DNA of 64,000 bases from Ceratodon purpureus (lineage: Eukaryota; Streptophyta; Bryopsida; Pseudoditrichales; Ditrichaceae). Below, piece by piece: positions 1-64,000 of the stretch. The notes beneath the pieces are model-generated. The model worked only from the letters and a program-made list of their open reading frames with translations, did not search any database and was not told the DNA's origin. The DNA lies in the NCBI GenBank assembly GCA_014871385.1, contig CM026433.1:13528023-13592022 (forward strand). Reading direction: 5' to 3'. Made by a program: the position numbers and the translations under genes. Position 1 is the first letter of the stretch, and every line of letters starts with the position of its first letter.

Positions 1-1
1 G

Positions 2-376
2 ACCGATGGTTGCATAATGAATCACTTGAGGAAGGCTACAGCTGAAGATGTTACGCTGGCACCAATCCTGGCTTTTTTTAACGCTAAAATTTGTGACTTG
101 CCAATGAATATGAACCGCCGGTTTCAGGACTACACTTTCTTGGATGGAATTCTCCGTTTCCAAGGTCTCATTTATGTGCCAGATGATGACGAACTTCGCC
201 GGCAGATCCTTCGATCTCGCCACGACGCACCTGCTGCCGGTCATCAGGGACGTGCAAAAACCTTAGAACTCGTCACGAGAACATTCTACTGGCCTACAGT
301 TCGACGATATGTACAGCGGTACGTTGATGGGTGTGACATTTGCCAACGGTCGAAGCCAACTCATCATGCTCCGTAT
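2..376 (+). pseudogene. Chromovirus pol, integrase zinc-binding domain (5' piece)
   Basis: The reading frame is open from the left edge, so the start lies outside the window and the methionine at 17 is internal. The end of the piece has an HHCC zinc-binding signature: H in SRHDAP, H in AAGHQG, then CDICQ. This is the usual linker and zinc finger in front of a Ty3/gypsy integrase core. The frame is cut at 376 inside HHAPY by the TIR element. After the junction the frame runs into the insert and stops at 503-505, so the protein cannot be made from this copy without removal of the insert. Confidence 0.85.
367..376. repeat. Target-site duplication, left copy (TGCTCCGTAT)
   Basis: Identical to 8,441-8,450 across the insert. 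The same ten bases appear once in the reconstructed integrase frame, encoding part of APYG. Confidence 0.9.
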
Positions 377-431
377 GGGGAAAGTTCGTACGTGAGCGGA
401 GAGCGTAGAGCGGAGAGCGGTGAGCGCAGAA
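377..431 (+). repeat. Left terminal inverted repeat of the TIR element
   Basis: Starts GGGGAAAGTTCGTACGTGAG and pairs with the reverse complement of 8,386-8,440, which starts GAGGGTAGCTTGTACGTGAG. GAGCG repeats continue inward. Further in, at about 478, lies GACCCTATAACCGTGGA, which recurs inverted near the right end (about 8,228-8,250). Confidence 0.85.
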
Positions 432-1146
432 TGGAGAGCATAGAATTGACAATTAGGAAAATTTTCAAAAGCAAAGTAGACCCTATAACCGTGGAATATT
501 ACTAAATTAAGGCTTGATTTTGACACTTTTTTTAGGAAAAGAGTATATTACCGTGGAAATCAGGGTTATCTCTGGTTAGAATTTATTACGTTTGTTCTCT
601 AAGATACAAATTAGGGCTGATGTCATGATGACGTCATGCATACATTCCTTTAGATTTGTCATGGGTTTAGGCAAGATACAATGATCAGGCGTTGAGTTTT
701 AGATCAAACAAATAATTCTTTCATAGGATTATGTAAATGCCCAAGGAAAAAAACAAATTTGAAAGAACGTAAAGGAGGCAAGGTTTGAAAACTTCCTGGA
801 ATATTTCAAAATTCGTGTATAATATCTTAACTGCTGAAACCAAGATATACCTTGTTAGAGTCCTTGTCTTCATCGAAGATTACTCTGTCTTCGTAGGCAG
901 CGAAGCATCTTCATTTGAGTGATACAAGTAGGAGATTTTCATCATGAAACAGCACTTGGTGAGCTGGGTTCCAGAGATGGAGGTCACTCTTGGTTTCTTG
1001 AGTTTGTTTCTAGGTGGCGTATTAGGATAGTGACACAGTCCTTGGCATTCTGTGCTGTATGCGAAGGTAGCGTAGGAGTTCGGGGGGGTCAATGTGCAAG
1101 CTTGCATGGAACGTTTTAAGACTACAACAATTTAGTGTGTTGCGCG

Positions 1147-2032
1147 ATGCCGAAGGTATGTAATGCAAGATCGAGGAGGACGAGAGCGGCTGTAGGTTTG
1201 CCCCCAAAGGCACCGGCGAGTTATCAGGAGCTGCGGCCTTGGCTGCTGGAGGTGGAGCGCGCCAGAGAACGAGGGATGGACCTGCCACCGTTTAGGCACA
1301 TCGGAAGCCTCCATGTTGGTGAAGGTGAATGGCGTTGGACAGTGCTTTGTACCAATGAGCTTCTCCGTATTATGGAGTTGTGCCTAATCCCGTATCCCTT
1401 GCTATCGAACGTCGATGAGAATCCAGTTGTTCAGCTGCCCGAAGTGATCATATCGGATGGCGAAACTTGCTGGTTTGATATCGACAAGAGTTGTACTTAC
1501 TAGGGAGTTGTTTGAAGGTATGGGCGATTCATTTGAGGTCGTTGCCTGTGAAACGATTTTACAGGATTTGCTTAAGCGGATGGCGGATGGACCTAACCCT
1601 TGGGATCATATAGGTAGTAGTGCAACGCAGGGTTGGACTCCTCCGATGGTAATCACGTTTGAAGACGTCGAGAGTGCTCGTGCTGTGTCAAAGAGGTGGA
1701 AGTGTGAAATTGACAGCAGTCCTGAATATGCATGCCTTCGGCTAGCAAGGTGGGATTACTTTTTGTACGAGGGTCGCCATTGGAGTCCGAAGGACGAATA
1801 CGAAGTTAATCGGTTCAACATCAACTGGAGTGTTTTTAGGAGTTCTTGGAAACTTGCAAATCCAATTAACAACGAGAGGTTAGAGATAGCGTTCCTTGGA
1901 GAACTGAGTTGCGTTGAGTTAGATCAGTTGAGGTCATTGCTATTGGCCAATGGGAATCAGGTCTTAGATGTCCCGGAAGGAGAGAAAATTTCTTCGAGAG
2001 ATGGTATCTGGATCTCTCCCAAGAATAGGTAA
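1147..2032 (+). pseudogene. Unrecognised element-borne protein, ELRPW family copy A (one frameshift)
   Basis: The ATG at 1,147 is followed by a basic N-terminus (RSRRTRAA), then a block with ELRPW, a helix rich in Glu and Arg (EVERARERG), LPPFRHI and WRWTV. This frame stops at 1,501-1,503. A second frame takes over near 1,457 and runs to the stop at 2,030-2,032, so one frameshift around 1,460-1,500 or an unseen intron separates the halves. The ELRPW block is about 50 percent identical over 60 residues to the frame at 54,460, which makes it a real protein family even though I cannot name it. The second half has acidic and tryptophan-rich stretches (SPKDEYEVNRFN) and no motif I know. It lies just inside the left end of the TIR element and converges on the methyltransferase-like gene. 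A DNA-binding or transposition accessory role is possible but unproven. Confidence 0.55.
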
Positions 2033-2318
2033 CATGGCTATGGGTTAGGGTGAGATTTTGAATGATTAAGAAAGTAATTACAGCAATATATATATATTTT
2101 TGAGCATTTCAGTTTTAACATTTCATTGTTCATGTTACATGTTGAGCATTACAGATGTGACATTTCATCCTTTACATACACAGATACGAACAGGACAAGA
2201 TAATCATAACAAGTTTAGGTTGTTTGCAGTAGAGAAGACGAAGTAATATGCAATAAAACTCCAATTAAATCAAATCAAATCAAATGAAAACAACGATAGA
2301 CCGAAGCCTCCTTCAAAC

Positions 2319-3906
2319 TCACAACATGCTACAATCGCTACTTTCACTCTCAGAATCCGATGACTGAGAATCTCCTTCTACAGCCTCTTCATCGACAAAT
2401 AGAAGGGCCCTGGGATCAAAAGTAGTTGGCCGCCTAGGAACATATGTAAGAGCTCCGGATTGCAGCGCTTGTGCTAAGCCCTCTGCATAATCCGGAAGTA
2501 TATAAGGCTGAATCGGACTGGAATGAAGACGCCACGATGGAATGGAGACGGGTCTTGGCCTACGTGGCGGTGTCGCCTCAACTACTCTGCAAGAGTAAAT
2601 CGAGGGTGGTAAGAAGAAGTGCGTGAAGATGGAATCAGTAAAGAAGCAAAGAGAACTAGCCCAGAAGTAAGAAAATGTAGAGAACTTACAGTACTTATAT
2701 CGTCTTGCTCTCTTCGGAGGTGCATCTTCAACTGCTGCCGGTCTAGGATGTTTTGGAGGACCCATGGCAGATGACGTAGCCATATACGGTTTGAGAAGGG
2801 CGTTGAATATGCCTTCGTCCTCCTCACAAGCTATAATATGACGACCAATACTCTGGCAAGCCTTGAGGGAGGCACTTGAAAACACGTAGCACAGGAAAGA
2901 AGTGAGTCCCTGTGGAGAAATTCAGAGGATTGGAAATGAAGAATTTGTTAATGGAGGATTACCTGTTCCTGCCGACCACTCGAAGACTATGTCACCGGGC
3001 TTGGTCATCTTCTCAATTATGCCCTGCATCATCTCAAGGGCTTTCTCCCTTGGGCCTCTCCACGGCACCTCCCCATTCATGTGCTGCGATTCCACATCGG
3101 TGAAGTTGAGAATGGCATTACTCTCGGTAATGTGGAGGTCGTTGTAAACGACATCGGATTTCTTCGTTTGAAAAGAGAACTTGGATGGGGGATGAGCACC
3201 ACGAATGAAGACGCGCACCCAGAATCGAAGAGACTGCGAGACACAAAAATATGTGAGTATAATTAAAAAGAAAACTTAGTAGAATGCAAAGACAAGGAAA
3301 GATTATGATGTACATACCAAGGAGCCGGACATCGTAGGGTGAGCCAAGCCTAGTGCATTGAAGCCCCACCAGTCTCGGTTCTGCACGAAGCCATCAAGAG
3401 TAGCCACTTCAGAAATCTTCGAAGCCAGACCTTGGTCGTTGTTGTGGATGATGCAGAGAGCACCATCATACTGCAAGAAATGTCTTGCAAATTCGAAGAG
3501 TTCCTCCAAATACTCCTTACCGCGATTGTTCCAAGACGGAGCGACGTAGGGTGGATTGGGTATCGTGGGGACCGGAAGATTCTCAGGAATGTCGGCAATG
3601 ATCAAGTCGAATCCCAAGTGATTATGATGTTTGCATCTATCAGGAACTCGGTTCTCGCGGCCTGCTCCAAACTTGAGTAAATAAGAAAACAGAGTTAGAA
3701 ATTATAAGGCTTATAGTAATAAAAGTATTCAAGGGAAAGCACGAAACAACGGATCATACCATTCGAATAATGTCTAGAGCCTTGTTCCATTCGGGATCGC
3801 CACCAACGTCTTCAAGTTCCTTGTGTCGGGATAGAACCGAATCCACAGAGGAGTTGATGACACAAACCACAACCTCGACAAGGCTCTCATTCAGGTGAGC
3901 CTTCGC
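2319..3906 (-). pseudogene. DNA amino-methyltransferase-like protein (permuted, beta-class order), five exons
   Basis: Proposed exons, high to low: 3,906-3,760; 3,671-3,318; 3,233-2,963; 2,909-2,690; 2,584-2,319, all with GT-AG ends. The order of motifs matches beta-class N6-adenine/N4-cytosine methyltransferases: a motif IV-like segment (FDLIIADIPEN), then NRDWWGFN and HPTMSG, then a motif X-like helix (PREKALEMMQ), then a motif I-like SAM loop (KPGDIVFEWSAGTG) followed by SIGRHIIACEED. The C-terminal tail is Pro/Arg-rich, ending in a Ser/Asp/Glu run (SDSESESSD). Oddities: the usual (D/N/S)PP(Y/W) catalytic tetrapeptide is replaced by DIPE. The exon 3 to exon 4 junction is out of phase by one base, so this copy may be decayed or use another splice site. 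The 5' end is uncertain because the hairpin satellite starts right beyond 3,906. Catalytic activity is doubtful; the fold assignment is moderately firm. Confidence 0.6.
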
Positions 3907-3924
3907 CTTAAAAACTTATATTAA

Positions 3925-4830
3925 ATCCCCAAAACCATTGCAAGGCCCCCGGCCTACTGTCGTCTACCCGACAGTAGGCTTGGGGCCATTTATTTTGAAA
4001 AAATAAAAAGAAAACAACAATAAAGAAGCGGAGAAAACCTCAAAAATATGCAGATTTTTATTAATATTTTGTGAGCATAATTCATTTATATAATACAGAT
4101 TGTCAAAGAAAAAATAAATAAAACAACTTTGCAAGAATCCCCAAATTCATACCCATGCCCTCGGCCTACTGTCGTTGACGACAGTAGGTTTGGGGTTATT
4201 TCATTTTTGAAAATAACAAAAAAATAATAATAAAATACGTAAATTCATCGAAAATATTGAGTTTTTTATTAATATTTTGTGAGCAATCATGCGTTAATAT
4301 AACACAAAATGTCAAAAACAAAAAACACAAACATACTTTGCAAAAATCCCCAAATCCATTGCCATGCCCTCGGCCTACTGTCGTTGACGACAGTAGGTTT
4401 GGGGTTTTTTCATTTTTCAAAATCACAAAAAAATAATAATAAAATACGTAAAATTCATCGAAAATATTGAGTTTTTTATTAATATTTTGTGAGGAATCAT
4501 GCATTAATAAAACACAAAATGTCCAAAAAAAAAACACAAACAAACTTTGCAAAAATCCCCAAATCCAATGCCATGCCCTCGGCCTACTGTCGTTGCCGAG
4601 AGTAGGCTTGGGGTTTTTTCATTTTTCAAAATATCAAAAAAATATTAAAAAAATTACGTAAAATTCATCAAAAATATTTAGATTATTATTAATATTTTGT
4701 GAGCAATCATGCATTAATATAACACAAAATGTCAAAAAAAAAAAACACAAACAAACTTGGCGAAAATCCCCAAATCCATTGCCATGCCCTCGGCCTACTG
4801 TCGTTGACGACAGTAGGCTTGGGGCTAAGC
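3925..4830. repeat. Tandem ~210-bp repeat with palindromic hairpin cores
   Basis: Five copies of a core hairpin CCTACTGTCG-loop-CGACAGTAGG start near 3,953, 4,165, 4,374, 4,583 and 4,794, spaced 209-212 bp. They are linked by AT-rich filler that is also repeated (AATATTTTGTGAGCA and similar). The fourth core has a mismatch in its right arm. Cores are followed by GGTTTGGGG/GGCTTGGGG. The array sits directly upstream of the methyltransferase-like gene in the TIR element. Confidence 0.9.
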
Positions 4831-5009
4831 AAATCCACCGAGGAAAGGGCCCTTGACCAGCGCGGGTCAAGGTAGTGGACACTCTAACAAGCCAGCGGTA
4901 TAGCCGAGAAGAGTAATGTCTTCGACGTAACAAGAGAATGTGCGACGGTTTTCGTAGTCCGTCATAACTGTGGTGAAAGAACTTTCCAACCTAAATCGTT
5001 AGATTGCGC

Positions 5010-5240
5010 TTCGGGAAGTCGGAAGTTCGAATCCCGGCGGTAACCTTTGGAATTTTCGGATGTGATTTTGGAAGTTGGGAGTTCGAATCTTCATGGTGAC
5101 TTATGGAATTTTTGGGTGTGGATTTGGAGGTCGGGAGTTCGAATCCCCGTGGTGACTTATGGAATTTTTGGGTGTGGATTATGGAATTTTTAGGTGTGGA
5201 TTTGGAGGTCGGGAGTTCGAATCCCTGTGGTGACTTTTGA
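5010..5240 (+). repeat. Tandem ~56-bp repeat carrying tRNA B-box-like sequence
   Basis: GTTCGAATCC (one copy GTTCGAATCT) occurs at 5,025, 5,081, 5,137 and 5,215. Each copy sits in a context like the T-arm of a tRNA (GGGAGTTCGAATCCCYGTGG) and is linked by GTGACTTATGGAATTTTTGG. The spacing is 56, 56 and 78 bp. No complete tRNA cloverleaf is present. It could be a decayed tRNA-derived SINE tail or an array of pol III internal promoter B boxes. Confidence 0.7.
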
Positions 5241-6715
5241 AGACTAATGGAATTTTTGGGTGGTTTAGTTGAGAGCATGGACCATTTGTTATTTTGCAAA
5301 GTAAAACGTTTGCAAAAGATTTTTCTTTGCGAGGAAGAGGCTGAAGATATGGCTAAAGGCAAGTTTTAACGTCGGTTCAGTTGCGCGAGTTCAATGACAT
5401 TGTCTTGTTCCAAATCCTGGAGGACCGTTCAGCTATAGAACATGGAAGAGAAACACAGACACAGTGGTTCAAAGACTCATTCTGAAACAATCATAAGATC
5501 ATTTCAATATTTTCTACACATGCGATGTCTTCCTTAGTTTGTATTCAATAAGCAATCCTGATTTTTAACGTTTTACCTTCAATCTATAATGATCAGAGCG
5601 CCACCTCCATGAGCTCAAAGATATAGCATTGAATTTGACTTAAAATTCTCCAATCCCCCCCATACTCTACCCATCAAATAAGATCGACAAGCTGTATACG
5701 GTATCCAATAGCAAGCATGCACTTCCATGCAGATTTTGCAAGTATATCACCTGTTGTTGCATCTCAAGGAACTGACGTTCCAAAGACCGTCCTTTGGAAT
5801 ACATGACAAGCATAAAATGTGATGAAAATCTTTAGGCTAGTATCCAATTAATTCAGACACAACGATACTTGGATCTCCATAGCCATGACTAACACAAATA
5901 CCGAGCATCTCATATGGATGCTTGCTTCCCGATAGATACTTTGAGTCTGTACATCAGATCAGTTCAAAGCTTAAAACGTTACTTTAAATGTTACTTTAAA
6001 TAAGAAAATTCCTCCTTCAAGCTCCTTAGGAGTTGCCCATTCAAAGAAAGGCTCTATCATTGATGTGAACTAAAATATGGTAGTTCAAGCCTTTAAGCCT
6101 CAAGATTATCAGAGCATGACGAGCTTCAAGGTGGTTGGAGTATCACCAGCTTTTAAGGTAGCAGCACCAGAAACCATCGCAGCTTTCTGAGCCTTTTTGC
6201 TGGTTGAATGGCACAGTTGGTGTGGAAAAATACACAAAGGTTGGGTAATCATAGAGAATATGGTTTTTAGAAATTTAATTTTTTGTGAATTTTACCAATC
6301 TAAAATCAAAAGTTCTAATAAATGGTGATAGGAGGGTGCTAGAGTTATTTCTAAGTGAACCAGAAACCAAGAAAGAGTCTTGTTGATTAAAGCTACTTAC
6401 ATACATCCACTTGTTGCTTTAGGTTGCTTCCATTTATTAGTGCACCTACGTTGACCAGTTAGTCCTTTTGGGTTATAACTTATTGGGTACTCTTATCTAA
6501 TGCACCATAACCACATCATTAGATAAGTCGTTCTACTAGTTACCCTCCAAGAAAAAATTGTCTTTTCTTTTTGGGAAATAAAAGGTTCATTCTTCAAAAA
6601 CAAACTTGATTTTGAAACGATTGAATATTCTCAAAATAAGTAGATCACTAAATTACATGTCATTAATATGGGTTCCACTCACCTAAGCAATGGCCCTCAT
6701 TGACACAGGAAACTG

Positions 6716-7960
6716 AGAATGATATGAAAGAAATGAAGAAAATAAAGGGAAAGTAATATGAAAGTTAAAATTAAATGAAAGAACTCTTTCGACTGCATTA
6801 ACAATTTAGATAGAATAAAGGAAGTTAATAAAAAATACAAGATAATTATATAATATCCCATGTACTAAGTCAGCAATACAGAAGCTGTATTGACTTTTTC
6901 ATTATAAAGGCTTTGTCGCTCACATTAATTGCAATCTATTTCAATACAATCTATCTTGAACAAGTGCACTATAAACCTCGTATCCCCTGACATGTACCCT
7001 TTATTGCAGCCAAGATATACTTGTTATTAGACGTCCTAATCTTTGAACCTAACACGTTTAGGGTTGCCCACTACATTATCAGCAGGACTGCCAGCCTCTA
7101 ACTGTACTACATGACAAACTACATTCGCGTTCATTTTCGGTCCCACACTTGCCAAGTGTCCTTGGTATGAACGTTTCAGCAATGGCCCACCTCCCCGCCT
7201 CTGATTCACTGATTCCCTGGAATAGGTTCCCCTTGGGATCTTTCCTACCTTGGAGTACGCATGAGGTTGCAAAGGCACATCTGCGTCCTCCTCGAGCACT
7301 ATGATCTCATCCGAATTTTTTTGAACGTGGAGGGTCAGCTCTCACATCCGATTGCACATCCACAGCCGTGGTCAAAGGACGCCTTTGGCTGTTGGCCATC
7401 ACTTCCTCTTTGTCCTCCACCTCAACATACGGTTGAAATGGGCAAACATCGTCAGCGAGTGAAACAACAATATCTATGACGTCTTCCATAACCGCTGTCC
7501 GCCACTACGGAAAAGAGCTTCACAAAACACCAACACAAAAGAGGAAGAGACATTCCATAATCTTAACTTAAATATCCCTGAAGAAGATGCTTGGCGCCCT
7601 TGAAAATCGGCATTTCATTCATTTAAAAGTTATTATCTTCCTAAACTTAATGAAAAAGGACGATGGTTGTGCAGAAGTCATTTACCATTTAAAAATTAAA
7701 AAATTAAAAAACATTTTAAAAAATGAAATTATAAAAATAAAAAAAAACATTTATATAAAATGAAATTAAAAAAAATAAAAAAAATAAAAGCAAAAAAAAA
7801 TATTAAGGTTGAAAATAATATGAAGGAGATTAAGAAAATGAAAGAGAAAATTAAATGAAAGATAAAAATAAATAAAAGGACTCTTTCGACTCCATTAATG
7901 AGATAGATAGAATAGAGGAAGTTAATACAAAATACAAGATAATTACAAATAAAATTAATG
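6716..7960. repeat. Pair of diverged direct repeats inside the TIR element
   Basis: About 140 bp near 6,716-6,860 and again near 7,810-7,960 share blocks such as ACTCTTTCGACT, TAGATAGAATA, GAGGAAGTTAATA and ACAAGATAATTA. They are direct and about 1.09 kb apart. This may be a small nested retroelement with short LTRs or an internal duplication. The stretch 5,240-7,030 otherwise shows no supported gene. Confidence 0.5.
7036..7489 (-). pseudogene. Decayed unrecognised coding fragment
   Basis: Two adjacent minus-strand frames, 7,489-7,307 (starts MEDVIDIVVSLADDVCPF) and 7,299-7,036 (starts MLEEDADVPLQPHAYSKVGK), read like one acidic-to-basic protein broken by a frameshift near 7,300. The composition is protein-like and GC is higher than in the AT-rich surroundings. 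No motif is recognised. Confidence 0.25.
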
Positions 7961-8385
7961 AAAAGATTAAAGGCACGTAGACTAGAATGGATGAGTTCTA
8001 GTAATGTTAAGAAAATGTTACAATATTAAAGGTTACTTGATCCCTCTTAAGAGGTTCAATACCTATACATTTAAAGCAGTAATTTGGATATAAATGTGAG
8101 GGGATAAGGGGAATTAATGTATGCCAAAACTAGTTAGAGGGAGTTGGAGCATAGTAATCAGTGCGCGTCAAAAAATTTATCACCAAGAAAAGAGAAAACG
8201 AACTACAAATTCAATGAAAATACTGTAATTAGTCCACGGTTATAGGGTCAATTAAATTACTAAAATTAGTAAATTTCCAAAAATACACTAAGAATATTCA
8301 AATCTTCTAATTTTATAATTTATTTTTAGTAAAAAAAGTGCTATTTTAAGGTTCTGTCCCCCATTCTGTGCTCTCCGCTCTCCAA

Positions 8386-8440
8386 ATCTGCGCTCACCGC
8401 TCTCCGCTCTGCGCTTTGCGCTCACGTACAAGCTACCCTC
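8386..8440 (-). repeat. Right terminal inverted repeat of the TIR element
   Basis: Inverted partner of 377-431. It keeps the GTACGTGAGCG core and the GAGCGGAGAGCGGTGAGCGC block. About 90 bp of extra sequence separates it from the inner GACCCTATAACCGTGGA motif compared with the left end. Confidence 0.85.
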
Positions 8441-8450
8441 TGCTCCGTAT
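8441..8450. repeat. Target-site duplication, right copy (TGCTCCGTAT)
   Basis: Identical to 367-376. The integrase frame continues with GGACAACTA directly after it. Confidence 0.9.
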
Positions 8451-9602
8451 GGACAACTACAGCCAATTCCCGCTGCACAAGCTCCGTGGAAAAGAATTTC
8501 AGTAGACTTTGTCGTGAAGCTACCAGTCAGCAAGGGATATGACTCGGTACTGGTCGTTGTTGACAAGAACACGAAGTTGGCTCATTTTGTTCCTACAAAT
8601 GAAACCATTGATTCAAAAGGAACTGCGTCATTATACTTGCAGCACATCTGGAGGCTCCATGGAACACCGGAGCAAGTTATTTCAGATCGTGGTTCTGTTT
8701 TTGTATCCAAATTCATGACCCGATTGTGTGAACTCCTTCGCATTAAACCAACTCCCACAACAGCCTTCCACCCTCAAGGAGACGGCCAAACAGAAAGATT
8801 GAATCAGGTCCTTGAACAATATCTACGCATGTTTACGACGAGACGCCAGGACGACTGGGCGGAGTTGTTGCCTCTCGCCGAATTCGCATACAATAATGCT
8901 TCTCATACTGCAACAGGGTTTTCTCCGTTCTTTGCAACTTATGGATACCATCCGGCTTTATCTTTCATGACACCCACTGTTTCTACAATTCCCGCAGCCG
9001 AGGAGCGAGTCAAGCAGTTACAACATATCCATGAAGAATTAAGGACAATGATTGACATTGCTGGACAACAAGCAAAACGTCATTATGATCAAGGAGTTAC
9101 AAAACAACCAGTTTTCGAGATTGGTGATAAGATTCTTCTTCGTCATCAGAATATTGCTACCACTGCTCCCTCGCAGAAGTTAGCGTCTAAATTCTTGGGG
9201 CCTTTTCCAATCCTCGAGAAGTTATCAGACGTGGTTTACCGTGTGAAGCTCCCACGATCTCTTCGAATTCATAATGTGTTCCATGTGTCCCTCTTAGAAC
9301 GTTATCATGAGGACACCATTCCAGGTAGGCAGCAGAAACTTCCTCCACCGATAATAACTCCTGATGGGGATATCGAGTGGGAAGTCAAAGAAATTCTGGA
9401 CTCACGACTCTTTGGTCGCTGGAAAAAATTACAGTACCTCGTTTCTTGGGAAGGATACGGCCCTGAGGAATGTTCGTGGGAGCCGGCAGTCAATCTTGAA
9501 AATGCACCAGATGTGGTGAGAGAGTTTCACCACCGACATCCTCACGCACCTGGACCTCGACCGTCACAAACACGGCATTTAGCACCAAAGGGGGGGGGGT
9601 AA
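8451..9602 (+). pseudogene. Chromovirus pol, integrase core and chromodomain (3' piece)
   Basis: The frame resumes immediately after the second target duplication. Catalytic residues are visible: first Asp in SVDFVV (about 8,505), second Asp in ISDRGS (about 8,686) and Glu in GQTERLN (about 8,794). A GPF/Y-type linker follows (FLGPFPI, about 9,195), then HNVFHVSLLERY. The last 60 or so residues form a chromodomain (EVKEILDS, LVSWEGYGPEECSWEP), expected to steer integration to modified chromatin. The frame ends in a TAA at 9,600-9,602 that abuts the polypurine tract. I see no stop inside this part, so the element may have been intact before the insertion. Confidence 0.88.
9587..9599 (+). promoter_or_regulatory. 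Polypurine tract of the chromovirus
   Basis: AAA followed by ten G lies directly before the TAA stop and the TGTTAC at 9,603. This is the expected site and composition for the plus-strand primer of reverse transcription. Confidence 0.7.
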
Positions 9603-9889
9603 TGTTACAAAGTGTAACAGCTGGCTTGGACGGTTAGCCTTAGAACTGAACGGTTACTTACAGGAATAGTGGTTATGCTGTAGCACAAGCTTAAATAGGA
9701 AGATGTATGGAGTTTACTCCTTATGCGATATTTTATCAATGCAAGTTCTGAATGTGTTCCAAGTGAGATACATGAGTGGTGTGATTATGTAATGATATTT
9801 GCTTAAGTATGAAACTTCTAGTTACTGATTTGAACGGAGTATCCACTGAGCCGCTTCGAGTCTTGACAGCAATGGTATGTTTGCTAACA
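9603..9889 (+). repeat. Chromovirus 3' LTR (right limit uncertain)
   Basis: Begins TGTTAC right after the polypurine tract and stop codon. A TGTTAC-n-GTAAC inverted pair sits at the very start. A plausible end is the ...CTAACA near 9,884-9,889. With no 5' LTR in the window, the end and any target duplication cannot be verified. Confidence 0.4.
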
Positions 9890-12800
9890 TCTCCTATTTG
9901 TTTTCTTCATAACTCTTTTTGCAATGGTTTTACTGTTTGCACACTTCTTTGTTTCCATGCTTTCCCTCAACACTTGTCAATTGCTTACGCTTTTAAATTA
10001 CTTTTTATTACTTAAAGGAAATAAGTAATAAAAATGTGCAAACAAATGGGCCATTTTTGAAAGTTAGTTTTTCCATACCTTTCCAAAAAGTCATCTCATG
10101 CTTAAAAATTCCTCATACTTTTGGAGATATTCACAGTCAAAGTTTGAAAACACTATTTGAGATCTGCCCAAAACTGCCCAAACTGCGGTATATGCTCATT
10201 TATTCTAAAAAACTGCCTAAAATCAATTAAATTGCAGAAACTTCAAAAATTCACGAAAAATTGAGATTTTACTTTTTTTCAAGTTTTTTTTTTTTTTTTT
10301 TTTTTTTCAAAGTAAATAAGGTTTTAAGGCATGATCTCACCGATTGGATTTTTAATCCAATTATTCTTCACATGCCTTTCATATTGTCAAAGATTGGCTT
10401 TTGTAGTTGAATTTCAACATACATGTATGTGAATAATCAAGCATATCTTTAGGTTTTATAGGTTGTATGAGGGTAAAAATTGCAAAGGCATGTTCCTAAC
10501 TCACCTAAAAACAAGAATTTGAAGAGCCTCATATCAAATTTTTTATCAAGAATGGTTTTTTTGGCCCTCAAAAAACCAATTATCCTTTTTCAACAAGCAA
10601 TTATTATTATTATTATTATTATTTATTTTTTAATTTTTTTAATTTTTTTTTTCATCTTTAAACATTACGATCTCACATTTGGTAAGGAATTTGAATTTAA
10701 GATTTGACACACATATGCACATACAAGTTAGGTACAAGATCCTACGGTTTTATACTCGAAAATACATCAAAAATTAAAAATTTGCACCTTGCATTTAAAG
10801 AGGGCAGTTTTGAGGATTTTTTGCAATTTTGAGGGCATTTGACATTAGGGGTGAAGTAATTATAGAGAGGCTTTGATTCAACCCTTGAAGGCAATTAGCT
10901 CCAAAACAAAAACCCCAAGACGCACATGGTGCACAAAAAAGTTTTCAGGTGATCTACCCGTGTCTTGATCAATCATACTCATATAGAGCATGTACTAAAA
11001 ACATTATTATTGTCTATCAAAGGAGAGTTGTTTAGGAGCATGACCCATAGGTTGGCATGTATAAAATTTGGTAAGGCATATTTTGTGTTAGTAGGAAATC
11101 ATAAGAATGTCTGAGAATTCATTTGATAGTTTTCCATCAATGTCTTTTTTCAATGTTGATGGGCCAGAAGTATCCGTTCCAGCTCGGGTTGGTACCATAA
11201 TGTCTGGAACGTTCAGAGCTTAGGGAGATCCTAAGCGGCTCTTACAAAACCCTAAGCAACACGCACAGATCTCATCTCTTCCAGCACTCCGCTCTCGGAT
11301 GTCTGATCGGCGCCCCGCGGCTGCAACAAGTTTGTGGTTGTGGGTTTGGGTTAATGTTCTTTGTAGCGTATGTCGTGAGTTTTTTCCTTCAGCTTTGCTT
11401 TCTGGGGCGTGGTTTTGGAGTTTAGGTTTGGGTTACATGGCTGATGATTAAAGATGTATTTGCTACTCTTGATGGTTTCGGCCAGCTGATTAAACACAAT
11501 ACCACTAAGATCGATGAGGCTTAGGGATGCTGCTTTTGAGAGGTGTTGAAGGGAGTTGTTTCCAAACGAGTGGATTTGGTTTGGAACGGAGTTGGATCAT
11601 GTAGATGTCCTTGATGGGAGTGAGGGTTAATCTGCGTACAATGCACAATGCACCCCGGGCGGTTCTGAATATGAAGGACGAAATCGCCCTAAGCATGTGC
11701 AAGAACCTATCTTGCGATGCCGGTTGCAAAGCTGGCGTCGTGATGTCTGTCTCGTGTTACTTGCCTTATGCTTCTTCCATATTGCAAGCGTCAAAATGAG
11801 CAGATACATTCCTGTGTCTAGGGTTTTCCTGTTTGGTGCATTCTCTATGAAGATGACATTAGATGACGAATCTGAGTTTAAGGCGAGAGTGAAGGTAGTG
11901 GAACTGTCTATGCGATGTCTTATCGCATGGTTTTGCGAAGCTGCCGGATCTTTCTAACCGCTGGCTTGCCAGTTACTCTGATGCATAAACGAGGCATTTG
12001 TCTGAGAGAATCATCACATTACTTCAATATGGCCCAATGTTTTGCATGTAATTTTTAAGGTGTCCTACATTCTATCAAGGCGTCATCTTGTTCCACTACC
12101 CACTTGGAATTACTACAAAAGGAAGTTATACAGGAATGTGCGAATCCTGCCTCCAAAAAACGACACAACTGCCACCATAACTTGCAGAGGGAATTCTGTA
12201 ATCAAACATTTAACACCTTGAATCCAACCATGCATCCAGATTGTACACTAACAATGTTGCAGACTAGCAATCAATATAATGTACGTACAAATACGTACTG
12301 TGGCTGCCACTGCTGTCGATCACGGTTTATTCATACTAGTCGGGCTAGCAAGGGAGACCCTCTTGTGCTGGCTTACAGTGGTTACTCCCTGGGAAATACG
12401 TTCATTTCAATGAATGATTACTATCCCCACAAGTTTGATCTAGAGCTAACCTTCTGAACTAAAATGGAGGGAATTTTGGGAATGGCACTTTAACTCATCA
12501 TGAAAGAAAATTCTCGTACTTGAATCCATTCGTGCAGCAGCTCTTCCAGTGGATGGGGGGCAGTGATCGTCGGAACCACGACACATTTCCAAACAATAGT
12601 GACGCAAGAGAAGTCGATTAACATAGATTAAGATCCGAAAAGCTGCTCGTCGGCAATCTGATTTTATTGCGGTCACTCCTATGGGCTTATGATTTGAAGG
12701 GGCCTGCTTGTGTAGATTATCAAGTGACTGAAGGTGTTACTGAAGAAGGGGATGTACTGTATTGTGTAACTTATAACTAACAATTCTCGCGCTTATCCAA

Positions 12801-12912
12801 AATGCAAGTGACACAGTTTGTGACTGATCAGAGAAATTTGTTCAAAAGTGCATATGCCGATCGAAAAACAGAAAAATAAACAGCTTACTCGATCGCAACC
12901 TCCAAAACGACG
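9890..12912. other. AT-rich intergenic region, no supported gene
   Basis: Contains a long T tract near 10,283-10,307, an (ATT)n run near 10,600-10,625, and a degenerate repeat with GAACATTACGATCT and GATCCTACGGTT words that recurs near 25,700-25,800. The segment 11,250-11,960 is more GC-rich with short open frames on both strands, but none has a recognisable motif or a convincing exon structure. Confidence 0.6.
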
Positions 12913-12984
12913 TGTGGCTGCTGGGATTCGAGCCCAGGTCTCCACGGCCACAACGTGGAATTCTGACCACTGAACTACAGCCAC
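12913..12984 (-). tRNA. tRNA-His (GTG)
   Basis: On the minus strand the 72-nt sequence folds into a cloverleaf: acceptor stem GTGGCTG/CAGCCAC, D arm with GTTCAGTGGTC, anticodon stem CCACG/CGTGG around loop TTGTGGC (anticodon GTG), and T arm GGGCTCGAATCCC. Acceptor A is at 12,913. The B box GCTCGAATCCC is canonical. A TTTT pol III terminator lies about six bases downstream (AAAA at 12,904-12,907 on the plus strand). There is no intron. The G-1 of tRNA-His is added after transcription. It looks intact and functional. Confidence 0.95.
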
Positions 12985-14243
12985 ATTAGAAGCAAATCCA
13001 CCGAATTCTGAGGTAAACCCAAGCAATTACTGGGAAGGAGATGTCTAAGAACAGAGCAACGTGAGAAGTTCAAAGTTGATGCGGTTGCGATGTTTGTAAA
13101 TTAGTAGTAACAGTCATTATGCGCTTGCAAATACATCAGACGGTCGGAACGAGAATCTGAACACAAGCAACACCGAAGTAAACTTTCTTACTGACAAAGC
13201 CTGCCGCACGAAACAGAAACAACAGACAGCCCAATACGGGAGTCACGTGGGAATCGAGCATCAGGCGCAAAGGAAACCAGTTGAAGTGCAATAAGGCACT
13301 TGCAGATCGCCATCAACACGCCAGACACTAGCTCTATAACGACTACAGACTGGTACACCTGCATGTGAACATGAATTTGCTTGCGGGTACGGGTCTAGCA
13401 AAACCAAGGGCAAGGTCCTAGCAGAGCACTCATAAGACTCTAATACAACCACAACCAGAGTGAACGTAAATCACTCACCGGAACCAAGTGAAGAACCCGG
13501 CAACATGCGCACACAGGGCCATCTCAGGCAGCACAGATGATGGACACCGCTTGATATCCCGTCGGCTTTCAGTCGCAGCTGCTACACAATCACCAGAGTG
13601 GGGTTTGCGGAAACAAGAACTAACTGAATGCGTGAGGCAGAAGGATTCAATTATGTTGTACATAGTACCGGTACTCATTTCCAGATCCAAGCTGGGCTGC
13701 CAGCGTTTTAAATTGAACAGAGCGGGTTCGAACGAGTTGGAAGCTCTAGCTCGTATTTGAGACTTAGTATAGTGGCACAAAACTGATACCGTTACGCAGA
13801 ACAGACTCGAACAAGGAAACAGGTAAAGTGTTCCCGAAGAGCTGGTTGTCTGCTCTGGACTCTGTACACAAGGGCTTCTATTCCAGGTTAAATGTGAATT
13901 TCTACAACCCCGGACTTTGACTACAAGATACTGTAACATTATTAGAACAATGTTTTCCATATAAGTCTTGCAACCCTGAAGTCCCTCAAAAATCCACTAA
14001 GAAAATTTAGACTTACGTCAACCCCACATTAGCTTACAACACCTAGTAATTAAAAAAAAAGAAAAAAAGAAAAAAACATTTCTGGGCTTTGAATGCTTAC
14101 AGCACTTTAAGATGACTGTTCAGCAAATTTGAGGGTTGATACTCAATGAAGTGCACTATGGCTGTAGATGTCTAATGTTACTAAATCTCCACCAAAAAAT
14201 GCGTGATCCTAAAGAAATATTTTACAGGAAATGCTATTGTGAC
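12985..14243. other. Intergenic region, no supported gene
   Basis: Open frames at 13,475-13,960 (minus) and 13,488-13,760 (plus) overlap each other and show no known motif. The last few hundred bases before 14,244 are the 3' flank of the BRIZ-like gene. Confidence 0.5.
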
Positions 14244-17200
14244 TTATCGTTTCTTCTTTCCCTGACGTAGAGTCCGAGTGCTGGACTTGCTGGGTGCAAG
14301 ATTCGCAGGCAATGCCAGGACAGATCCATCTCGAAGTTCAGCTCCATTGCTGCTTGTCTCAAGTACCTTCTGTGCCTCAATAAAAAGCATGAAGTCTCTG
14401 ACCTGGACATCCCATATCTTCACATTAAGGACACGGATGGACAAGAGGGTCAAATGCATAGAAAAACCAATAATAGGATTAAAGACACTGACGAAACGTA
14501 CACAGTTTTTTTTTCTAAGAATCAAAACACTCACGAACCTGTTCTTCAAGATCTGCTATTTTCTCATCTCGTTCTTTTACCGCCTTGATCTCCCTGACAA
14601 ACATCCACCTAGTTAGTGTGTTGAAGAAACCACGTAGCAAGAACTCATCGAAAAAGAGACTAGATACCAAAGCAGTAATCCGAAATATTCAAAGAGCATA
14701 TCAAAATGGAGAGGTAGTAGTAACTCAAATAAGGGGTAACTCAAATTAACATTACCAGAAAGTAAAACAACTATCGTGAAGACTGACTAGAGCCTGAAAC
14801 TCATAACAGGCTTTCTTTTAAAGATGAAAATGTATCAATATCGTTGACAAGCATCATGGGAAACAAAATACAAACCTCTCTTCAAACTCCTTGATACGCT
14901 GCTGATAGACCTTCTGGTTCTCAATCAGACATTTATTCAGCTGCGACAGCCATATTCACGCAGAGTCAAGATATACAAGTCTTCCAAAAATGGATACATT
15001 ATCAAAAACAAACTGTGTTTTATTCCAACACATAAATCAGAAATGTACCTCACGCAAATCCCGGCTCTCTTTTTCCATATTCTCAAGCCGAGTTTGTAAT
15101 TTCCTCAGCTTTAAGCTTACTGAATCATCGACAGCTTGCTGGATTACTAAAGCCCTCTCTTCCTCCATTTCTGCAATTTTTCCTTCGACGGCATGCTGAA
15201 CTGCTAAAATTCTCTCCTCCTCCATTTCTGCAATTCTTTCTTCATAATACTGCACCAATGATGTATTTCAAAATAACATAGTTGCAGACAAAGTAGGTTC
15301 ATATAACATCCTTATCAAGTAAATCAAAAGCACAATTTAAATTGAACAAAATTAATGAAGAACGAGTGACAAGGACACTATCAAAAACATTAACGGAACT
15401 TTATGGCATTCAAAACTGTTTAATCACATATCTGTAGCAACGGAGAATAATTCAGACATGTTACCTGCCGTTGACTGTCCAATTGTGTCATGAGAAGACG
15501 ATCATACTCAGCAACTACCTGATCATGCTCAAACTCACGTATCATTAGCAACACATTTGTTAAACAACCTCATATAATGAGAACAGGGCACCTAATACAT
15601 CATTTGGTTTCTTCAAATCTAACTACTTCCATGACCGAGTACTCCTATATATTTCTCTTTCAAATATCGTATTTCATCACATATAGATCACCATTTATTT
15701 TAGCAGAAGCAGTTGAGTGACTACAAAATATACATCTTGATGAATGCAACAATTTGACGAGTTATTTCTTTCAAAAGAACAGCTTACTATGCAGACAACA
15801 AATCAGGATTAAACTTCTGGTTAGGCGTTTTAGTCCAAGATACTTACAGAGTCTATTTTACTGCTGACCAAAGCTGACTCCATTCCCTGGTTGTCAGTTC
15901 CACAATTGCAGCAATCATCGCTGCCATCCCGGCATGGGGCAGGCAATTCAACAAGCTTCCCGTCGGTTTTGGACTGTATAAGTCGATGAACATAGCCATC
16001 GCCCACATAGTCCCAAACACGTTGAGTCTCGACGTCCAAAGAGTAGCAATGTTGGGTTTCTTGCCAATGATTTACAGCATGTCTTTCCTTGTATCTGTTC
16101 AATAAATAACCAACTTGGTCAATACAGGAAGTTGCAGCAATTGAATATGACTCCACCCAGAGAGTCAAATGCTGCACCTATATGATCGGACCCTTCCTGT
16201 GGACCCACAAATTCAATAGCAACAACTGCAATAGACTACTGATGTAAATCAAGGCAATCAGTTTAATCCTGATTTGTTGTCTGCATAGTAAGCTGTTCCT
16301 TGGAATTAGCATGTACTTATAGACAACAAATCAGGATTAAACTGGTTGCCTTGATGTAAACAATTGCTGTACATCAAGTGTCGCAAGGCAAGGAGACGCA
16401 CCGTCCACAACCAACAAATCCACAAATAACGCATATCCAAAGATTTTCTGAAGTCCCACAAACAAAACATGTGGAATTCTCAGATTGTTGCTGGCAGTAT
16501 CGGCAGACCTGGTTAAATTCAATACACATGATCATCAGTTTCTGATACTCAGTTTTTGGAAACCAAAACACATGATCCTCAGTTTCCCTGCAACAATTCC
16601 TATAGAAGTGATATTTGCTACTAACTTACTGGGCAAGAAGAATCGGTCCACTTTGAAATGCAGGTGCTGTGGAATGAGTGGTTGCAGACCGTTGTAAGGA
16701 TTCCACTAATTTGCTGGTCAAGCCTCTCTGTATACACCAATTAAACCAAGCTAAAAACACTAAAAAATTGGAGCACAATTCATCCTCGCCAGCCCAACGA
16801 CACACTTAGAACTACTCAGTAGAAAGGTCAATCTTGCTGACTAGACCTCGTTTCCAATTTAGTGAGGTTTCTCTTAAAAGCTACATAATTTTTTTAGGTA
16901 TTATTAATAGATTTCAAGATAAAGATAATGAAACATACAGTCAAAGGGTGCTGAATTGGAAGGACACTCTCAACATTACCTAAACAAACCGGGCAAGTAG
17001 GAAGTTCTGTAAGTCCTGAAGGAGGAGCCGATGCTTGCTCAGCGGTCTCTGTAAACTGAACGTCTGCCGTAAACAGCACATGGCACAACTCTGCCTGCAA
17101 GTATAACAAAGGTATTAATCTCTACATTTCATCGTTACAAGGTACATGTCATAGTTTATGGGCGCTCCATGAACACTCACTTCCTTTCAAAACGAAATTG

Positions 17201-18132
17201 CAAGAGGAATCCTTACCTCCAGCGAAGAAAAAGGCTTCAAGTTATAGTGCTGATAGAAGTCGTCAGCAAATTGTTGCGAGTCAAATGTCATGAGCACACA
17301 GTACCTATCTGTCTGCCCGTCATTCCTGCAAAATGATGGTGAATGCAATAAGATATAAATCAAGAATATATTTGCTTAATACATGATATTAGGGTTACAT
17401 AGACCCTCCCGAGTATGAGAAAACCATAGTCTTCAAAATATTTCAGTTTTAAAAAAATAATCTTATCTCAAACTTATTAGTATATGATGCCCTTTTTGAG
17501 GGTAATTCGGAGAACTCTTCCACCACATAAGAGCATCCAGTACCAATGACGATCTCAAGTTCCCCAAAACTTCAGGTGCTTGGGCATAAGCAAATACCTA
17601 ACAAAACGCATCTCTTTGATGTTCTGAATGAAAGCTCCGGTAAATTGACAAAAGTCAGAGCCGGTCATATGGTTGGGAACAGCCAGCACACATAATCGCT
17701 CACTCCGACCTTCCTGCACATCATCATCACCACAAGTTTCAGCATACGGGTTCTAGAATCGCTCTAAGCAAATAAGCAAATGTGCTTCAAAAATTTTGAG
17801 ATCCGTTTATGAGAACAAGACTAGCAAATTTGTACCGGAAGTTTCTCCAGTGTACCCGGCTCGGACGCAGTGTCCCTATACAAATGCATGACACCACGTG
17901 TGGCTTCCACTCGTGGATTTCCGGAAGAAAACTTGATCGCTTTGGTGATGTCATCGACTGTCGGTTTTGCTTCATCTCCGCCACCTTCACTAGTTCCTCC
18001 ATCTTTTGAAGCCGATGCTGAAATTGCAGGCTGGTCTGTAGAACCATCGTCCGCCGTGACACCCAAGCTCAACATTGCATCAAGCGCTTCTTCGGAGGGA
18101 TGCTCAAGTGCATGAACCTTCAAACTAAACAT
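14244..18132 (-). CDS. BRIZ/BRAP2-like RING-H2 and UBP-type zinc-finger E3 ubiquitin ligase, 12 exons
   Basis: Exons, high to low: 18,132-17,836; 17,713-17,598; 17,325-17,217; 17,094-16,980; 16,727-16,630; 16,508-16,402; 16,094-15,848; 15,518-15,465; 15,249-15,049; 14,940-14,876; 14,593-14,539; 14,402-14,244. All ends are GT-AG and the sum is 1,623 nt, exactly 540 codons plus stop. Order: BRAP2-type RRM-like region (about residues 60-175), RING-H2 with ligands C208, C211, C227, H229, H232, C235, C244, C247, UBP-type zinc finger (about 250-330, with WICVICGFVGCGR and HAVNHW), then a coiled coil rich in EMEEER (about 365-500) and a basic tail GKKKR. This is the architecture of plant BRIZ1/BRIZ2, which form a hetero-oligomeric E3 needed for germination in Arabidopsis (established knowledge). 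Start chosen at the only ATG that begins the conserved N-terminal exon. An AT microsatellite lies about 300 bp upstream. Confidence 0.92.
15779..15814 (+). repeat. 36-nt inverted repeat, arm in intron 7 of the BRIZ-like gene
   Basis: Perfect reverse complement of 16,261-16,296. It lies in the intron downstream (in gene direction) of the UBP-finger exon 15,848-16,094. A shorter third copy in this same orientation is at 16,321-16,342. Confidence 0.95.
16261..16296 (-). repeat. 36-nt inverted repeat, arm in intron 6 of the BRIZ-like gene
   Basis: Perfect reverse complement of 15,779-15,814. It also forms a local inverted pair, about 40 bp long, with 16,321-16,358 (16,242-16,281 against 16,321-16,358), so intron 6 can fold on itself or pair with intron 7. 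Confidence 0.95.
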
Positions 18133-18423
18133 TGGTCGTCCGTCGAATTACCTGTGATCCTGCCAAAGGAAAACAAAAAGTTGATCCACTATCAACAGCG
18201 GCCACATGCATCAAAACTGCACACTGTCCAATACTTCTTGTAGCATGCATATTGTTACACATGAACTCAAGAAGTCAGATAAATAAATAGCTCTAAAGCA
18301 TTCAAACACATCCAAATACAAAGCAGATTGTCGTGGGGCAACCAACGATCTCCGAACCAAAACACATCGTGCAGAGCTTCAAGTATTGAGCAAAACGTAA
18401 ACCAAACAGGAACTGCAAACGTC

Positions 18424-18426
<3 letters not shown>

Positions 18427-18513
<87 letters not shown>
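18427..18513. repeat. (TA)n microsatellite, about 43 units
   Basis: Uninterrupted alternating TA located about 300 bp 5' of the BRIZ-like start codon, in its presumed promoter or 5' UTR. Confidence 0.98.
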
Positions 18514-18515
<2 letters not shown>

Positions 18516-20380
18516 CCCTATCTCGTAACTGATCTCATCGGAGAATAGGTCGGAACTTAGGATCACAGCATGCTTTCAATTTCCTCTCGTGCAATAAAGG
18601 TACTCTCGCATATCTTCCTCTGAACACTAATTCTATTAGCTACCAGAGGCAGACATGCTAAACCCCCTTCGTAACCAAACCAGTAATTTCTCGATCCCGT
18701 GGTCCCCCTCGTCAGAACAGTGCTATTTCACATTAACATGTTTTTGCATAGAAACCCTACTTAATAAACGACGACCTGCCTGTCGATGGCCCTCCTGCCA
18801 AAACCCCTGCCAACACGCTGCTTTAGCTTCTTTACATGTAAGCATCCCGTCTGAGCCTTCTCTGAATCTACAATATGCAGCGGGAACACGAACTTCTTGA
18901 TAGACTCCTAGTTCTCAGGAACTGGCACTTCCGTTTACAGCACTGCCTTTCAAATGCAATATGGCCGACTCAACAGTTAAAATCTAGAATCCATTGTAAA
19001 TTATCTTAACAAAGAAAAAACCGCACGCAGGAGAAAGACAAAACTCTAGGAGAAAGACGTGCTCCTTAGAGCTTGCACTACAAGAGCAAGGCGCCTCCAG
19101 CTTCAACACAAGAGGATTAAATTAAAATTCAAAAGCCCGATGAAGAAGAAACTGCTCGCATCATCCATTTTCCAAAAACCGCCTAAACGCTTAAAAATCC
19201 TCATCGGACTCGTGCTCTCAGAACTCAAATCTCCATTTCCAACAGGAGGACTAAATCCTCCATTGAAATCCCGACGAAGTAGAAAATGCTATCATCATCA
19301 TCTTTTCCAAAAACACCGAAACAAAACGCTTCAAAACTCGTCATAGACTCTAACTACATAGAACTGGCACTTCCGATTTCAAAGCAAGGTGCTTCCAGCT
19401 CCAGCGATTGCAATTTCTTCCGGACATCCACAGTCCAAAAAGCCGACTAAATCCTAAATCAAAATCCGACTAAGAAAAAACTGCTCGCATCATCCATTTT
19501 TCCAAAAAACCGAAAGTAAACGTTAAAAAAAGCTCAATAACTCAACTCCTCATAGCACGGACTTGCAATTCCAACAGCAAGGCGCCTCCAGCTTCAACAA
19601 AAGAGGACTAAATCCTGTATTGAATCCAGACGGAGACAAACCTGCTAGCACCATCGTTTCTTCCAAGCGAAAACCTAGCCGGCACAAAGTCCACAACAGA
19701 CTCGTATTGCTTAGAATTTGCATTTTCCGATTACTGATTCGAGCTCCAGCAAATCTTACCTGGTGAGAAGAGACCGTGAATTGCAGGCGGAGACGCTCGA
19801 ACTTCCGCGATTCTGCTCCTAAACACCTGAGATTTGCGCAGCGGTCCGCTTGAAACCCCAATCTCTGCTCCGCGCTTCAGCTTCGTAACAAAACTCAATC
19901 CTCATGGCTCGTCAACGCCAGTGCAATCCACCTGGTGTCCAATTAGGGTTTCACCAGGCGACCAAGGCATTCCCATGAGCGCTTCTCGATTGATATCTGT
20001 ACATTACTGAGGTGATACTGATGCGATGACCGCTTCATATCCTCCTGATACTCAGGAGCTCAGGCGGTGTACCTCGTGCACTTTTCGATTGATATATCTG
20101 TGTTACTGAGGCGATACTGTTGTGAAATCCGTGTGATGCCCGCGTGATGCTCCGGAGATCGTTGTCGGAGTGGAGTGATGAAGTGAAGCGCTTCGATCGA
20201 GGTCTGGTGTTCAGTCCAGAGAGCGAGCAACGACTCGATGTTCCACAACTTGGAGTGCCAGCCTAACAAGTTGTCTGAAGGCAAGTTTCTGGTGATTGAA
20301 TCGACTAGTCGATTGATGTCCGCTTGCTCAACTTAGGTGATACTGATATGATACTCCTGTAAGAGCATGATGTGCTGCCC
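18514..20380. repeat. Degenerate local repeats upstream of the BRIZ-like gene
   Basis: Two groups are visible. Group 1, 19,060-19,780: blocks such as AAGGCGCCTCCAGCTTCAAC (19,088 and 19,581), CTGCTCGCATCATCCATTTT (19,152 and 19,483) and GAGGACTAAATCC recur with about 240-490 bp spacing. Group 2, 19,985-20,370: CGATTGATAT and TTACTGAGGTGATACTG-like blocks recur three times. No coding signal is supported. The promoter of the BRIZ-like gene must lie in or before this region. Confidence 0.6.
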
Positions 20381-22550
20381 TCTGCAACTTGCTTCTAAAA
20401 CTAGACCGATGCCGTCATATTCTAAAGCCGATACGTCATCACTTTCAATAGTTACCGCAGTGGCTTGTGAACTCTTTGGGAACTTAGGGGAACGGTGGCA
20501 TGGATGAGAACATGCTTAGAACTCAACAGAGCTACTTATCGCTGGTTCAGACTGTGACCAAGTTGAGTCCAAAAGTTGGGCGAGAGTTCCAATTTTCAGG
20601 CTGGAAAAATAACCATGAAATGTACCAGATGAAGCCTTGGGCTGGTCATAGTGTTAAGTCTTAAAGGCCAAGTCCAAAGGTCAAAATCTATGAACCAATT
20701 ATTTCAAAATTTAAAGAAATTATTTAACAATTAAAGAAGTCTAATAAAAAAAGGAGGGTTGAACATTAATGAAGAACATGTAGGAATTTTTTTAGTAATA
20801 GGTTCATTTTTACGACAAAGTTATGACTAATTGAAATTCAGTTTATTTTGAACTAGCATCTAGGTCTAATGCTAATAATTGTCAAAAAGTTAATTAATAA
20901 GGTATGAAAAGGCTTGTGGAAATATAATTAACCCCTAATAGTCTAAGACTCTTTGTCTTCTCGATATATTATATTGATAAAATTTGACAACCTCTCGATG
21001 GAAGTTTGAGTAGCACAAGTAGAGGTGACCAAGTTTTGCTCACCATGGTGTCACCTTGGCACAAAAACTTTCAAAAATTGCCGCCATGTATAGGCTTTTT
21101 TGGGAAAAAACAACTTTTGAAATTTCGTGTTTAGTTTAAAGGCTAAGAGGCCAAACTTTGGGCATATATATTGCAATATGTTTGGTCCAGATAAATGGCT
21201 TTTTTACCTTTGGTCATAGCTCAAACCGGTTCTTAGTCGTATCCAATAAACCATATTTTCATCAAACATGTTAAATGGTCCACGTCTTCTTTGAATTCTA
21301 ACGATGTAGACAGTTCTAACACGCTGTAGTACAGCAAAATATTTTCAACAATTATTTTCAAGGTAATAGCTTTCCATTCAACCAAATATTATCACCATTA
21401 TCATTTAAAAATTGGCATCCTTATCTAATTTTAACTTTTTACTAACTTGGAAGGTTAAGACTTCATATATTTTAAATTTTTTTTTCTTAAGGTTAAAAAT
21501 TTGAATACAATGCTCTGTACGTTTAGAACGTTTAAATGCCAGAAGAAGTTTGTCAAACAACAAAACTGTTGTCTGATCAGAAAAAAATTAATAGCTAGCA
21601 CAACCCACGAACACAGCACTACTCACTAATTTCTGTCAAGCAGATGACTCAACTCCACTGATGATCATCAATACAAAACATACGCCTCAAAGTGCAATCT
21701 ACTAAGTGCGAGATCTCGTTCAATAGCGTTAGACCTAATCAGCGAAGACCCGTTACTATATAGTGATTTCAAAAAAGAGCGATTTTCATCTCACAATTAG
21801 ATTGCATGACAAAAGTTTCACGCATTCTCGGATGTAGATTATACAGATGCCAACGTCATTTCTCAATCATTTTTAAGGCTCACAAATTAATGCACGGGTC
21901 CTCAGACAAAAACAATTATCCGGGTGATATATCTACAGAACCAAAAACAAGTAAACATGAATTCCCTTCCTGCTGATCCCAGTGATTTGTCAAGACGATG
22001 GTTATTCGACATAATCACTTGCACTACTGATGCAAGCTTTTATTCAGGTACAATGCACTAAGAAATCCATTGCACTACCTACACAGTAATGCAAAAAATC
22101 ACCACGGCACTGAGCTCTGATGATCAGAAATCAGCTCAATAACAGATATCCAACACACGGGATAGAAGCAAATTCAGACCAACATGTGCACACAGTTAAC
22201 TAGGTCAAACCCTCCCATCGAAAGGGAAATTAATATAAAAGTCCGATCAACATAACACATCCGACGAGGTTCCCCGATCGAACTGGACCAGCTCACAATC
22301 ATCCACCGGCCTTTGCGACCACCATCTCTATCACTCCCCTGCAGCTCCGCTCTGAACACTACAACTAATCAGAGCATCACAGCACACTGCAAAAACAATC
22401 GTAATTCCTACGTTACCAGTGACTACATTGGAGACCATTCTAATAAGTCACCCAGTTCGAAAACAGAGGCCGCCTCAGCCCCGCTCAAAAATCTCTACTT
22501 TGTACACTGTCAGCTTCTCCGTGCTACAACCCGCATCCAGCCCATCCCCT
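20381..22550. other. AT-rich intergenic region, no supported gene
   Basis: No open frame with recognisable content. The last part is the 3' flank of the germin-like gene on the minus strand. Confidence 0.6.
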
Positions 22551-23207
22551 CTACATCGCCGGCATGAACCCCTTCTTGATCATCTTCGTCATGTCGTCCT
22601 TGATCCCGAATGCCCTCGACAGCACCTCGTCCTTGATCTCCGGGCTCGCGCCGAACAGCGCCGACGCCATCAGCTGCACTCCGGGGTTCTGCGCGTTCAG
22701 CACCGACACCGTCACGGCGTGCCCGCTGCCCACGTTCAGCTGGAAGTGCACCAGGCCCACCGGGAACAGGAAGAAGTCGCCCGTCTTCAGCTTCGCCGCG
22801 AACAGCTTCCCTGCCGTGTCCACGAACCCGACGTGCACCTCGCCCTTCAGCACCGTGATCACCTCCGACGCCCTGGGGTGCGTGTGGGGTGGCACCAGAC
22901 CGCCCTTGGCGTAGTTGAACTTGGCCAGGGACAGGCCCTGCGTGTTCAGCGCCGGGTAGTTCACGCCAGCGAACCCGGGGATGATGCCGATGCCCAGCGG
23001 GTTGTTGGTGTCGGCCGCAGCGCGGAAGCCCGTGAAGGAGAAGTCGTCGGACGTCACCATCGACGGGGCCTTGCAGGCCAAGCCATTGAAGAGGAGGGCG
23101 CTCTTCAGGTCCGCCACGCAGAAGTCGTTGATGGGACCAGCGTCGCCGGCGGCCACCACCGCGACCAGGAGAGCGAGCGCAACAAATCCGACAGTGAGCT
23201 TCGCCAT
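22551..23207 (-). CDS. Germin-like protein, secreted bicupin-fold Mn-binding apoplastic protein
   Basis: A single-exon frame of 218 residues, the usual length of the family. Residues 1-20 form a signal peptide (hydrophobic core GFVALALLVAVVAA). C30 and C45 match the conserved N-terminal disulfide pair. Germin box 1 (PPHTHPRASE) gives metal ligands H108, H110 and E115, and box 2 (FPVGLVHFQ) gives H154, so all four Mn ligands are present. Germins are oxalate oxidases, while many germin-like proteins, including one from the moss Barbula, have Mn-superoxide dismutase activity; which applies here cannot be read from the sequence. The gene is strongly GC-rich against AT-rich flanks. Long frames on the opposite strand (for example 22,419-23,222) are by-products of this GC bias. 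Confidence 0.95.
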   Translation of the reverse strand: MAKLTVGFVALALLVAVVAAGDAGPINDFCVADLKSALLFNGLACKAPSMVTSDDFSFTGFRAAADTNNPLGIGIIPGFAGVNYPALNTQGLSLAKFNYAKGGLVPPHTHPRASEVITVLKGEVHVGFVDTAGKLFAAKLKTGDFFLFPVGLVHFQLNVGSGHAVTVSVLNAQNPGVQLMASALFGASPEIKDEVLSRAFGIKDDMTKMIKKGFMPAM

Positions 23208-25833
23208 CTCGAAACGATGTAGATTGAGTGTAGTGACAAGTGCACTAATTCAGAAACAGCCCCTCTGAATTTAGATAGCGATCGACAGTGCGAGCAGCTA
23301 GTTCGATGTTGAGATCAGAATGTGCACTGTGGCTTTACAAGAGGTTCGAACGCGTTGAGTTTTGAATCCTCACGCAGTGACAGGTTCTCGCACATTCATG
23401 GTTTATCTTGCTGGTCGTCAATACCTTTTCAGTTACCTTAGGTTCGGCAGCTTCCGTGGCACTGTGGCAGTCGCGAGGATGAGCTGCTTCCGCAGCAGTA
23501 GAGAGCACCTCTAACTGTACAGTCCAGGGGATTACAAATTAGTGAGCTGACCTGAAAGGTGCGAATGTAATTCGACGAGGGTAAAGATGTCGGGGGATGT
23601 GAGGATGGGGTAACAAAGTCTGCATTCAGATCCAGTAGCCTATATTTGCCGATGGGTGATCATGCAGATATATTCGTGGTGACGATGCACCCCCAAGTTC
23701 GGTGACAGTTAAGAGCTACAGATCGACCAGCTGCAGCTTTTTGTTTTCTGGCGATCGGGATGATCGGGGCACCTTAATCATATTGTCCAAATAAGAGATG
23801 CTGCCCAGGTGCTTCGGAGGGGGTCCACCTATTGTTTTTTAAAGCTTCTTGGGACTGACTGAGGAGGCTTTGACTGAGGTTCAGGACTAAATATTGTCGT
23901 GGAGCGCGACGTCGACATGCTGTTTTCTCGGAGAAGAGTCGGGTAGTACTTGCAGATCATTATTCATGCGTATGTTCAGAAGTTGCATCATTGCATGATC
24001 GCTCGCTGCCTTTACAATGTGCAAGAGCACGTCTGATGAGCGGAGCCATGTTGACCCTGCCAACTTGTACGTTCAATAACTTTCAACGCACAATGCAGCG
24101 GGCTTCTTTGTGGTTTTTTGGGTAGAGGCTAGAGCTTGAACAGATTCTCAATCACAGTTGAATTCGAAAAGCAAGGCCACTTATCGAGGCCAAATAGTAT
24201 GCCCCCTCAGATGGCGATTTGTTAATGCAAATTTCAAGGTGAACTTATCTGTAACTTCTCAGGTCATGGGGAGGGCGTTGCTAATACGCTATGAAATTTG
24301 AATGCAGATAATTCATTCATACTCGCTCCCATTTGAAACACATATGTAATAACAGAAAATGAACTGTAAAACAGCATTGTCCATGGTAAGGTTTTGGATT
24401 TCGATCATGATTGCCTGCTACATAGAAGCTCATTCGTAATACCATAGAAATGACACAAACTGGAAGTAAAATCAGCATTCGTCTGAGTCTACGTCAATGA
24501 TTCAAATATTGGGGGAAAAAGTAATGGTTTTTTTTTAAGGAAATTTGGGATGACATCATAGTAATTCAACATTAGAGCGGGTAGTTGAACTACATTTTAT
24601 ATTTGTCATAAGTCTTTCTGAACATTTCTAGTACATGTATGTAAGTAGAAATTTGCACGATACCAAAGAATACAATAAAGAGAGCAAAAAACTTGTATCT
24701 TTCTGATTATTCAGATAATGATAACAATAAAGCCTAATGATTATGATGAGGTCTATTCTTAAACATGTTGCAATGATAATAGAAAGAATCAAGGTCTATG
24801 ATGGTCCAACAAGTATATACTCTTTTGCAGCTTGGCTTAAGCCTCCATTTCCAACTATTAATTTATACAATATTACAATTCTTGGAAAAACTACAAATAT
24901 TTACGCCATTGTCTTCTAAGCATTCGAATTTTTAGGGCTTTGTATCATTACCATTAATAATCCCTTCAATTAATATTTAACCCCTAAACTCCCAGACAAC
25001 CAAAATGTGGTCGCTAGCTATTTTGGGCAGGGTCCTACAGTGTCAAAAATAACTTTCAAGTTTTGAGTTTTTGCATGTGGATTCTCTAGGTCATTACGTA
25101 CATGCCAAACTTTGTTTCATAATATTTGGATATGTAACGCAAAAGTTATGAATGGTTGAAGGTAAAAAATCTCAACCCCGGCAACCACAAAAAATTTCAA
25201 TTATATTTTTAAAAATAATTAAAAATATCACCATTTTGTAGAGATTCATATTTAAATAGAATGCTTTGATTCATTCTATTCCAACAAGTGAGGTACAAGA
25301 TATGACAATTCATGTTATGCGGGTAGTTTGGTCAAGTCTTCATGAAAAAAAACTTTAAATGCTCATTTTGAATACAATTTTGACAATCTTTCAAAAATAA
25401 AAATTGGAAAAGTTTTTTTTTATGATCACATCATTTTTACCGTTGAAAGTAACGTTATCCACTTTTATGTGGATGTAGTTAGCAATTTAGTTTTCCTTGT
25501 ATTCTACAGTGTATTTAGATTTACATATCTTTTGAAGATGAAAATTTAAGTTTTTTCTTTTGATATTTTTTGTGTAGTTTCTCAAGTCATGAACTTATAT
25601 TAGAATATGGAGTTGACCATTTCAAATTTGTAAAGCATATTTTTTGAAAATTCATTAAAAGTGAGATTTCAGCTTTTTGAAGGATTATAAAAAACTTGTT
25701 TTTTAACTTTGAACATTACGATCTTGTAATTGGTGTTGTGTTTTTCTCTAAAATTTTGGAAAAGAATGTCTCAATAAGCTTAGCTATGAGATCCTACGGT
25801 TGAAATTGCAAAAACAGGCCATAAAATTGGGGG
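23208..25833. other. Intergenic region, no supported gene
   Basis: The first 400 bp hold the germin-like promoter on the minus strand; I see no unambiguous TATA box. From about 24,900 the sequence is AT-rich and includes the GAACATTACGATCT and GATCCTACGGTT repeat words also seen near 10,650-10,740. Confidence 0.55.
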
Positions 25834-26812
25834 GAAGCACAATAAAGTGGACCACAAAAGTGCTTAGCTCAATGTCAATTTCAGCTCCACTCGCGAGGAG
25901 GCAAAAAAGTGGCAACTAAATTGTTGGTTTGTTGAACGGAAGTTTGGACATAGAAAATAGACTTGGTTATCTAAAGTGTGGAGGAATTTCGAGCGAATTC
26001 CAGGCTTCTATGAAATCATACGAGGACCTCAAAGTCGGACAAAGTGAATGTCCGAATTTGCGAAAGTGATTCCAGGGAGGAAGCATGGTAAAGTGGACCA
26101 CAAAGTGCAATTTGTGATCAATAAGAAGTGAATATGAAGTGTGCTGTTTTTCAAAGCTCAAAGCTGATTTTGAGCATTTTGGTGTAGTTTTTGAGCATTT
26201 TAGTTACTTTTTAAGGTGTCACAAGGTATCTTCCAGGCATCTCCATAAAAGAAACCTCTTCAATTGAAACTTAATTTGACCGCTAGTTATAAATCATAAA
26301 AATGAACTTTTCCAAAGTCTTAATTTCTTCACTTGGCCACCTCTATTGTCTATAGAGGATGTTTTTTCCAATTTAAAAAACAATGTTCGGTGAAAAAAAC
26401 CTCACAAAAAGTTTCACAAAAAACAGTGTTTTAAAAACGTCCTTGAAATACTTTTCGTCCGCCCAAACTTTCATTTGAACTTGGTCATGGTCATTTCTAC
26501 AACCCCAATTAAGAAACAGAGGTGTCGTCGAAATCGAAAGTGATTTCTGAACAAAATTCCCCATCTTCTTATCACTTTTTCAAATGACAGCTTTCACTTT
26601 GTCGCACTTTGTGGTTCTCGTTCGACATCGTAGAAGCCGCCGATCCGTTCAGAAATTCCCCACACTCTTTATAACCAAGTCTGTTTTCCATATCCAAACT
26701 TTTTTTCAACATCTCGTAAATGATGATGCCACTTTTTCTAGTATTTGCAAGAATGGCTGAAATTGACAATGAGCTAAGCACTTTTGTGGTCCACTTTACC
26801 ATGCTTCCCCCC
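25834..26812. mobile_element. Foldback-like element with ~240-bp inverted arms
   Basis: 25,834-26,075 and 26,575-26,812 are imperfect reverse complements. The outer 55 bp are nearly identical (shared AAAGTGGACCACAAAAGTGC and GGGGAAGCA termini), with looser matches inward (TAGACTTGGTTAT, TTTGGACAT). About 500 bp of non-repeated AT-rich spacer separates the arms. The overlapping minus-strand frame 26,572-26,817 runs over one arm and is probably not a gene. It could be a MITE or foldback transposon; no clear target duplication is seen at the G/C-run ends. Confidence 0.7.
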
Positions 26813-26926
26813 TCCAATGATTAATGTACTTGCCCGAAATCACTTTTGATTTTGCGGGGATGTCTGTTCTGCAGTTACGGTTCCAGAAATGACCAAAATT
26901 ACTTCAAATGCTAGTTTGGGCAGAGG

Positions 26927-26975
26927 AAAAGTATCCCCAAGACGTTTTGAACGCCTTGTTCTTGGGGATACTTTT
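26927..26975. repeat. Perfect 16-bp hairpin
   Basis: AAAAGTATCCCCAAGA at 26,927-26,942 pairs with 26,960-26,975 across a 17-nt loop. It lies about 115 bp beyond the foldback element. No T-run or gene end identifies it as a terminator. Confidence 0.85.
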
Positions 26976-29393
26976 AGGGGTCTCTACGGAAAATATTTTG
27001 ATACCGAAATAGTTTTGCGTGATCGTTTCGAGGTTTAGGGCATCCCCGAAAAATAAAAAGTGAAAAATATATAATTATGAAAATGAGATTGCACTTGAGA
27101 TTCACTACTGTAGGAAGTGGAAGTGGGTCTCAAGTGCCTTGTATGAGTGCCACATCGTATCCGGTGGTTCAGCTGTTTCAGGGGAACCCGTTCGAATTCA
27201 CTGCTTGTGAGTAACGTCGTTCGTGCGGGAATGAAATGCACATGTCAGGGGCGGTACAGCTTTGGCTGTAAGTTGCATCCATTTGTGGGTTGGAGTCAGA
27301 TTATGGCTGCTTCTAATAATCTTTGCCTTGGATCTAAAATGGAGATGGGGTGTATTAGACATCGCAGCGTCAGGGGGAGTAAACATCGGCGCATAGATTC
27401 CCGGAATATTACGTGAAATATGCGGTATCTTGGGGAATCCAAATTGTGGGTGACTTCGGAGCTGCGAGAGCTCTGAATATCGGTGGGGGGGTCTGAAGAG
27501 AAGGAGTTGCAGTTAGGGTTTCGGGGAAACTAGGGTTCCTTCAGATCGGTAGCATAGCTACACTGAGTCTCCGTCGGCGAGATTTGCGACATCTTGATTT
27601 CGAATCAAAGCCAGAGGAAGTTGCTGCAAGCATGAGGTCGAGCAAGTCCGCATGAGAACCTGCAGCAGGTGTTCGAGAAGATCAGGGTTTTTGCTTCTAC
27701 GAAATGCCTTTGTTAGACACTGTCGAAAGGTATTCCTGTTTTTATCTCTTGTGTCTAGAAGTATATTTCTAATATGCATGAATTTGTAAGTAGGAAAGTT
27801 GGATTCGTGGTTTATCTTTAACGAACTACGTTAAATGATGCTATTTCTGGATGGTTACGCTAAGGGTCACAGTTTCCAGTCACATAGTCTGCGAGATTGA
27901 AGCAAGATGAGTGTTCGGAACAGGCATTTACAATCTGTGGTATCGGAAGAACTGGTTTCGAGGAGAGTACCCCGGATTTGGAGGACCTGAGGAGTGTATA
28001 CGACGTGCTTCCAATTTCAAAGTGTACAAGATAGGGAAATTAAGTGCCTCCTGGCACGTCCGTATGTGAGTTGAGCATGGTATTTCTATTTCCAAACTTC
28101 GTTCCAATCCTCGTTTTTAAAAGATAAGTAATCTGTGTGTTCATCATTGGTTGAGTCTGACGCACTTCACACTTTATGCACTCCAGAAATGTTCAAACGT
28201 TCACGTGCTTGGAGTGGCTTCACATTCCAATTAGCTTCGTAGAGTTCGTGTTTGTTGCTTCATAATTGGCAACAAGTATTCTTAAGGTCTTCCTTACACG
28301 TGCATCGTCTATTCGTATTGACCAGGACATGAAGAAACTTATGCCCGAATATGATCAGAGTCCTGAAACCTAGGTTTTTGGAAGAAGCATGTCGGGGCCT
28401 CTTCGAAGAATTTAGGGACGATGCCGAGTACCGGATTCTCATAATGTAAGAATATATTCATCTACCTCTAGTGTCATCAACTGAAGTGTATCAGTACGTT
28501 CTGATTTAATCATACTTATTTATTTGAAGGTCAGAGATCAGTAGTTTGTATGTGCGTCTATGTCAACAATGATTGAGATGCTATGTGACCTGGACATGGT
28601 CAATTCAGTCCATAATTCCTTCTTATTACGGCGGTGTTCTGAGCATGAATTACAATTCCATTATAGATGTGGGTACATAATGAATTCCTCAAAATCTAAG
28701 CGATTTAATTGTGACATTGAAGAGATTTAATTGTGACTTACTGAATACTGTCTGGAGAGGGTAAAGCTCAAAATCTTACCGTGAATGATTCTCTGCACCG
28801 TCGTCTTCCAGTTCATGCATGTAGCAGGAGTTTCTGACCTTTAGTTCGATTCGGGTGTTCTACTTCAAGTAACCTTCCTACTTGATTTACCAGTGGATCA
28901 CTGTTGTTTGTGTCTATTACAGAGACCTCTAGGTCTGCTCATTGCAACCGCGCACAGGACGGAAACTATGGCGCAATGGACTTTTTCTGTGTTTCATACC
29001 TGAAGGATGTCGAAGAATGTATGGAAAAGGCTAGTCTTCGAGCTCAGAGTTGCTGTAGCAGAATAAATCCCTAACTTTCTCAATGGCTGTTGCGATTAGA
29101 GCATGGATCCAGGCTGCGGTATCATTGACAATTGTGTTGGAAAATGCTCCCTTGCTGGGATTCGATGTGGAGTTATGTAGAGTTCCTTTCTGTGCAGCAG
29201 CTGAAAGACTCGCATCGGACGGAGTTCGGTACGTTTAAAGAGCAAAAGTGCAAAGTGTTCACGTCAGGGCCGCAGTGGAACTAGTGTCATTGCATGAGTT
29301 GAATCTTCGATGCCGCTTGCGTCCTCTTTTTACTCATCTGGAATTCACATGTGCGACTACCTATGCAGATGATTTCTCATCGGGTATTGTGTT
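26976..29393. other. Intergenic region, no supported gene
   Basis: Only short frames without recognisable motifs. Base composition becomes less AT-rich from about 27,100, similar to the mobile-gene regions further right. Confidence 0.5.
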
Positions 29394-29651
29394 ATGGAGC
29401 GGGATACTAAAAGATGTAAACTGGAGTGGACAAAGGGGGAGCGAGTCTGCTTTGCGTTTTTAGAACATTTGAAGAGAAGCGCGGTGGCTCACGGGATCGA
29501 GTTGGGGACAAGGACGAATGAGGTGATCGCCTACGGCAAAATCAGTGTAACATGTAAAGCATTCCGGCCTTATGTCAAGGACCCTGCAGTGCTCAACATT
29601 TTCTGCTACGAGGTGGAGATTTTTTTACAAGAACTGTATTGGGATTTGAAG
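29394..29651 (+). CDS. Possible internal exon of an unrecognised gene
   Basis: An open frame with protein-like composition (ERVCFAFLEHLKRSAVAHGI, CYEVEIFLQELYWDLK) ends at a good donor, AAG|GTAAAC, at 29,651. The left boundary is uncertain; the first methionine in the frame is given. No family is recognised. It precedes the transposase-like gene by about 600 bp and could be another gene of the same element. Confidence 0.3.
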
Positions 29652-32600
29652 GTAAACAATCATTCTCGACCTCTGCCTGAGTTATGCCATACGCTGAGCC
29701 TGGCCATGGATGTCCCGCTTACCCTTTGGGTTGAGGTATTCAACTAGAGAGTCGAGGTAGCTTCTAGGCTACGAAATCCGGCATTTACCTGCTCGGAATG
29801 TCCCAGGTCCGGTGTCTCACAATCCATCTCTACCGTTTCCTAATCACGGGGTATTTGCTTTTTTCTCATTCTGGTAAATAAGACTTAAAGCTCTCTCGCG
29901 AACCGCAGATGGAAGAGCCGAACTGTCGGTACACTTGGACCTGATGATTTAACCACGCCATGAGAGACTCTCCAATGCATCATTATTATAGAGAAAACAA
30001 TGAGACTTCATTCCGTTAGTTTTATCCAGAGTGTGATGAGCATTGATGACAGAGAATGACGTCATTAAATTGCATCTAGCTGTTATACTTTCATGCTTCG
30101 ATATAGAGGACGAGTCTGCATAGGACTCAATGTGTGAGTTGGTATGCTCAGAGCAATACTCTAAACAGCGCAGAGTTGGAAACATGTACTGCTTTGGGAG
30201 GGGGAATTCTGACGGATGTACCTGTGAGTTGTGCAAGGGGATCAGTGATGGGCAGCTCAAAGATTAAGCGTTCGAGGACGCCGGCTGCAAAGAGGCGAGA
30301 GCTGAGATTGGAGACTGCTCAGCGACGGGAGTTAGAGATACTCGAGCACGCTGAACAGGAGCGGCTTCGTGAACTGAGGTGAACTCGGATTGCACTCTAG
30401 TATAGGACCGTCAGCGCTTAAAGTTTAAGTGCAGCAGGATGACTCTACCGTGGTGTTTTTCAGAATTCCATTAGCTTTCACGTCTATGAGAAGGTAACAC
30501 ACATAACATCGCACTAATTTGAAATGTGGCTGGAACTTCGGGACCGAATTCCCTTCTGAGCAGAGCTGCGCAAGATCGGGAATACCGTCGCACCTGGAGG
30601 TCTCGTTCACGGACAAACGAGAACGACGGTGGCCTTGAAGATGGAGGCGAAGCAGGGCCTTCCGGGGCACAAGACAAGGACGTCTCCGGAGAGTTCGAGC
30701 AGTTGAATGAGGATTATGAAGTGGTCGACGGCGATACAGTGGAAAATGACGTGGGAGTGTCAGGCAGGGCAGAGTCCCTTCAGGGGAATGTGACGAGAGC
30801 TCAGAACACCGACTCGGGAGGACATACAGTTGATGAGGTTGACAGCGACAGTACCATTCTTCGCAACCGGAAGTGTTCATGGGGAGCTTCGAAGGGACTT
30901 AATTCTCTAATGCGCATCTTGGATGCTGGTTACTCAGAAGAGGAGAAGAGAAGTGTATTGGAGCGGTGTTTCTCTGATGAGTGCATCCGTGCCATTCACC
31001 CCAATTTATGTATGGCTGTTCAGAAGGTGCGCACAGTGGTCCCGCAGTTGGGACAGAGTCTGAGAGGTGCCTTGCAAACCATACGGTCCACAAGCATCGA
31101 AGGGAAGTCAAAGGTGAGAAATATTGTGCTGACGGCTGCCGTCTCCAAGGGCGAGTCTCAACGCATGATCTGCAAGGCATTAGGAGCCTCACGATATCTA
31201 GTTCGTAAAGCGTTCCAGCGACGTGCTCAGGTTGACGAAACAGGGGAGAATCTGTGGGCTGGGGGGAGCAGAAAAAGGCGGAGCGACTGTCTTAGTACAG
31301 AGGACCAGTCTGCAGTCCGTGGGTGGTGGGAGAGTGAGACAACTGTTTCACCCAACAAAAAAGACATCAAGAGGCGTCGGATTGGGGTCAAGGAGCACGA
31401 GACACATGCTACTCATTATTTGCAAGTGTCGCAGGTAAATGACATGGAAACCTTGCCACGTCCGAGTTTCATTAGGTTGTAGAGGAGTGAACGAGTTCGT
31501 GTATGTGGTTCCGAGTTTACTCTGTTCTCTGAGCATGCACGGAGTCTAAAAGGTTCCGTCCTGAGGCAATGCCTGAACAGTAGGGAGGCGCGTGCTACGT
31601 TGCCCTTTGTAGTGGAGAGGCTTCTCCTCGTACTGTGCAGTTAAGCAAATTCAAGATGAGCATGTGTATGACGGAGAGTGAGTCTCCTCAGGGGTCTCTT
31701 CTTGGGTCTTGGGACTGCTCTACCTCGTGCTCCTATGGACAGTGTCGATGGTTGCCGTCACGGATGCAATCACTGATTGGAAGCTCTGATCGCATCAAAG
31801 GGAGATGATGAAATTCGGAGCCGATGCGAAAATTTGTAAGTGAGGCTGTGAAACGACCCGGGGCAAGAATTCCACAAATGGAAGGATAGCCGGGAGTTTC
31901 TCAAATAGAACTTCGGGGTGAGAAGAAGTGGGATTTGGAGGACTGATAAGCCTAGAAAATAAATTTGAGATACGATTGATCTTTCACTGGCTGGGATTGC
32001 CACTGGCGACTAACGAGCCGAAATTCAGAACTAATTTGGAGGAAGGCTGCGAGCTCGGCAGCTGTTGGTGGACTCTGATTGGGTAATGGGGCGCAGAAAT
32101 AGATAGACTCCTAGGATGCTGAAGGATCGCAAGGGAGAGCATATTTCTCTAACGTCCGAGCGTCAGGGTACTAACAAGCGTTTCGGAATTCAGATGTACT
32201 GATGAAACAGGGGTAGAAATGGCGGATTCCGAACTGTTCAATAGCCTGACTGTTCTGTGACACCGACGATTCAGATGATTTCCGAAAGCCCCGTCTTGAA
32301 CGGACTCTCACCGGTACTCCGCTGGAGAAGAAGCCTGAACGCAAAGGTGACGGGATTTTAGGATGCCTGCATTTTAGTGAGTTAGTATGTCAGTCGCCTT
32401 AATGCTACTAATGCATTCTCTGTGAACATGTGCATATGGCAGCTGGAGTTTCACGCGAAATTTAGGGAGGCTAACGAGGAGAGGAAGGTGGGGCTCAGGG
32501 CGTTCGAGCTTCTGAAGCCCTTCTATGTCAGAAGGCTAAAGGAACGGAATACATGCGCTTGTCGCTACCATTGTGAGATTTCCGAGCTCAAGATTGGGTG

Positions 32601-32652
32601 GAATAATATGCGGACCACGAGCAAGGGGATCCATGGACGTCATTGCGGATGC

Positions 32653-32657
32653 GCTTG
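32653..32657. repeat. Target-site duplication GCTTG, left copy
   Basis: Repeated at 42,337-42,341. Collapsing the two restores the host reading frame as GCGCAC followed by EVCAAPG codons. Confidence 0.9.
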
Positions 32658-33434
32658 TGTTACCTGCCCAGACACCATGGCGAACAAGGAGCCGGGGAAC
32701 AGTAAATCCAAGACACGACAGGGAGTTAGGAGCAGTTACAAGGAGCCAAGGAGCAGAGCACCGTACCAAGTCGACAGAGGAAAACGGTGACACTAGTTGT
32801 GGCCACCGGAATTAGCGGATTAGCATAAAGTATAAAGCACAGTGTAGAAATCGTAGTGGGGACTTCTGGTTATGTTGTAGTTGCGGTGATTAGCTTTGTA
32901 CGAGCCAGACTCACAGCCGAGACCTTAAGTCATTTTCCCTCTCCTACTTGACTAGACTCACAGTGCTTAAATCTTGTATTCAGACTCTATGTCTCCCTCT
33001 TTTACTGAATACAAAGCAGTGTGCTAAAAGCTTTGGTTATGTACTCTGTCTGTTTGCTTACTATGAGTTTCATGAATGTCATTGTTTAGCACACCATAGG
33101 ATTGCTTGGAAGGACGCTTGCTTGCTCTGTTTTAATTGCCAAGGACTCCACGGCCTACCCGCCCTACTGCTGTGCTCGGACCTCGTAGTCCAGCCTCGGT
33201 AGTTGGCTGTCCAGGTCCTGAGACCCCAACCGCCATGGCTCCCTGAACGGTCTTATTCTTTTATATTTTTCCCCAAGCTAGTTCAGTCCCCCTTTAGTAA
33301 AATGTTCACTTAGTCGCCAGGTACTTTGATTCCTCGGCTGCCTTAGTCTCACCTAACCATCTAGAAAAACTACCTCCCTGCCCCTTTGGTTTACCCCTAG
33401 GTCTCAGAACTCCATCACAGAATCCCAGCCAACA
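32658..33434 (+). repeat. 5' LTR
   Basis: 777 bp, TG...CA ends. A TATA-like TATAAAG lies at 32,831-32,837, about 175 bp in. It matches the 3' LTR without gaps. Confidence 0.97.
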
Positions 33435-33436
33435 TT

Positions 33437-33455
33437 TTGGCGACCATGCTGGGGA
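33437..33455 (+). promoter_or_regulatory. Primer-binding site
   Basis: TGGCGACCATGCTGGGGA begins two bases after the 5' LTR. TGG at the start is complementary to a tRNA CCA end. The TGGCG...GGGGA pattern resembles the tRNA-Asp/Arg sites used by several plant Ty3/gypsy lineages; the exact tRNA is not determined. Confidence 0.65.
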
Positions 33456-33517
33456 TGGAAAGTTGAGATCCACGGGTAAATTGGACATCAAAAGGACCAC
33501 GTTCCAATACTATCACC

Positions 33518-36500
33518 ATGCCTCCCAGAAAATTGCCTCTCGAACGAATCAATGAAGCAGAAGATGCTTTGCAACAGGACGACCCTGACCCCACGAAAGA
33601 ATTGCTACAATTCTTAAAAGACCAAATGACAGCCTTGGCTGCCAGGAATGAAGCCACGAATGCCAAACTCGAAATGTTGAGTATGCAATATCAAAATCTC
33701 CATGGCTCAACCACAAATGCGGCAAATCACGCCACACCTACAGATTTGGAAGCACCCTTGGAGCCCTTGCGGTCCACTACTCTACCCAGAGAAAACCGCA
33801 CAGCGGCCACAACGCAGAGTGGGGGAGACCACGACCGAGTCACCAAGTTCCCCAAAATACCATACCCAGTGTTTGACGAGACCGGAGATCCCGACTGGCA
33901 CATACGGAGATTTAAAGTAATTGCTCGCACGAATGGTATACTGAGCTCCGTAGACCTGCAGAATATCTTCGGCACCACGCTCCAAGGAAACCACATTAAT
34001 TGGTATATAGACTTTGAGACAGATCACCCCCACGCCACCTGGGAAGACATGGAGCGGAGCTTCCTCCATAAATTCCGAAAATTAAAAACCAGCGCCGAGA
34101 TACTCCGCGCTTTAGGTAGTATCACTCAGGACAGAAATGAGCCTGTAGACAAGTTCTACGACCGCTTTAAACAATTATCAGACAAACTCAGCCAACGGCC
34201 CGAAGAAGACTACTTATGCGAATGGTTTAAAAAGGGACTATTGCCTTGGATACAGCAGGGAATAGTTATCCGTGGCGTTAAGACGTTGAGTGAAATACTT
34301 AACGCAGCAAATGACATTAGCCGAGAGCTTGGTGCTCTCAGTCGAACTCAGGCGCCGTTGCTGCCCCTACCGGTTTCGCGAACTGAGACCCGCCCCGCTC
34401 CTACGGTCTGCAGCACTTGCGGCAAGGTCCATAGTGGGCGCTGCTGGTTTGCGACAGGGATACCTAGGACGGACGATGCCCGGCGACCAAGGCCAACCAC
34501 TGCAGCCATGTATACCGAGGAAATTAATGTGGATGCCTTCCAACCTGGACGCAATGATACTTGTTGGGAGTGTGGGTCTCCTAACCATCGGAGGGGACAA
34601 TGCCCACAACTTCGACAACGCTGGGCTCAGCATTCCAGTAACCCAGAGCAACCTCGAGCCACGGCACCAACCATGGAACAACACAAAAACCCCATGCCCA
34701 ATCGTAGAGGAGGGGTGACTCTGACGGAAGTCCACGGCACCGAGACCAACGTCGCCACTATCAGTGCCGCCGCAGTCACCACCCGAGCCAAGGCTACCTT
34801 GGATGACCATGTCGTCGAACATCGGAAACCGTTTCCTACAGACCACTGGGACCGATTACACAACATTCGAAAGGACCTGCAAAGGGGCTTGGAAATGACC
34901 ACGATAAAACCTGACATACAACATATTTTGGAAGATACAAATGTAACCATTACTTTGTCCAAATTATTACAACTAAGCCCAGAACTCCAAAAGTATTTGC
35001 AACAGGCCAATACACCAGAATCCACGAACGATCCAACTGTCATCGAAGTCAATGCTACCACTTTGGACCCGGACGCCGCGGTTATACACTTACAACTGGG
35101 ACACCATGAGCTCACAAATGTGTTGGTCGATGGAGGCTCCGGAGTGAATGTCATGAGCGACCACTTACGAAGACACCTCGGATTACCTCAGCCCAAAACC
35201 GCCAAATTTATATTACGCATGGCCAACGACGACCCAGTTACACCCCTTGGTATTCTGGCCACTGTCGCCATTACCACCCATGGAGTGTCTACCCCTGCTA
35301 CCTTCGTTATCATCGACATGCCAAATAGCAGCAACTTTCCAGTCATCCTAGGACGACCTTGGCTCCGAGATATGAATGCTATTCATGATTGGTCTCGAAA
35401 CCAAATCCGCATACACCGCCAAGGCAAGACTGTAATCATACCGGTGGATAGCTGTATCACCAGAGCCAAGGCTGCCCAGATTCGCCACAGAGCCGGGACA
35501 AACTGGGTAAAGGGCCTGTCACAAGACCAAGAAACCTTGGTTCTCCACGCCAATCCTGATCTAATACCCCTGGCGGAAATTCACTTGGCCAGCTTGGTCA
35601 CAGCACCAGAAAAACTTGACCTGCCACCCCGGTTCTCCAAAGAAACACCAGGGACTGTTACCATCAACTCCACGCCAGCATTCCGCGCCCTGGAGAAAGA
35701 AGTCGTCACGGGCTGGACCCATGGTGCCAAAGAAACTGTAGAATTAGTAAACCTTGGCACCAAGGATAACCCTAAGTTCATAAAAATCAATGCCGATGCT
35801 CCAATTGATATCAAGACAGAAGCTATAGCATTGTTTCATGAATACCAAGATATATTTGCTTGGAACCATGAAGACCTCAAAGGCATACCCAAGACATTAG
35901 CTGAGCATACTATCGACTTGGTGCCCAATGCCACCCCTGTCCAGCAGCGGCGTTACCGTATGAATCCAAATTATGCTTCTCGAGTCAAAGAGGAATTGGA
36001 CAAGTTACTCAAAGCAAAATTTATTTCCCCCGTCGATGCGGCACCATGGCTGTCTCCCATGGTTATCATTCCTAAAAAAAACGGCGCACTGCGCATTTGC
36101 GTGGATTTTAGGAAACTCAATGCGGCCACCAAGAAGGATCACTATCCCTTACCATATATGGAAGAAATCATAGACGAGGTTGCCGGTCACGAAATGTACT
36201 CCTTCCTTGACTGTTTCTCAGGGTATTACCAAGTCGCCATGGCCGAACAAGACAAAAACAAGACGGCCTTTTCTACGGAGTGGGGACCATACCAATTCGA
36301 ACGAATGCCGTTTGGAGCCAAAAATGCTCCCATGACTTTCCAAAGAGTTATGGAACTCATATTCCGTCCGTACCTAAAACGGTTCTTTAGAATCTATTTG
36401 GATGATGGTACCGTTTATGGACAAATGAAAAACCATGTCGCCCATCTTCGGCAAATCTTCGATGCATGCAGAGCTAACGGTGTCAGCTTGAATGCCGACA

Positions 36501-39500
36501 AATGCATGTTTTTATTTTTTGCCGGGGTAATCCTTGGTTACATTGTCTGCAAATATGGCAAATTGCCTGACCCTTCCAAGATCAAGGACATCTTGGACAT
36601 GACACCACCCAAGGACCAAAAGGGTGTGCAACGCCTCCTAGGACTTTCACAGTTCAATAGGATATATATCGAAAAATTGGCGCACATCACTGCCCCAATC
36701 ACTGCACTCAACCATGCCAAGTACTCCTACCCAAAAGATTGGACACCAGCGGCACAGGAAGCCTTGGAAAAAATCAAACTGGCGTATTCTAATGCCCCGA
36801 TCCTCATTGCCCCAGACTGGACCAAGCCTTTCCACGTCCACACCGACGCATCTAACCTCGCCGTGGGAGTAATGTTAGCTCAAAATCTAAACGGTAAGCA
36901 CGATCAACCTGTAGCTTATGCCAGTAGACTACTCAACCAAGCCGAACGCAATTATTCCACGACCGAGAGGGAAGCTCTGGCTATGATATATGCAGTGAAA
37001 AAATTTCGACACTACCTATTGGGCAATAAGTTCAAGTTCATGGTCGATCATCATAGTTTATCATACTTAGTAAATCAACCATTAGTTACAGGCAGAGTAG
37101 CCCGATGGATAATGATACTATTGGAATATGATTTTGAAGTAGTATACATACCTGGCAAACGCCACATTGTCGCAGATTACTTGTCCAGGGATACCACTAC
37201 CACCGAGGAGGGTATCGATGACTCCTTTAACGAGCTGTACATCCAAGCTGCCGCACTAACCATCCAAGATCACAATGATTGGACCAGTGAAATAGTGCGC
37301 TACTTGACCACTGGGGTCACACCTCCACACCTCACAGGAACTCGGAAGATCAGTTTTGTAAGGACAACCTTGCCCTATACAGTGGTCCACGGACAGCTCT
37401 ATCGCCGCGGCCCAGACCATGAGGTCCGGCTATGTGTACCGACCACCCAGCAAAAGCAGATCATCACTCATCTCCACGATGGACCCGCCGGTGGTCACCA
37501 AGGCCCTGATACTACCATCAAGAAAATAATGATGGCAAAGTACTGGTGGCCCACACTCCACCGCGACGTCCACGCCTACGTCAAAAGTTGCCATGCATGC
37601 CAGGTATCGACCACGAATTTTCGATATCAAGGGAAGGTTCCTCTAAAATCCATACCTCCTTTGGGACCATTCCAAAGATGGGGTTTAGATTTCATTGGCC
37701 CCATACGCCCTGCAACGCGCCAAGGTTACAAGTATATTTTGGTCGCCACTGACTACACAACCAAATGGGTTGAGGCTAAGCCTCTTCGCAATAACACCGC
37801 GGTGGTCACGGCATCCTTCCTGTATGATAACATTATCACCCGGTTTGGGTGTCCACTAGAGATCGTGTCTGACCAAGGCACACACTTCGTCAACGCCGTC
37901 ATCGAGGACCTCATGGAAAAACATGTAATCAAACACCGTACTAGTACAGTGTACTATCCTCAAGGAAACGGACAAGCGGAGTCCACCAACAAGACTATTC
38001 TAAACATGCTCCGGCGTTTCATCCACGCCAACCAAGCGGACTGGGACGACTGCCTTCCGGCTGCACTCTGGGCGTATCGTGTTGCGACCAAAACAGCCAC
38101 CAATCTCAGCCCATTTGAGATGGTCTATGGGACACAGCCACTGTTACCCACGGAGTACATCGCCCCGACGTTCCAATCCACGAACCCTCGCGAATACTCT
38201 CCACACAAAGTATTAGCTGCACGTATCCAAGACATACATCACTTGGAAGAAATCCGTGCCCTGGCAATCAAAAACATCACCGATGGCCAAGCACTTAGAG
38301 CAAAATATTTTCAAGCCTCGCAACCAGCCCGCCTGTTCCACAAAGGCGACCAAGTTTTGTGGTGCCCGAGGGACCCAAAAATCCGCAAAACTAAGTTCGA
38401 ATCCATCTGGTATGGGCCATACCGTGTTCAATTAGTATTGCCCAACAACACCGTGCTACTGGTTAACAACGAATATTACGACACTCATGCCACTATAGTT
38501 AATTCAAATAAACTCAAACAATATCATACCACGGAGGACCAAGTTATCCCCAAACTCAGTTTAGGAGAAATTCATACTAACCTGGCCCTTGAAGCCCAGA
38601 CCTTGACGGACTCGATACCCGCCGATGATCCCATGCCCGCCATGGACGATACCCCTGCACCCGTCCCAACCTCATTACCAGATATCCATGTCAGTCATAT
38701 CCGTGTAGAGGTATGCCCCATGAAACTCTCGAACCAGGGTATCTACCCCGGGTATGAACCATGTCTTGGGACATCGCCACTACCCCATCCCATCAACTGT
38801 CAAAACGGTTTTGGCAAGTCAAATCATCCAAGTTGTCGCGAACGCCATGATCACCTAGTACCACCGACTGTCCAGCAGTCTCAAGTGATTTTACAACACC
38901 ATCAACTCAGTCGCCATGGATGCCCAGCTCAACCTCTAACTTACTCCCACTACTCCCAAGCTGCTCAAGGAAATCATGGACAGCAAGCACATCACCGCGT
39001 CTTCCATCCCATCGCGCATCACCAGCTCCACAATCCTAGGTCCCAGCCGCCATGTTCCTCGGCCAGTCTACCCAAACCCGGCCCACTCGTCACATCCTCT
39101 TCTCACCCATCCTGTCACACCTTGCGGATCACTCGAGGCCAGCCGCCAGAGAGTTTCCTTCTCCTCCCTCCTCCCAGCTCCTACCCCTTGTGTGTGGAGC
39201 GCTCCATTGTGTTTCGCAACTTCTTTCGCTCCAGTTCTCTCAGTCTCCGCGTAGTCCATCTCTTGTTTCGTGAGCTCCAGCATTCTGCTAGTCTCGTCTT
39301 ACACACCATGGAGAGCAAAAAGGTTGATGGCCCCATCTACCTCCCTCGCATGGTGCGCGAATGGAAGCGGAAGACCGATGGCGCCTGGCTCACCAGGACC
39401 AACCTCATCAAATACTGGACCCGTATAGATGGCAATGTTGACGTTGCGCGCTGCCAGGCATTCTTGACGTCCATGGCGACCCGGAGCGAAGAGGAGCAGT

Positions 39501-41515
39501 TTCCAGCCGGCATGGTGGACGGGATACTGGTTCAGTACTCCCCGCGCTATCTCCACGCCTTTTTCGGCTGGGACGGAACGGGGGTTACAGAATGGAACTC
39601 GGAATGTGCCACACCAAGACCGAACATCGCCGAGGCAGTTGGGGACGTTCAACCTCAACCCGATGGAAGGTATGACGTATACGCTTTGGGCAGTGCTTTG
39701 CAGGAGCCGTGGTTCGCTAGAATGAGGGGGATTCTTAGTCAAGTCTATTTTAAAAATGATTGTAATCGAATCCATCCTGATCACCTGAGCGTACTTCTCC
39801 TCGCGGACCGAGGCGAGAAAATCAACTGGGGGTTGATTGTAGACGACAGTTTTCGAGTACAGCTCCGTGGCCACCGACGACGCCCGGATTATCAGAGTCC
39901 TATCGGCCCCTTCCTGACCCAATACATCACGAAGTTCCTAGCCTATCATCGCACCCACCATCAGCCCCCATTGATGGGCACTCTGCTGGACGTTCAGCGC
40001 GAGATGGCGGCCATGGCAGCCAGGGATGCCGCGGCTCCAGGTCCCAGTAAGCGGCCGCGACCCTCAGACCCTGCGCCACAAGAAGGAGGGGAGATTAGAA
40101 CCACATACGGCCCGCACGCCAAGGAATTCCAAGACCAGAGCCTGGAGATGGCCAACTGTGTTAAACGCATGCTCCAAACAATTCACACCATGGAGCAGGA
40201 GACGATCGCAGCAGCAGCGTCTCAGGGAGGATTTGAGGACCGTGTCAAGAGGAAGACAGCAAAAGCAATCCAGGCCGCGCAACTCCAAGCCAAACAGACG
40301 TTGGGAGAGATCCGAGAAGAATTTCGCATACAGCTTGGGGAGGCGAATCAAACTGTCGCCAATTTCAGGAATCAAGTCGCCAATCTGGAGTTGGAGCTAA
40401 CCACTGCTCGTGAACAAGTGGATGCCGTGGACAAGGCCAAGACTCTGGCTGAGGAGCGCGCACAGCGGCTAGAACAGCAGAATGCCGAGGCATTAGCACG
40501 TTGCAAGACCTTGAACGAGGCATTGGCACACAGCACCAGACCAACAGCCATGGAGCCAGGAGCTGCAGAAGAAATCGCCAAGCTTCAACAGGTTCGTACC
40601 GAGACCGAAAACGCCAAGGCAAATTTCGAGATCAACAAGATTAACTGGGTTCAGAATGCTGCAACACTCATAGCCACACATGCATATCGTATGCTGTGGG
40701 AAAACCCGGCGTCCTCGGCAGTCCCCCCGCAGCAATTCCTAGACACCTGCATTGATGCGGCTATGGTAGACTTGGACCTCGAACAGTCGGAGAATGCGTG
40801 GGATTTTGATATGATGGCCATCGAAGCCATAGGCCAAGAAACCGACGACATAGAGGAAAACAGGGACGTACCAGCAGCAGACCCCCTCGCACACCCAGCC
40901 CAAGTCATCCAGATCCAAGTACCTACCTTGTCATTGGAGCCCAACGAGCAGCCGGATCGGGTACACATCCCAGATGTCCCTACCGACACGGACGATACAC
41001 CCCATACCTCGCCTCGGCTGCTGGAAGCTGCACCAATTTCACCAAGAGCTCCTGCACCAGCCAGCCATGCCGGACCAAGTCAGCCAAATTCAGGGGTACG
41101 CACCCAACTCAAATCATTCCGAGAACATAAACTTGCTTTACAATCATTGGAAGCCGAATATGAGATGGAAGGAGATGGTAGTGAAGATAGTGATGCAGAG
41201 GAAGAGTCTGAGATAGCAATTACAGAGGTCAAGAAGTATTTTGCTGCTCACCCAGACTTGGTAAATCGCTACGCTAACCCTGAGGCAGATAACGTACAAT
41301 GTCCTGCCTGCAACAAATTGTTGGGCAAGACTGTATTTGATATATACCAACATGCCCGAACTTACAGGTCCAAGCATAATCTGCTACACCGTGGAGTCGC
41401 TGCAGCCATAGCGGCCATCTATGGTGACCAAGATCCTCCTCGGCGCCACACTCAGGTCCCGCGTGAGGAAACTCGCCCCGACAGACGACCTGCAGGCCGC
41501 AGAACCCGCCGCTAA
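33518..41515 (+). CDS. Gag-Pol polyprotein with a coiled-coil and zf-XS-like C-terminal extension (2,665 aa)
   Basis: In order: retrotransposon gag region (residues ~120-260); a CX2CX3HX3C knuckle (CSTCGKVHSGRC) and a canonical CCHC knuckle at 349-362 (CWECGSPNHRRGQC); aspartic protease with D538 in VDGGSG; reverse transcriptase ~780-1010 with YLDD at 960-963; RNase H with HTDAS and TEREALA; integrase HHCC from H1320; catalytic D1391, D1452, E1488 (D60D35E). The GPF/Y-like linker is near 1,640 (WYGPYRV). Residues ~1,700-1,930 are a Pro/Ser/His-rich linker that looks non-coding in composition. A methionine at 1,931 (39,308) opens a 735-residue extension: a globular part (REWKRKTDGAWL), a coiled coil at ~2,240-2,350, an acidic part, and a zinc finger from C2595 (CPACNKLLGK, YQHAR) followed by a helix rich in Ala. 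The extension could be made as a fusion or as a separate protein from 39,308. No stop or frameshift is seen in 8 kb. Confidence 0.93.
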   Translation: MPPRKLPLERINEAEDALQQDDPDPTKELLQFLKDQMTALAARNEATNAKLEMLSMQYQNLHGSTTNAANHATPTDLEAPLEPLRSTTLPRENRTAATTQSGGDHDRVTKFPKIPYPVFDETGDPDWHIRRFKVIARTNGILSSVDLQNIFGTTLQGNHINWYIDFETDHPHATWEDMERSFLHKFRKLKTSAEILRALGSITQDRNEPVDKFYDRFKQLSDKLSQRPEEDYLCEWFKKGLLPWIQQGIVIRGVKTLSEILNAANDISRELGALSRTQAPLLPLPVSRTETRPAPTVCSTCGKVHSGRCWFATGIPRTDDARRPRPTTAAMYTEEINVDAFQPGRNDTCWECGSPNHRRGQCPQLRQRWAQHSSNPEQPRATAPTMEQHKNPMPNRRGGVTLTEVHGTETNVATISAAAVTTRAKATLDDHVVEHRKPFPTDHWDRLHNIRKDLQRGLEMTTIKPDIQHILEDTNVTITLSKLLQLSPELQKYLQQANTPESTNDPTVIEVNATTLDPDAAVIHLQLGHHELTNVLVDGGSGVNVMSDHLRRHLGLPQPKTAKFILRMANDDPVTPLGILATVAITTHGVSTPATFVIIDMPNSSNFPVILGRPWLRDMNAIHDWSRNQIRIHRQGKTVIIPVDSCITRAKAAQIRHRAGTNWVKGLSQDQETLVLHANPDLIPLAEIHLASLVTAPEKLDLPPRFSKETPGTVTINSTPAFRALEKEVVTGWTHGAKETVELVNLGTKDNPKFIKINADAPIDIKTEAIALFHEYQDIFAWNHEDLKGIPKTLAEHTIDLVPNATPVQQRRYRMNPNYASRVKEELDKLLKAKFISPVDAAPWLSPMVIIPKKNGALRICVDFRKLNAATKKDHYPLPYMEEIIDEVAGHEMYSFLDCFSGYYQVAMAEQDKNKTAFSTEWGPYQFERMPFGAKNAPMTFQRVMELIFRPYLKRFFRIYLDDGTVYGQMKNHVAHLRQIFDACRANGVSLNADKCMFLFFAGVILGYIVCKYGKLPDPSKIKDILDMTPPKDQKGVQRLLGLSQFNRIYIEKLAHITAPITALNHAKYSYPKDWTPAAQEALEKIKLAYSNAPILIAPDWTKPFHVHTDASNLAVGVMLAQNLNGKHDQPVAYASRLLNQAERNYSTTEREALAMIYAVKKFRHYLLGNKFKFMVDHHSLSYLVNQPLVTGRVARWIMILLEYDFEVVYIPGKRHIVADYLSRDTTTTEEGIDDSFNELYIQAAALTIQDHNDWTSEIVRYLTTGVTPPHLTGTRKISFVRTTLPYTVVHGQLYRRGPDHEVRLCVPTTQQKQIITHLHDGPAGGHQGPDTTIKKIMMAKYWWPTLHRDVHAYVKSCHACQVSTTNFRYQGKVPLKSIPPLGPFQRWGLDFIGPIRPATRQGYKYILVATDYTTKWVEAKPLRNNTAVVTASFLYDNIITRFGCPLEIVSDQGTHFVNAVIEDLMEKHVIKHRTSTVYYPQGNGQAESTNKTILNMLRRFIHANQADWDDCLPAALWAYRVATKTATNLSPFEMVYGTQPLLPTEYIAPTFQSTNPREYSPHKVLAARIQDIHHLEEIRALAIKNITDGQALRAKYFQASQPARLFHKGDQVLWCPRDPKIRKTKFESIWYGPYRVQLVLPNNTVLLVNNEYYDTHATIVNSNKLKQYHTTEDQVIPKLSLGEIHTNLALEAQTLTDSIPADDPMPAMDDTPAPVPTSLPDIHVSHIRVEVCPMKLSNQGIYPGYEPCLGTSPLPHPINCQNGFGKSNHPSCRERHDHLVPPTVQQSQVILQHHQLSRHGCPAQPLTYSHYSQAAQGNHGQQAHHRVFHPIAHHQLHNPRSQPPCSSASLPKPGPLVTSSSHPSCHTLRITRGQPPESFLLLPPPSSYPLCVERSIVFRNFFRSSSLSLRVVHLLFRELQHSASLVLHTMESKKVDGPIYLPRMVREWKRKTDGAWLTRTNLIKYWTRIDGNVDVARCQAFLTSMATRSEEEQFPAGMVDGILVQYSPRYLHAFFGWDGTGVTEWNSECATPRPNIAEAVGDVQPQPDGRYDVYALGSALQEPWFARMRGILSQVYFKNDCNRIHPDHLSVLLLADRGEKINWGLIVDDSFRVQLRGHRRRPDYQSPIGPFLTQYITKFLAYHRTHHQPPLMGTLLDVQREMAAMAARDAAAPGPSKRPRPSDPAPQEGGEIRTTYGPHAKEFQDQSLEMANCVKRMLQTIHTMEQETIAAAASQGGFEDRVKRKTAKAIQAAQLQAKQTLGEIREEFRIQLGEANQTVANFRNQVANLELELTTAREQVDAVDKAKTLAEERAQRLEQQNAEALARCKTLNEALAHSTRPTAMEPGAAEEIAKLQQVRTETENAKANFEINKINWVQNAATLIATHAYRMLWENPASSAVPPQQFLDTCIDAAMVDLDLEQSENAWDFDMMAIEAIGQETDDIEENRDVPAADPLAHPAQVIQIQVPTLSLEPNEQPDRVHIPDVPTDTDDTPHTSPRLLEAAPISPRAPAPASHAGPSQPNSGVRTQLKSFREHKLALQSLEAEYEMEGDGSEDSDAEEESEIAITEVKKYFAAHPDLVNRYANPEADNVQCPACNKLLGKTVFDIYQHARTYRSKHNLLHRGVAAAIAAIYGDQDPPRRHTQVPREETRPDRRPAGRRTRR

Positions 41516-41559
41516 ATGGCAAACCAGGGACGGTTTGCACTCTGCAAAAACCGGCAAAA

Positions 41560-42336
41560 TGTTACCTGCCCAGACACCATGGCGAACAAGGAGCCGGGGA
41601 ACAGTAAATCCAAGACACGACAGGGAGTTAGGAGCAGTTACAAGGAGCCAAGGAGCAGAGCACCGTACCAAGTCGACAGAGGAAAACGGTGACACTAGTT
41701 GTGGCCACCGGAATTAGCGGATTAGCATAAAGTATAAAGCACAGTGTAGAAATCGTAGTGGGGACTTCTGGTTATGTTGTAGTTGCGGTGATTAGCTTTG
41801 TACGAGCCAGACTCACAGCCGAGACCTTAAGTCATTTTCCCTCTCCTACTTGACTAGACTCACAGTGCTTAAATCTTGTATTCAGACTCTATGTCTCCCT
41901 CTTTTACTGAATACAAAGCAGTGTGCTAAAAGCTTTGGTTATGTACTCTGTCTGTTTGCTTACTATGAGTTTCATGAATGTCATTGTTTAGCACACCATA
42001 GGATTGCTTGGAAGGACGCTTGCTTGCTCTGTTTTAATTGCCAAGGACTCCACGGCCTACCCGCCCTACTGCTGTGCTCGGACCTCGTAGTCCAGCCTCG
42101 GTAGTTGGTTGTCCAGGTCCTGAGACCCCAACCGCCATGGCTCCCTGAACGGTCTTATTCTTTTATATTTTTCCCCAAGCTAGTTCAGTCCCCCTTTAGT
42201 AAAATGTTCACTTAGTCGCCAGGTACTTTGATTCCTCGGCTGCCTTAGTCTCACCTAACCATCTAGAAAAACTACCTCCCTGCCCCTTTGGTTTACCCCT
42301 AGGTCTCAGAACTCCATCACAGAATCCCAGCCAACA
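41560..42336 (+). repeat. 3' LTR
   Basis: 777 bp. The sequence just before it (GCAAAAACCGGCAAAA) is a poor polypurine tract, unlike the clean one in the chromovirus at 9.6 kb. Confidence 0.97.
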
Positions 42337-42341
42337 GCTTG
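42337..42341. repeat. Target-site duplication GCTTG, right copy
   Basis: Identical to 32,653-32,657. A 5-bp duplication is standard for Ty3/gypsy integrases. Confidence 0.9.
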
Positions 42342-44547
42342 CGAAGTGTGCGCTGCTCCGGGGTCTGTACAGACGCAGCCTGTGGAGGGTGCGATCACAT
42401 GCCATTCTCATCTCACTCACTTTACAGGATTAACTGACATGTGGCATAGTGTTCTTTGCCCGGTACAGGCGGACGGCTGGCATTCACCGGATTGCATCAA
42501 GGGTAAATGCGGCAGTTGTGGGGTTGACATGCTACAGTTATGCCCGAGGGAAGCGGATGATAGCATTCCGCTCAAGATGCAATGGCATAACTTTGAGATG
42601 GTGGTCCACGGGACGACTCGGGAAGGAAAAGAGAACAAAGTTCTACGCATGAAATACCAGACGACGGGAGCGCCAACCTTTGTGGAATATCTGAAGCCGA
42701 AGTTGGAGGCCTTCATTGTTCACAATTATATAGCAAAATGGCAGGCCGAGCAATTCAAGGTATCCATTGATACTTTCCCCCCCGATTCCATCCTTTCAGC
42801 TGTGGATTTCGCTGAAAATTATACTTTTCAGCCTTACCACGAGCTGCAATCAATGCACTGGTTGCAGCATCAGATCACTATCCTTGTTCATATCTGCTAT
42901 CGGTGGAATCCGATATACCTTGCGGACCGAAGTTCAGGGGCACAAAAGCTCCTGACAGAATATCACTATTATATTAGTGATGCCCCCGAACATGATACAC
43001 TATTCGTTTAGCACTGCTTCGCGTTACACTGGAAACACATCACTGACAGGGGCATCAAACCAAACGAGCATATTGTCTGGTCTGACGGATGTGCAGCGCA
43101 GTTCAAATCTAGGAGGTGCTGGTACCATGTCTCAAGGTATCCTTATTTCTACTCTTGTCCAGATTGTTCCGTGTCATTTCGGTCATATTTGTTTCAACAT
43201 GTGATTCTCAGTTTTCAACGACTTTACTTTTATAATGATTGTATTTTTAGGTATCCCTCTACAACTGTGATGCCCGGGCTGCCAAACGGATGTCGGATGG
43301 TGTGGTCGTACTTCGGGAGTGGACACGGGAAGGGGCTCCATGATGGAGCAGGTGCAATGCTGAAATGTGCAATACGCAGTGAGGAAATGAATTTAGACTC
43401 CAGGACCAAACTACAGACCGCTAAAGATGTGGTCGGCTTCTGCAAGAGGAAGGAGCTTGAGGAGCACCGCGCGTATGGGAAGGTTCGTAGGACAGTCATC
43501 AGATATTTTCATTTGATTGAGCCCAATGCAGTGGACAGGGGTCGAGATCTGGATTGCCAGCCCATACCAGGGACCAGATCCGTTCATTCTGTTTCTTCAG
43601 TGTCACCGTCAAATGTTACATATTTGCATATCAGAGCGCTTGCGTGTTTCTGTCCGGAATGTATGGATGACAATCCCATGCTTTGTACGCGACAAGACCA
43701 CGTGCGGCACTGGGCTCTGAAAGTGTTGCAGCCACTGACGCCAATTCCAGTGAGAGTCCTTCTTTCTCGGTTTCATTCTGTGCTTATCGTTTTCTATTGA
43801 GAAAGGATGTGTGCGCCAATTTATGAGGGTGCTTTGCAGTAGGTGACACGCCCCACGATTCCTCTTTGTAAATGCACAATACAGAGTACTGACGTTGCCG
43901 CGCACGTCCGGTGCATGTACGTCACTTCGCAGCTCGCCTGCAGGGGGGCTCGTTTCCAAAGAGCGGGTGAACACACTGGAGAGACATCGTCTACTCCCGA
44001 AGTTCCCCTCTGCAGCGATGAAGTTGCGCGTGTGGATTCCGCTACTGAACCTGCGGATGTGCTCGACAGAGGCCCAGCTGGAAGGGATGCAGAATTTGAT
44101 GATGACCTGATTGACGAGGGCGAGGACGAACCGGACTTGGAATCAGAGGCCCAGCGAGTGGAGACTGGAGACACATATGTGGTGTACACTGATAGACCTG
44201 AGCATGGCGACAGATTTTTCCTTGTCCTATGTGACATGCCCGTGCACGTCAATGACGCTACATTTACAGACGGTTGGGGATGCACATGGCCGAAGGATAC
44301 CATGCTCATTAGCGGGACATACTACCGCCGGCTTCCAAGTGTGGGGCGAGATGCGGGTTCGTTCCGGTATGAGCTCCTCGAGGACGAGCCTAAGGCATGG
44401 AACTACTCCCACCTCGTGGTGCAGTCCAACGTGGACTTGGTGCAATACAAGAGCAACAAGCGGAATCCACGCTTCAAGATGGCGGCAGAGACTCGTGAGG
44501 AGATCCTCTCCAACGTGGAAGAGCGCCAATCTTATAATGCTCACTGA

Positions 44548-47093
44548 TTATCAGCCGTACATGAAGGTATGTGACACCAGCGGAAGGCTAACTGTGGAAG
44601 CTCGCACTGGCACTTCTTAGTGTTGCAGCATCGACTTCCTACCTTCCTTTTTGCGGCTCAATTGGATGAAAGGTAGCTTCATTTCGGAGCTTCGATTGTA
44701 ATGTGGATCACTTTGGGATGGTGTTCGTGTTGTTAGGCATGCGTACTGGTTTTACAAATCTTCGCCCGGGATACCGTGCACGAAGGACTGATTCTGATAC
44801 TCTTGTTACTGGCTATGGGTTGCCGTTCTGTATTTGGCGAGGGTGCAGGTGATTCCGGATTTTTTGGCAGTGCTGGGTTTCGAATCCCAAAGGTGTGCTC
44901 TCTGCGTTTGTATCTCGGCGTTTATAGGGGGTGATTTGATTTCTGAGATGGGTTCTACGAATGTGGGGTGAGTATTGCTTTCATTTTTGATCCTAGTGTC
45001 AGGTTAGGGTAGGCGCGACAACATGCCGTTGGTATGTTGACTGGTATTAATTTCATTGCATTCTGCAGACGGTGCTCAAATTCGTAGATTTGTAAAGAGT
45101 ATGTGAGCATTCATCTGCAATTTCGTCATCAGTTATACGTAGGGATAATGAAGAGGAGAAAGAGGTCAACGGGTGTAAATAATCAATTCGACAAGAAGTC
45201 CCACAAAGGATGGATTTGTACAGAGTCCTGCGACTGGGGAAAACCAGAGATTGGAACAAGTGAAAGTGCGTAATGTAAATTGGGCAGACGAGGTAAAGGT
45301 CGTCCATGTCCCGTTCTACCGGGGTCCTTGAAATCCGTTCTGTCCTGAATTTCTCTCAGCTTCCCTTCAGCAAGGATCAAGCATTTGTTGTTCTGTTCAC
45401 CAAACTCTCCACTTTACCTCTTCAGAGCTTCTGTAGTGGTTCTGCATGAGTTCACTTGCTTTGGTTCTTTGTTACATGAGAGGCCTAACTAGAATATCCT
45501 TGGCGTCCTCCAGGTACTGTATCTGTTAATTGTACCACCCTGACGGATCCACGACATATGTATCAGAAGGTGAGGATAAGTCTCTGTTAGCACATTGTTC
45601 TAGTTTTTGAATGGGACCCGGTGGAGACATGCTAAGTCAGGGTTTTGACTCCAGTTTCTGTGATATGTAGTCCAAACAGGTCGTCATGGGAATCACTTGG
45701 GCTCTGCTGAACAATTCAGTTATAGAGAATGGCAATAGTGACGAAGAACTGCACTCAGCTCGGTGCTCATTTCGTGGTGTTCTGTGTCCGCAAGGCATAC
45801 TCTTACGATTTCATACATCAATCCCAGTCCGCTCTCATTTTTCAAGCAGTGGAGCAGACAGAGGCCTCTGATAATGCTGGGAAATCTGTACGCGCTGGAA
45901 ACAGAATTTAAGCGAAGGGTGTATGACACGTCCCGGAGACCTAACGATTCAACAAGACGTATGCTGTGAGTATTGATGTACCTCGTAGATTGTCAACAGC
46001 TTCCGTAGATGTTCTCCGCTATTCTGTTGCTGGTTTATTAGCTGAGACTGTACCTGGTGCCACAGGGTATACCTTTTCGAGTTTGAGAAACTACGTACGA
46101 GTTCCAAAAGTGACGTAGTTCCAATCCACAGTGCTCTCTTAATGAGCAATTTTAATAGGGGAGCACTTTTGTGGTGACATGTAAGGTTGATGGCTGTATA
46201 TGGGATGAAGTCGCGAATTTGAAGAAATCAAGAAGTGCTTTGTGACTTGTTTGAACTTGCCACATATCCAAGTTCATGCTGGAAAGTGGAGGGTGCGTTG
46301 CAGTATAGAACCTAAACTTTTTTCCAGGAATGAATGTGTTCGAAAGCGTATCCCATTCTCTCCGACATCCTTCTGAGATTTATAACATATATCATTATAT
46401 TCCACCGTCTGTGCAATCTAGCCAGTACTGTTTTATTAATTTCTAATTTGGTGTGTCCTTTGCCTATGTGATATTTTTTCCTCGGACTTTGAGACTTGGG
46501 TCATGCTTCTTTGTGTGCACGTATAGCCAGGATTTGAACTTGGAGTCTAATTCTGATGATGTCTTCTCATGCACTGCAGATGCCTGTCAGAGGAGAGGAC
46601 CTGGTAGGATGCTATAAGTGACGCGGCAGCGGAGGGAAATGCTTGGGGATAAATTAATCATGGACTTCCTGTCATATCCGCGCGGTGTTTACGTCTTTAC
46701 GTTGTTTTCTGATGTGCTTGTTTTTGGGGTCACAATAGAAATTAGCTGACTGGTTAGACACAAGCGCTTCGGGATATTCATATATCACATTCCTTCTTGC
46801 ATTGAGCACAAGAAGTGGCTCCCAAGACTACGCGTTTCGTGGCCCAAATCAGTGAGCCATTCGGTGAGAACTCGACGAAAATGGCTGTTGCAGGGGAGGC
46901 GAGTTGATTCTTATTTCGCCTCTGTACATGTATGTGGAAACTCTTCTCAAACATAAGAGCCACTCTACTTAGGGTGTAGTATATTCGCTGAATTATTTAT
47001 CTTTAATGTTTTTCTTCTTCATACATTCCTGCGACATTTGTCTTACATGCCAATGCGATTACGGTTTGACATAGGATGAACTTTTCGATGCAG
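44548..47093. other. No supported gene
   Basis: Contains short frames only. 45,686-45,970 has plus-strand frames in all three phases without a recognisable motif. The left part may be the 3' end of the element that carried the transposase-like gene. Upstream exons of the TRS130-like fragment might have been here but are not recognisable. Confidence 0.45.
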
Positions 47094-50000
47094 GTCCCGA
47101 ACAAGAAAGTGCCAGAGAAAAGGACGGAAAGTGGTGACATTACAGAGGAAGCTTTTATCTACATGGTCCTACACTTCGGGGAGATTGATTTAGCTGGCAT
47201 GCTCTTCCTCCTGATATTTCACGGGTGCAAGCTAAAGAACAGGTAGCCACTGTTTTTTCGTCGCAACACTGAAATTCTTAACACCAGTTTCTGGGCCATG
47301 CGTTTCTTTGCAAGCTCCTTGGTATTTACATGAATAAACTTAATTTCGAGCTTATATACTTCCTCTGCTTCTTTTGGGGAATTTGAAATTGTGCAGATAT
47401 CTCCACCAAAATTATCAGAAGGTCTCGGGCGACTTAGAAAACAACTTTCTCTTTCACCAACTGTCCTACTTCGTGAGGCCAACCGCCGGCGGGCATCTCT
47501 TTCAGTTGGTAATCTTGCTGGGATGCTTGATTTGAGTCGGCTTTCTCTCAAGGAAAGGTGAGAAGGATGATTGTTAGTTCCCTCTTGATTGAATTCCTGT
47601 ATGGCCTCTCCCACCTTTTGGATATTGGTTCTTATCTTTTCATCCGATAAAGATGGATTGTATGTTTTTAAAACTCTTCAAGTTGACTTAGTAATTTTTT
47701 AACCTTCGATAATATGCTTTTGGTTACTATTTGACTGGTTATCTGACCTTTCCTGTCATAATTTAAGAATGGACAATATTATCGTATTATCTGACTTCGG
47801 TGTCTAATTTCTGAAACAATGGCACTGCGGCAGCCCAGCTGCAGATGCTGCAGATTCTGCTCCTGCTCCGTTACCTCCTTCAACACTTCCTGACGAGCCT
47901 ATATCTGGAGCACATTCTTCAAGCCCCGAAGTCTTGCAGAAACAGAACAGCATAGAACCTCCCATGAAGTTGCCTGAAGTTCAAGCAGCAGCAGAGCATG
48001 CATTGTTGACCAGTATCAGTGATGAAACCCTACGCATGGCCCTGTCATCTGTTGAGGGATTTGAGGTATGTGGTTGCGTCGTTGTTTGACCTGAGTCATA
48101 ACGGACTCTTTTAGACTTTGGTGCTGGTTGTTCCTATGATATCACTTATCAGAAGTATACCTTAACTGGATATGTCAGTTACATTTGGTTTGATTGCTTC
48201 CTTGTTCTATCACGCAATCGACAGAGGAGTTTACAACTGTAGACCAAGCCAGGATTTTGAGATGTACCTTTTAAGTCTTTCGAATGCCATTAGTCTAAAA
48301 AGTGGGTCTTCTTTTCTAAAAAGTGGCTACCGAAATGTATGGCTGTTTTTCCATTTGGCCATTAATTAGTTAACCACTTTGTGATAGGATTTCTTTTTGG
48401 AGCTTACACGAGCTGCTGCTGACAATTTCCATCGATCTTGGCGCAAAAGACATGGCGTGGTCTTGGATGGCGAAGTTGCAGCTGTACATTATCGACGTGG
48501 AGCACTGGATGCTGCTGCCAAGCTTTATGAGAAGGTACAGTTCAACTGTACCAGGACACGGGCATTCGGTAGTGCTAATAACAGCTTTGAACGGGATTCC
48601 CATGCCCTGTGATGTTGGGGGGTCGTTCTTGATGTTTCTATTTCTTACCGATGGTTACAATTCTGTTTGACGGCCTCATTATGTTTATATTTGTTCTTCC
48701 CCGTGAAGTTACCTTATTGGATATTGTATTTTTGTCATAGTTGGGTTGATCATGGAGTTCAATCTTCACTACTCTGTTGAACAGGTTTGTGCTCTTTATG
48801 GGAGTGAAGGGTGGCATGCATTATTAGTTCAAGTTCTTCCTCGACTTTCCGAATGCCAAAAGAAATTATCAGAATGGGCTGGCTACCTCTCCTCTTGCAT
48901 CAAGCTTTTGTCTTTAGATCCGGGCCCCATATCTAATGAAGATCGGAGCTCTATTCAAGCGGAAATTGTTAAGCTCGCTCATGGTGGTTTGCCTGTACCA
49001 GTTTCCTTGGACGTGTCTACGCTTATCACCTTTGCTGCAAGGGGAGGTCCACCACTCGAGCTGTGTGAGGGCGATCCTGGCACATTGATGGTAACTGTGT
49101 GGAGTGGGTTTCCGGATGATATTATCATGGACTAATTGAGCTTAACATTGGTGACCACCTTTACTGCCGATGAGGGAACCAAGGTAATACCATTCTGAAT
49201 TCGGACTGAGGTTGTTAAAATAACCATTTTTTTGTATTAAGCACGACAGGGAAGTTAGGCTCATGAGTTGACGAGTGCTGACTGAAGAACATGTTTCAAT
49301 TCCTGCATGCCAGTCATTTTGTCTTAATTATTCTTACACTTCCTCGCTGCAGGTTGTGAAAAGCGTGGATGCTCCAGTACTTCAGCCTGGAAAGAATCGC
49401 GTTTTAATGACTTTGCCACCGCAAAAACCAGGGTCCTATGTTCTGGGGGTATTAACCGGCCATATTGGGCAAGTTAAGCTGCGCTCGCATACTTACTGTA
49501 CCACAAGTGCTGCAAGTTCGAAGGGTGGGCCTCCAGATAGCGATGATTATTTAAGTAACGAAAAACCTCTTCGGACTGTGCTGGAGGTTATCAATTTCTT
49601 CCTCTTACTCTCGCAGCTTCCTGGACAATGGTCGTTATTCTATGTATTCCTCGTTAGTGATCGTCATTACCATGTGTGTATTCCTAGTTGGTGATCATTG
49701 ACTACGTTTGGCCTTATCTTCAAGTTCAGAAACTTACCAGATTCCACTATTTGATCCCAATCTTTATGGTATGTGTGCTCTTCAGAAGGTGGTGAGCGGT
49801 TTTGCTTGCATTTGTGGTCATAAGTCTTGAGTTCTGGAATTTTTGAAGCTAATTTCGGGTAACTGTGTTCACAGGTTGCCAAACCACGAGCGTTGGTAGA
49901 AATCAAACCAGCAATTACAAAGGGACTTCTGTTCGGTGAGCCGCAATGGGTAGGCTTGATTGTCAGGCCTCTCAACTACTCCCTCGAAGGTGCTCGTGTC

Positions 50001-51984
50001 CATATTTCGAGTGGACCAAATTTACAATTTTTGAGCGACCAAACTGCTCTGCTAGAGGTTAGCAAGCCTCTGCTAGCTGAAGCAAATGCACCATCTAGCA
50101 CTGACATCGATGGCGTGAAAACTTTTCACAATATGCTCGAGAATGGCGATTCTCTCAACACGGACGATAACGTAAATGGTATACTTGATTATGATACCGA
50201 TATGCCTCAGCATTTATTAATGAAGGATGGTAGCGTAGAGCTTCCAGATTGGGCTAGGATGGTGGCCTCTGTTCTGTGGGTTCAAGTCAAGGCCGATTCG
50301 GATGATACTTTATGTTCGCATTTCTCTGGAGATCCGCATCTGTCTTCTCCTCCTCCTTCCCCAAAGAAGGTTCCCTTAATGTCTCCTGATTCACAAATAA
50401 AAGGTCTAACTACAGCTTCAAGTGCAAACGGGCCTCATGCAACGGCAGATTCTCTTCATGAAAGTCTACAGCATGGCACTACAGGGCAAGGACATGTTCT
50501 CCCAAACGGGAGCCTTGTTTCTAGATTTGGCATGAAGACATTGAAAGTGAAGATGGAGTTTGGAGTGTCTCGAAGTCGCTTGTATGAAAGGTAGGCACTG
50601 ATTACAGTAATGATTTCATATGTGGTTCATATCTCCATTTTAATGCATAAGGTGTTAAATTCTTTTACGCTTCTGTCAAACCATACAATTATATTCTGAC
50701 TTTTTGACAATACTGATAGGTACAACGTTGTTTTGCAGGACAATAGCCTTGCAGTTTACTCATCCATTTCGCATTTCTACTCGCATTGTCAGTCGGGGAA
50801 ACGATGGAAGATTCCTCTTGCAGGTACTTGTCATGTGATGCACTTGGTTCTTGATGACTTGAAGCAAGGTTACCTTGTAGAGGCAGTAGTTTAGAAGCCT
50901 TATTCGTCAATTTTGTTAAATTAGAACTGGTTGTGTTTACCACCACGAATTCAGGATGAACTGAGGCAGCCAATCCCGGCCTGTCAGTGAGCAAGTGTTT
51001 TGTGATATGGTATTTTGTGAGAGAACTCCTGTTTAATGACATATTGCTAATGGAGTGTTTTTTACTGATGCAAAGTTCTGGTGTAGTGATTTCAAAGAGT
51101 CACGATGATAGTTTACGTCAAGAAAGTGTTGCATGATCTTCTATGGATTATTGTTTTTTAGACTTGCAGAATATGCGTGCACAATACTAACTGGAAATAT
51201 GTACTGCAGATCACCTTGAATTCACAATTGGCAGCGGCTGTGACAATACAGAGTGCAAACTTGCTACTACAGCCAAGTTTTGCTCACGTGAACAACCATG
51301 AGGGGCACCCGACTCCTGCGTGGCCTCTGCCTCTCTCGGTCTCAGCTTCGTCTGAATGTGCTCTTCTCTTTTCAATTCGTTCTGACCCAGTTACTGCGAA
51401 AGACGGTGAGTACGAGGTTGATTATCACGCTGCCAGAAGGGTTAACAGAAGCAGTAACAGAATTTTGGCAAAATATTTTTCTGTCAGACAATTATCACAG
51501 CCCTAGATATTATCATGGTAAAAAGTGCGAGTTTTCCAGAATTTGTCTCCGTACGCAAAAGTAGGAACGTGCAAGCTATTGTCGACGCTCAATGCTGCCT
51601 TCTAACTTCATCACTCTGATCTAATCAACAGGTGATAGCGACCACAGGAGCGGTTCTGGTGCAGGGCATCAAAGACAAGTGAGTTGCCTAAACATTCATT
51701 ATAAGGTTTCAGGAAACCATGAAGCTGGAGTGCAAGCCCCTGTGACAGACAGTGTCGCAAACAGTGAGAGTTACTTAAAGTTTTCAAGCAGTTTCCACCT
51801 CAAAATGCCTGTTTTGGAGCAATTGGTGGCGGTGGGTATGCTCCCTGTGCCTTCCCAATGTCCCCGTGTTGGACAGCAAGTTGTGTTTCAGTGGCCAGTT
51901 GAGAGGCTGAAAGAAGGGTGGGCAGCATCACAACAGCAGGAATCTACTGAGAAAACATTCCTCCCCAGAGCACACAGTGACCAG
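47094..51984 (+). pseudogene. TRS130/TRAPPC10-like fragment (TRAPPII subunit), truncated and with an internal stop
   Basis: Recognisable exons: a decayed one at 47,094-47,242 (ends WHALPPDISRVQAKEQ in one frame), then 47,397-47,557; 47,834-48,065; 48,388-48,534; 48,785-49,183; 49,353-49,586; 49,875-50,590; 50,739-50,823; 51,210-51,405; 51,632-51,984. From 47,397 on all phases agree and sum to 841 codons. Diagnostic stretches are LLREANRRRASLSVGN, MKLPEVQAAAEHALLTSISD, YEKVCALYGSEGWHALL, VLTGHIGQVKLRSH and LPVPSQCPRVGQQVVFQWPV. The full plant protein is about 1,250 residues and acts in the TRAPPII complex (Rab GTPase activation at the trans-Golgi and cell plate). Here the N-terminal third and the extreme C-terminus are missing. 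A TAA at 49,133-49,135 interrupts exon 48,785-49,183 in a conserved stretch, and exon 47,094-47,242 needs a frameshift. It is best read as a captured or duplicated gene fragment among mobile DNA. Confidence 0.8.
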
Positions 51985-54459
51985 GTATTTGTATTTCCTC
52001 ATACTTCTCGTCGTTGGCGGAGACAGTATATGAGGAATTATGAGTTGAATGAATTCATTTCATAACATTCTAACAGTGCATGATTGACGTATACGCAATT
52101 GAATGTGTTGGAGGATATCACGTACTTGTTGTTAGGCTTCTGTATGTCTTAAATTAGATGTGATAGTTAACTAGATTGGGTACCTATCACGGCACTTGTA
52201 AGTTCGTCTACCTGTGCCATGGTTGTCTAAAATACTAGCGGAATATTGCAACTGGAATTCTACACAATTCATCTGGAATTACTACTAAAAGAACAACTGA
52301 TTTTGATGTATTGTTGGAGATTCCAGAACTTCTGGAGCATCCGTTCATACGGGCACAAGAACTTCCGGGAGGAACTGCGGCAATATATAGTCCAAGACGC
52401 TGGACATACTTTCCGGGTCGTCGTGCTATAGTAATTTGCACGTTGAGTATTGACTCAGAAACTCTATTAACATGTAAGGTTGCTGAATGTGGACGGGCTT
52501 CATCACCTTTCCCCAAGAAATCAACGACTGCGGTGTGACTTGTTTCAACTCGAAACATATACAAATTCGTGCGTCATATTGATGGGTGAGTTCCAGCACA
52601 TATCCGAAGCTTCTATTTATCCTTCTAACAGGGTGACGGATAATCCAGACACGGCCCGCTGTATTAATGCCTTGCACTTTTGTTCTTAATATGCTTAGAT
52701 GTAGAATTCTACTAAACTCTGAACCATATTCTCTCATTGTTTATGCATCGTCGCGAGCTTCACAACAGATACGCGCATGCAAATCAGTGACCGAAGGGGA
52801 TGTAGCGCATATACCTGCCCTCCGTACGCACCGCTTTGCTGCCACGCCAGTATCGTGAGTACTTGCTTCCAACTTTGTGCCTCATGCGTCTAGTTGTGCA
52901 GCAGTTAATCATTATTTATCAGTTCCAACCGTGGGCGTTCATAGCGCTATGCCACTCCTGTGGGGGACTTTTGGTTTCGGAGAAAGTGCTGTGATCACTG
53001 TACTCGGTGACTTGACTGTGCGTTTTTTGGTTTCCAGGATATTCACTGCTTACTACCTATATTTCTGATGCAATCTTCGGTTTTCCTAGTGCTGATGTCC
53101 TTCTATGGCGAGGAAGCCTGGGTTGCCTGCGAAGTTCTCATAGGCAGCGTTTTCAGACTGGCAATTTGCTGTAAGTGCAGCGTTTCACTTCGTGAACTTT
53201 GGAAGCTTTACTTGAGAGATGACTTCTCACTTCTCTTTACGTGGCCACATTTAAATTCACTTCAACTCCACTTCATTTGCAGTGTTCCCTTTCCGTCTGT
53301 CAAAGGAACTTTCGGGGACCTGTAGCTGCGGTGTCTTGTCCACTCCGAGAAACCAGTGCGTGCTCTGCACTGTCGCTGAGTACTTCACTTTGCACTGAAG
53401 AGGGGCAGTACGTAGCAGCCGAACACTCCGCACAGCTGGAGTCATTCTTCAGTTACCGTGCCCTTGTACTCACTGCCGAGCACCAGAGTGAGTGCTTTCA
53501 TGGTGTCAGCACACTTGTTTTCTGAGAGCCCCCCTTTCCTCCACTTCTTTCGAACTTCTCTTTCGTTGGCGCAGCTTACTTGCACTTTTGTTTCACTTCC
53601 TCCGTTTTAGTTCACTGATCTTCCGAGTTCCGCAATTGGCACATACAAATTTGGCACTGACTCACTTTGTAGTACAGAATGCCACTTCTCTTCTGAGAGC
53701 TCCCTTGTCTTCCACTTCTGCTACACGTTTCTTTCCGTGGCCCCCCTTTCTTCCACTTCTGTTTCACTTTCCCCCTTTCAATTCAGACAGTGCAGTGAGA
53801 AAGCATACAGAAAGTGGATAAGCATACCACAACCCGTGTGATGCATTGGAAAAGTAAAAGTGCAGGACAAAGTGAGTCGTGACCATGGAAGTGGACGACA
53901 ACCGCTTTGCAAGCTGACCATGGAAGTGTAGAATTGTTTCTATTCCCCTTCCTGCAATTTCTGCAAGAAGTGAGGGCTATTCGTAGACTTCCTGCCACGG
54001 TTAATGGACCATTCATCATTGTACTGATTGTGGTGTCAAATCGGACTGCTTCAGGGCTTCACGTCACGCCCAAATCGCTGTGCTCCGTCTGTGGATGTCA
54101 CTTCTTTTTTTCGTTGCCCCCTTCAAGCCATAGGACGGGCCGGATTCCAGGTATGTGGAAATGGATGAACGTACAGGAGATCCAGGCTTCAATTGCCTTC
54201 AGAGTGCATCATTTCACTTCGATCACGTACGGAGCGCTAATCTTCTCAGAGATACGGGGGGGAGATTGCCATGATGTATGAGAAGGTACAGGTCATCAAT
54301 TCCTGCTTTGTAATTGTGAGTCACATTTCCTGGGAAAAATAGCTTCTACCCATTTCGTGCGTGTCGTCGGAGTTGGCGAAGCAGCTTGCGAGAGGGGGGT
54401 GGATCTCATATAGCCGACGGGTATTTCTGTGGAAGCCTGGAAGTGAGCGTCGCTGAAAT
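51985..54459. other. No supported gene; pyrimidine-rich local repeats
   Basis: The terminal exons expected for TRS130 are not found here. Between 53,520 and 53,790 a block of about 90 bp beginning TCTGAGAGC and rich in CTTCCACTTCT is present twice (53,521 and 53,693). Short frames, for example at 52,311-52,538, carry no known motif. Confidence 0.45.
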
Positions 54460-54846
54460 ATGGGGAGGGGACGCGCTGCAACGTCGAGGAGGAGGACGAC
54501 CACTTCACTGAATTTAGTTGACGAACCCAACAATCTCGATGAGCTGCGGCCATGGATGCAGGAGGTGGACCGCGCGCGGAGACGCGGCTTGGACATCCCG
54601 CCTTTCCTGCACATTGCCAAGCTTACGGAGCCCGATACGTCGTGGTGGTGGACAGTCGCCTGTGCCCTGGAGCTCTTGGAGATCATGGCAGCATCCCGCG
54701 TCACGTTTCCGGTCCATAACACCACCGCCAACATGGGCCCCCGACGAGAACTCTGTCACCCGTCCTGCAGCGGAAAGCATGGGCAGCGTGGACAACAATC
54801 ACTCCGAGGACGCTTCAGTCCACTCGTAGGTCAGAACGCACCGTGA
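54460..54846 (+). pseudogene. Unrecognised element-borne protein, ELRPW family copy B (frameshifted)
   Basis: Starts with a basic N-terminus (MGRGRAATSRRRTTT) and carries ELRPW, EVDRARRRG, IPPFLHI, WWWTVAC and LELLEIM, aligning residue by residue with copy A at 1,147 (30 of 60 identical). After about 54,720 the matching frame shifts by one: the homologue of copy A's DENPV segment is read as DENSVTRPAAE in the frame that ends at 54,829. This copy is therefore probably broken. It lies left of the second TIR-like terminus at 57.4 kb, so the family is not restricted to one element copy. Confidence 0.6.
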
Positions 54847-55888
54847 TGGCAGTGAGCCAATTTTTGACGAGAAAGTACAAAGCGCCATGGGCTCAAGGAA
54901 ATGAGCTATGGCAGGACCTGTAGAAGACAGAGTGTTCACGCCTTGGTTTACCATGCACTACGTCTGAAAAACAATTAGAAACTTCTATGCTTTAGTTCGT
55001 GTCCTTCAGTAGCGTCGCTGACTTCTTAGTAGTCACAGAAACTCCACACTGTATTTACTCACCTAGTTCAGTTGATACTCTACTATTTCTCTGTACTCGC
55101 TTGGTAATGTGCATCGTTCAACACCCACTGTGCATTCGCAAAGTCTCTCTGAACTACAGAGACGACCTAGTGGTTGACGTCGGTCAGTTCTGACTATTTT
55201 CAATGTGAACATCACGCAGGGCCCATGGAGTTTGCAAATGGAATTTGCTGAGACCCCGTCCGCGAGGGACTATTGTACTGTCGTTTTTTGTCCTTCGAAT
55301 ACTAGTTTGGATTGTTTACTTGCAGGTCACGTCGTCTCCGCTGTGTCTGTATTGTGTTCGACATAGGTTGAGCAAGGAAGCCCATGTTGGGAATCAGGAC
55401 GTCATCTCAGGGAGACAACACATTATTGACTTGGGCTTTGTCGGCGTCGGGATGGCCTATGCGCCGAGCATATCTACGAGCACCCCTCGGTGCACGGGCG
55501 TCCGTGGCAGAAGGTGAGTCCCGTTTTGTCCATGCCGCACTCCTCTTTGTACTCCTGAGTCCTGACTCGGCGACAATTCCTGGGGTGGTCAAACATGAGA
55601 GACAGATACGGCCTCACTTCTAACCTACTAAGCGCACCTTTCAGGTATGGCGACATGTCAGAAGGAGCAGGAAAATTCCGCGAGGTTCATTCAACCAGCC
55701 ATGTCCAAGCAAGAGTCAATGATAGAGACCCCCAACAAGAGTTTCCCGCTCACTCTCACACAGTAGTCGAAGTTTGCCTGCTAAGAAGTCTCCGTCCTGC
55801 GTAGGATTCTTTGCACGAGCACTTCATGCTCAGATCTTATCATATATTACCGGTCGCGCTGACTTAGGTTTGGTTACGTGCTTTTTAG

Positions 55889-56098
55889 GGAGAGAGTATT
55901 CCGCAATGGGAGGACGTTGAGACCATTGATGTAGAACATTTTACAGGATATTGCAGAGAGACCGTAATACCAGCGGGCTCCAATGCGTCTTTCCAGGGAA
56001 GTAGTGCGTTCGTTTTCCATCGGTTACATTTAACAGATCCTGACAGAGCTTACATTCGCATTCCATTGTCTTCACGCCCATACGTCGAGCACTTAAAG
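55889..56098 (+). CDS. Probable internal exon of an unrecognised gene
   Basis: Seventy codons bounded by TTTTTAG|GGA and AAG|GTAAGC, open and protein-like (AFVFHRLHLTDPDRAYIRIP). It may belong to the same broken gene as the ELRPW copy B, 1.4 kb upstream on the same strand, but the connecting exons are not clear. No motif is recognised. Confidence 0.35.
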
Positions 56099-57389
56099 GT
56101 AAGCAATGGTCGTAGTGAACTGCATTCGGTCCTACGTTCTAGTTCGGCTTGGAACTCAGTCGTTGTCGTAGAGAGATGGGTGGCTGCGTCTTTGTATGGG
56201 CGGGTCTGTGATGAGAGCATGGGCGTCCCCTGGACGATTACCGAACACCCCCCGAGAACTCGAAACATAACACACATGCCATTTCACGCCACCATTATCC
56301 GGACACGGAGGACACGCACAGCTTCTGCCGGGACCGGAAGCTACCGGACCAAGGTTTGTATATCAGGTGACTGATAAATCAGTAGATTTCCTGGAACAGG
56401 TACTTTACTTCAGTTATGATTCCTCTTTGTAGTTCAAGCTTACCATTCTCAGTATAACCACTGCATTCACAAGTGACTCAGTCTGTGGAACTTGGAGCTC
56501 GTCTTTGAAGGGGCTGAATGTGGGGTCCCTACTCTCAGAAAATTACATTTGACGGAGTACTCATAAAATTGCATTTGACGTCCCCCGTGCGATATTGGAA
56601 CTGACGTGCGCAATTCTGCCATGAGAGGACTCTGTCCGAAAACGTTTGCAGGTGTGTCACAGAGTGGTCCAGCCGGCTTCCTCCACCGTTAGTTTTGATC
56701 TGCATCGCTGGACATCTTCCGTATCATGTCGGTGCGTGGAGGAGAACTTCTGTCCCATCCGAAGACATGATTGCTTGGGAAATCGGTGACAAGCTCTCCC
56801 GCACCACGACGACGTGACCACTGCGCCATGTCCAACGCATCTATGTCAAGGCCGTCTTAATGATCCAGAGAGTAATGAATTAATGAAGCCTGACTGGAGT
56901 TACTCCCAATGGCGGCGAAGACGGTGACTTGATCGCCATCTTTAGGTGCGACGGGACAAGTCGGGACAGAAGGGGATCCGTGCGCCGGGATTTGGTATTG
57001 CACTAAGCCACCCTCATACTAGTTGAAGGAACTTCACTGAATACCTGGCCTCCCCTCGTTTAGAACTCATTCTCTAACCACAGCATTCTTGTCTTGCACT
57101 TCAGATACTCATATACGCCTGTGAGATCCCCGTCTGATCTCACCTCTGTGATTCTGTGTTGCCTGTTTCCATGGCGGATCTGTACTCCAATGTCATTGCA
57201 GAAATGGAGGACCTCGGCGTGCCATTCTTCAGCGTTTTCCTTGACACGGCCCACTCCATGTCGGTTTTGGTTAGTTCTCGGATGTACCATGTCCCATGCT
57301 GCCCAGGTGAAATCAGTCCATGGAATAGAATTTCCCGAACTTGAATTTCTGAATTTGATGGTTGTTGCAACGCCGGGCATTCTGGTGTG

Positions 57390-57505
57390 GCAGCGGCGAG
57401 CAGTGAGCAGTGAGCGGTGAGCAGCCAAAAAACGCACCGGGGGTCAAAAGTGAGCAGACAAAAAACGCACCGGGGACCCTATGACCGTGGAAAAAATTAC
57501 CGCCG
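57390..57505 (+). mobile_element. Left terminus of a second element related to the 377-8,440 TIR element
   Basis: Reiterated GAGCAGTGAGC/GAGCGGTGAGC words are followed, 80-100 bp inward, by GACCCTATGACCGTGGA, closely matching the subterminal GACCCTATAACCGTGGA at both ends of the first element and in the same orientation as its left end. ACGCACCGGGG is present twice in between. The element would extend rightwards; no matching right end is seen before 64,000. Confidence 0.6.
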
Positions 57506-57671
57506 GGGTTCCTATAAACCCATGAGCGAATGAAGTTGAAAAATGAAATTTAGACACCAAGATTCGAGAATCCGCAAAATATATATATTGAAAAAAAATT
57601 GTACATACTAAAAATGATTCTTAGAATCACCGGGGGGGGCTGTCACTGTTCTCGGAATTGGAAGGCTTAGG

Positions 57672-58280
57672 CTACTCATTATCCTGTACCCAATCAAAAT
57701 CTTCCTCTAAGAAAGCCGATGGTCCGGGAGCTCCATTGCCAAAATCAACAACATTGTGCGCAGACGTCCATGTTGATCTGAGTCTTGGAATGTAGTAATG
57801 AAACAGCTCGGGTTCTAGACATGATATCCCGGAAGCACTCTCAACACGCCTGAGTGTGCGAACGTCGTCCTCGGTCCAGTCTATCTGGCCTCGATTTGAT
57901 CGGATCACTTGACGAAGCTGCTGGACGTCAGAGAACATGTCCACCTCCTTACCAGGCCGTCGATCTTTGAACTTGTCGGTCACTCTCGAAACGAACTCCC
58001 TCAGCTCCCAATTATGCCATGGTAACCCGTCCTGCATCCAGTGGAAGAAGAAGGGTAAGTGAGGTACAGAATCTTGAAGAAAATGCAAACACCTAACTTA
58101 AACCGAAGGGAGTAAAGTAAATTCAAAGATATTCAAATCAACAAAAGAGGCAGAAAATCGAACCCGGAGCATTTCTGAAGTTGGAGGCATCGAAGACTTG
58201 ATCTCCTCTCGTAACGAGGTATGGCTAGTGGACGAGGATTGAACATGCTGGGCAGAGGGGGGAGACTGATCCATGACCAC
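57672..58280 (-). CDS. Unrecognised acidic protein, at least two exons
   Basis: The exon with ATG at 58,280 reads VMDQSPPSAQHVQSSS to about 58,160 and may use a donor near MLR|V. The next exon begins after TGCAG near 58,036 (DGLPWHNWELREFV) and ends at 57,672 with an acidic tail (LEEDFDWVQDNE). Another possible upstream exon is at 58,677-58,545 (NIVVQFLTIGSDIMFWE), with donor AGG|GTAAGG. It sits just inside the 57.4-kb terminus. No known domain. By position and tail composition it could be the counterpart of the methyltransferase-like gene's C-terminus, but I find no convincing motif I or IV. Confidence 0.4.
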
Positions 58281-58747
58281 GGTGTTTGCAAGAGAATGAG
58301 AGGAAAGATGAATTGAAGCTTAGGTCTGCAATGTAATTCTGAAAACAAGCTAAGGGGCTGGGAGAGAGAAGGAGCAATGCGTTTGTATGAGGTACCTCCT
58401 AGCAACTAATAAGAGGCTCAGCCAACGGTGGAGGAAACCAATCATAAATATTAGCTCTTAAGTGGAGGATAATTAAAACAATTTTGGCGGCCATGGCACA
58501 TTGAAATAAACACACACGTACGGATATACTGAATGCCTTACCCTTCAACATCTTAGTCTCCCAAAACATGATGTCGGATCCGATAGTCAAAAACTGGACT
58601 ACAATGTTATTGAGGTACTGCGCATTAATGTGTGAGTTTAGGGTTAACCTGTTTGGATTTGGAGGATGTGATCTCAAGTTTGTCTCTCTTGTGTTATCAC
58701 TTTTTTTTGTGCTTCATTTTTAGCCTCCTTAGTTTGAGAATTGTAGA

Positions 58748-59371
58748 ATGGACTTCGCAGTGATCACCGACTTGTTCAGCCAGAGTTGGGTCACGCCCGA
58801 GTCAGCGATGGCTGAGCTCTTTCCAGACCTCATGCCCGAGTTGCATCGAGAATACATTGAGAACTCGGACTGGTGCTATGACTACATGACGCTGCTTGAG
58901 AACCTGCGGCAAAGAGGTGATCGATGGGTGCTGCTGATTGATTCCATGCCAGCATGGTCGGCGTATGTGGTGGCTTTCAAAGAGTCGCGAGATGCAAGGA
59001 AGCGGAAAGACGAGTGGGGTACAGGTATGGTTCATGCATACTGGACTGAGGCCCTCACGTTGTTTATGACAGACCGGGTTATCCCATTTGAGATTGACGA
59101 GAAACTTGTAGAAATGGAGCTCCGGGATCTTTCATTGCAGCAGAAGGTACTTTTGCGTGACCACCTGCGAAATAGTTACACCATGGAGGTGATGGGCCCT
59201 CCTACGGGCTACAGCATTGGCCAGTCCTCCATCTCTGGACCAGGGTCTTCAATCAACGAGAGGAAAGTGTTTCCTAAGTATTGGGCACCACGAGCACTGC
59301 GTTGCGGTCTTCTCTCGTGGCCTTTGCGAAGGAAGGTGCATCTCAATGCCGTGCTTGGAAAGCGATCATGA
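58748..59371 (+). CDS. Unrecognised 207-residue protein
   Basis: An uninterrupted frame from ATG at 58,748 (MDFAVITDLFSQSWVTPES) to a stop at 59,369-59,371. It is rich in Glu, Arg and Trp, with a predicted helical middle (MLYDYM-like and VEMELRDLSLQQKVLLRDHL) and a Gly/Ser-rich segment near residue 155 (IGQSSISGPGSSINE). The end is basic. It is oriented divergently from the minus-strand gene, whose first possible ATG is only 71 bp away. No family is recognised. It probably belongs to the same element. Confidence 0.5.
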   Translation: MDFAVITDLFSQSWVTPESAMAELFPDLMPELHREYIENSDWCYDYMTLLENLRQRGDRWVLLIDSMPAWSAYVVAFKESRDARKRKDEWGTGMVHAYWTEALTLFMTDRVIPFEIDEKLVEMELRDLSLQQKVLLRDHLRNSYTMEVMGPPTGYSIGQSSISGPGSSINERKVFPKYWAPRALRCGLLSWPLRRKVHLNAVLGKRS

Positions 59372-60591
59372 AAACAAGGTTTGTGTATTCCCATCTTTCA
59401 ATTCTTTTGCGGTAGCAACACTGATGCTGTACCATAGATATTGTCATGGTCGACGTTGTTGGTAATTTAAAATGTCTAATTGATGTTTCAGTTGAGGCAG
59501 TAGTTTCAATTATCACTAAGTTTGATATATGCCAAGAATTTTATATGAATTGCGTATTCAAAGGTGGGCAAATGGATTGTTGCATTTTAGGGATTTACGC
59601 CAAAGTCGAGTTGATTACATCAAGGTGACATCCGTCATCAACTTAAAGTTTAAAATAGGCATTTTCTAATGTAACATTTTCTTAAATTTAGGCTGGTAGA
59701 ACTAGAATGGGGAAATCGGATTTATGCTCAAATTCTACTAATGCCGCTCGGCGCTCTTAAGTGGAGTACACTAATACGTATAAAGCTCTTTTGTTGATTG
59801 AGGATATGATTTACGACTAGTTAAAGGATGGAACCATACTTCAACAGTGGATAGGCTTCAGAAGGCATGTATGTCTAGAACTGCATCGGTAGTGAAGAAT
59901 TGCACTTGTGAACTATGATTCATGAAAATGGCCATAGTGAAGAATTCTCATCATTTAGAAGGGATGCATCCAAACATCTACTTTCATATACTGTAGACTA
60001 GATGAATGTGAATCACACAACTTTCAGAGTTTTGGTAGCAATCTGAAGATGACTTCCTACTTTAAAGTGGGGGTTACAAAGGATGAGCTAAATTTGGGGT
60101 CTGCAAATTAGATAATGAGCTCTAACGGTGTGTCGGATCCGATAGAGAAAAATTGCCTCACCATGATTTCTCCGATGTTGAGTTATAGTTGCCTCACAGC
60201 AGATACCAATGTCCTTAGGATATTCATGAAGGTATTAATTCCTTCGCAACATTGTAATCGTAATTTCCCTTTGCTGAGTTCTAGCATTTTCTAAGAGACC
60301 TTTTCTATTTTTCTATCATTGAATTCTATATCACTCTTTTGATATTCTACTGTCAGTTCACTGTAATAGCACATGACTGGTATACTGACTTTTAATTGAT
60401 ACATGCATGAAACTCACATAGATATGGCGCGAAATTGAGACACATTATGCATGACCATTATCTTCTTTACAAAGTAATAAAGCATAAGAGTAGCAAAGAT
60501 CCGTCTCTATTAACATAGCCTAGGTAATGTTACTTCTCTAGTAGGTCAGAGTATATATGTGTAACTACAAAACCACAACTGAAGAGATTGA
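59372..60591. other. No supported gene; diverged copy of an upstream exon at ~60,130
   Basis: At 60,128-60,185 the minus strand reads IMVRQFFSIGSD, parallel to IVVQFLTIGSD at 58,580-58,630, both centred on the shared DNA word GTCGGATCCGATAG. The rest is AT-rich. Confidence 0.45.
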
Positions 60592-61032
60592 CTACTCATT
60601 GTTATCGCTGTCAGAGTCACTCAAGAGGATGAGAGAGAGCCCATGGCCGGGAATTGCGCTAGTGCCATTCATCACACTCTCAACGCTAATTGCGGAGCTA
60701 CTATCCTCGGATTCGCCTCCATCTTCACTCGGGCAGCAAATAGTCCCTCCGCAATCCGCAGCGTGTTTCTCCATCCACCTCTGAACCTAAGGGGGAAATT
60801 CATCATCGAAGCTGTCCACTTCAAAGTAAAGTGACCTCCCATGTCCCTGTACGCACATTACCTTTAGCATATCTCCGTAGTCATTGATTTGGGCTGGGCT
60901 TACTCCCTTTGAATCATGTGCCTTCTTGGGTTCGGGGTAGACATTATTGATAGGAGTGGCGTGGCAGGAGCAAGCACCCCCTAACAAGCAGGACTTGCAA
61001 GGCATTGAAGAGGCCGTAGGAGAACTTGCCAT
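60592..61032 (-). CDS. Small unrecognised Cys-containing acidic protein, two exons
   Basis: Exon 1 runs from ATG at 61,032 to about 60,862 (ends NDYGDMLK, donor AAG|GTAATG). Exon 2 begins after CCCTTAG near 60,783 (VQRWMEKHAADCGG) and ends at 60,592. The phases agree and the product is about 120 residues. A Cys cluster (CKSCLLGGACSCH) in exon 1 and DCGGTICC in exon 2 could bind metal. The C-terminus is Ser/Asp-rich (LLSDSDSDNNE), similar in style to the tail of the methyltransferase-like protein. Function unknown. Confidence 0.45.
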
Positions 61033-63050
61033 CTACGCAAAAAAAACTGACTTGTAGTTAGCCTTGATTCAGAGTAGATTATAATCTTGATTCACATATC
61101 ACACTTATTGAAGGTCAAACAGTCTAAATAATTGGAAAAGGAAAACAGTCTTGTGATTTATAAAGAAGCTGTGTTCTGATGTGGTCAGAATGGTTCAATT
61201 TCTACCTTATAGAATGAAGCAGCTCTCGGTAAACAAATGTGTTATAGGATGAAGCAGCTCTCGGTAAGCAAATATGAAGGTCCTACAATGAACACCAGAG
61301 TAGAAGAGTTAGTAATTCAACTTTCAGCAGAGATTATTATAGCAAGCCGACAATGCATTTGGACATAAAGCGTGCTCAGTTACTAGCCATAGCTTCACAA
61401 CAGATGTTTGCATAGGGAAAGAGCTAACTCCTTGACCACATAGCGAACTTGGCGAAAGAAAAGCTCAACCTTCCCAACAATAAGCATAAGAGGCAACAAA
61501 ATGGAAAACAACAAGCAGAGCATACTACAAGCTCAAGGAGCAGTGTATAAGTATCCATTAAACCCCACAAACGAGTAAGAGTGCCGGTGAAATTGTCTAA
61601 TGTACGTACCACACAATGAGCATGACACATCGGAAGCATAACAAATAGAACAGTAGCATAAGAGAAGCAAACAAAATAAGCAATAGTCTAATGGAGCTTA
61701 CCAAGAAACAGAAGACGAGCGGAGGGCAACAAAGAGAAGATTTAGAAAGTATGTAAGTTATATAGAAGATGGAGGCGGAGCATGGCGGGAGGCGGCGCAA
61801 TTTCAAAGGAGGCGGCACAAAATCAAAGGTGGCGGCGCGAAATTAGGCTTTGTACCCTAATCGAGCTGCGGATATACAAGCTTAGCGGCCATTGAAATTG
61901 CGGACTTAGGGCGCCTAATCTAGAAATGGTGGCTAGGTCAAAACCGCGAACGCAAGCGCGGAACCAAGGGATTAGAATAGAACTTTGCAGTTTTATGAAC
62001 TGGGCGGCAATCAGAGCGCGTGACAAAGGTCGGAGGTTTGGGGCCGATGCTCAACCCACCTGACTGTTCCGACAGATGGATTAAGGCGTCTTCGTTTTTT
62101 GCCGGGGTTGACGGTTGTCCGCCGTGGTTGGTGTCCAAGGATGGTGGATGATACCCGGGTAGAGATTGCAAGTGGGTTGCATGGTTCCGGGCTATATAGA
62201 GATACCAAGGGGCTGGGGGTATCTATCGATTAAAAAATAGAATAGAAATTAGAGAATTATTAAAAGCTATATTCAAAGACATCACTTATGTAAAATCTTC
62301 TGGACCTTAACCGTCTACTTTTCTTGTTCGGGGAATGAACATAATTTAGTGGTCAATATTCTTTCATCAATAATTAATCGAGTGTTTAGACAATGTTTGA
62401 AAGAGAGTGTATAGCGTTTAGCACATTACAGCAGATAACCTTTATAAACGATATGCACTATTAGTATAACAGTAACGCAAAACAATGGTTCATAAACCAA
62501 TGAGATGGAGATGTCATGTTTGATGGTGTTAATAAGAAGATGTTAGACGTTCAGTCCTTATGGGCAAGAGATAATTAGATTTAACTTAAAATAACAAACT
62601 AATATCAGGTTAAATGAACGAGAAATCTACACTAAGGACTGTTCAAATTGCAAGAACTAAAGTGGGGTACATGAAGAATTCAGAAACTGGGCCGGGTTCC
62701 TCCTTCGCGGTCCCTTCCTAAACCCGGCTGTCGGATTCTTGCGTCCATTTCGAGATAGAGCGGAGCAGGAGATAACCCCCGCATTTTTTGTGTAATTCAA
62801 AAAGTATCTGACGGATATGATAGATGGTTTTGCACCTACAGAGATATTGCCGGGGTTGAAGGGGCATCTGCAGCGGAAAAGGTAACAATGGCGGTATTGA
62901 GAACTTGCGGTGAGTAAGGCTGTTGCGGCAGTTCCGGGTACACGGGCTGAAGGTTGTTGCCCGGGTACATGGGCAGTACTGCTTGCGCGGGTAAGGGGGG
63001 GTGACCGCGGGGTAACGGTTATTAGCAAAGGGGTGCGCGAGAGCACCCTC
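61033..63050. other. No supported gene; AT-rich segment then GC-rich islands
   Basis: 61,750-62,215 is GC-rich with GGCGGCGC words and TCCGACAGATGG. 62,216-62,680 is AT-rich. 62,690-63,050 is GC-rich again with CCGGGTT/AACCCGG palindromic fragments. Open frames through the GC-rich part are low-complexity and not supported as genes. Confidence 0.45.
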
Positions 63051-63146
63051 AGGAAGTACCCCGGTGGTATTTGGCGAAGTGCAAAACCATCTGTTGGCTC
63101 CGACAGATGGTTCTGCTCCTTGCGGAATACCACCGGGGTACTTCCT
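63051..63146. repeat. Long palindrome (two-tier hairpin)
   Basis: Outer arms 63,051-63,071 and 63,126-63,146 are perfect 21-bp reverse complements (AGGAAGTACCCCGGTGG...). Inner arms AACCATCTGT (63,085-63,094) and ACAGATGGTT (63,103-63,112) also pair, leaving a short loop TGGCTCCG. It sits at the right edge of the GC-rich island. Confidence 0.95.
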
Positions 63147-63159
63147 AAGGATGCCATAT

Positions 63160-63335
63160 TGCAAAGCTATTCTATTATATGAAAGAAACAAAACTGGGAT
63201 TATATTTAAACCTATAATAGACAATGATGCTGCGACTATTGCAGGTGTAACTTGTTTATCATCATATAACCAAATTATATAATGAGTAGCTTTATACAGT
63301 GAATAATCATTAGATAAAGTAATGATAATGCTCAT
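63160..63335 (-). other. AT-rich open segment encoding a hydrophobic peptide
   Basis: From ATG at 63,335 the minus strand reads a membrane-like peptide (TPAIVAASLSIIGLNIIPVL) before running into the palindrome. The sharp AT-rich/GC-rich alternation and hydrophobic coding are reminiscent of organelle-derived DNA, but no organelle gene is identified. Weak call. Confidence 0.2.
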
Positions 63336-63762
63336 ACTTAGAAACTATAAATTAAAGGCATTAATTAAATCAGAGGATTCATACTGATAAGAAATCAATA
63401 AGAAATCAAAAATAAACTATTAAACAATATTTTTAGAATGTTGGAAGCAATTTATAATGTAATAGAGAGATAGGTATTAGTATTTGGTATGCTATAAGCG
63501 TCCACCGTGAACACACTGTATAAGACCTTTCCTATCTTCCAAGATTAATTTAATTATTCTACAATACAAGCATTCGGCATTGGTCATTGGTTTGACAAAT
63601 TCAAGCATTTTATAGTTCACCATTCTTACAATCTAGGGTGGTCAACTTTGTCATTATATATTAAAGTTCGAAGTGCTCTAGTTTTGGACGCTTTGGTGGT
63701 TGATCTTCAATATCAGGTTCTCTTGTCCGCTTCTGTATTGGAACCCAGTCAAATCATTTTTC

Positions 63763-63999
63763 CTATATTGATCCAGTCTGTCCACATCCAACTCGGTCCA
63801 GCCATATCCCTTCATTATCTGCTTTCCATGCGCAATCTATACAGTCAATAGGCATTGAAACGTGGTTCACTAGAGGAGGTTTCCATATTTTAACATCTCT
63901 ACGATATGTCATACTCCCCAGTTCTTTGAATTTGCATATCCAAGGCGAACTGAGTAAACGCTCGTCGGTGCGTGGATTTAAGGATATGTAAAAAAATCG
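63763..63999 (-). CDS. Partial unrecognised coding segment at the right edge
   Basis: The minus strand is open from the window edge for 78 codons (…TDERLLSSPWICKFKELG, WKPPLVNHVSMPIDCIDCAW, LDRVGCGQTGSI) to a TAG at 63,763-63,765. A second frame just downstream (FDWVPIQKRTREPDIED, then PPKRPKLEHF and a stop near 63,660) looks like its C-terminal continuation after a one-step frameshift. It has no ATG within the window, so it starts beyond 64,000. No family is recognised. Confidence 0.35.
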   Translation of the reverse strand, partial: RFFYISLNPRTDERLLSSPWICKFKELGSMTYRRDVKIWKPPLVNHVSMPIDCIDCAWKADNEGIWLDRVGCGQTGSI

Positions 64000-64000
64000 T

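Follow-up and report, generated by a model that had tools for sequence, protein, structure and literature searches.

A conserved accessory protein with an SGS3-like zinc finger in a moss Ty3/gypsy retrotransposon

A Ty3/gypsy LTR retrotransposon of the moss Ceratodon purpureus carries an extension fused in frame behind its integrase, and the conservation of this extension and the selection acting on it identify it as a genuine, selected accessory protein of the lineage. Near its C-terminus lies a zinc finger for which profile comparisons support shared descent, or close likeness, with the zf-XS finger of SGS3, at a level short of the family threshold. The leading reading is that the extension protein may bind RNA or silencing factors. 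Positions refer to the window, which is the whole stretch of DNA analysed (64,000 nucleotides), and the features of the element are listed in Table 1.

The two LTRs are identical at 776 of 777 bases and lie within an exact 5-bp target duplication. Near-identical LTRs indicate a recent insertion, which bears out the claim of an earlier note on this DNA that the copy moved recently. A single open reading frame (33518-41515, + strand, 2665 aa) is open from gag through integrase into the extension, and the 735-residue in-frame region that the note had described after integrase is present, beginning at M1931 (position 39308). Retrotrans_gag, RVT_1, RT_RNaseH, Integrase_H2C2 and rve are found above their Pfam cut-offs in the gag-pol part, with aspartic-protease families below theirs. 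The LTR pair, the target-site duplication, gag, and RT-RNase H ahead of integrase place the element in Ty3/gypsy. A chromodomain is absent from the 12 Pfam families reported (E up to 1) in the 1930-aa gag-pol part, and the element is not a chromovirus as judged by a chromodomain after integrase. The sequence of the candidate primer-binding-site region is common to 9/9 leaders compared, the window among them, with one base altered in one copy.

Table 1. Coordinates of the element and its parts in the window
Feature	Position	Strand	Remark
Ty3/gypsy LTR retrotransposon	32653-42341 (TSD to TSD)		Ceratodon purpureus window
Target-site duplication GCTTG, 5' copy	32653..32657	no strand	
5' LTR, 777 bp	32658..33434	+	1 mismatch vs 3' LTR
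Primer-binding-site region (candidate), TTTTGGCGACC...	33435..33458	+	
gag-RT-RNase H-integrase part of the single ORF	33518..39307	+	linker at its end
Linker, 190 codons before the extension	38738..39307	+	pyrimidine-rich, open in frame
Extension (accessory ORF), 735 aa	39308..41515	+	TAA stop at 41513-41515
N-terminal domain of extension	39308..40012	+	weak PF20167 Transposase_32 likeness in relatives
KRPR, NLS-like motif	40049..40060	+	14/14 aligned copies
Predicted long helix, taken as a coiled coil (residues 270-406 of the extension)	40115..40525	+	AlphaFold model
SGS3-like finger, C2595 C2598 H2612 H2624	41300..41389	+	C-x2-C-x13-H-x11-H
Basic C-terminal tail, last 25 residues	41438..41512	+	
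3' LTR	41560..42336	+	
Target-site duplication GCTTG, 3' copy	42337..42341	no strand	

Elsewhere in the window, a second gypsy integrase ORF (8319-9602) is 31.7% identical over 259 residues to that of the element, and its C-terminus reads like a chromodomain. A SNORD24-like snoRNA (11439-11521), a tRNA gene (12913-12984) and an ORF at 22551-23249 (- strand), presumably encoding a germin-like protein, were also observed. ORFs on the + strand flank the element (30523-31482 and 42259-44547), and its insertion site may lie inside a gene or a different transposon.

The extension was sought in related elements, as the earlier note had proposed, and is present in 11 protein relatives as well as in many genomic copies. 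A search of a 5.8-billion-protein set returned 10 relatives at 41-66% identity, and a profile added one more (P0011). Fusion to integrase is not an accident of the window copy, because P0001 starts within the integrase C-terminal region and P0011 has integrase domains in the same frame. At least 63 stretches of the moss genome itself (362,488,568 bases, 151 contigs) match the extension, a lower bound because 61 of 1170 candidates were scored. Eighteen of the 63 have no internal stop and lie within an open frame of 2568-2706 aa, in frame with gag-pol; the others are partial, broken or in shorter frames. Contig C6 (110.5 Mb) holds 25 of the matches, some of them pieces of one copy. The in-frame extension is thus not a product of chance.

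Selection was measured among the 30 best loci (L006-L035). In 17 of them the extension is uninterrupted for 730 residues or more; 14 of these are also open through all 498-500 upstream codons and were used for pN/pS. Ratios were pooled over the 77-83 of 91 pairs whose pS was 0.05 or higher, and it should be noted that synonymous sites are mostly saturated and the pairs not independent, so that the following values carry that caveat: integrase C-terminus 0.077, finger 0.091, tail 0.143, N-terminal domain 0.197, pre-finger region 0.206, helix following the coil 0.270, coil 0.275, residues 2166-2200 0.407, disordered region 0.434, junction 0.559 and linker (residues 1741-1930) 0.814. Where pairs allowed correction, median omega was similar in the finger (0.036) and the N-terminal domain (0.037). 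Five close pairs give small counts, one of them (L025-L027) having a coil ratio of 1.16. Purifying selection on the extension, one of the note's expectations, is evident in pooled ratios of 0.09-0.43 vs 0.81 in the linker, and neutral evolution, which the note had named as grounds for rejecting its idea, is contradicted by constraint that is strongest in the finger and the N-terminal domain. These results bear directly on the possibility that the extension has no function, being a passenger or read through by chance: a relaxed linker and many broken genomic copies would be compatible with it, but the difference in pN/pS argues strongly against it, as do the divergent relatives and the number of genomic matches, and its probability is negligible.

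The start of the extension is also conserved. Its initial Met occurs in 15/15 further copies (L036-L050), 11 of which are open over everything upstream examined. No in-frame stop occurs in the 190 codons before the ATG in 14/14 copies, which were chosen as open, nor before the ATG in the 12 copies covered out of the 15 further ones; the other two forward frames of the same 190 codons contain 2-11 stops, with 5.3-6.0 expected from composition. In 14 of 15 representatives among L006-L050, a TAG falls within the roughly 20-nt bin that precedes the ATG (window 39286-39307), compared with 0-7 representatives per bin in 24 bins further upstream; since the representatives share ancestry, these are not 14 independent events. 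Bins 20 to 240 nt upstream of the ATG are 56-74% pyrimidine. The TAG after this stretch is possibly a conserved 3' splice site, and together with the conserved ATG it makes spliced expression possible; no conserved donor was found among four GT patterns sought in 9 leaders. Splicing of a gene between pol and the 3' LTR is described for Bagy2 in a portion of PMC7264820. The protein could possibly have a dual expression: as the tail of the polyprotein, as a separate product started at the conserved ATG of a spliced RNA, or in both ways.

From its start, the extension consists of the N-terminal domain, KRPR, the long coiled coil, a disordered stretch, the finger and the basic tail. The globular domain and long coiled coil proposed by the earlier note both have counterparts in an AlphaFold model (mean pLDDT 61.9), which predicts an N-terminal domain of mixed structure, a helix spanning residues 270-406 of the extension, a low-confidence stretch at 493-600 and a finger with two helices. 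The predicted helix would correspond to the coiled coil expected of an SGS3-like protein, and KRPR may act as a nuclear localization signal. In 5 of 10 relatives (P0002, P0003, P0007, P0008 and P0011), PF20167 (Transposase_32) matches the same place below its cut-off of 45 bits, the best match being P0011 (17.5 bits, E 0.0039); these sub-threshold matches are collinear and start at profile position 13. Pfam scans of the window's own extension, with E up to 1 and up to 10, gave no PF20167 match. This pattern would fit a distant relationship of the N-terminal domain to the plant-transposon Transposase_32 domain. The protein database also lists PF28159.1 for P0004 alone, a family that is not among the Pfam-scan matches for that protein.

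The C-terminal CPxC finger described by the earlier note is present in the translation, its motif beginning at C2595 (position 41300) as QCPACNK...YQHARTYRSKHNLLHRGVAAAIA. All four ligands (C2595, C2598, H2612 and H2624) are invariant in 14/14 genome copies and in 9/9 sequences of alignment A2, the window being in both sets, and they recur in 15/15 further copies (L036-L050, about 51% identity) when these are anchored on the second Cys. The CPxC proline varies among relatives. The fingers of P0007 and P0008 have diverged to CLCC instead of CPAC and lost the middle His (H2620 in the window), with the ligands kept. In the extension model the finger helices span 676-685 and 691-704, with histidines at 682 and 694; in a model of SGS3 (mean pLDDT 61.5) helices span 237-248 and 253-269, with histidines at 243 and 255. 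In both models the first His is the seventh residue of helix 1, and the second His is the fourth residue of helix 2 in the extension and the third in SGS3, so that the AlphaFold comparison suggested by the note places the two histidines alike in both predicted structures. No PDB chain matched the SGS3 sequence (P0012) with E up to 0.01. In classical C2H2 fingers both histidines lie within one helix, and the H-x11-H spacing differs from the classical one.

Pfam does not recognize the finger as zf-XS (PF03470, curated cut-off 22 bits). None of 7 isolated fingers matched that family in a scan with E up to 10, in which HMMER filters discard most matches above about 0.1 and in which an Arabidopsis SGS3 finger matched at 2.8e-13. 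Likewise, zf-XS was not found in P0002-P0011 (E up to 3) or, with E up to 10, among the matches listed for the window's extension (25 of 73 families over 11 members). By the Pfam criterion, then, the finger would fall outside PF03470. The XS (PF03468) and XH (PF03469) domains, which the earlier note had named for the Pfam check, went undetected in the window's extension (E up to 1 and up to 10) and in P0002-P0011 (E up to 3). For the 7 isolated fingers, no C2H2 family rose above its Pfam cut-off and no BED match was listed. An HMM built from SGS3 alone ranked the window first (E 0.019) and P0001 second (0.089), with shuffled sequences interleaved among the remaining members, which counts against kinship with SGS3.

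Profile-profile comparison gave a different result. An SGS3 query returned 761 proteins, of which the best 120 were kept, and a finger was obtained from each of the 120. A ten-sequence retrotransposon profile reached 69.7% against these fingers (E 4.2e-5, score 26.3), a longer profile 54.4%, and the swap of query and template 64.2%; global alignment yielded 16.8-21.1% with the ten-sequence profile and 6.5% with its longer counterpart, which counts against the likeness. The ten-sequence score was not reached by any of 300 shuffles that kept the C, C, H and H columns fixed (best 21.4) or by any of 200 full shuffles (best 19.2). With 28 unique retrotransposon fingers, picked by motif and open frame, the values were 74.7% (E 2.6e-5) against SGS3 and 90.7% (E 1.3e-6) against 20 SGS3 and five host zf-XS fingers together, these hhalign E-values being for a single comparison and becoming about 0.6 and about 0.03 when multiplied by 24,736 Pfam families; the zf-XS comparison is a test of one class named beforehand. 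All four ligands align with those of the SGS3 finger, and the CxxC, the HA and the second His line up with those of SGS3 fingers to a degree that the ligand pattern does not account for. When 17 whole extensions were compared with 31 whole SGS3 proteins, the first local alignment ran finger to finger (score 38.8, 18.8%, E 0.0012) and the second coil to coil (26.0). A 77-column cut reached 81.0%, equalled by 0/300 shuffles (best 28.7). The stretch upstream of the finger alone was no better than shuffles (77/200 as good).

Single fingers separate in the same way. Thirty of 30 SGS3 fingers (every fourth of the 120) score 18.7-27.6, and nine of nine other zinc fingers score 9.2-15.2; the nine are six plant or yeast fingers and three from the element's own gag and integrase. 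Since the six C2H2/U1 controls score 9.2-15.0, the finger does not appear to be of the classical C2H2 or U1 class. The host's five zf-XS fingers pass the Pfam cut-off and score singly 8.9-20.7, overlapping the control fingers; compared with these five alone, the retrotransposon fingers show a weak likeness (28.7% for the ten-sequence and 23.6% for the 28-finger profile). By this profile measure the retrotransposon finger appears closer to SGS3, because the host zf-XS fingers reach only 27.0% against SGS3. In 5/5 of these host fingers (L001-L005) a Ser occupies the position of SGS3's second Cys of CPxC. The zf-XS identity put forward by the earlier note thus stands in part: the likeness to SGS3 fingers holds against the controls, but a Pfam zf-XS match was not obtained.

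The extension is a conserved accessory ORF and not a captured SGS3 gene. Because the finger resembles that of SGS3, there may be an interaction between the element and the silencing machinery directed at it. Our preferred explanation, held tentatively as possible and short of probable, is that a protein made of the N-terminal domain, the coiled coil and the SGS3-type finger and tail binds RNA or an SGS3/RDR6-type partner and so acts against siRNA amplification. Such a protein would oligomerize through its coil, by analogy with the IDN2 coil, which is essential for homodimers according to part of PMC3342958, and its finger and basic tail would bind RNA or the SGS3/RDR6-type partner. An element-encoded protein that has a coil together with a finger like that of SGS3 could tie up the RNA or protein partners of SGS3, and the element RNA would thereby be shielded from siRNA amplification or diverted within it. 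A more specific version seems to us rather doubtful. In it, the finger of this moss Ty3/gypsy lineage was taken from SGS3 or has a common ancestor with the SGS3 finger, and constraint as strong as that on integrase has preserved it so that the element can disturb or redirect the SGS3/RDR6-dependent amplification of siRNAs from its transcripts. As background, excerpts of PMC5907777 describe the finger as characteristic of functional SGS3, and SGS3 as needed for moss tasiARF production and present in charophytes; in an extract of PMC3935573, IDN2/FDM are plant dsRNA-binding proteins and the role of the zf-XS finger still awaits characterization.

The main rival holds that the finger belongs to the ordinary nucleic-acid-binding fingers of Cys2His2 type and reached the SGS3 spacing by convergence, and that the extension is a general RNA chaperone or packaging factor working with Gag, with no role in silencing. 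The basic tail and the failure of Pfam to report zf-XS are consistent with it, as are weak, mostly knuckle-sized Pfam matches (ZNF512_C2HC, E 0.009; Zn_ribbon_9, 0.012; zf-Vps39_C, 0.02; c-SKI_SMAD_bind, 0.07, in P0007) and a best PDB sequence match to Ski (E 1.1). We regard it as unlikely, since the SGS3 profile scores exceed those of ligand-preserving shuffles, SGS3 fingers outscore the nine others and the histidine spacing is not the classical one. It is less probable still that the extension is a factor for nuclear targeting or integration, whose NLS-like KRPR, coil and finger substitute for a chromodomain and bring the pre-integration complex to chromatin. The retention of KRPR in every aligned copy, the fusion in frame after integrase and the lack of a reported chromodomain in gag-pol would suit such a targeting factor, but conservation is lost in the linker that follows integrase, and the conserved ATG points to a protein that could be made separately. 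Even more improbable is an env-like third gene expressed from spliced RNA for cell-to-cell movement or particle assembly. The location between pol and the 3' LTR and the TAG near the ATG after a pyrimidine-rich stretch, in light of Bagy2 splicing, lend themselves to this explanation, whereas the want of a conserved donor among the four GT patterns sought in 9 leaders and the helices and disorder of the AlphaFold model speak against it.

Plant LTR elements often have accessory ORFs of unknown role, and the present one can be linked, in a specific and testable way, to an identified silencing factor; its lineage combines many open copies with a strong signature of selection. Should the finger act on the SGS3 pathway, this would reveal how a retrotransposon counters host siRNA amplification and help to explain the persistence of accessory ORFs. 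If the antagonist reading is true, the element would be a plant retrotransposon that is inherited and brings its own antagonist of silencing.

Among known systems, SGS3 shares with the extension a C-x2-C and H-x11-H finger, HA and HR motifs, histidines in successive predicted helices and a predicted long helix read as coiled coil. It combines zf-XS, XS and a coil, whereas in the element the finger follows the coil, lies below the zf-XS cut-off and is joined to gag-pol, and no XS is reported. The RdDM proteins IDN2/FDM also have a coiled coil and a finger of related type, but the element is without a reported XS or XH and shows weak likeness to the host's zf-XS fingers that do not look like SGS3. 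The Phygy/Selgy non-chromoviruses of Physcomitrella and Selaginella, compared by description from part of PMC6317226, likewise have no chromodomain and belong to non-seed plants; they differ in being short, with a polyprotein that takes up almost all of the internal region. Gypsy elements of orchids that carry an AlkB m6A demethylase domain (a portion of PMC9289625) resemble the moss element in that a host-type RNA-regulation domain is fixed in Ty3/gypsy, but the domain is another one, and its activity was demonstrated there. That survey of 121 angiosperm genomes found 15 extra domain types, and its section on them names ArgoL2 and no zf-XS. In the open-licence literature, zf-XS together with retrotransposons yielded one paper, PMC11178574, which concerns root development. 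Plant LTR elements that carry an accessory ORF downstream of pol and ahead of the 3' LTR are described in parts of PMC7264820 and PMC11728184, the latter likening sunflower accessory proteins to DRBM proteins on predicted structure. The comparison extends to Transposase_32 proteins and the accessory ORFs of plant LTR elements such as Athila, Tekay and Grande, which share an extra conserved ORF in many copies of a plant Ty3/gypsy family and, for the Transposase_32 proteins, a weak, sub-threshold collinear PF20167 similarity in relatives; the ORF described here differs from them in being fused in frame behind integrase, in occurring in a moss, and in combining a coil with an SGS3-like finger.
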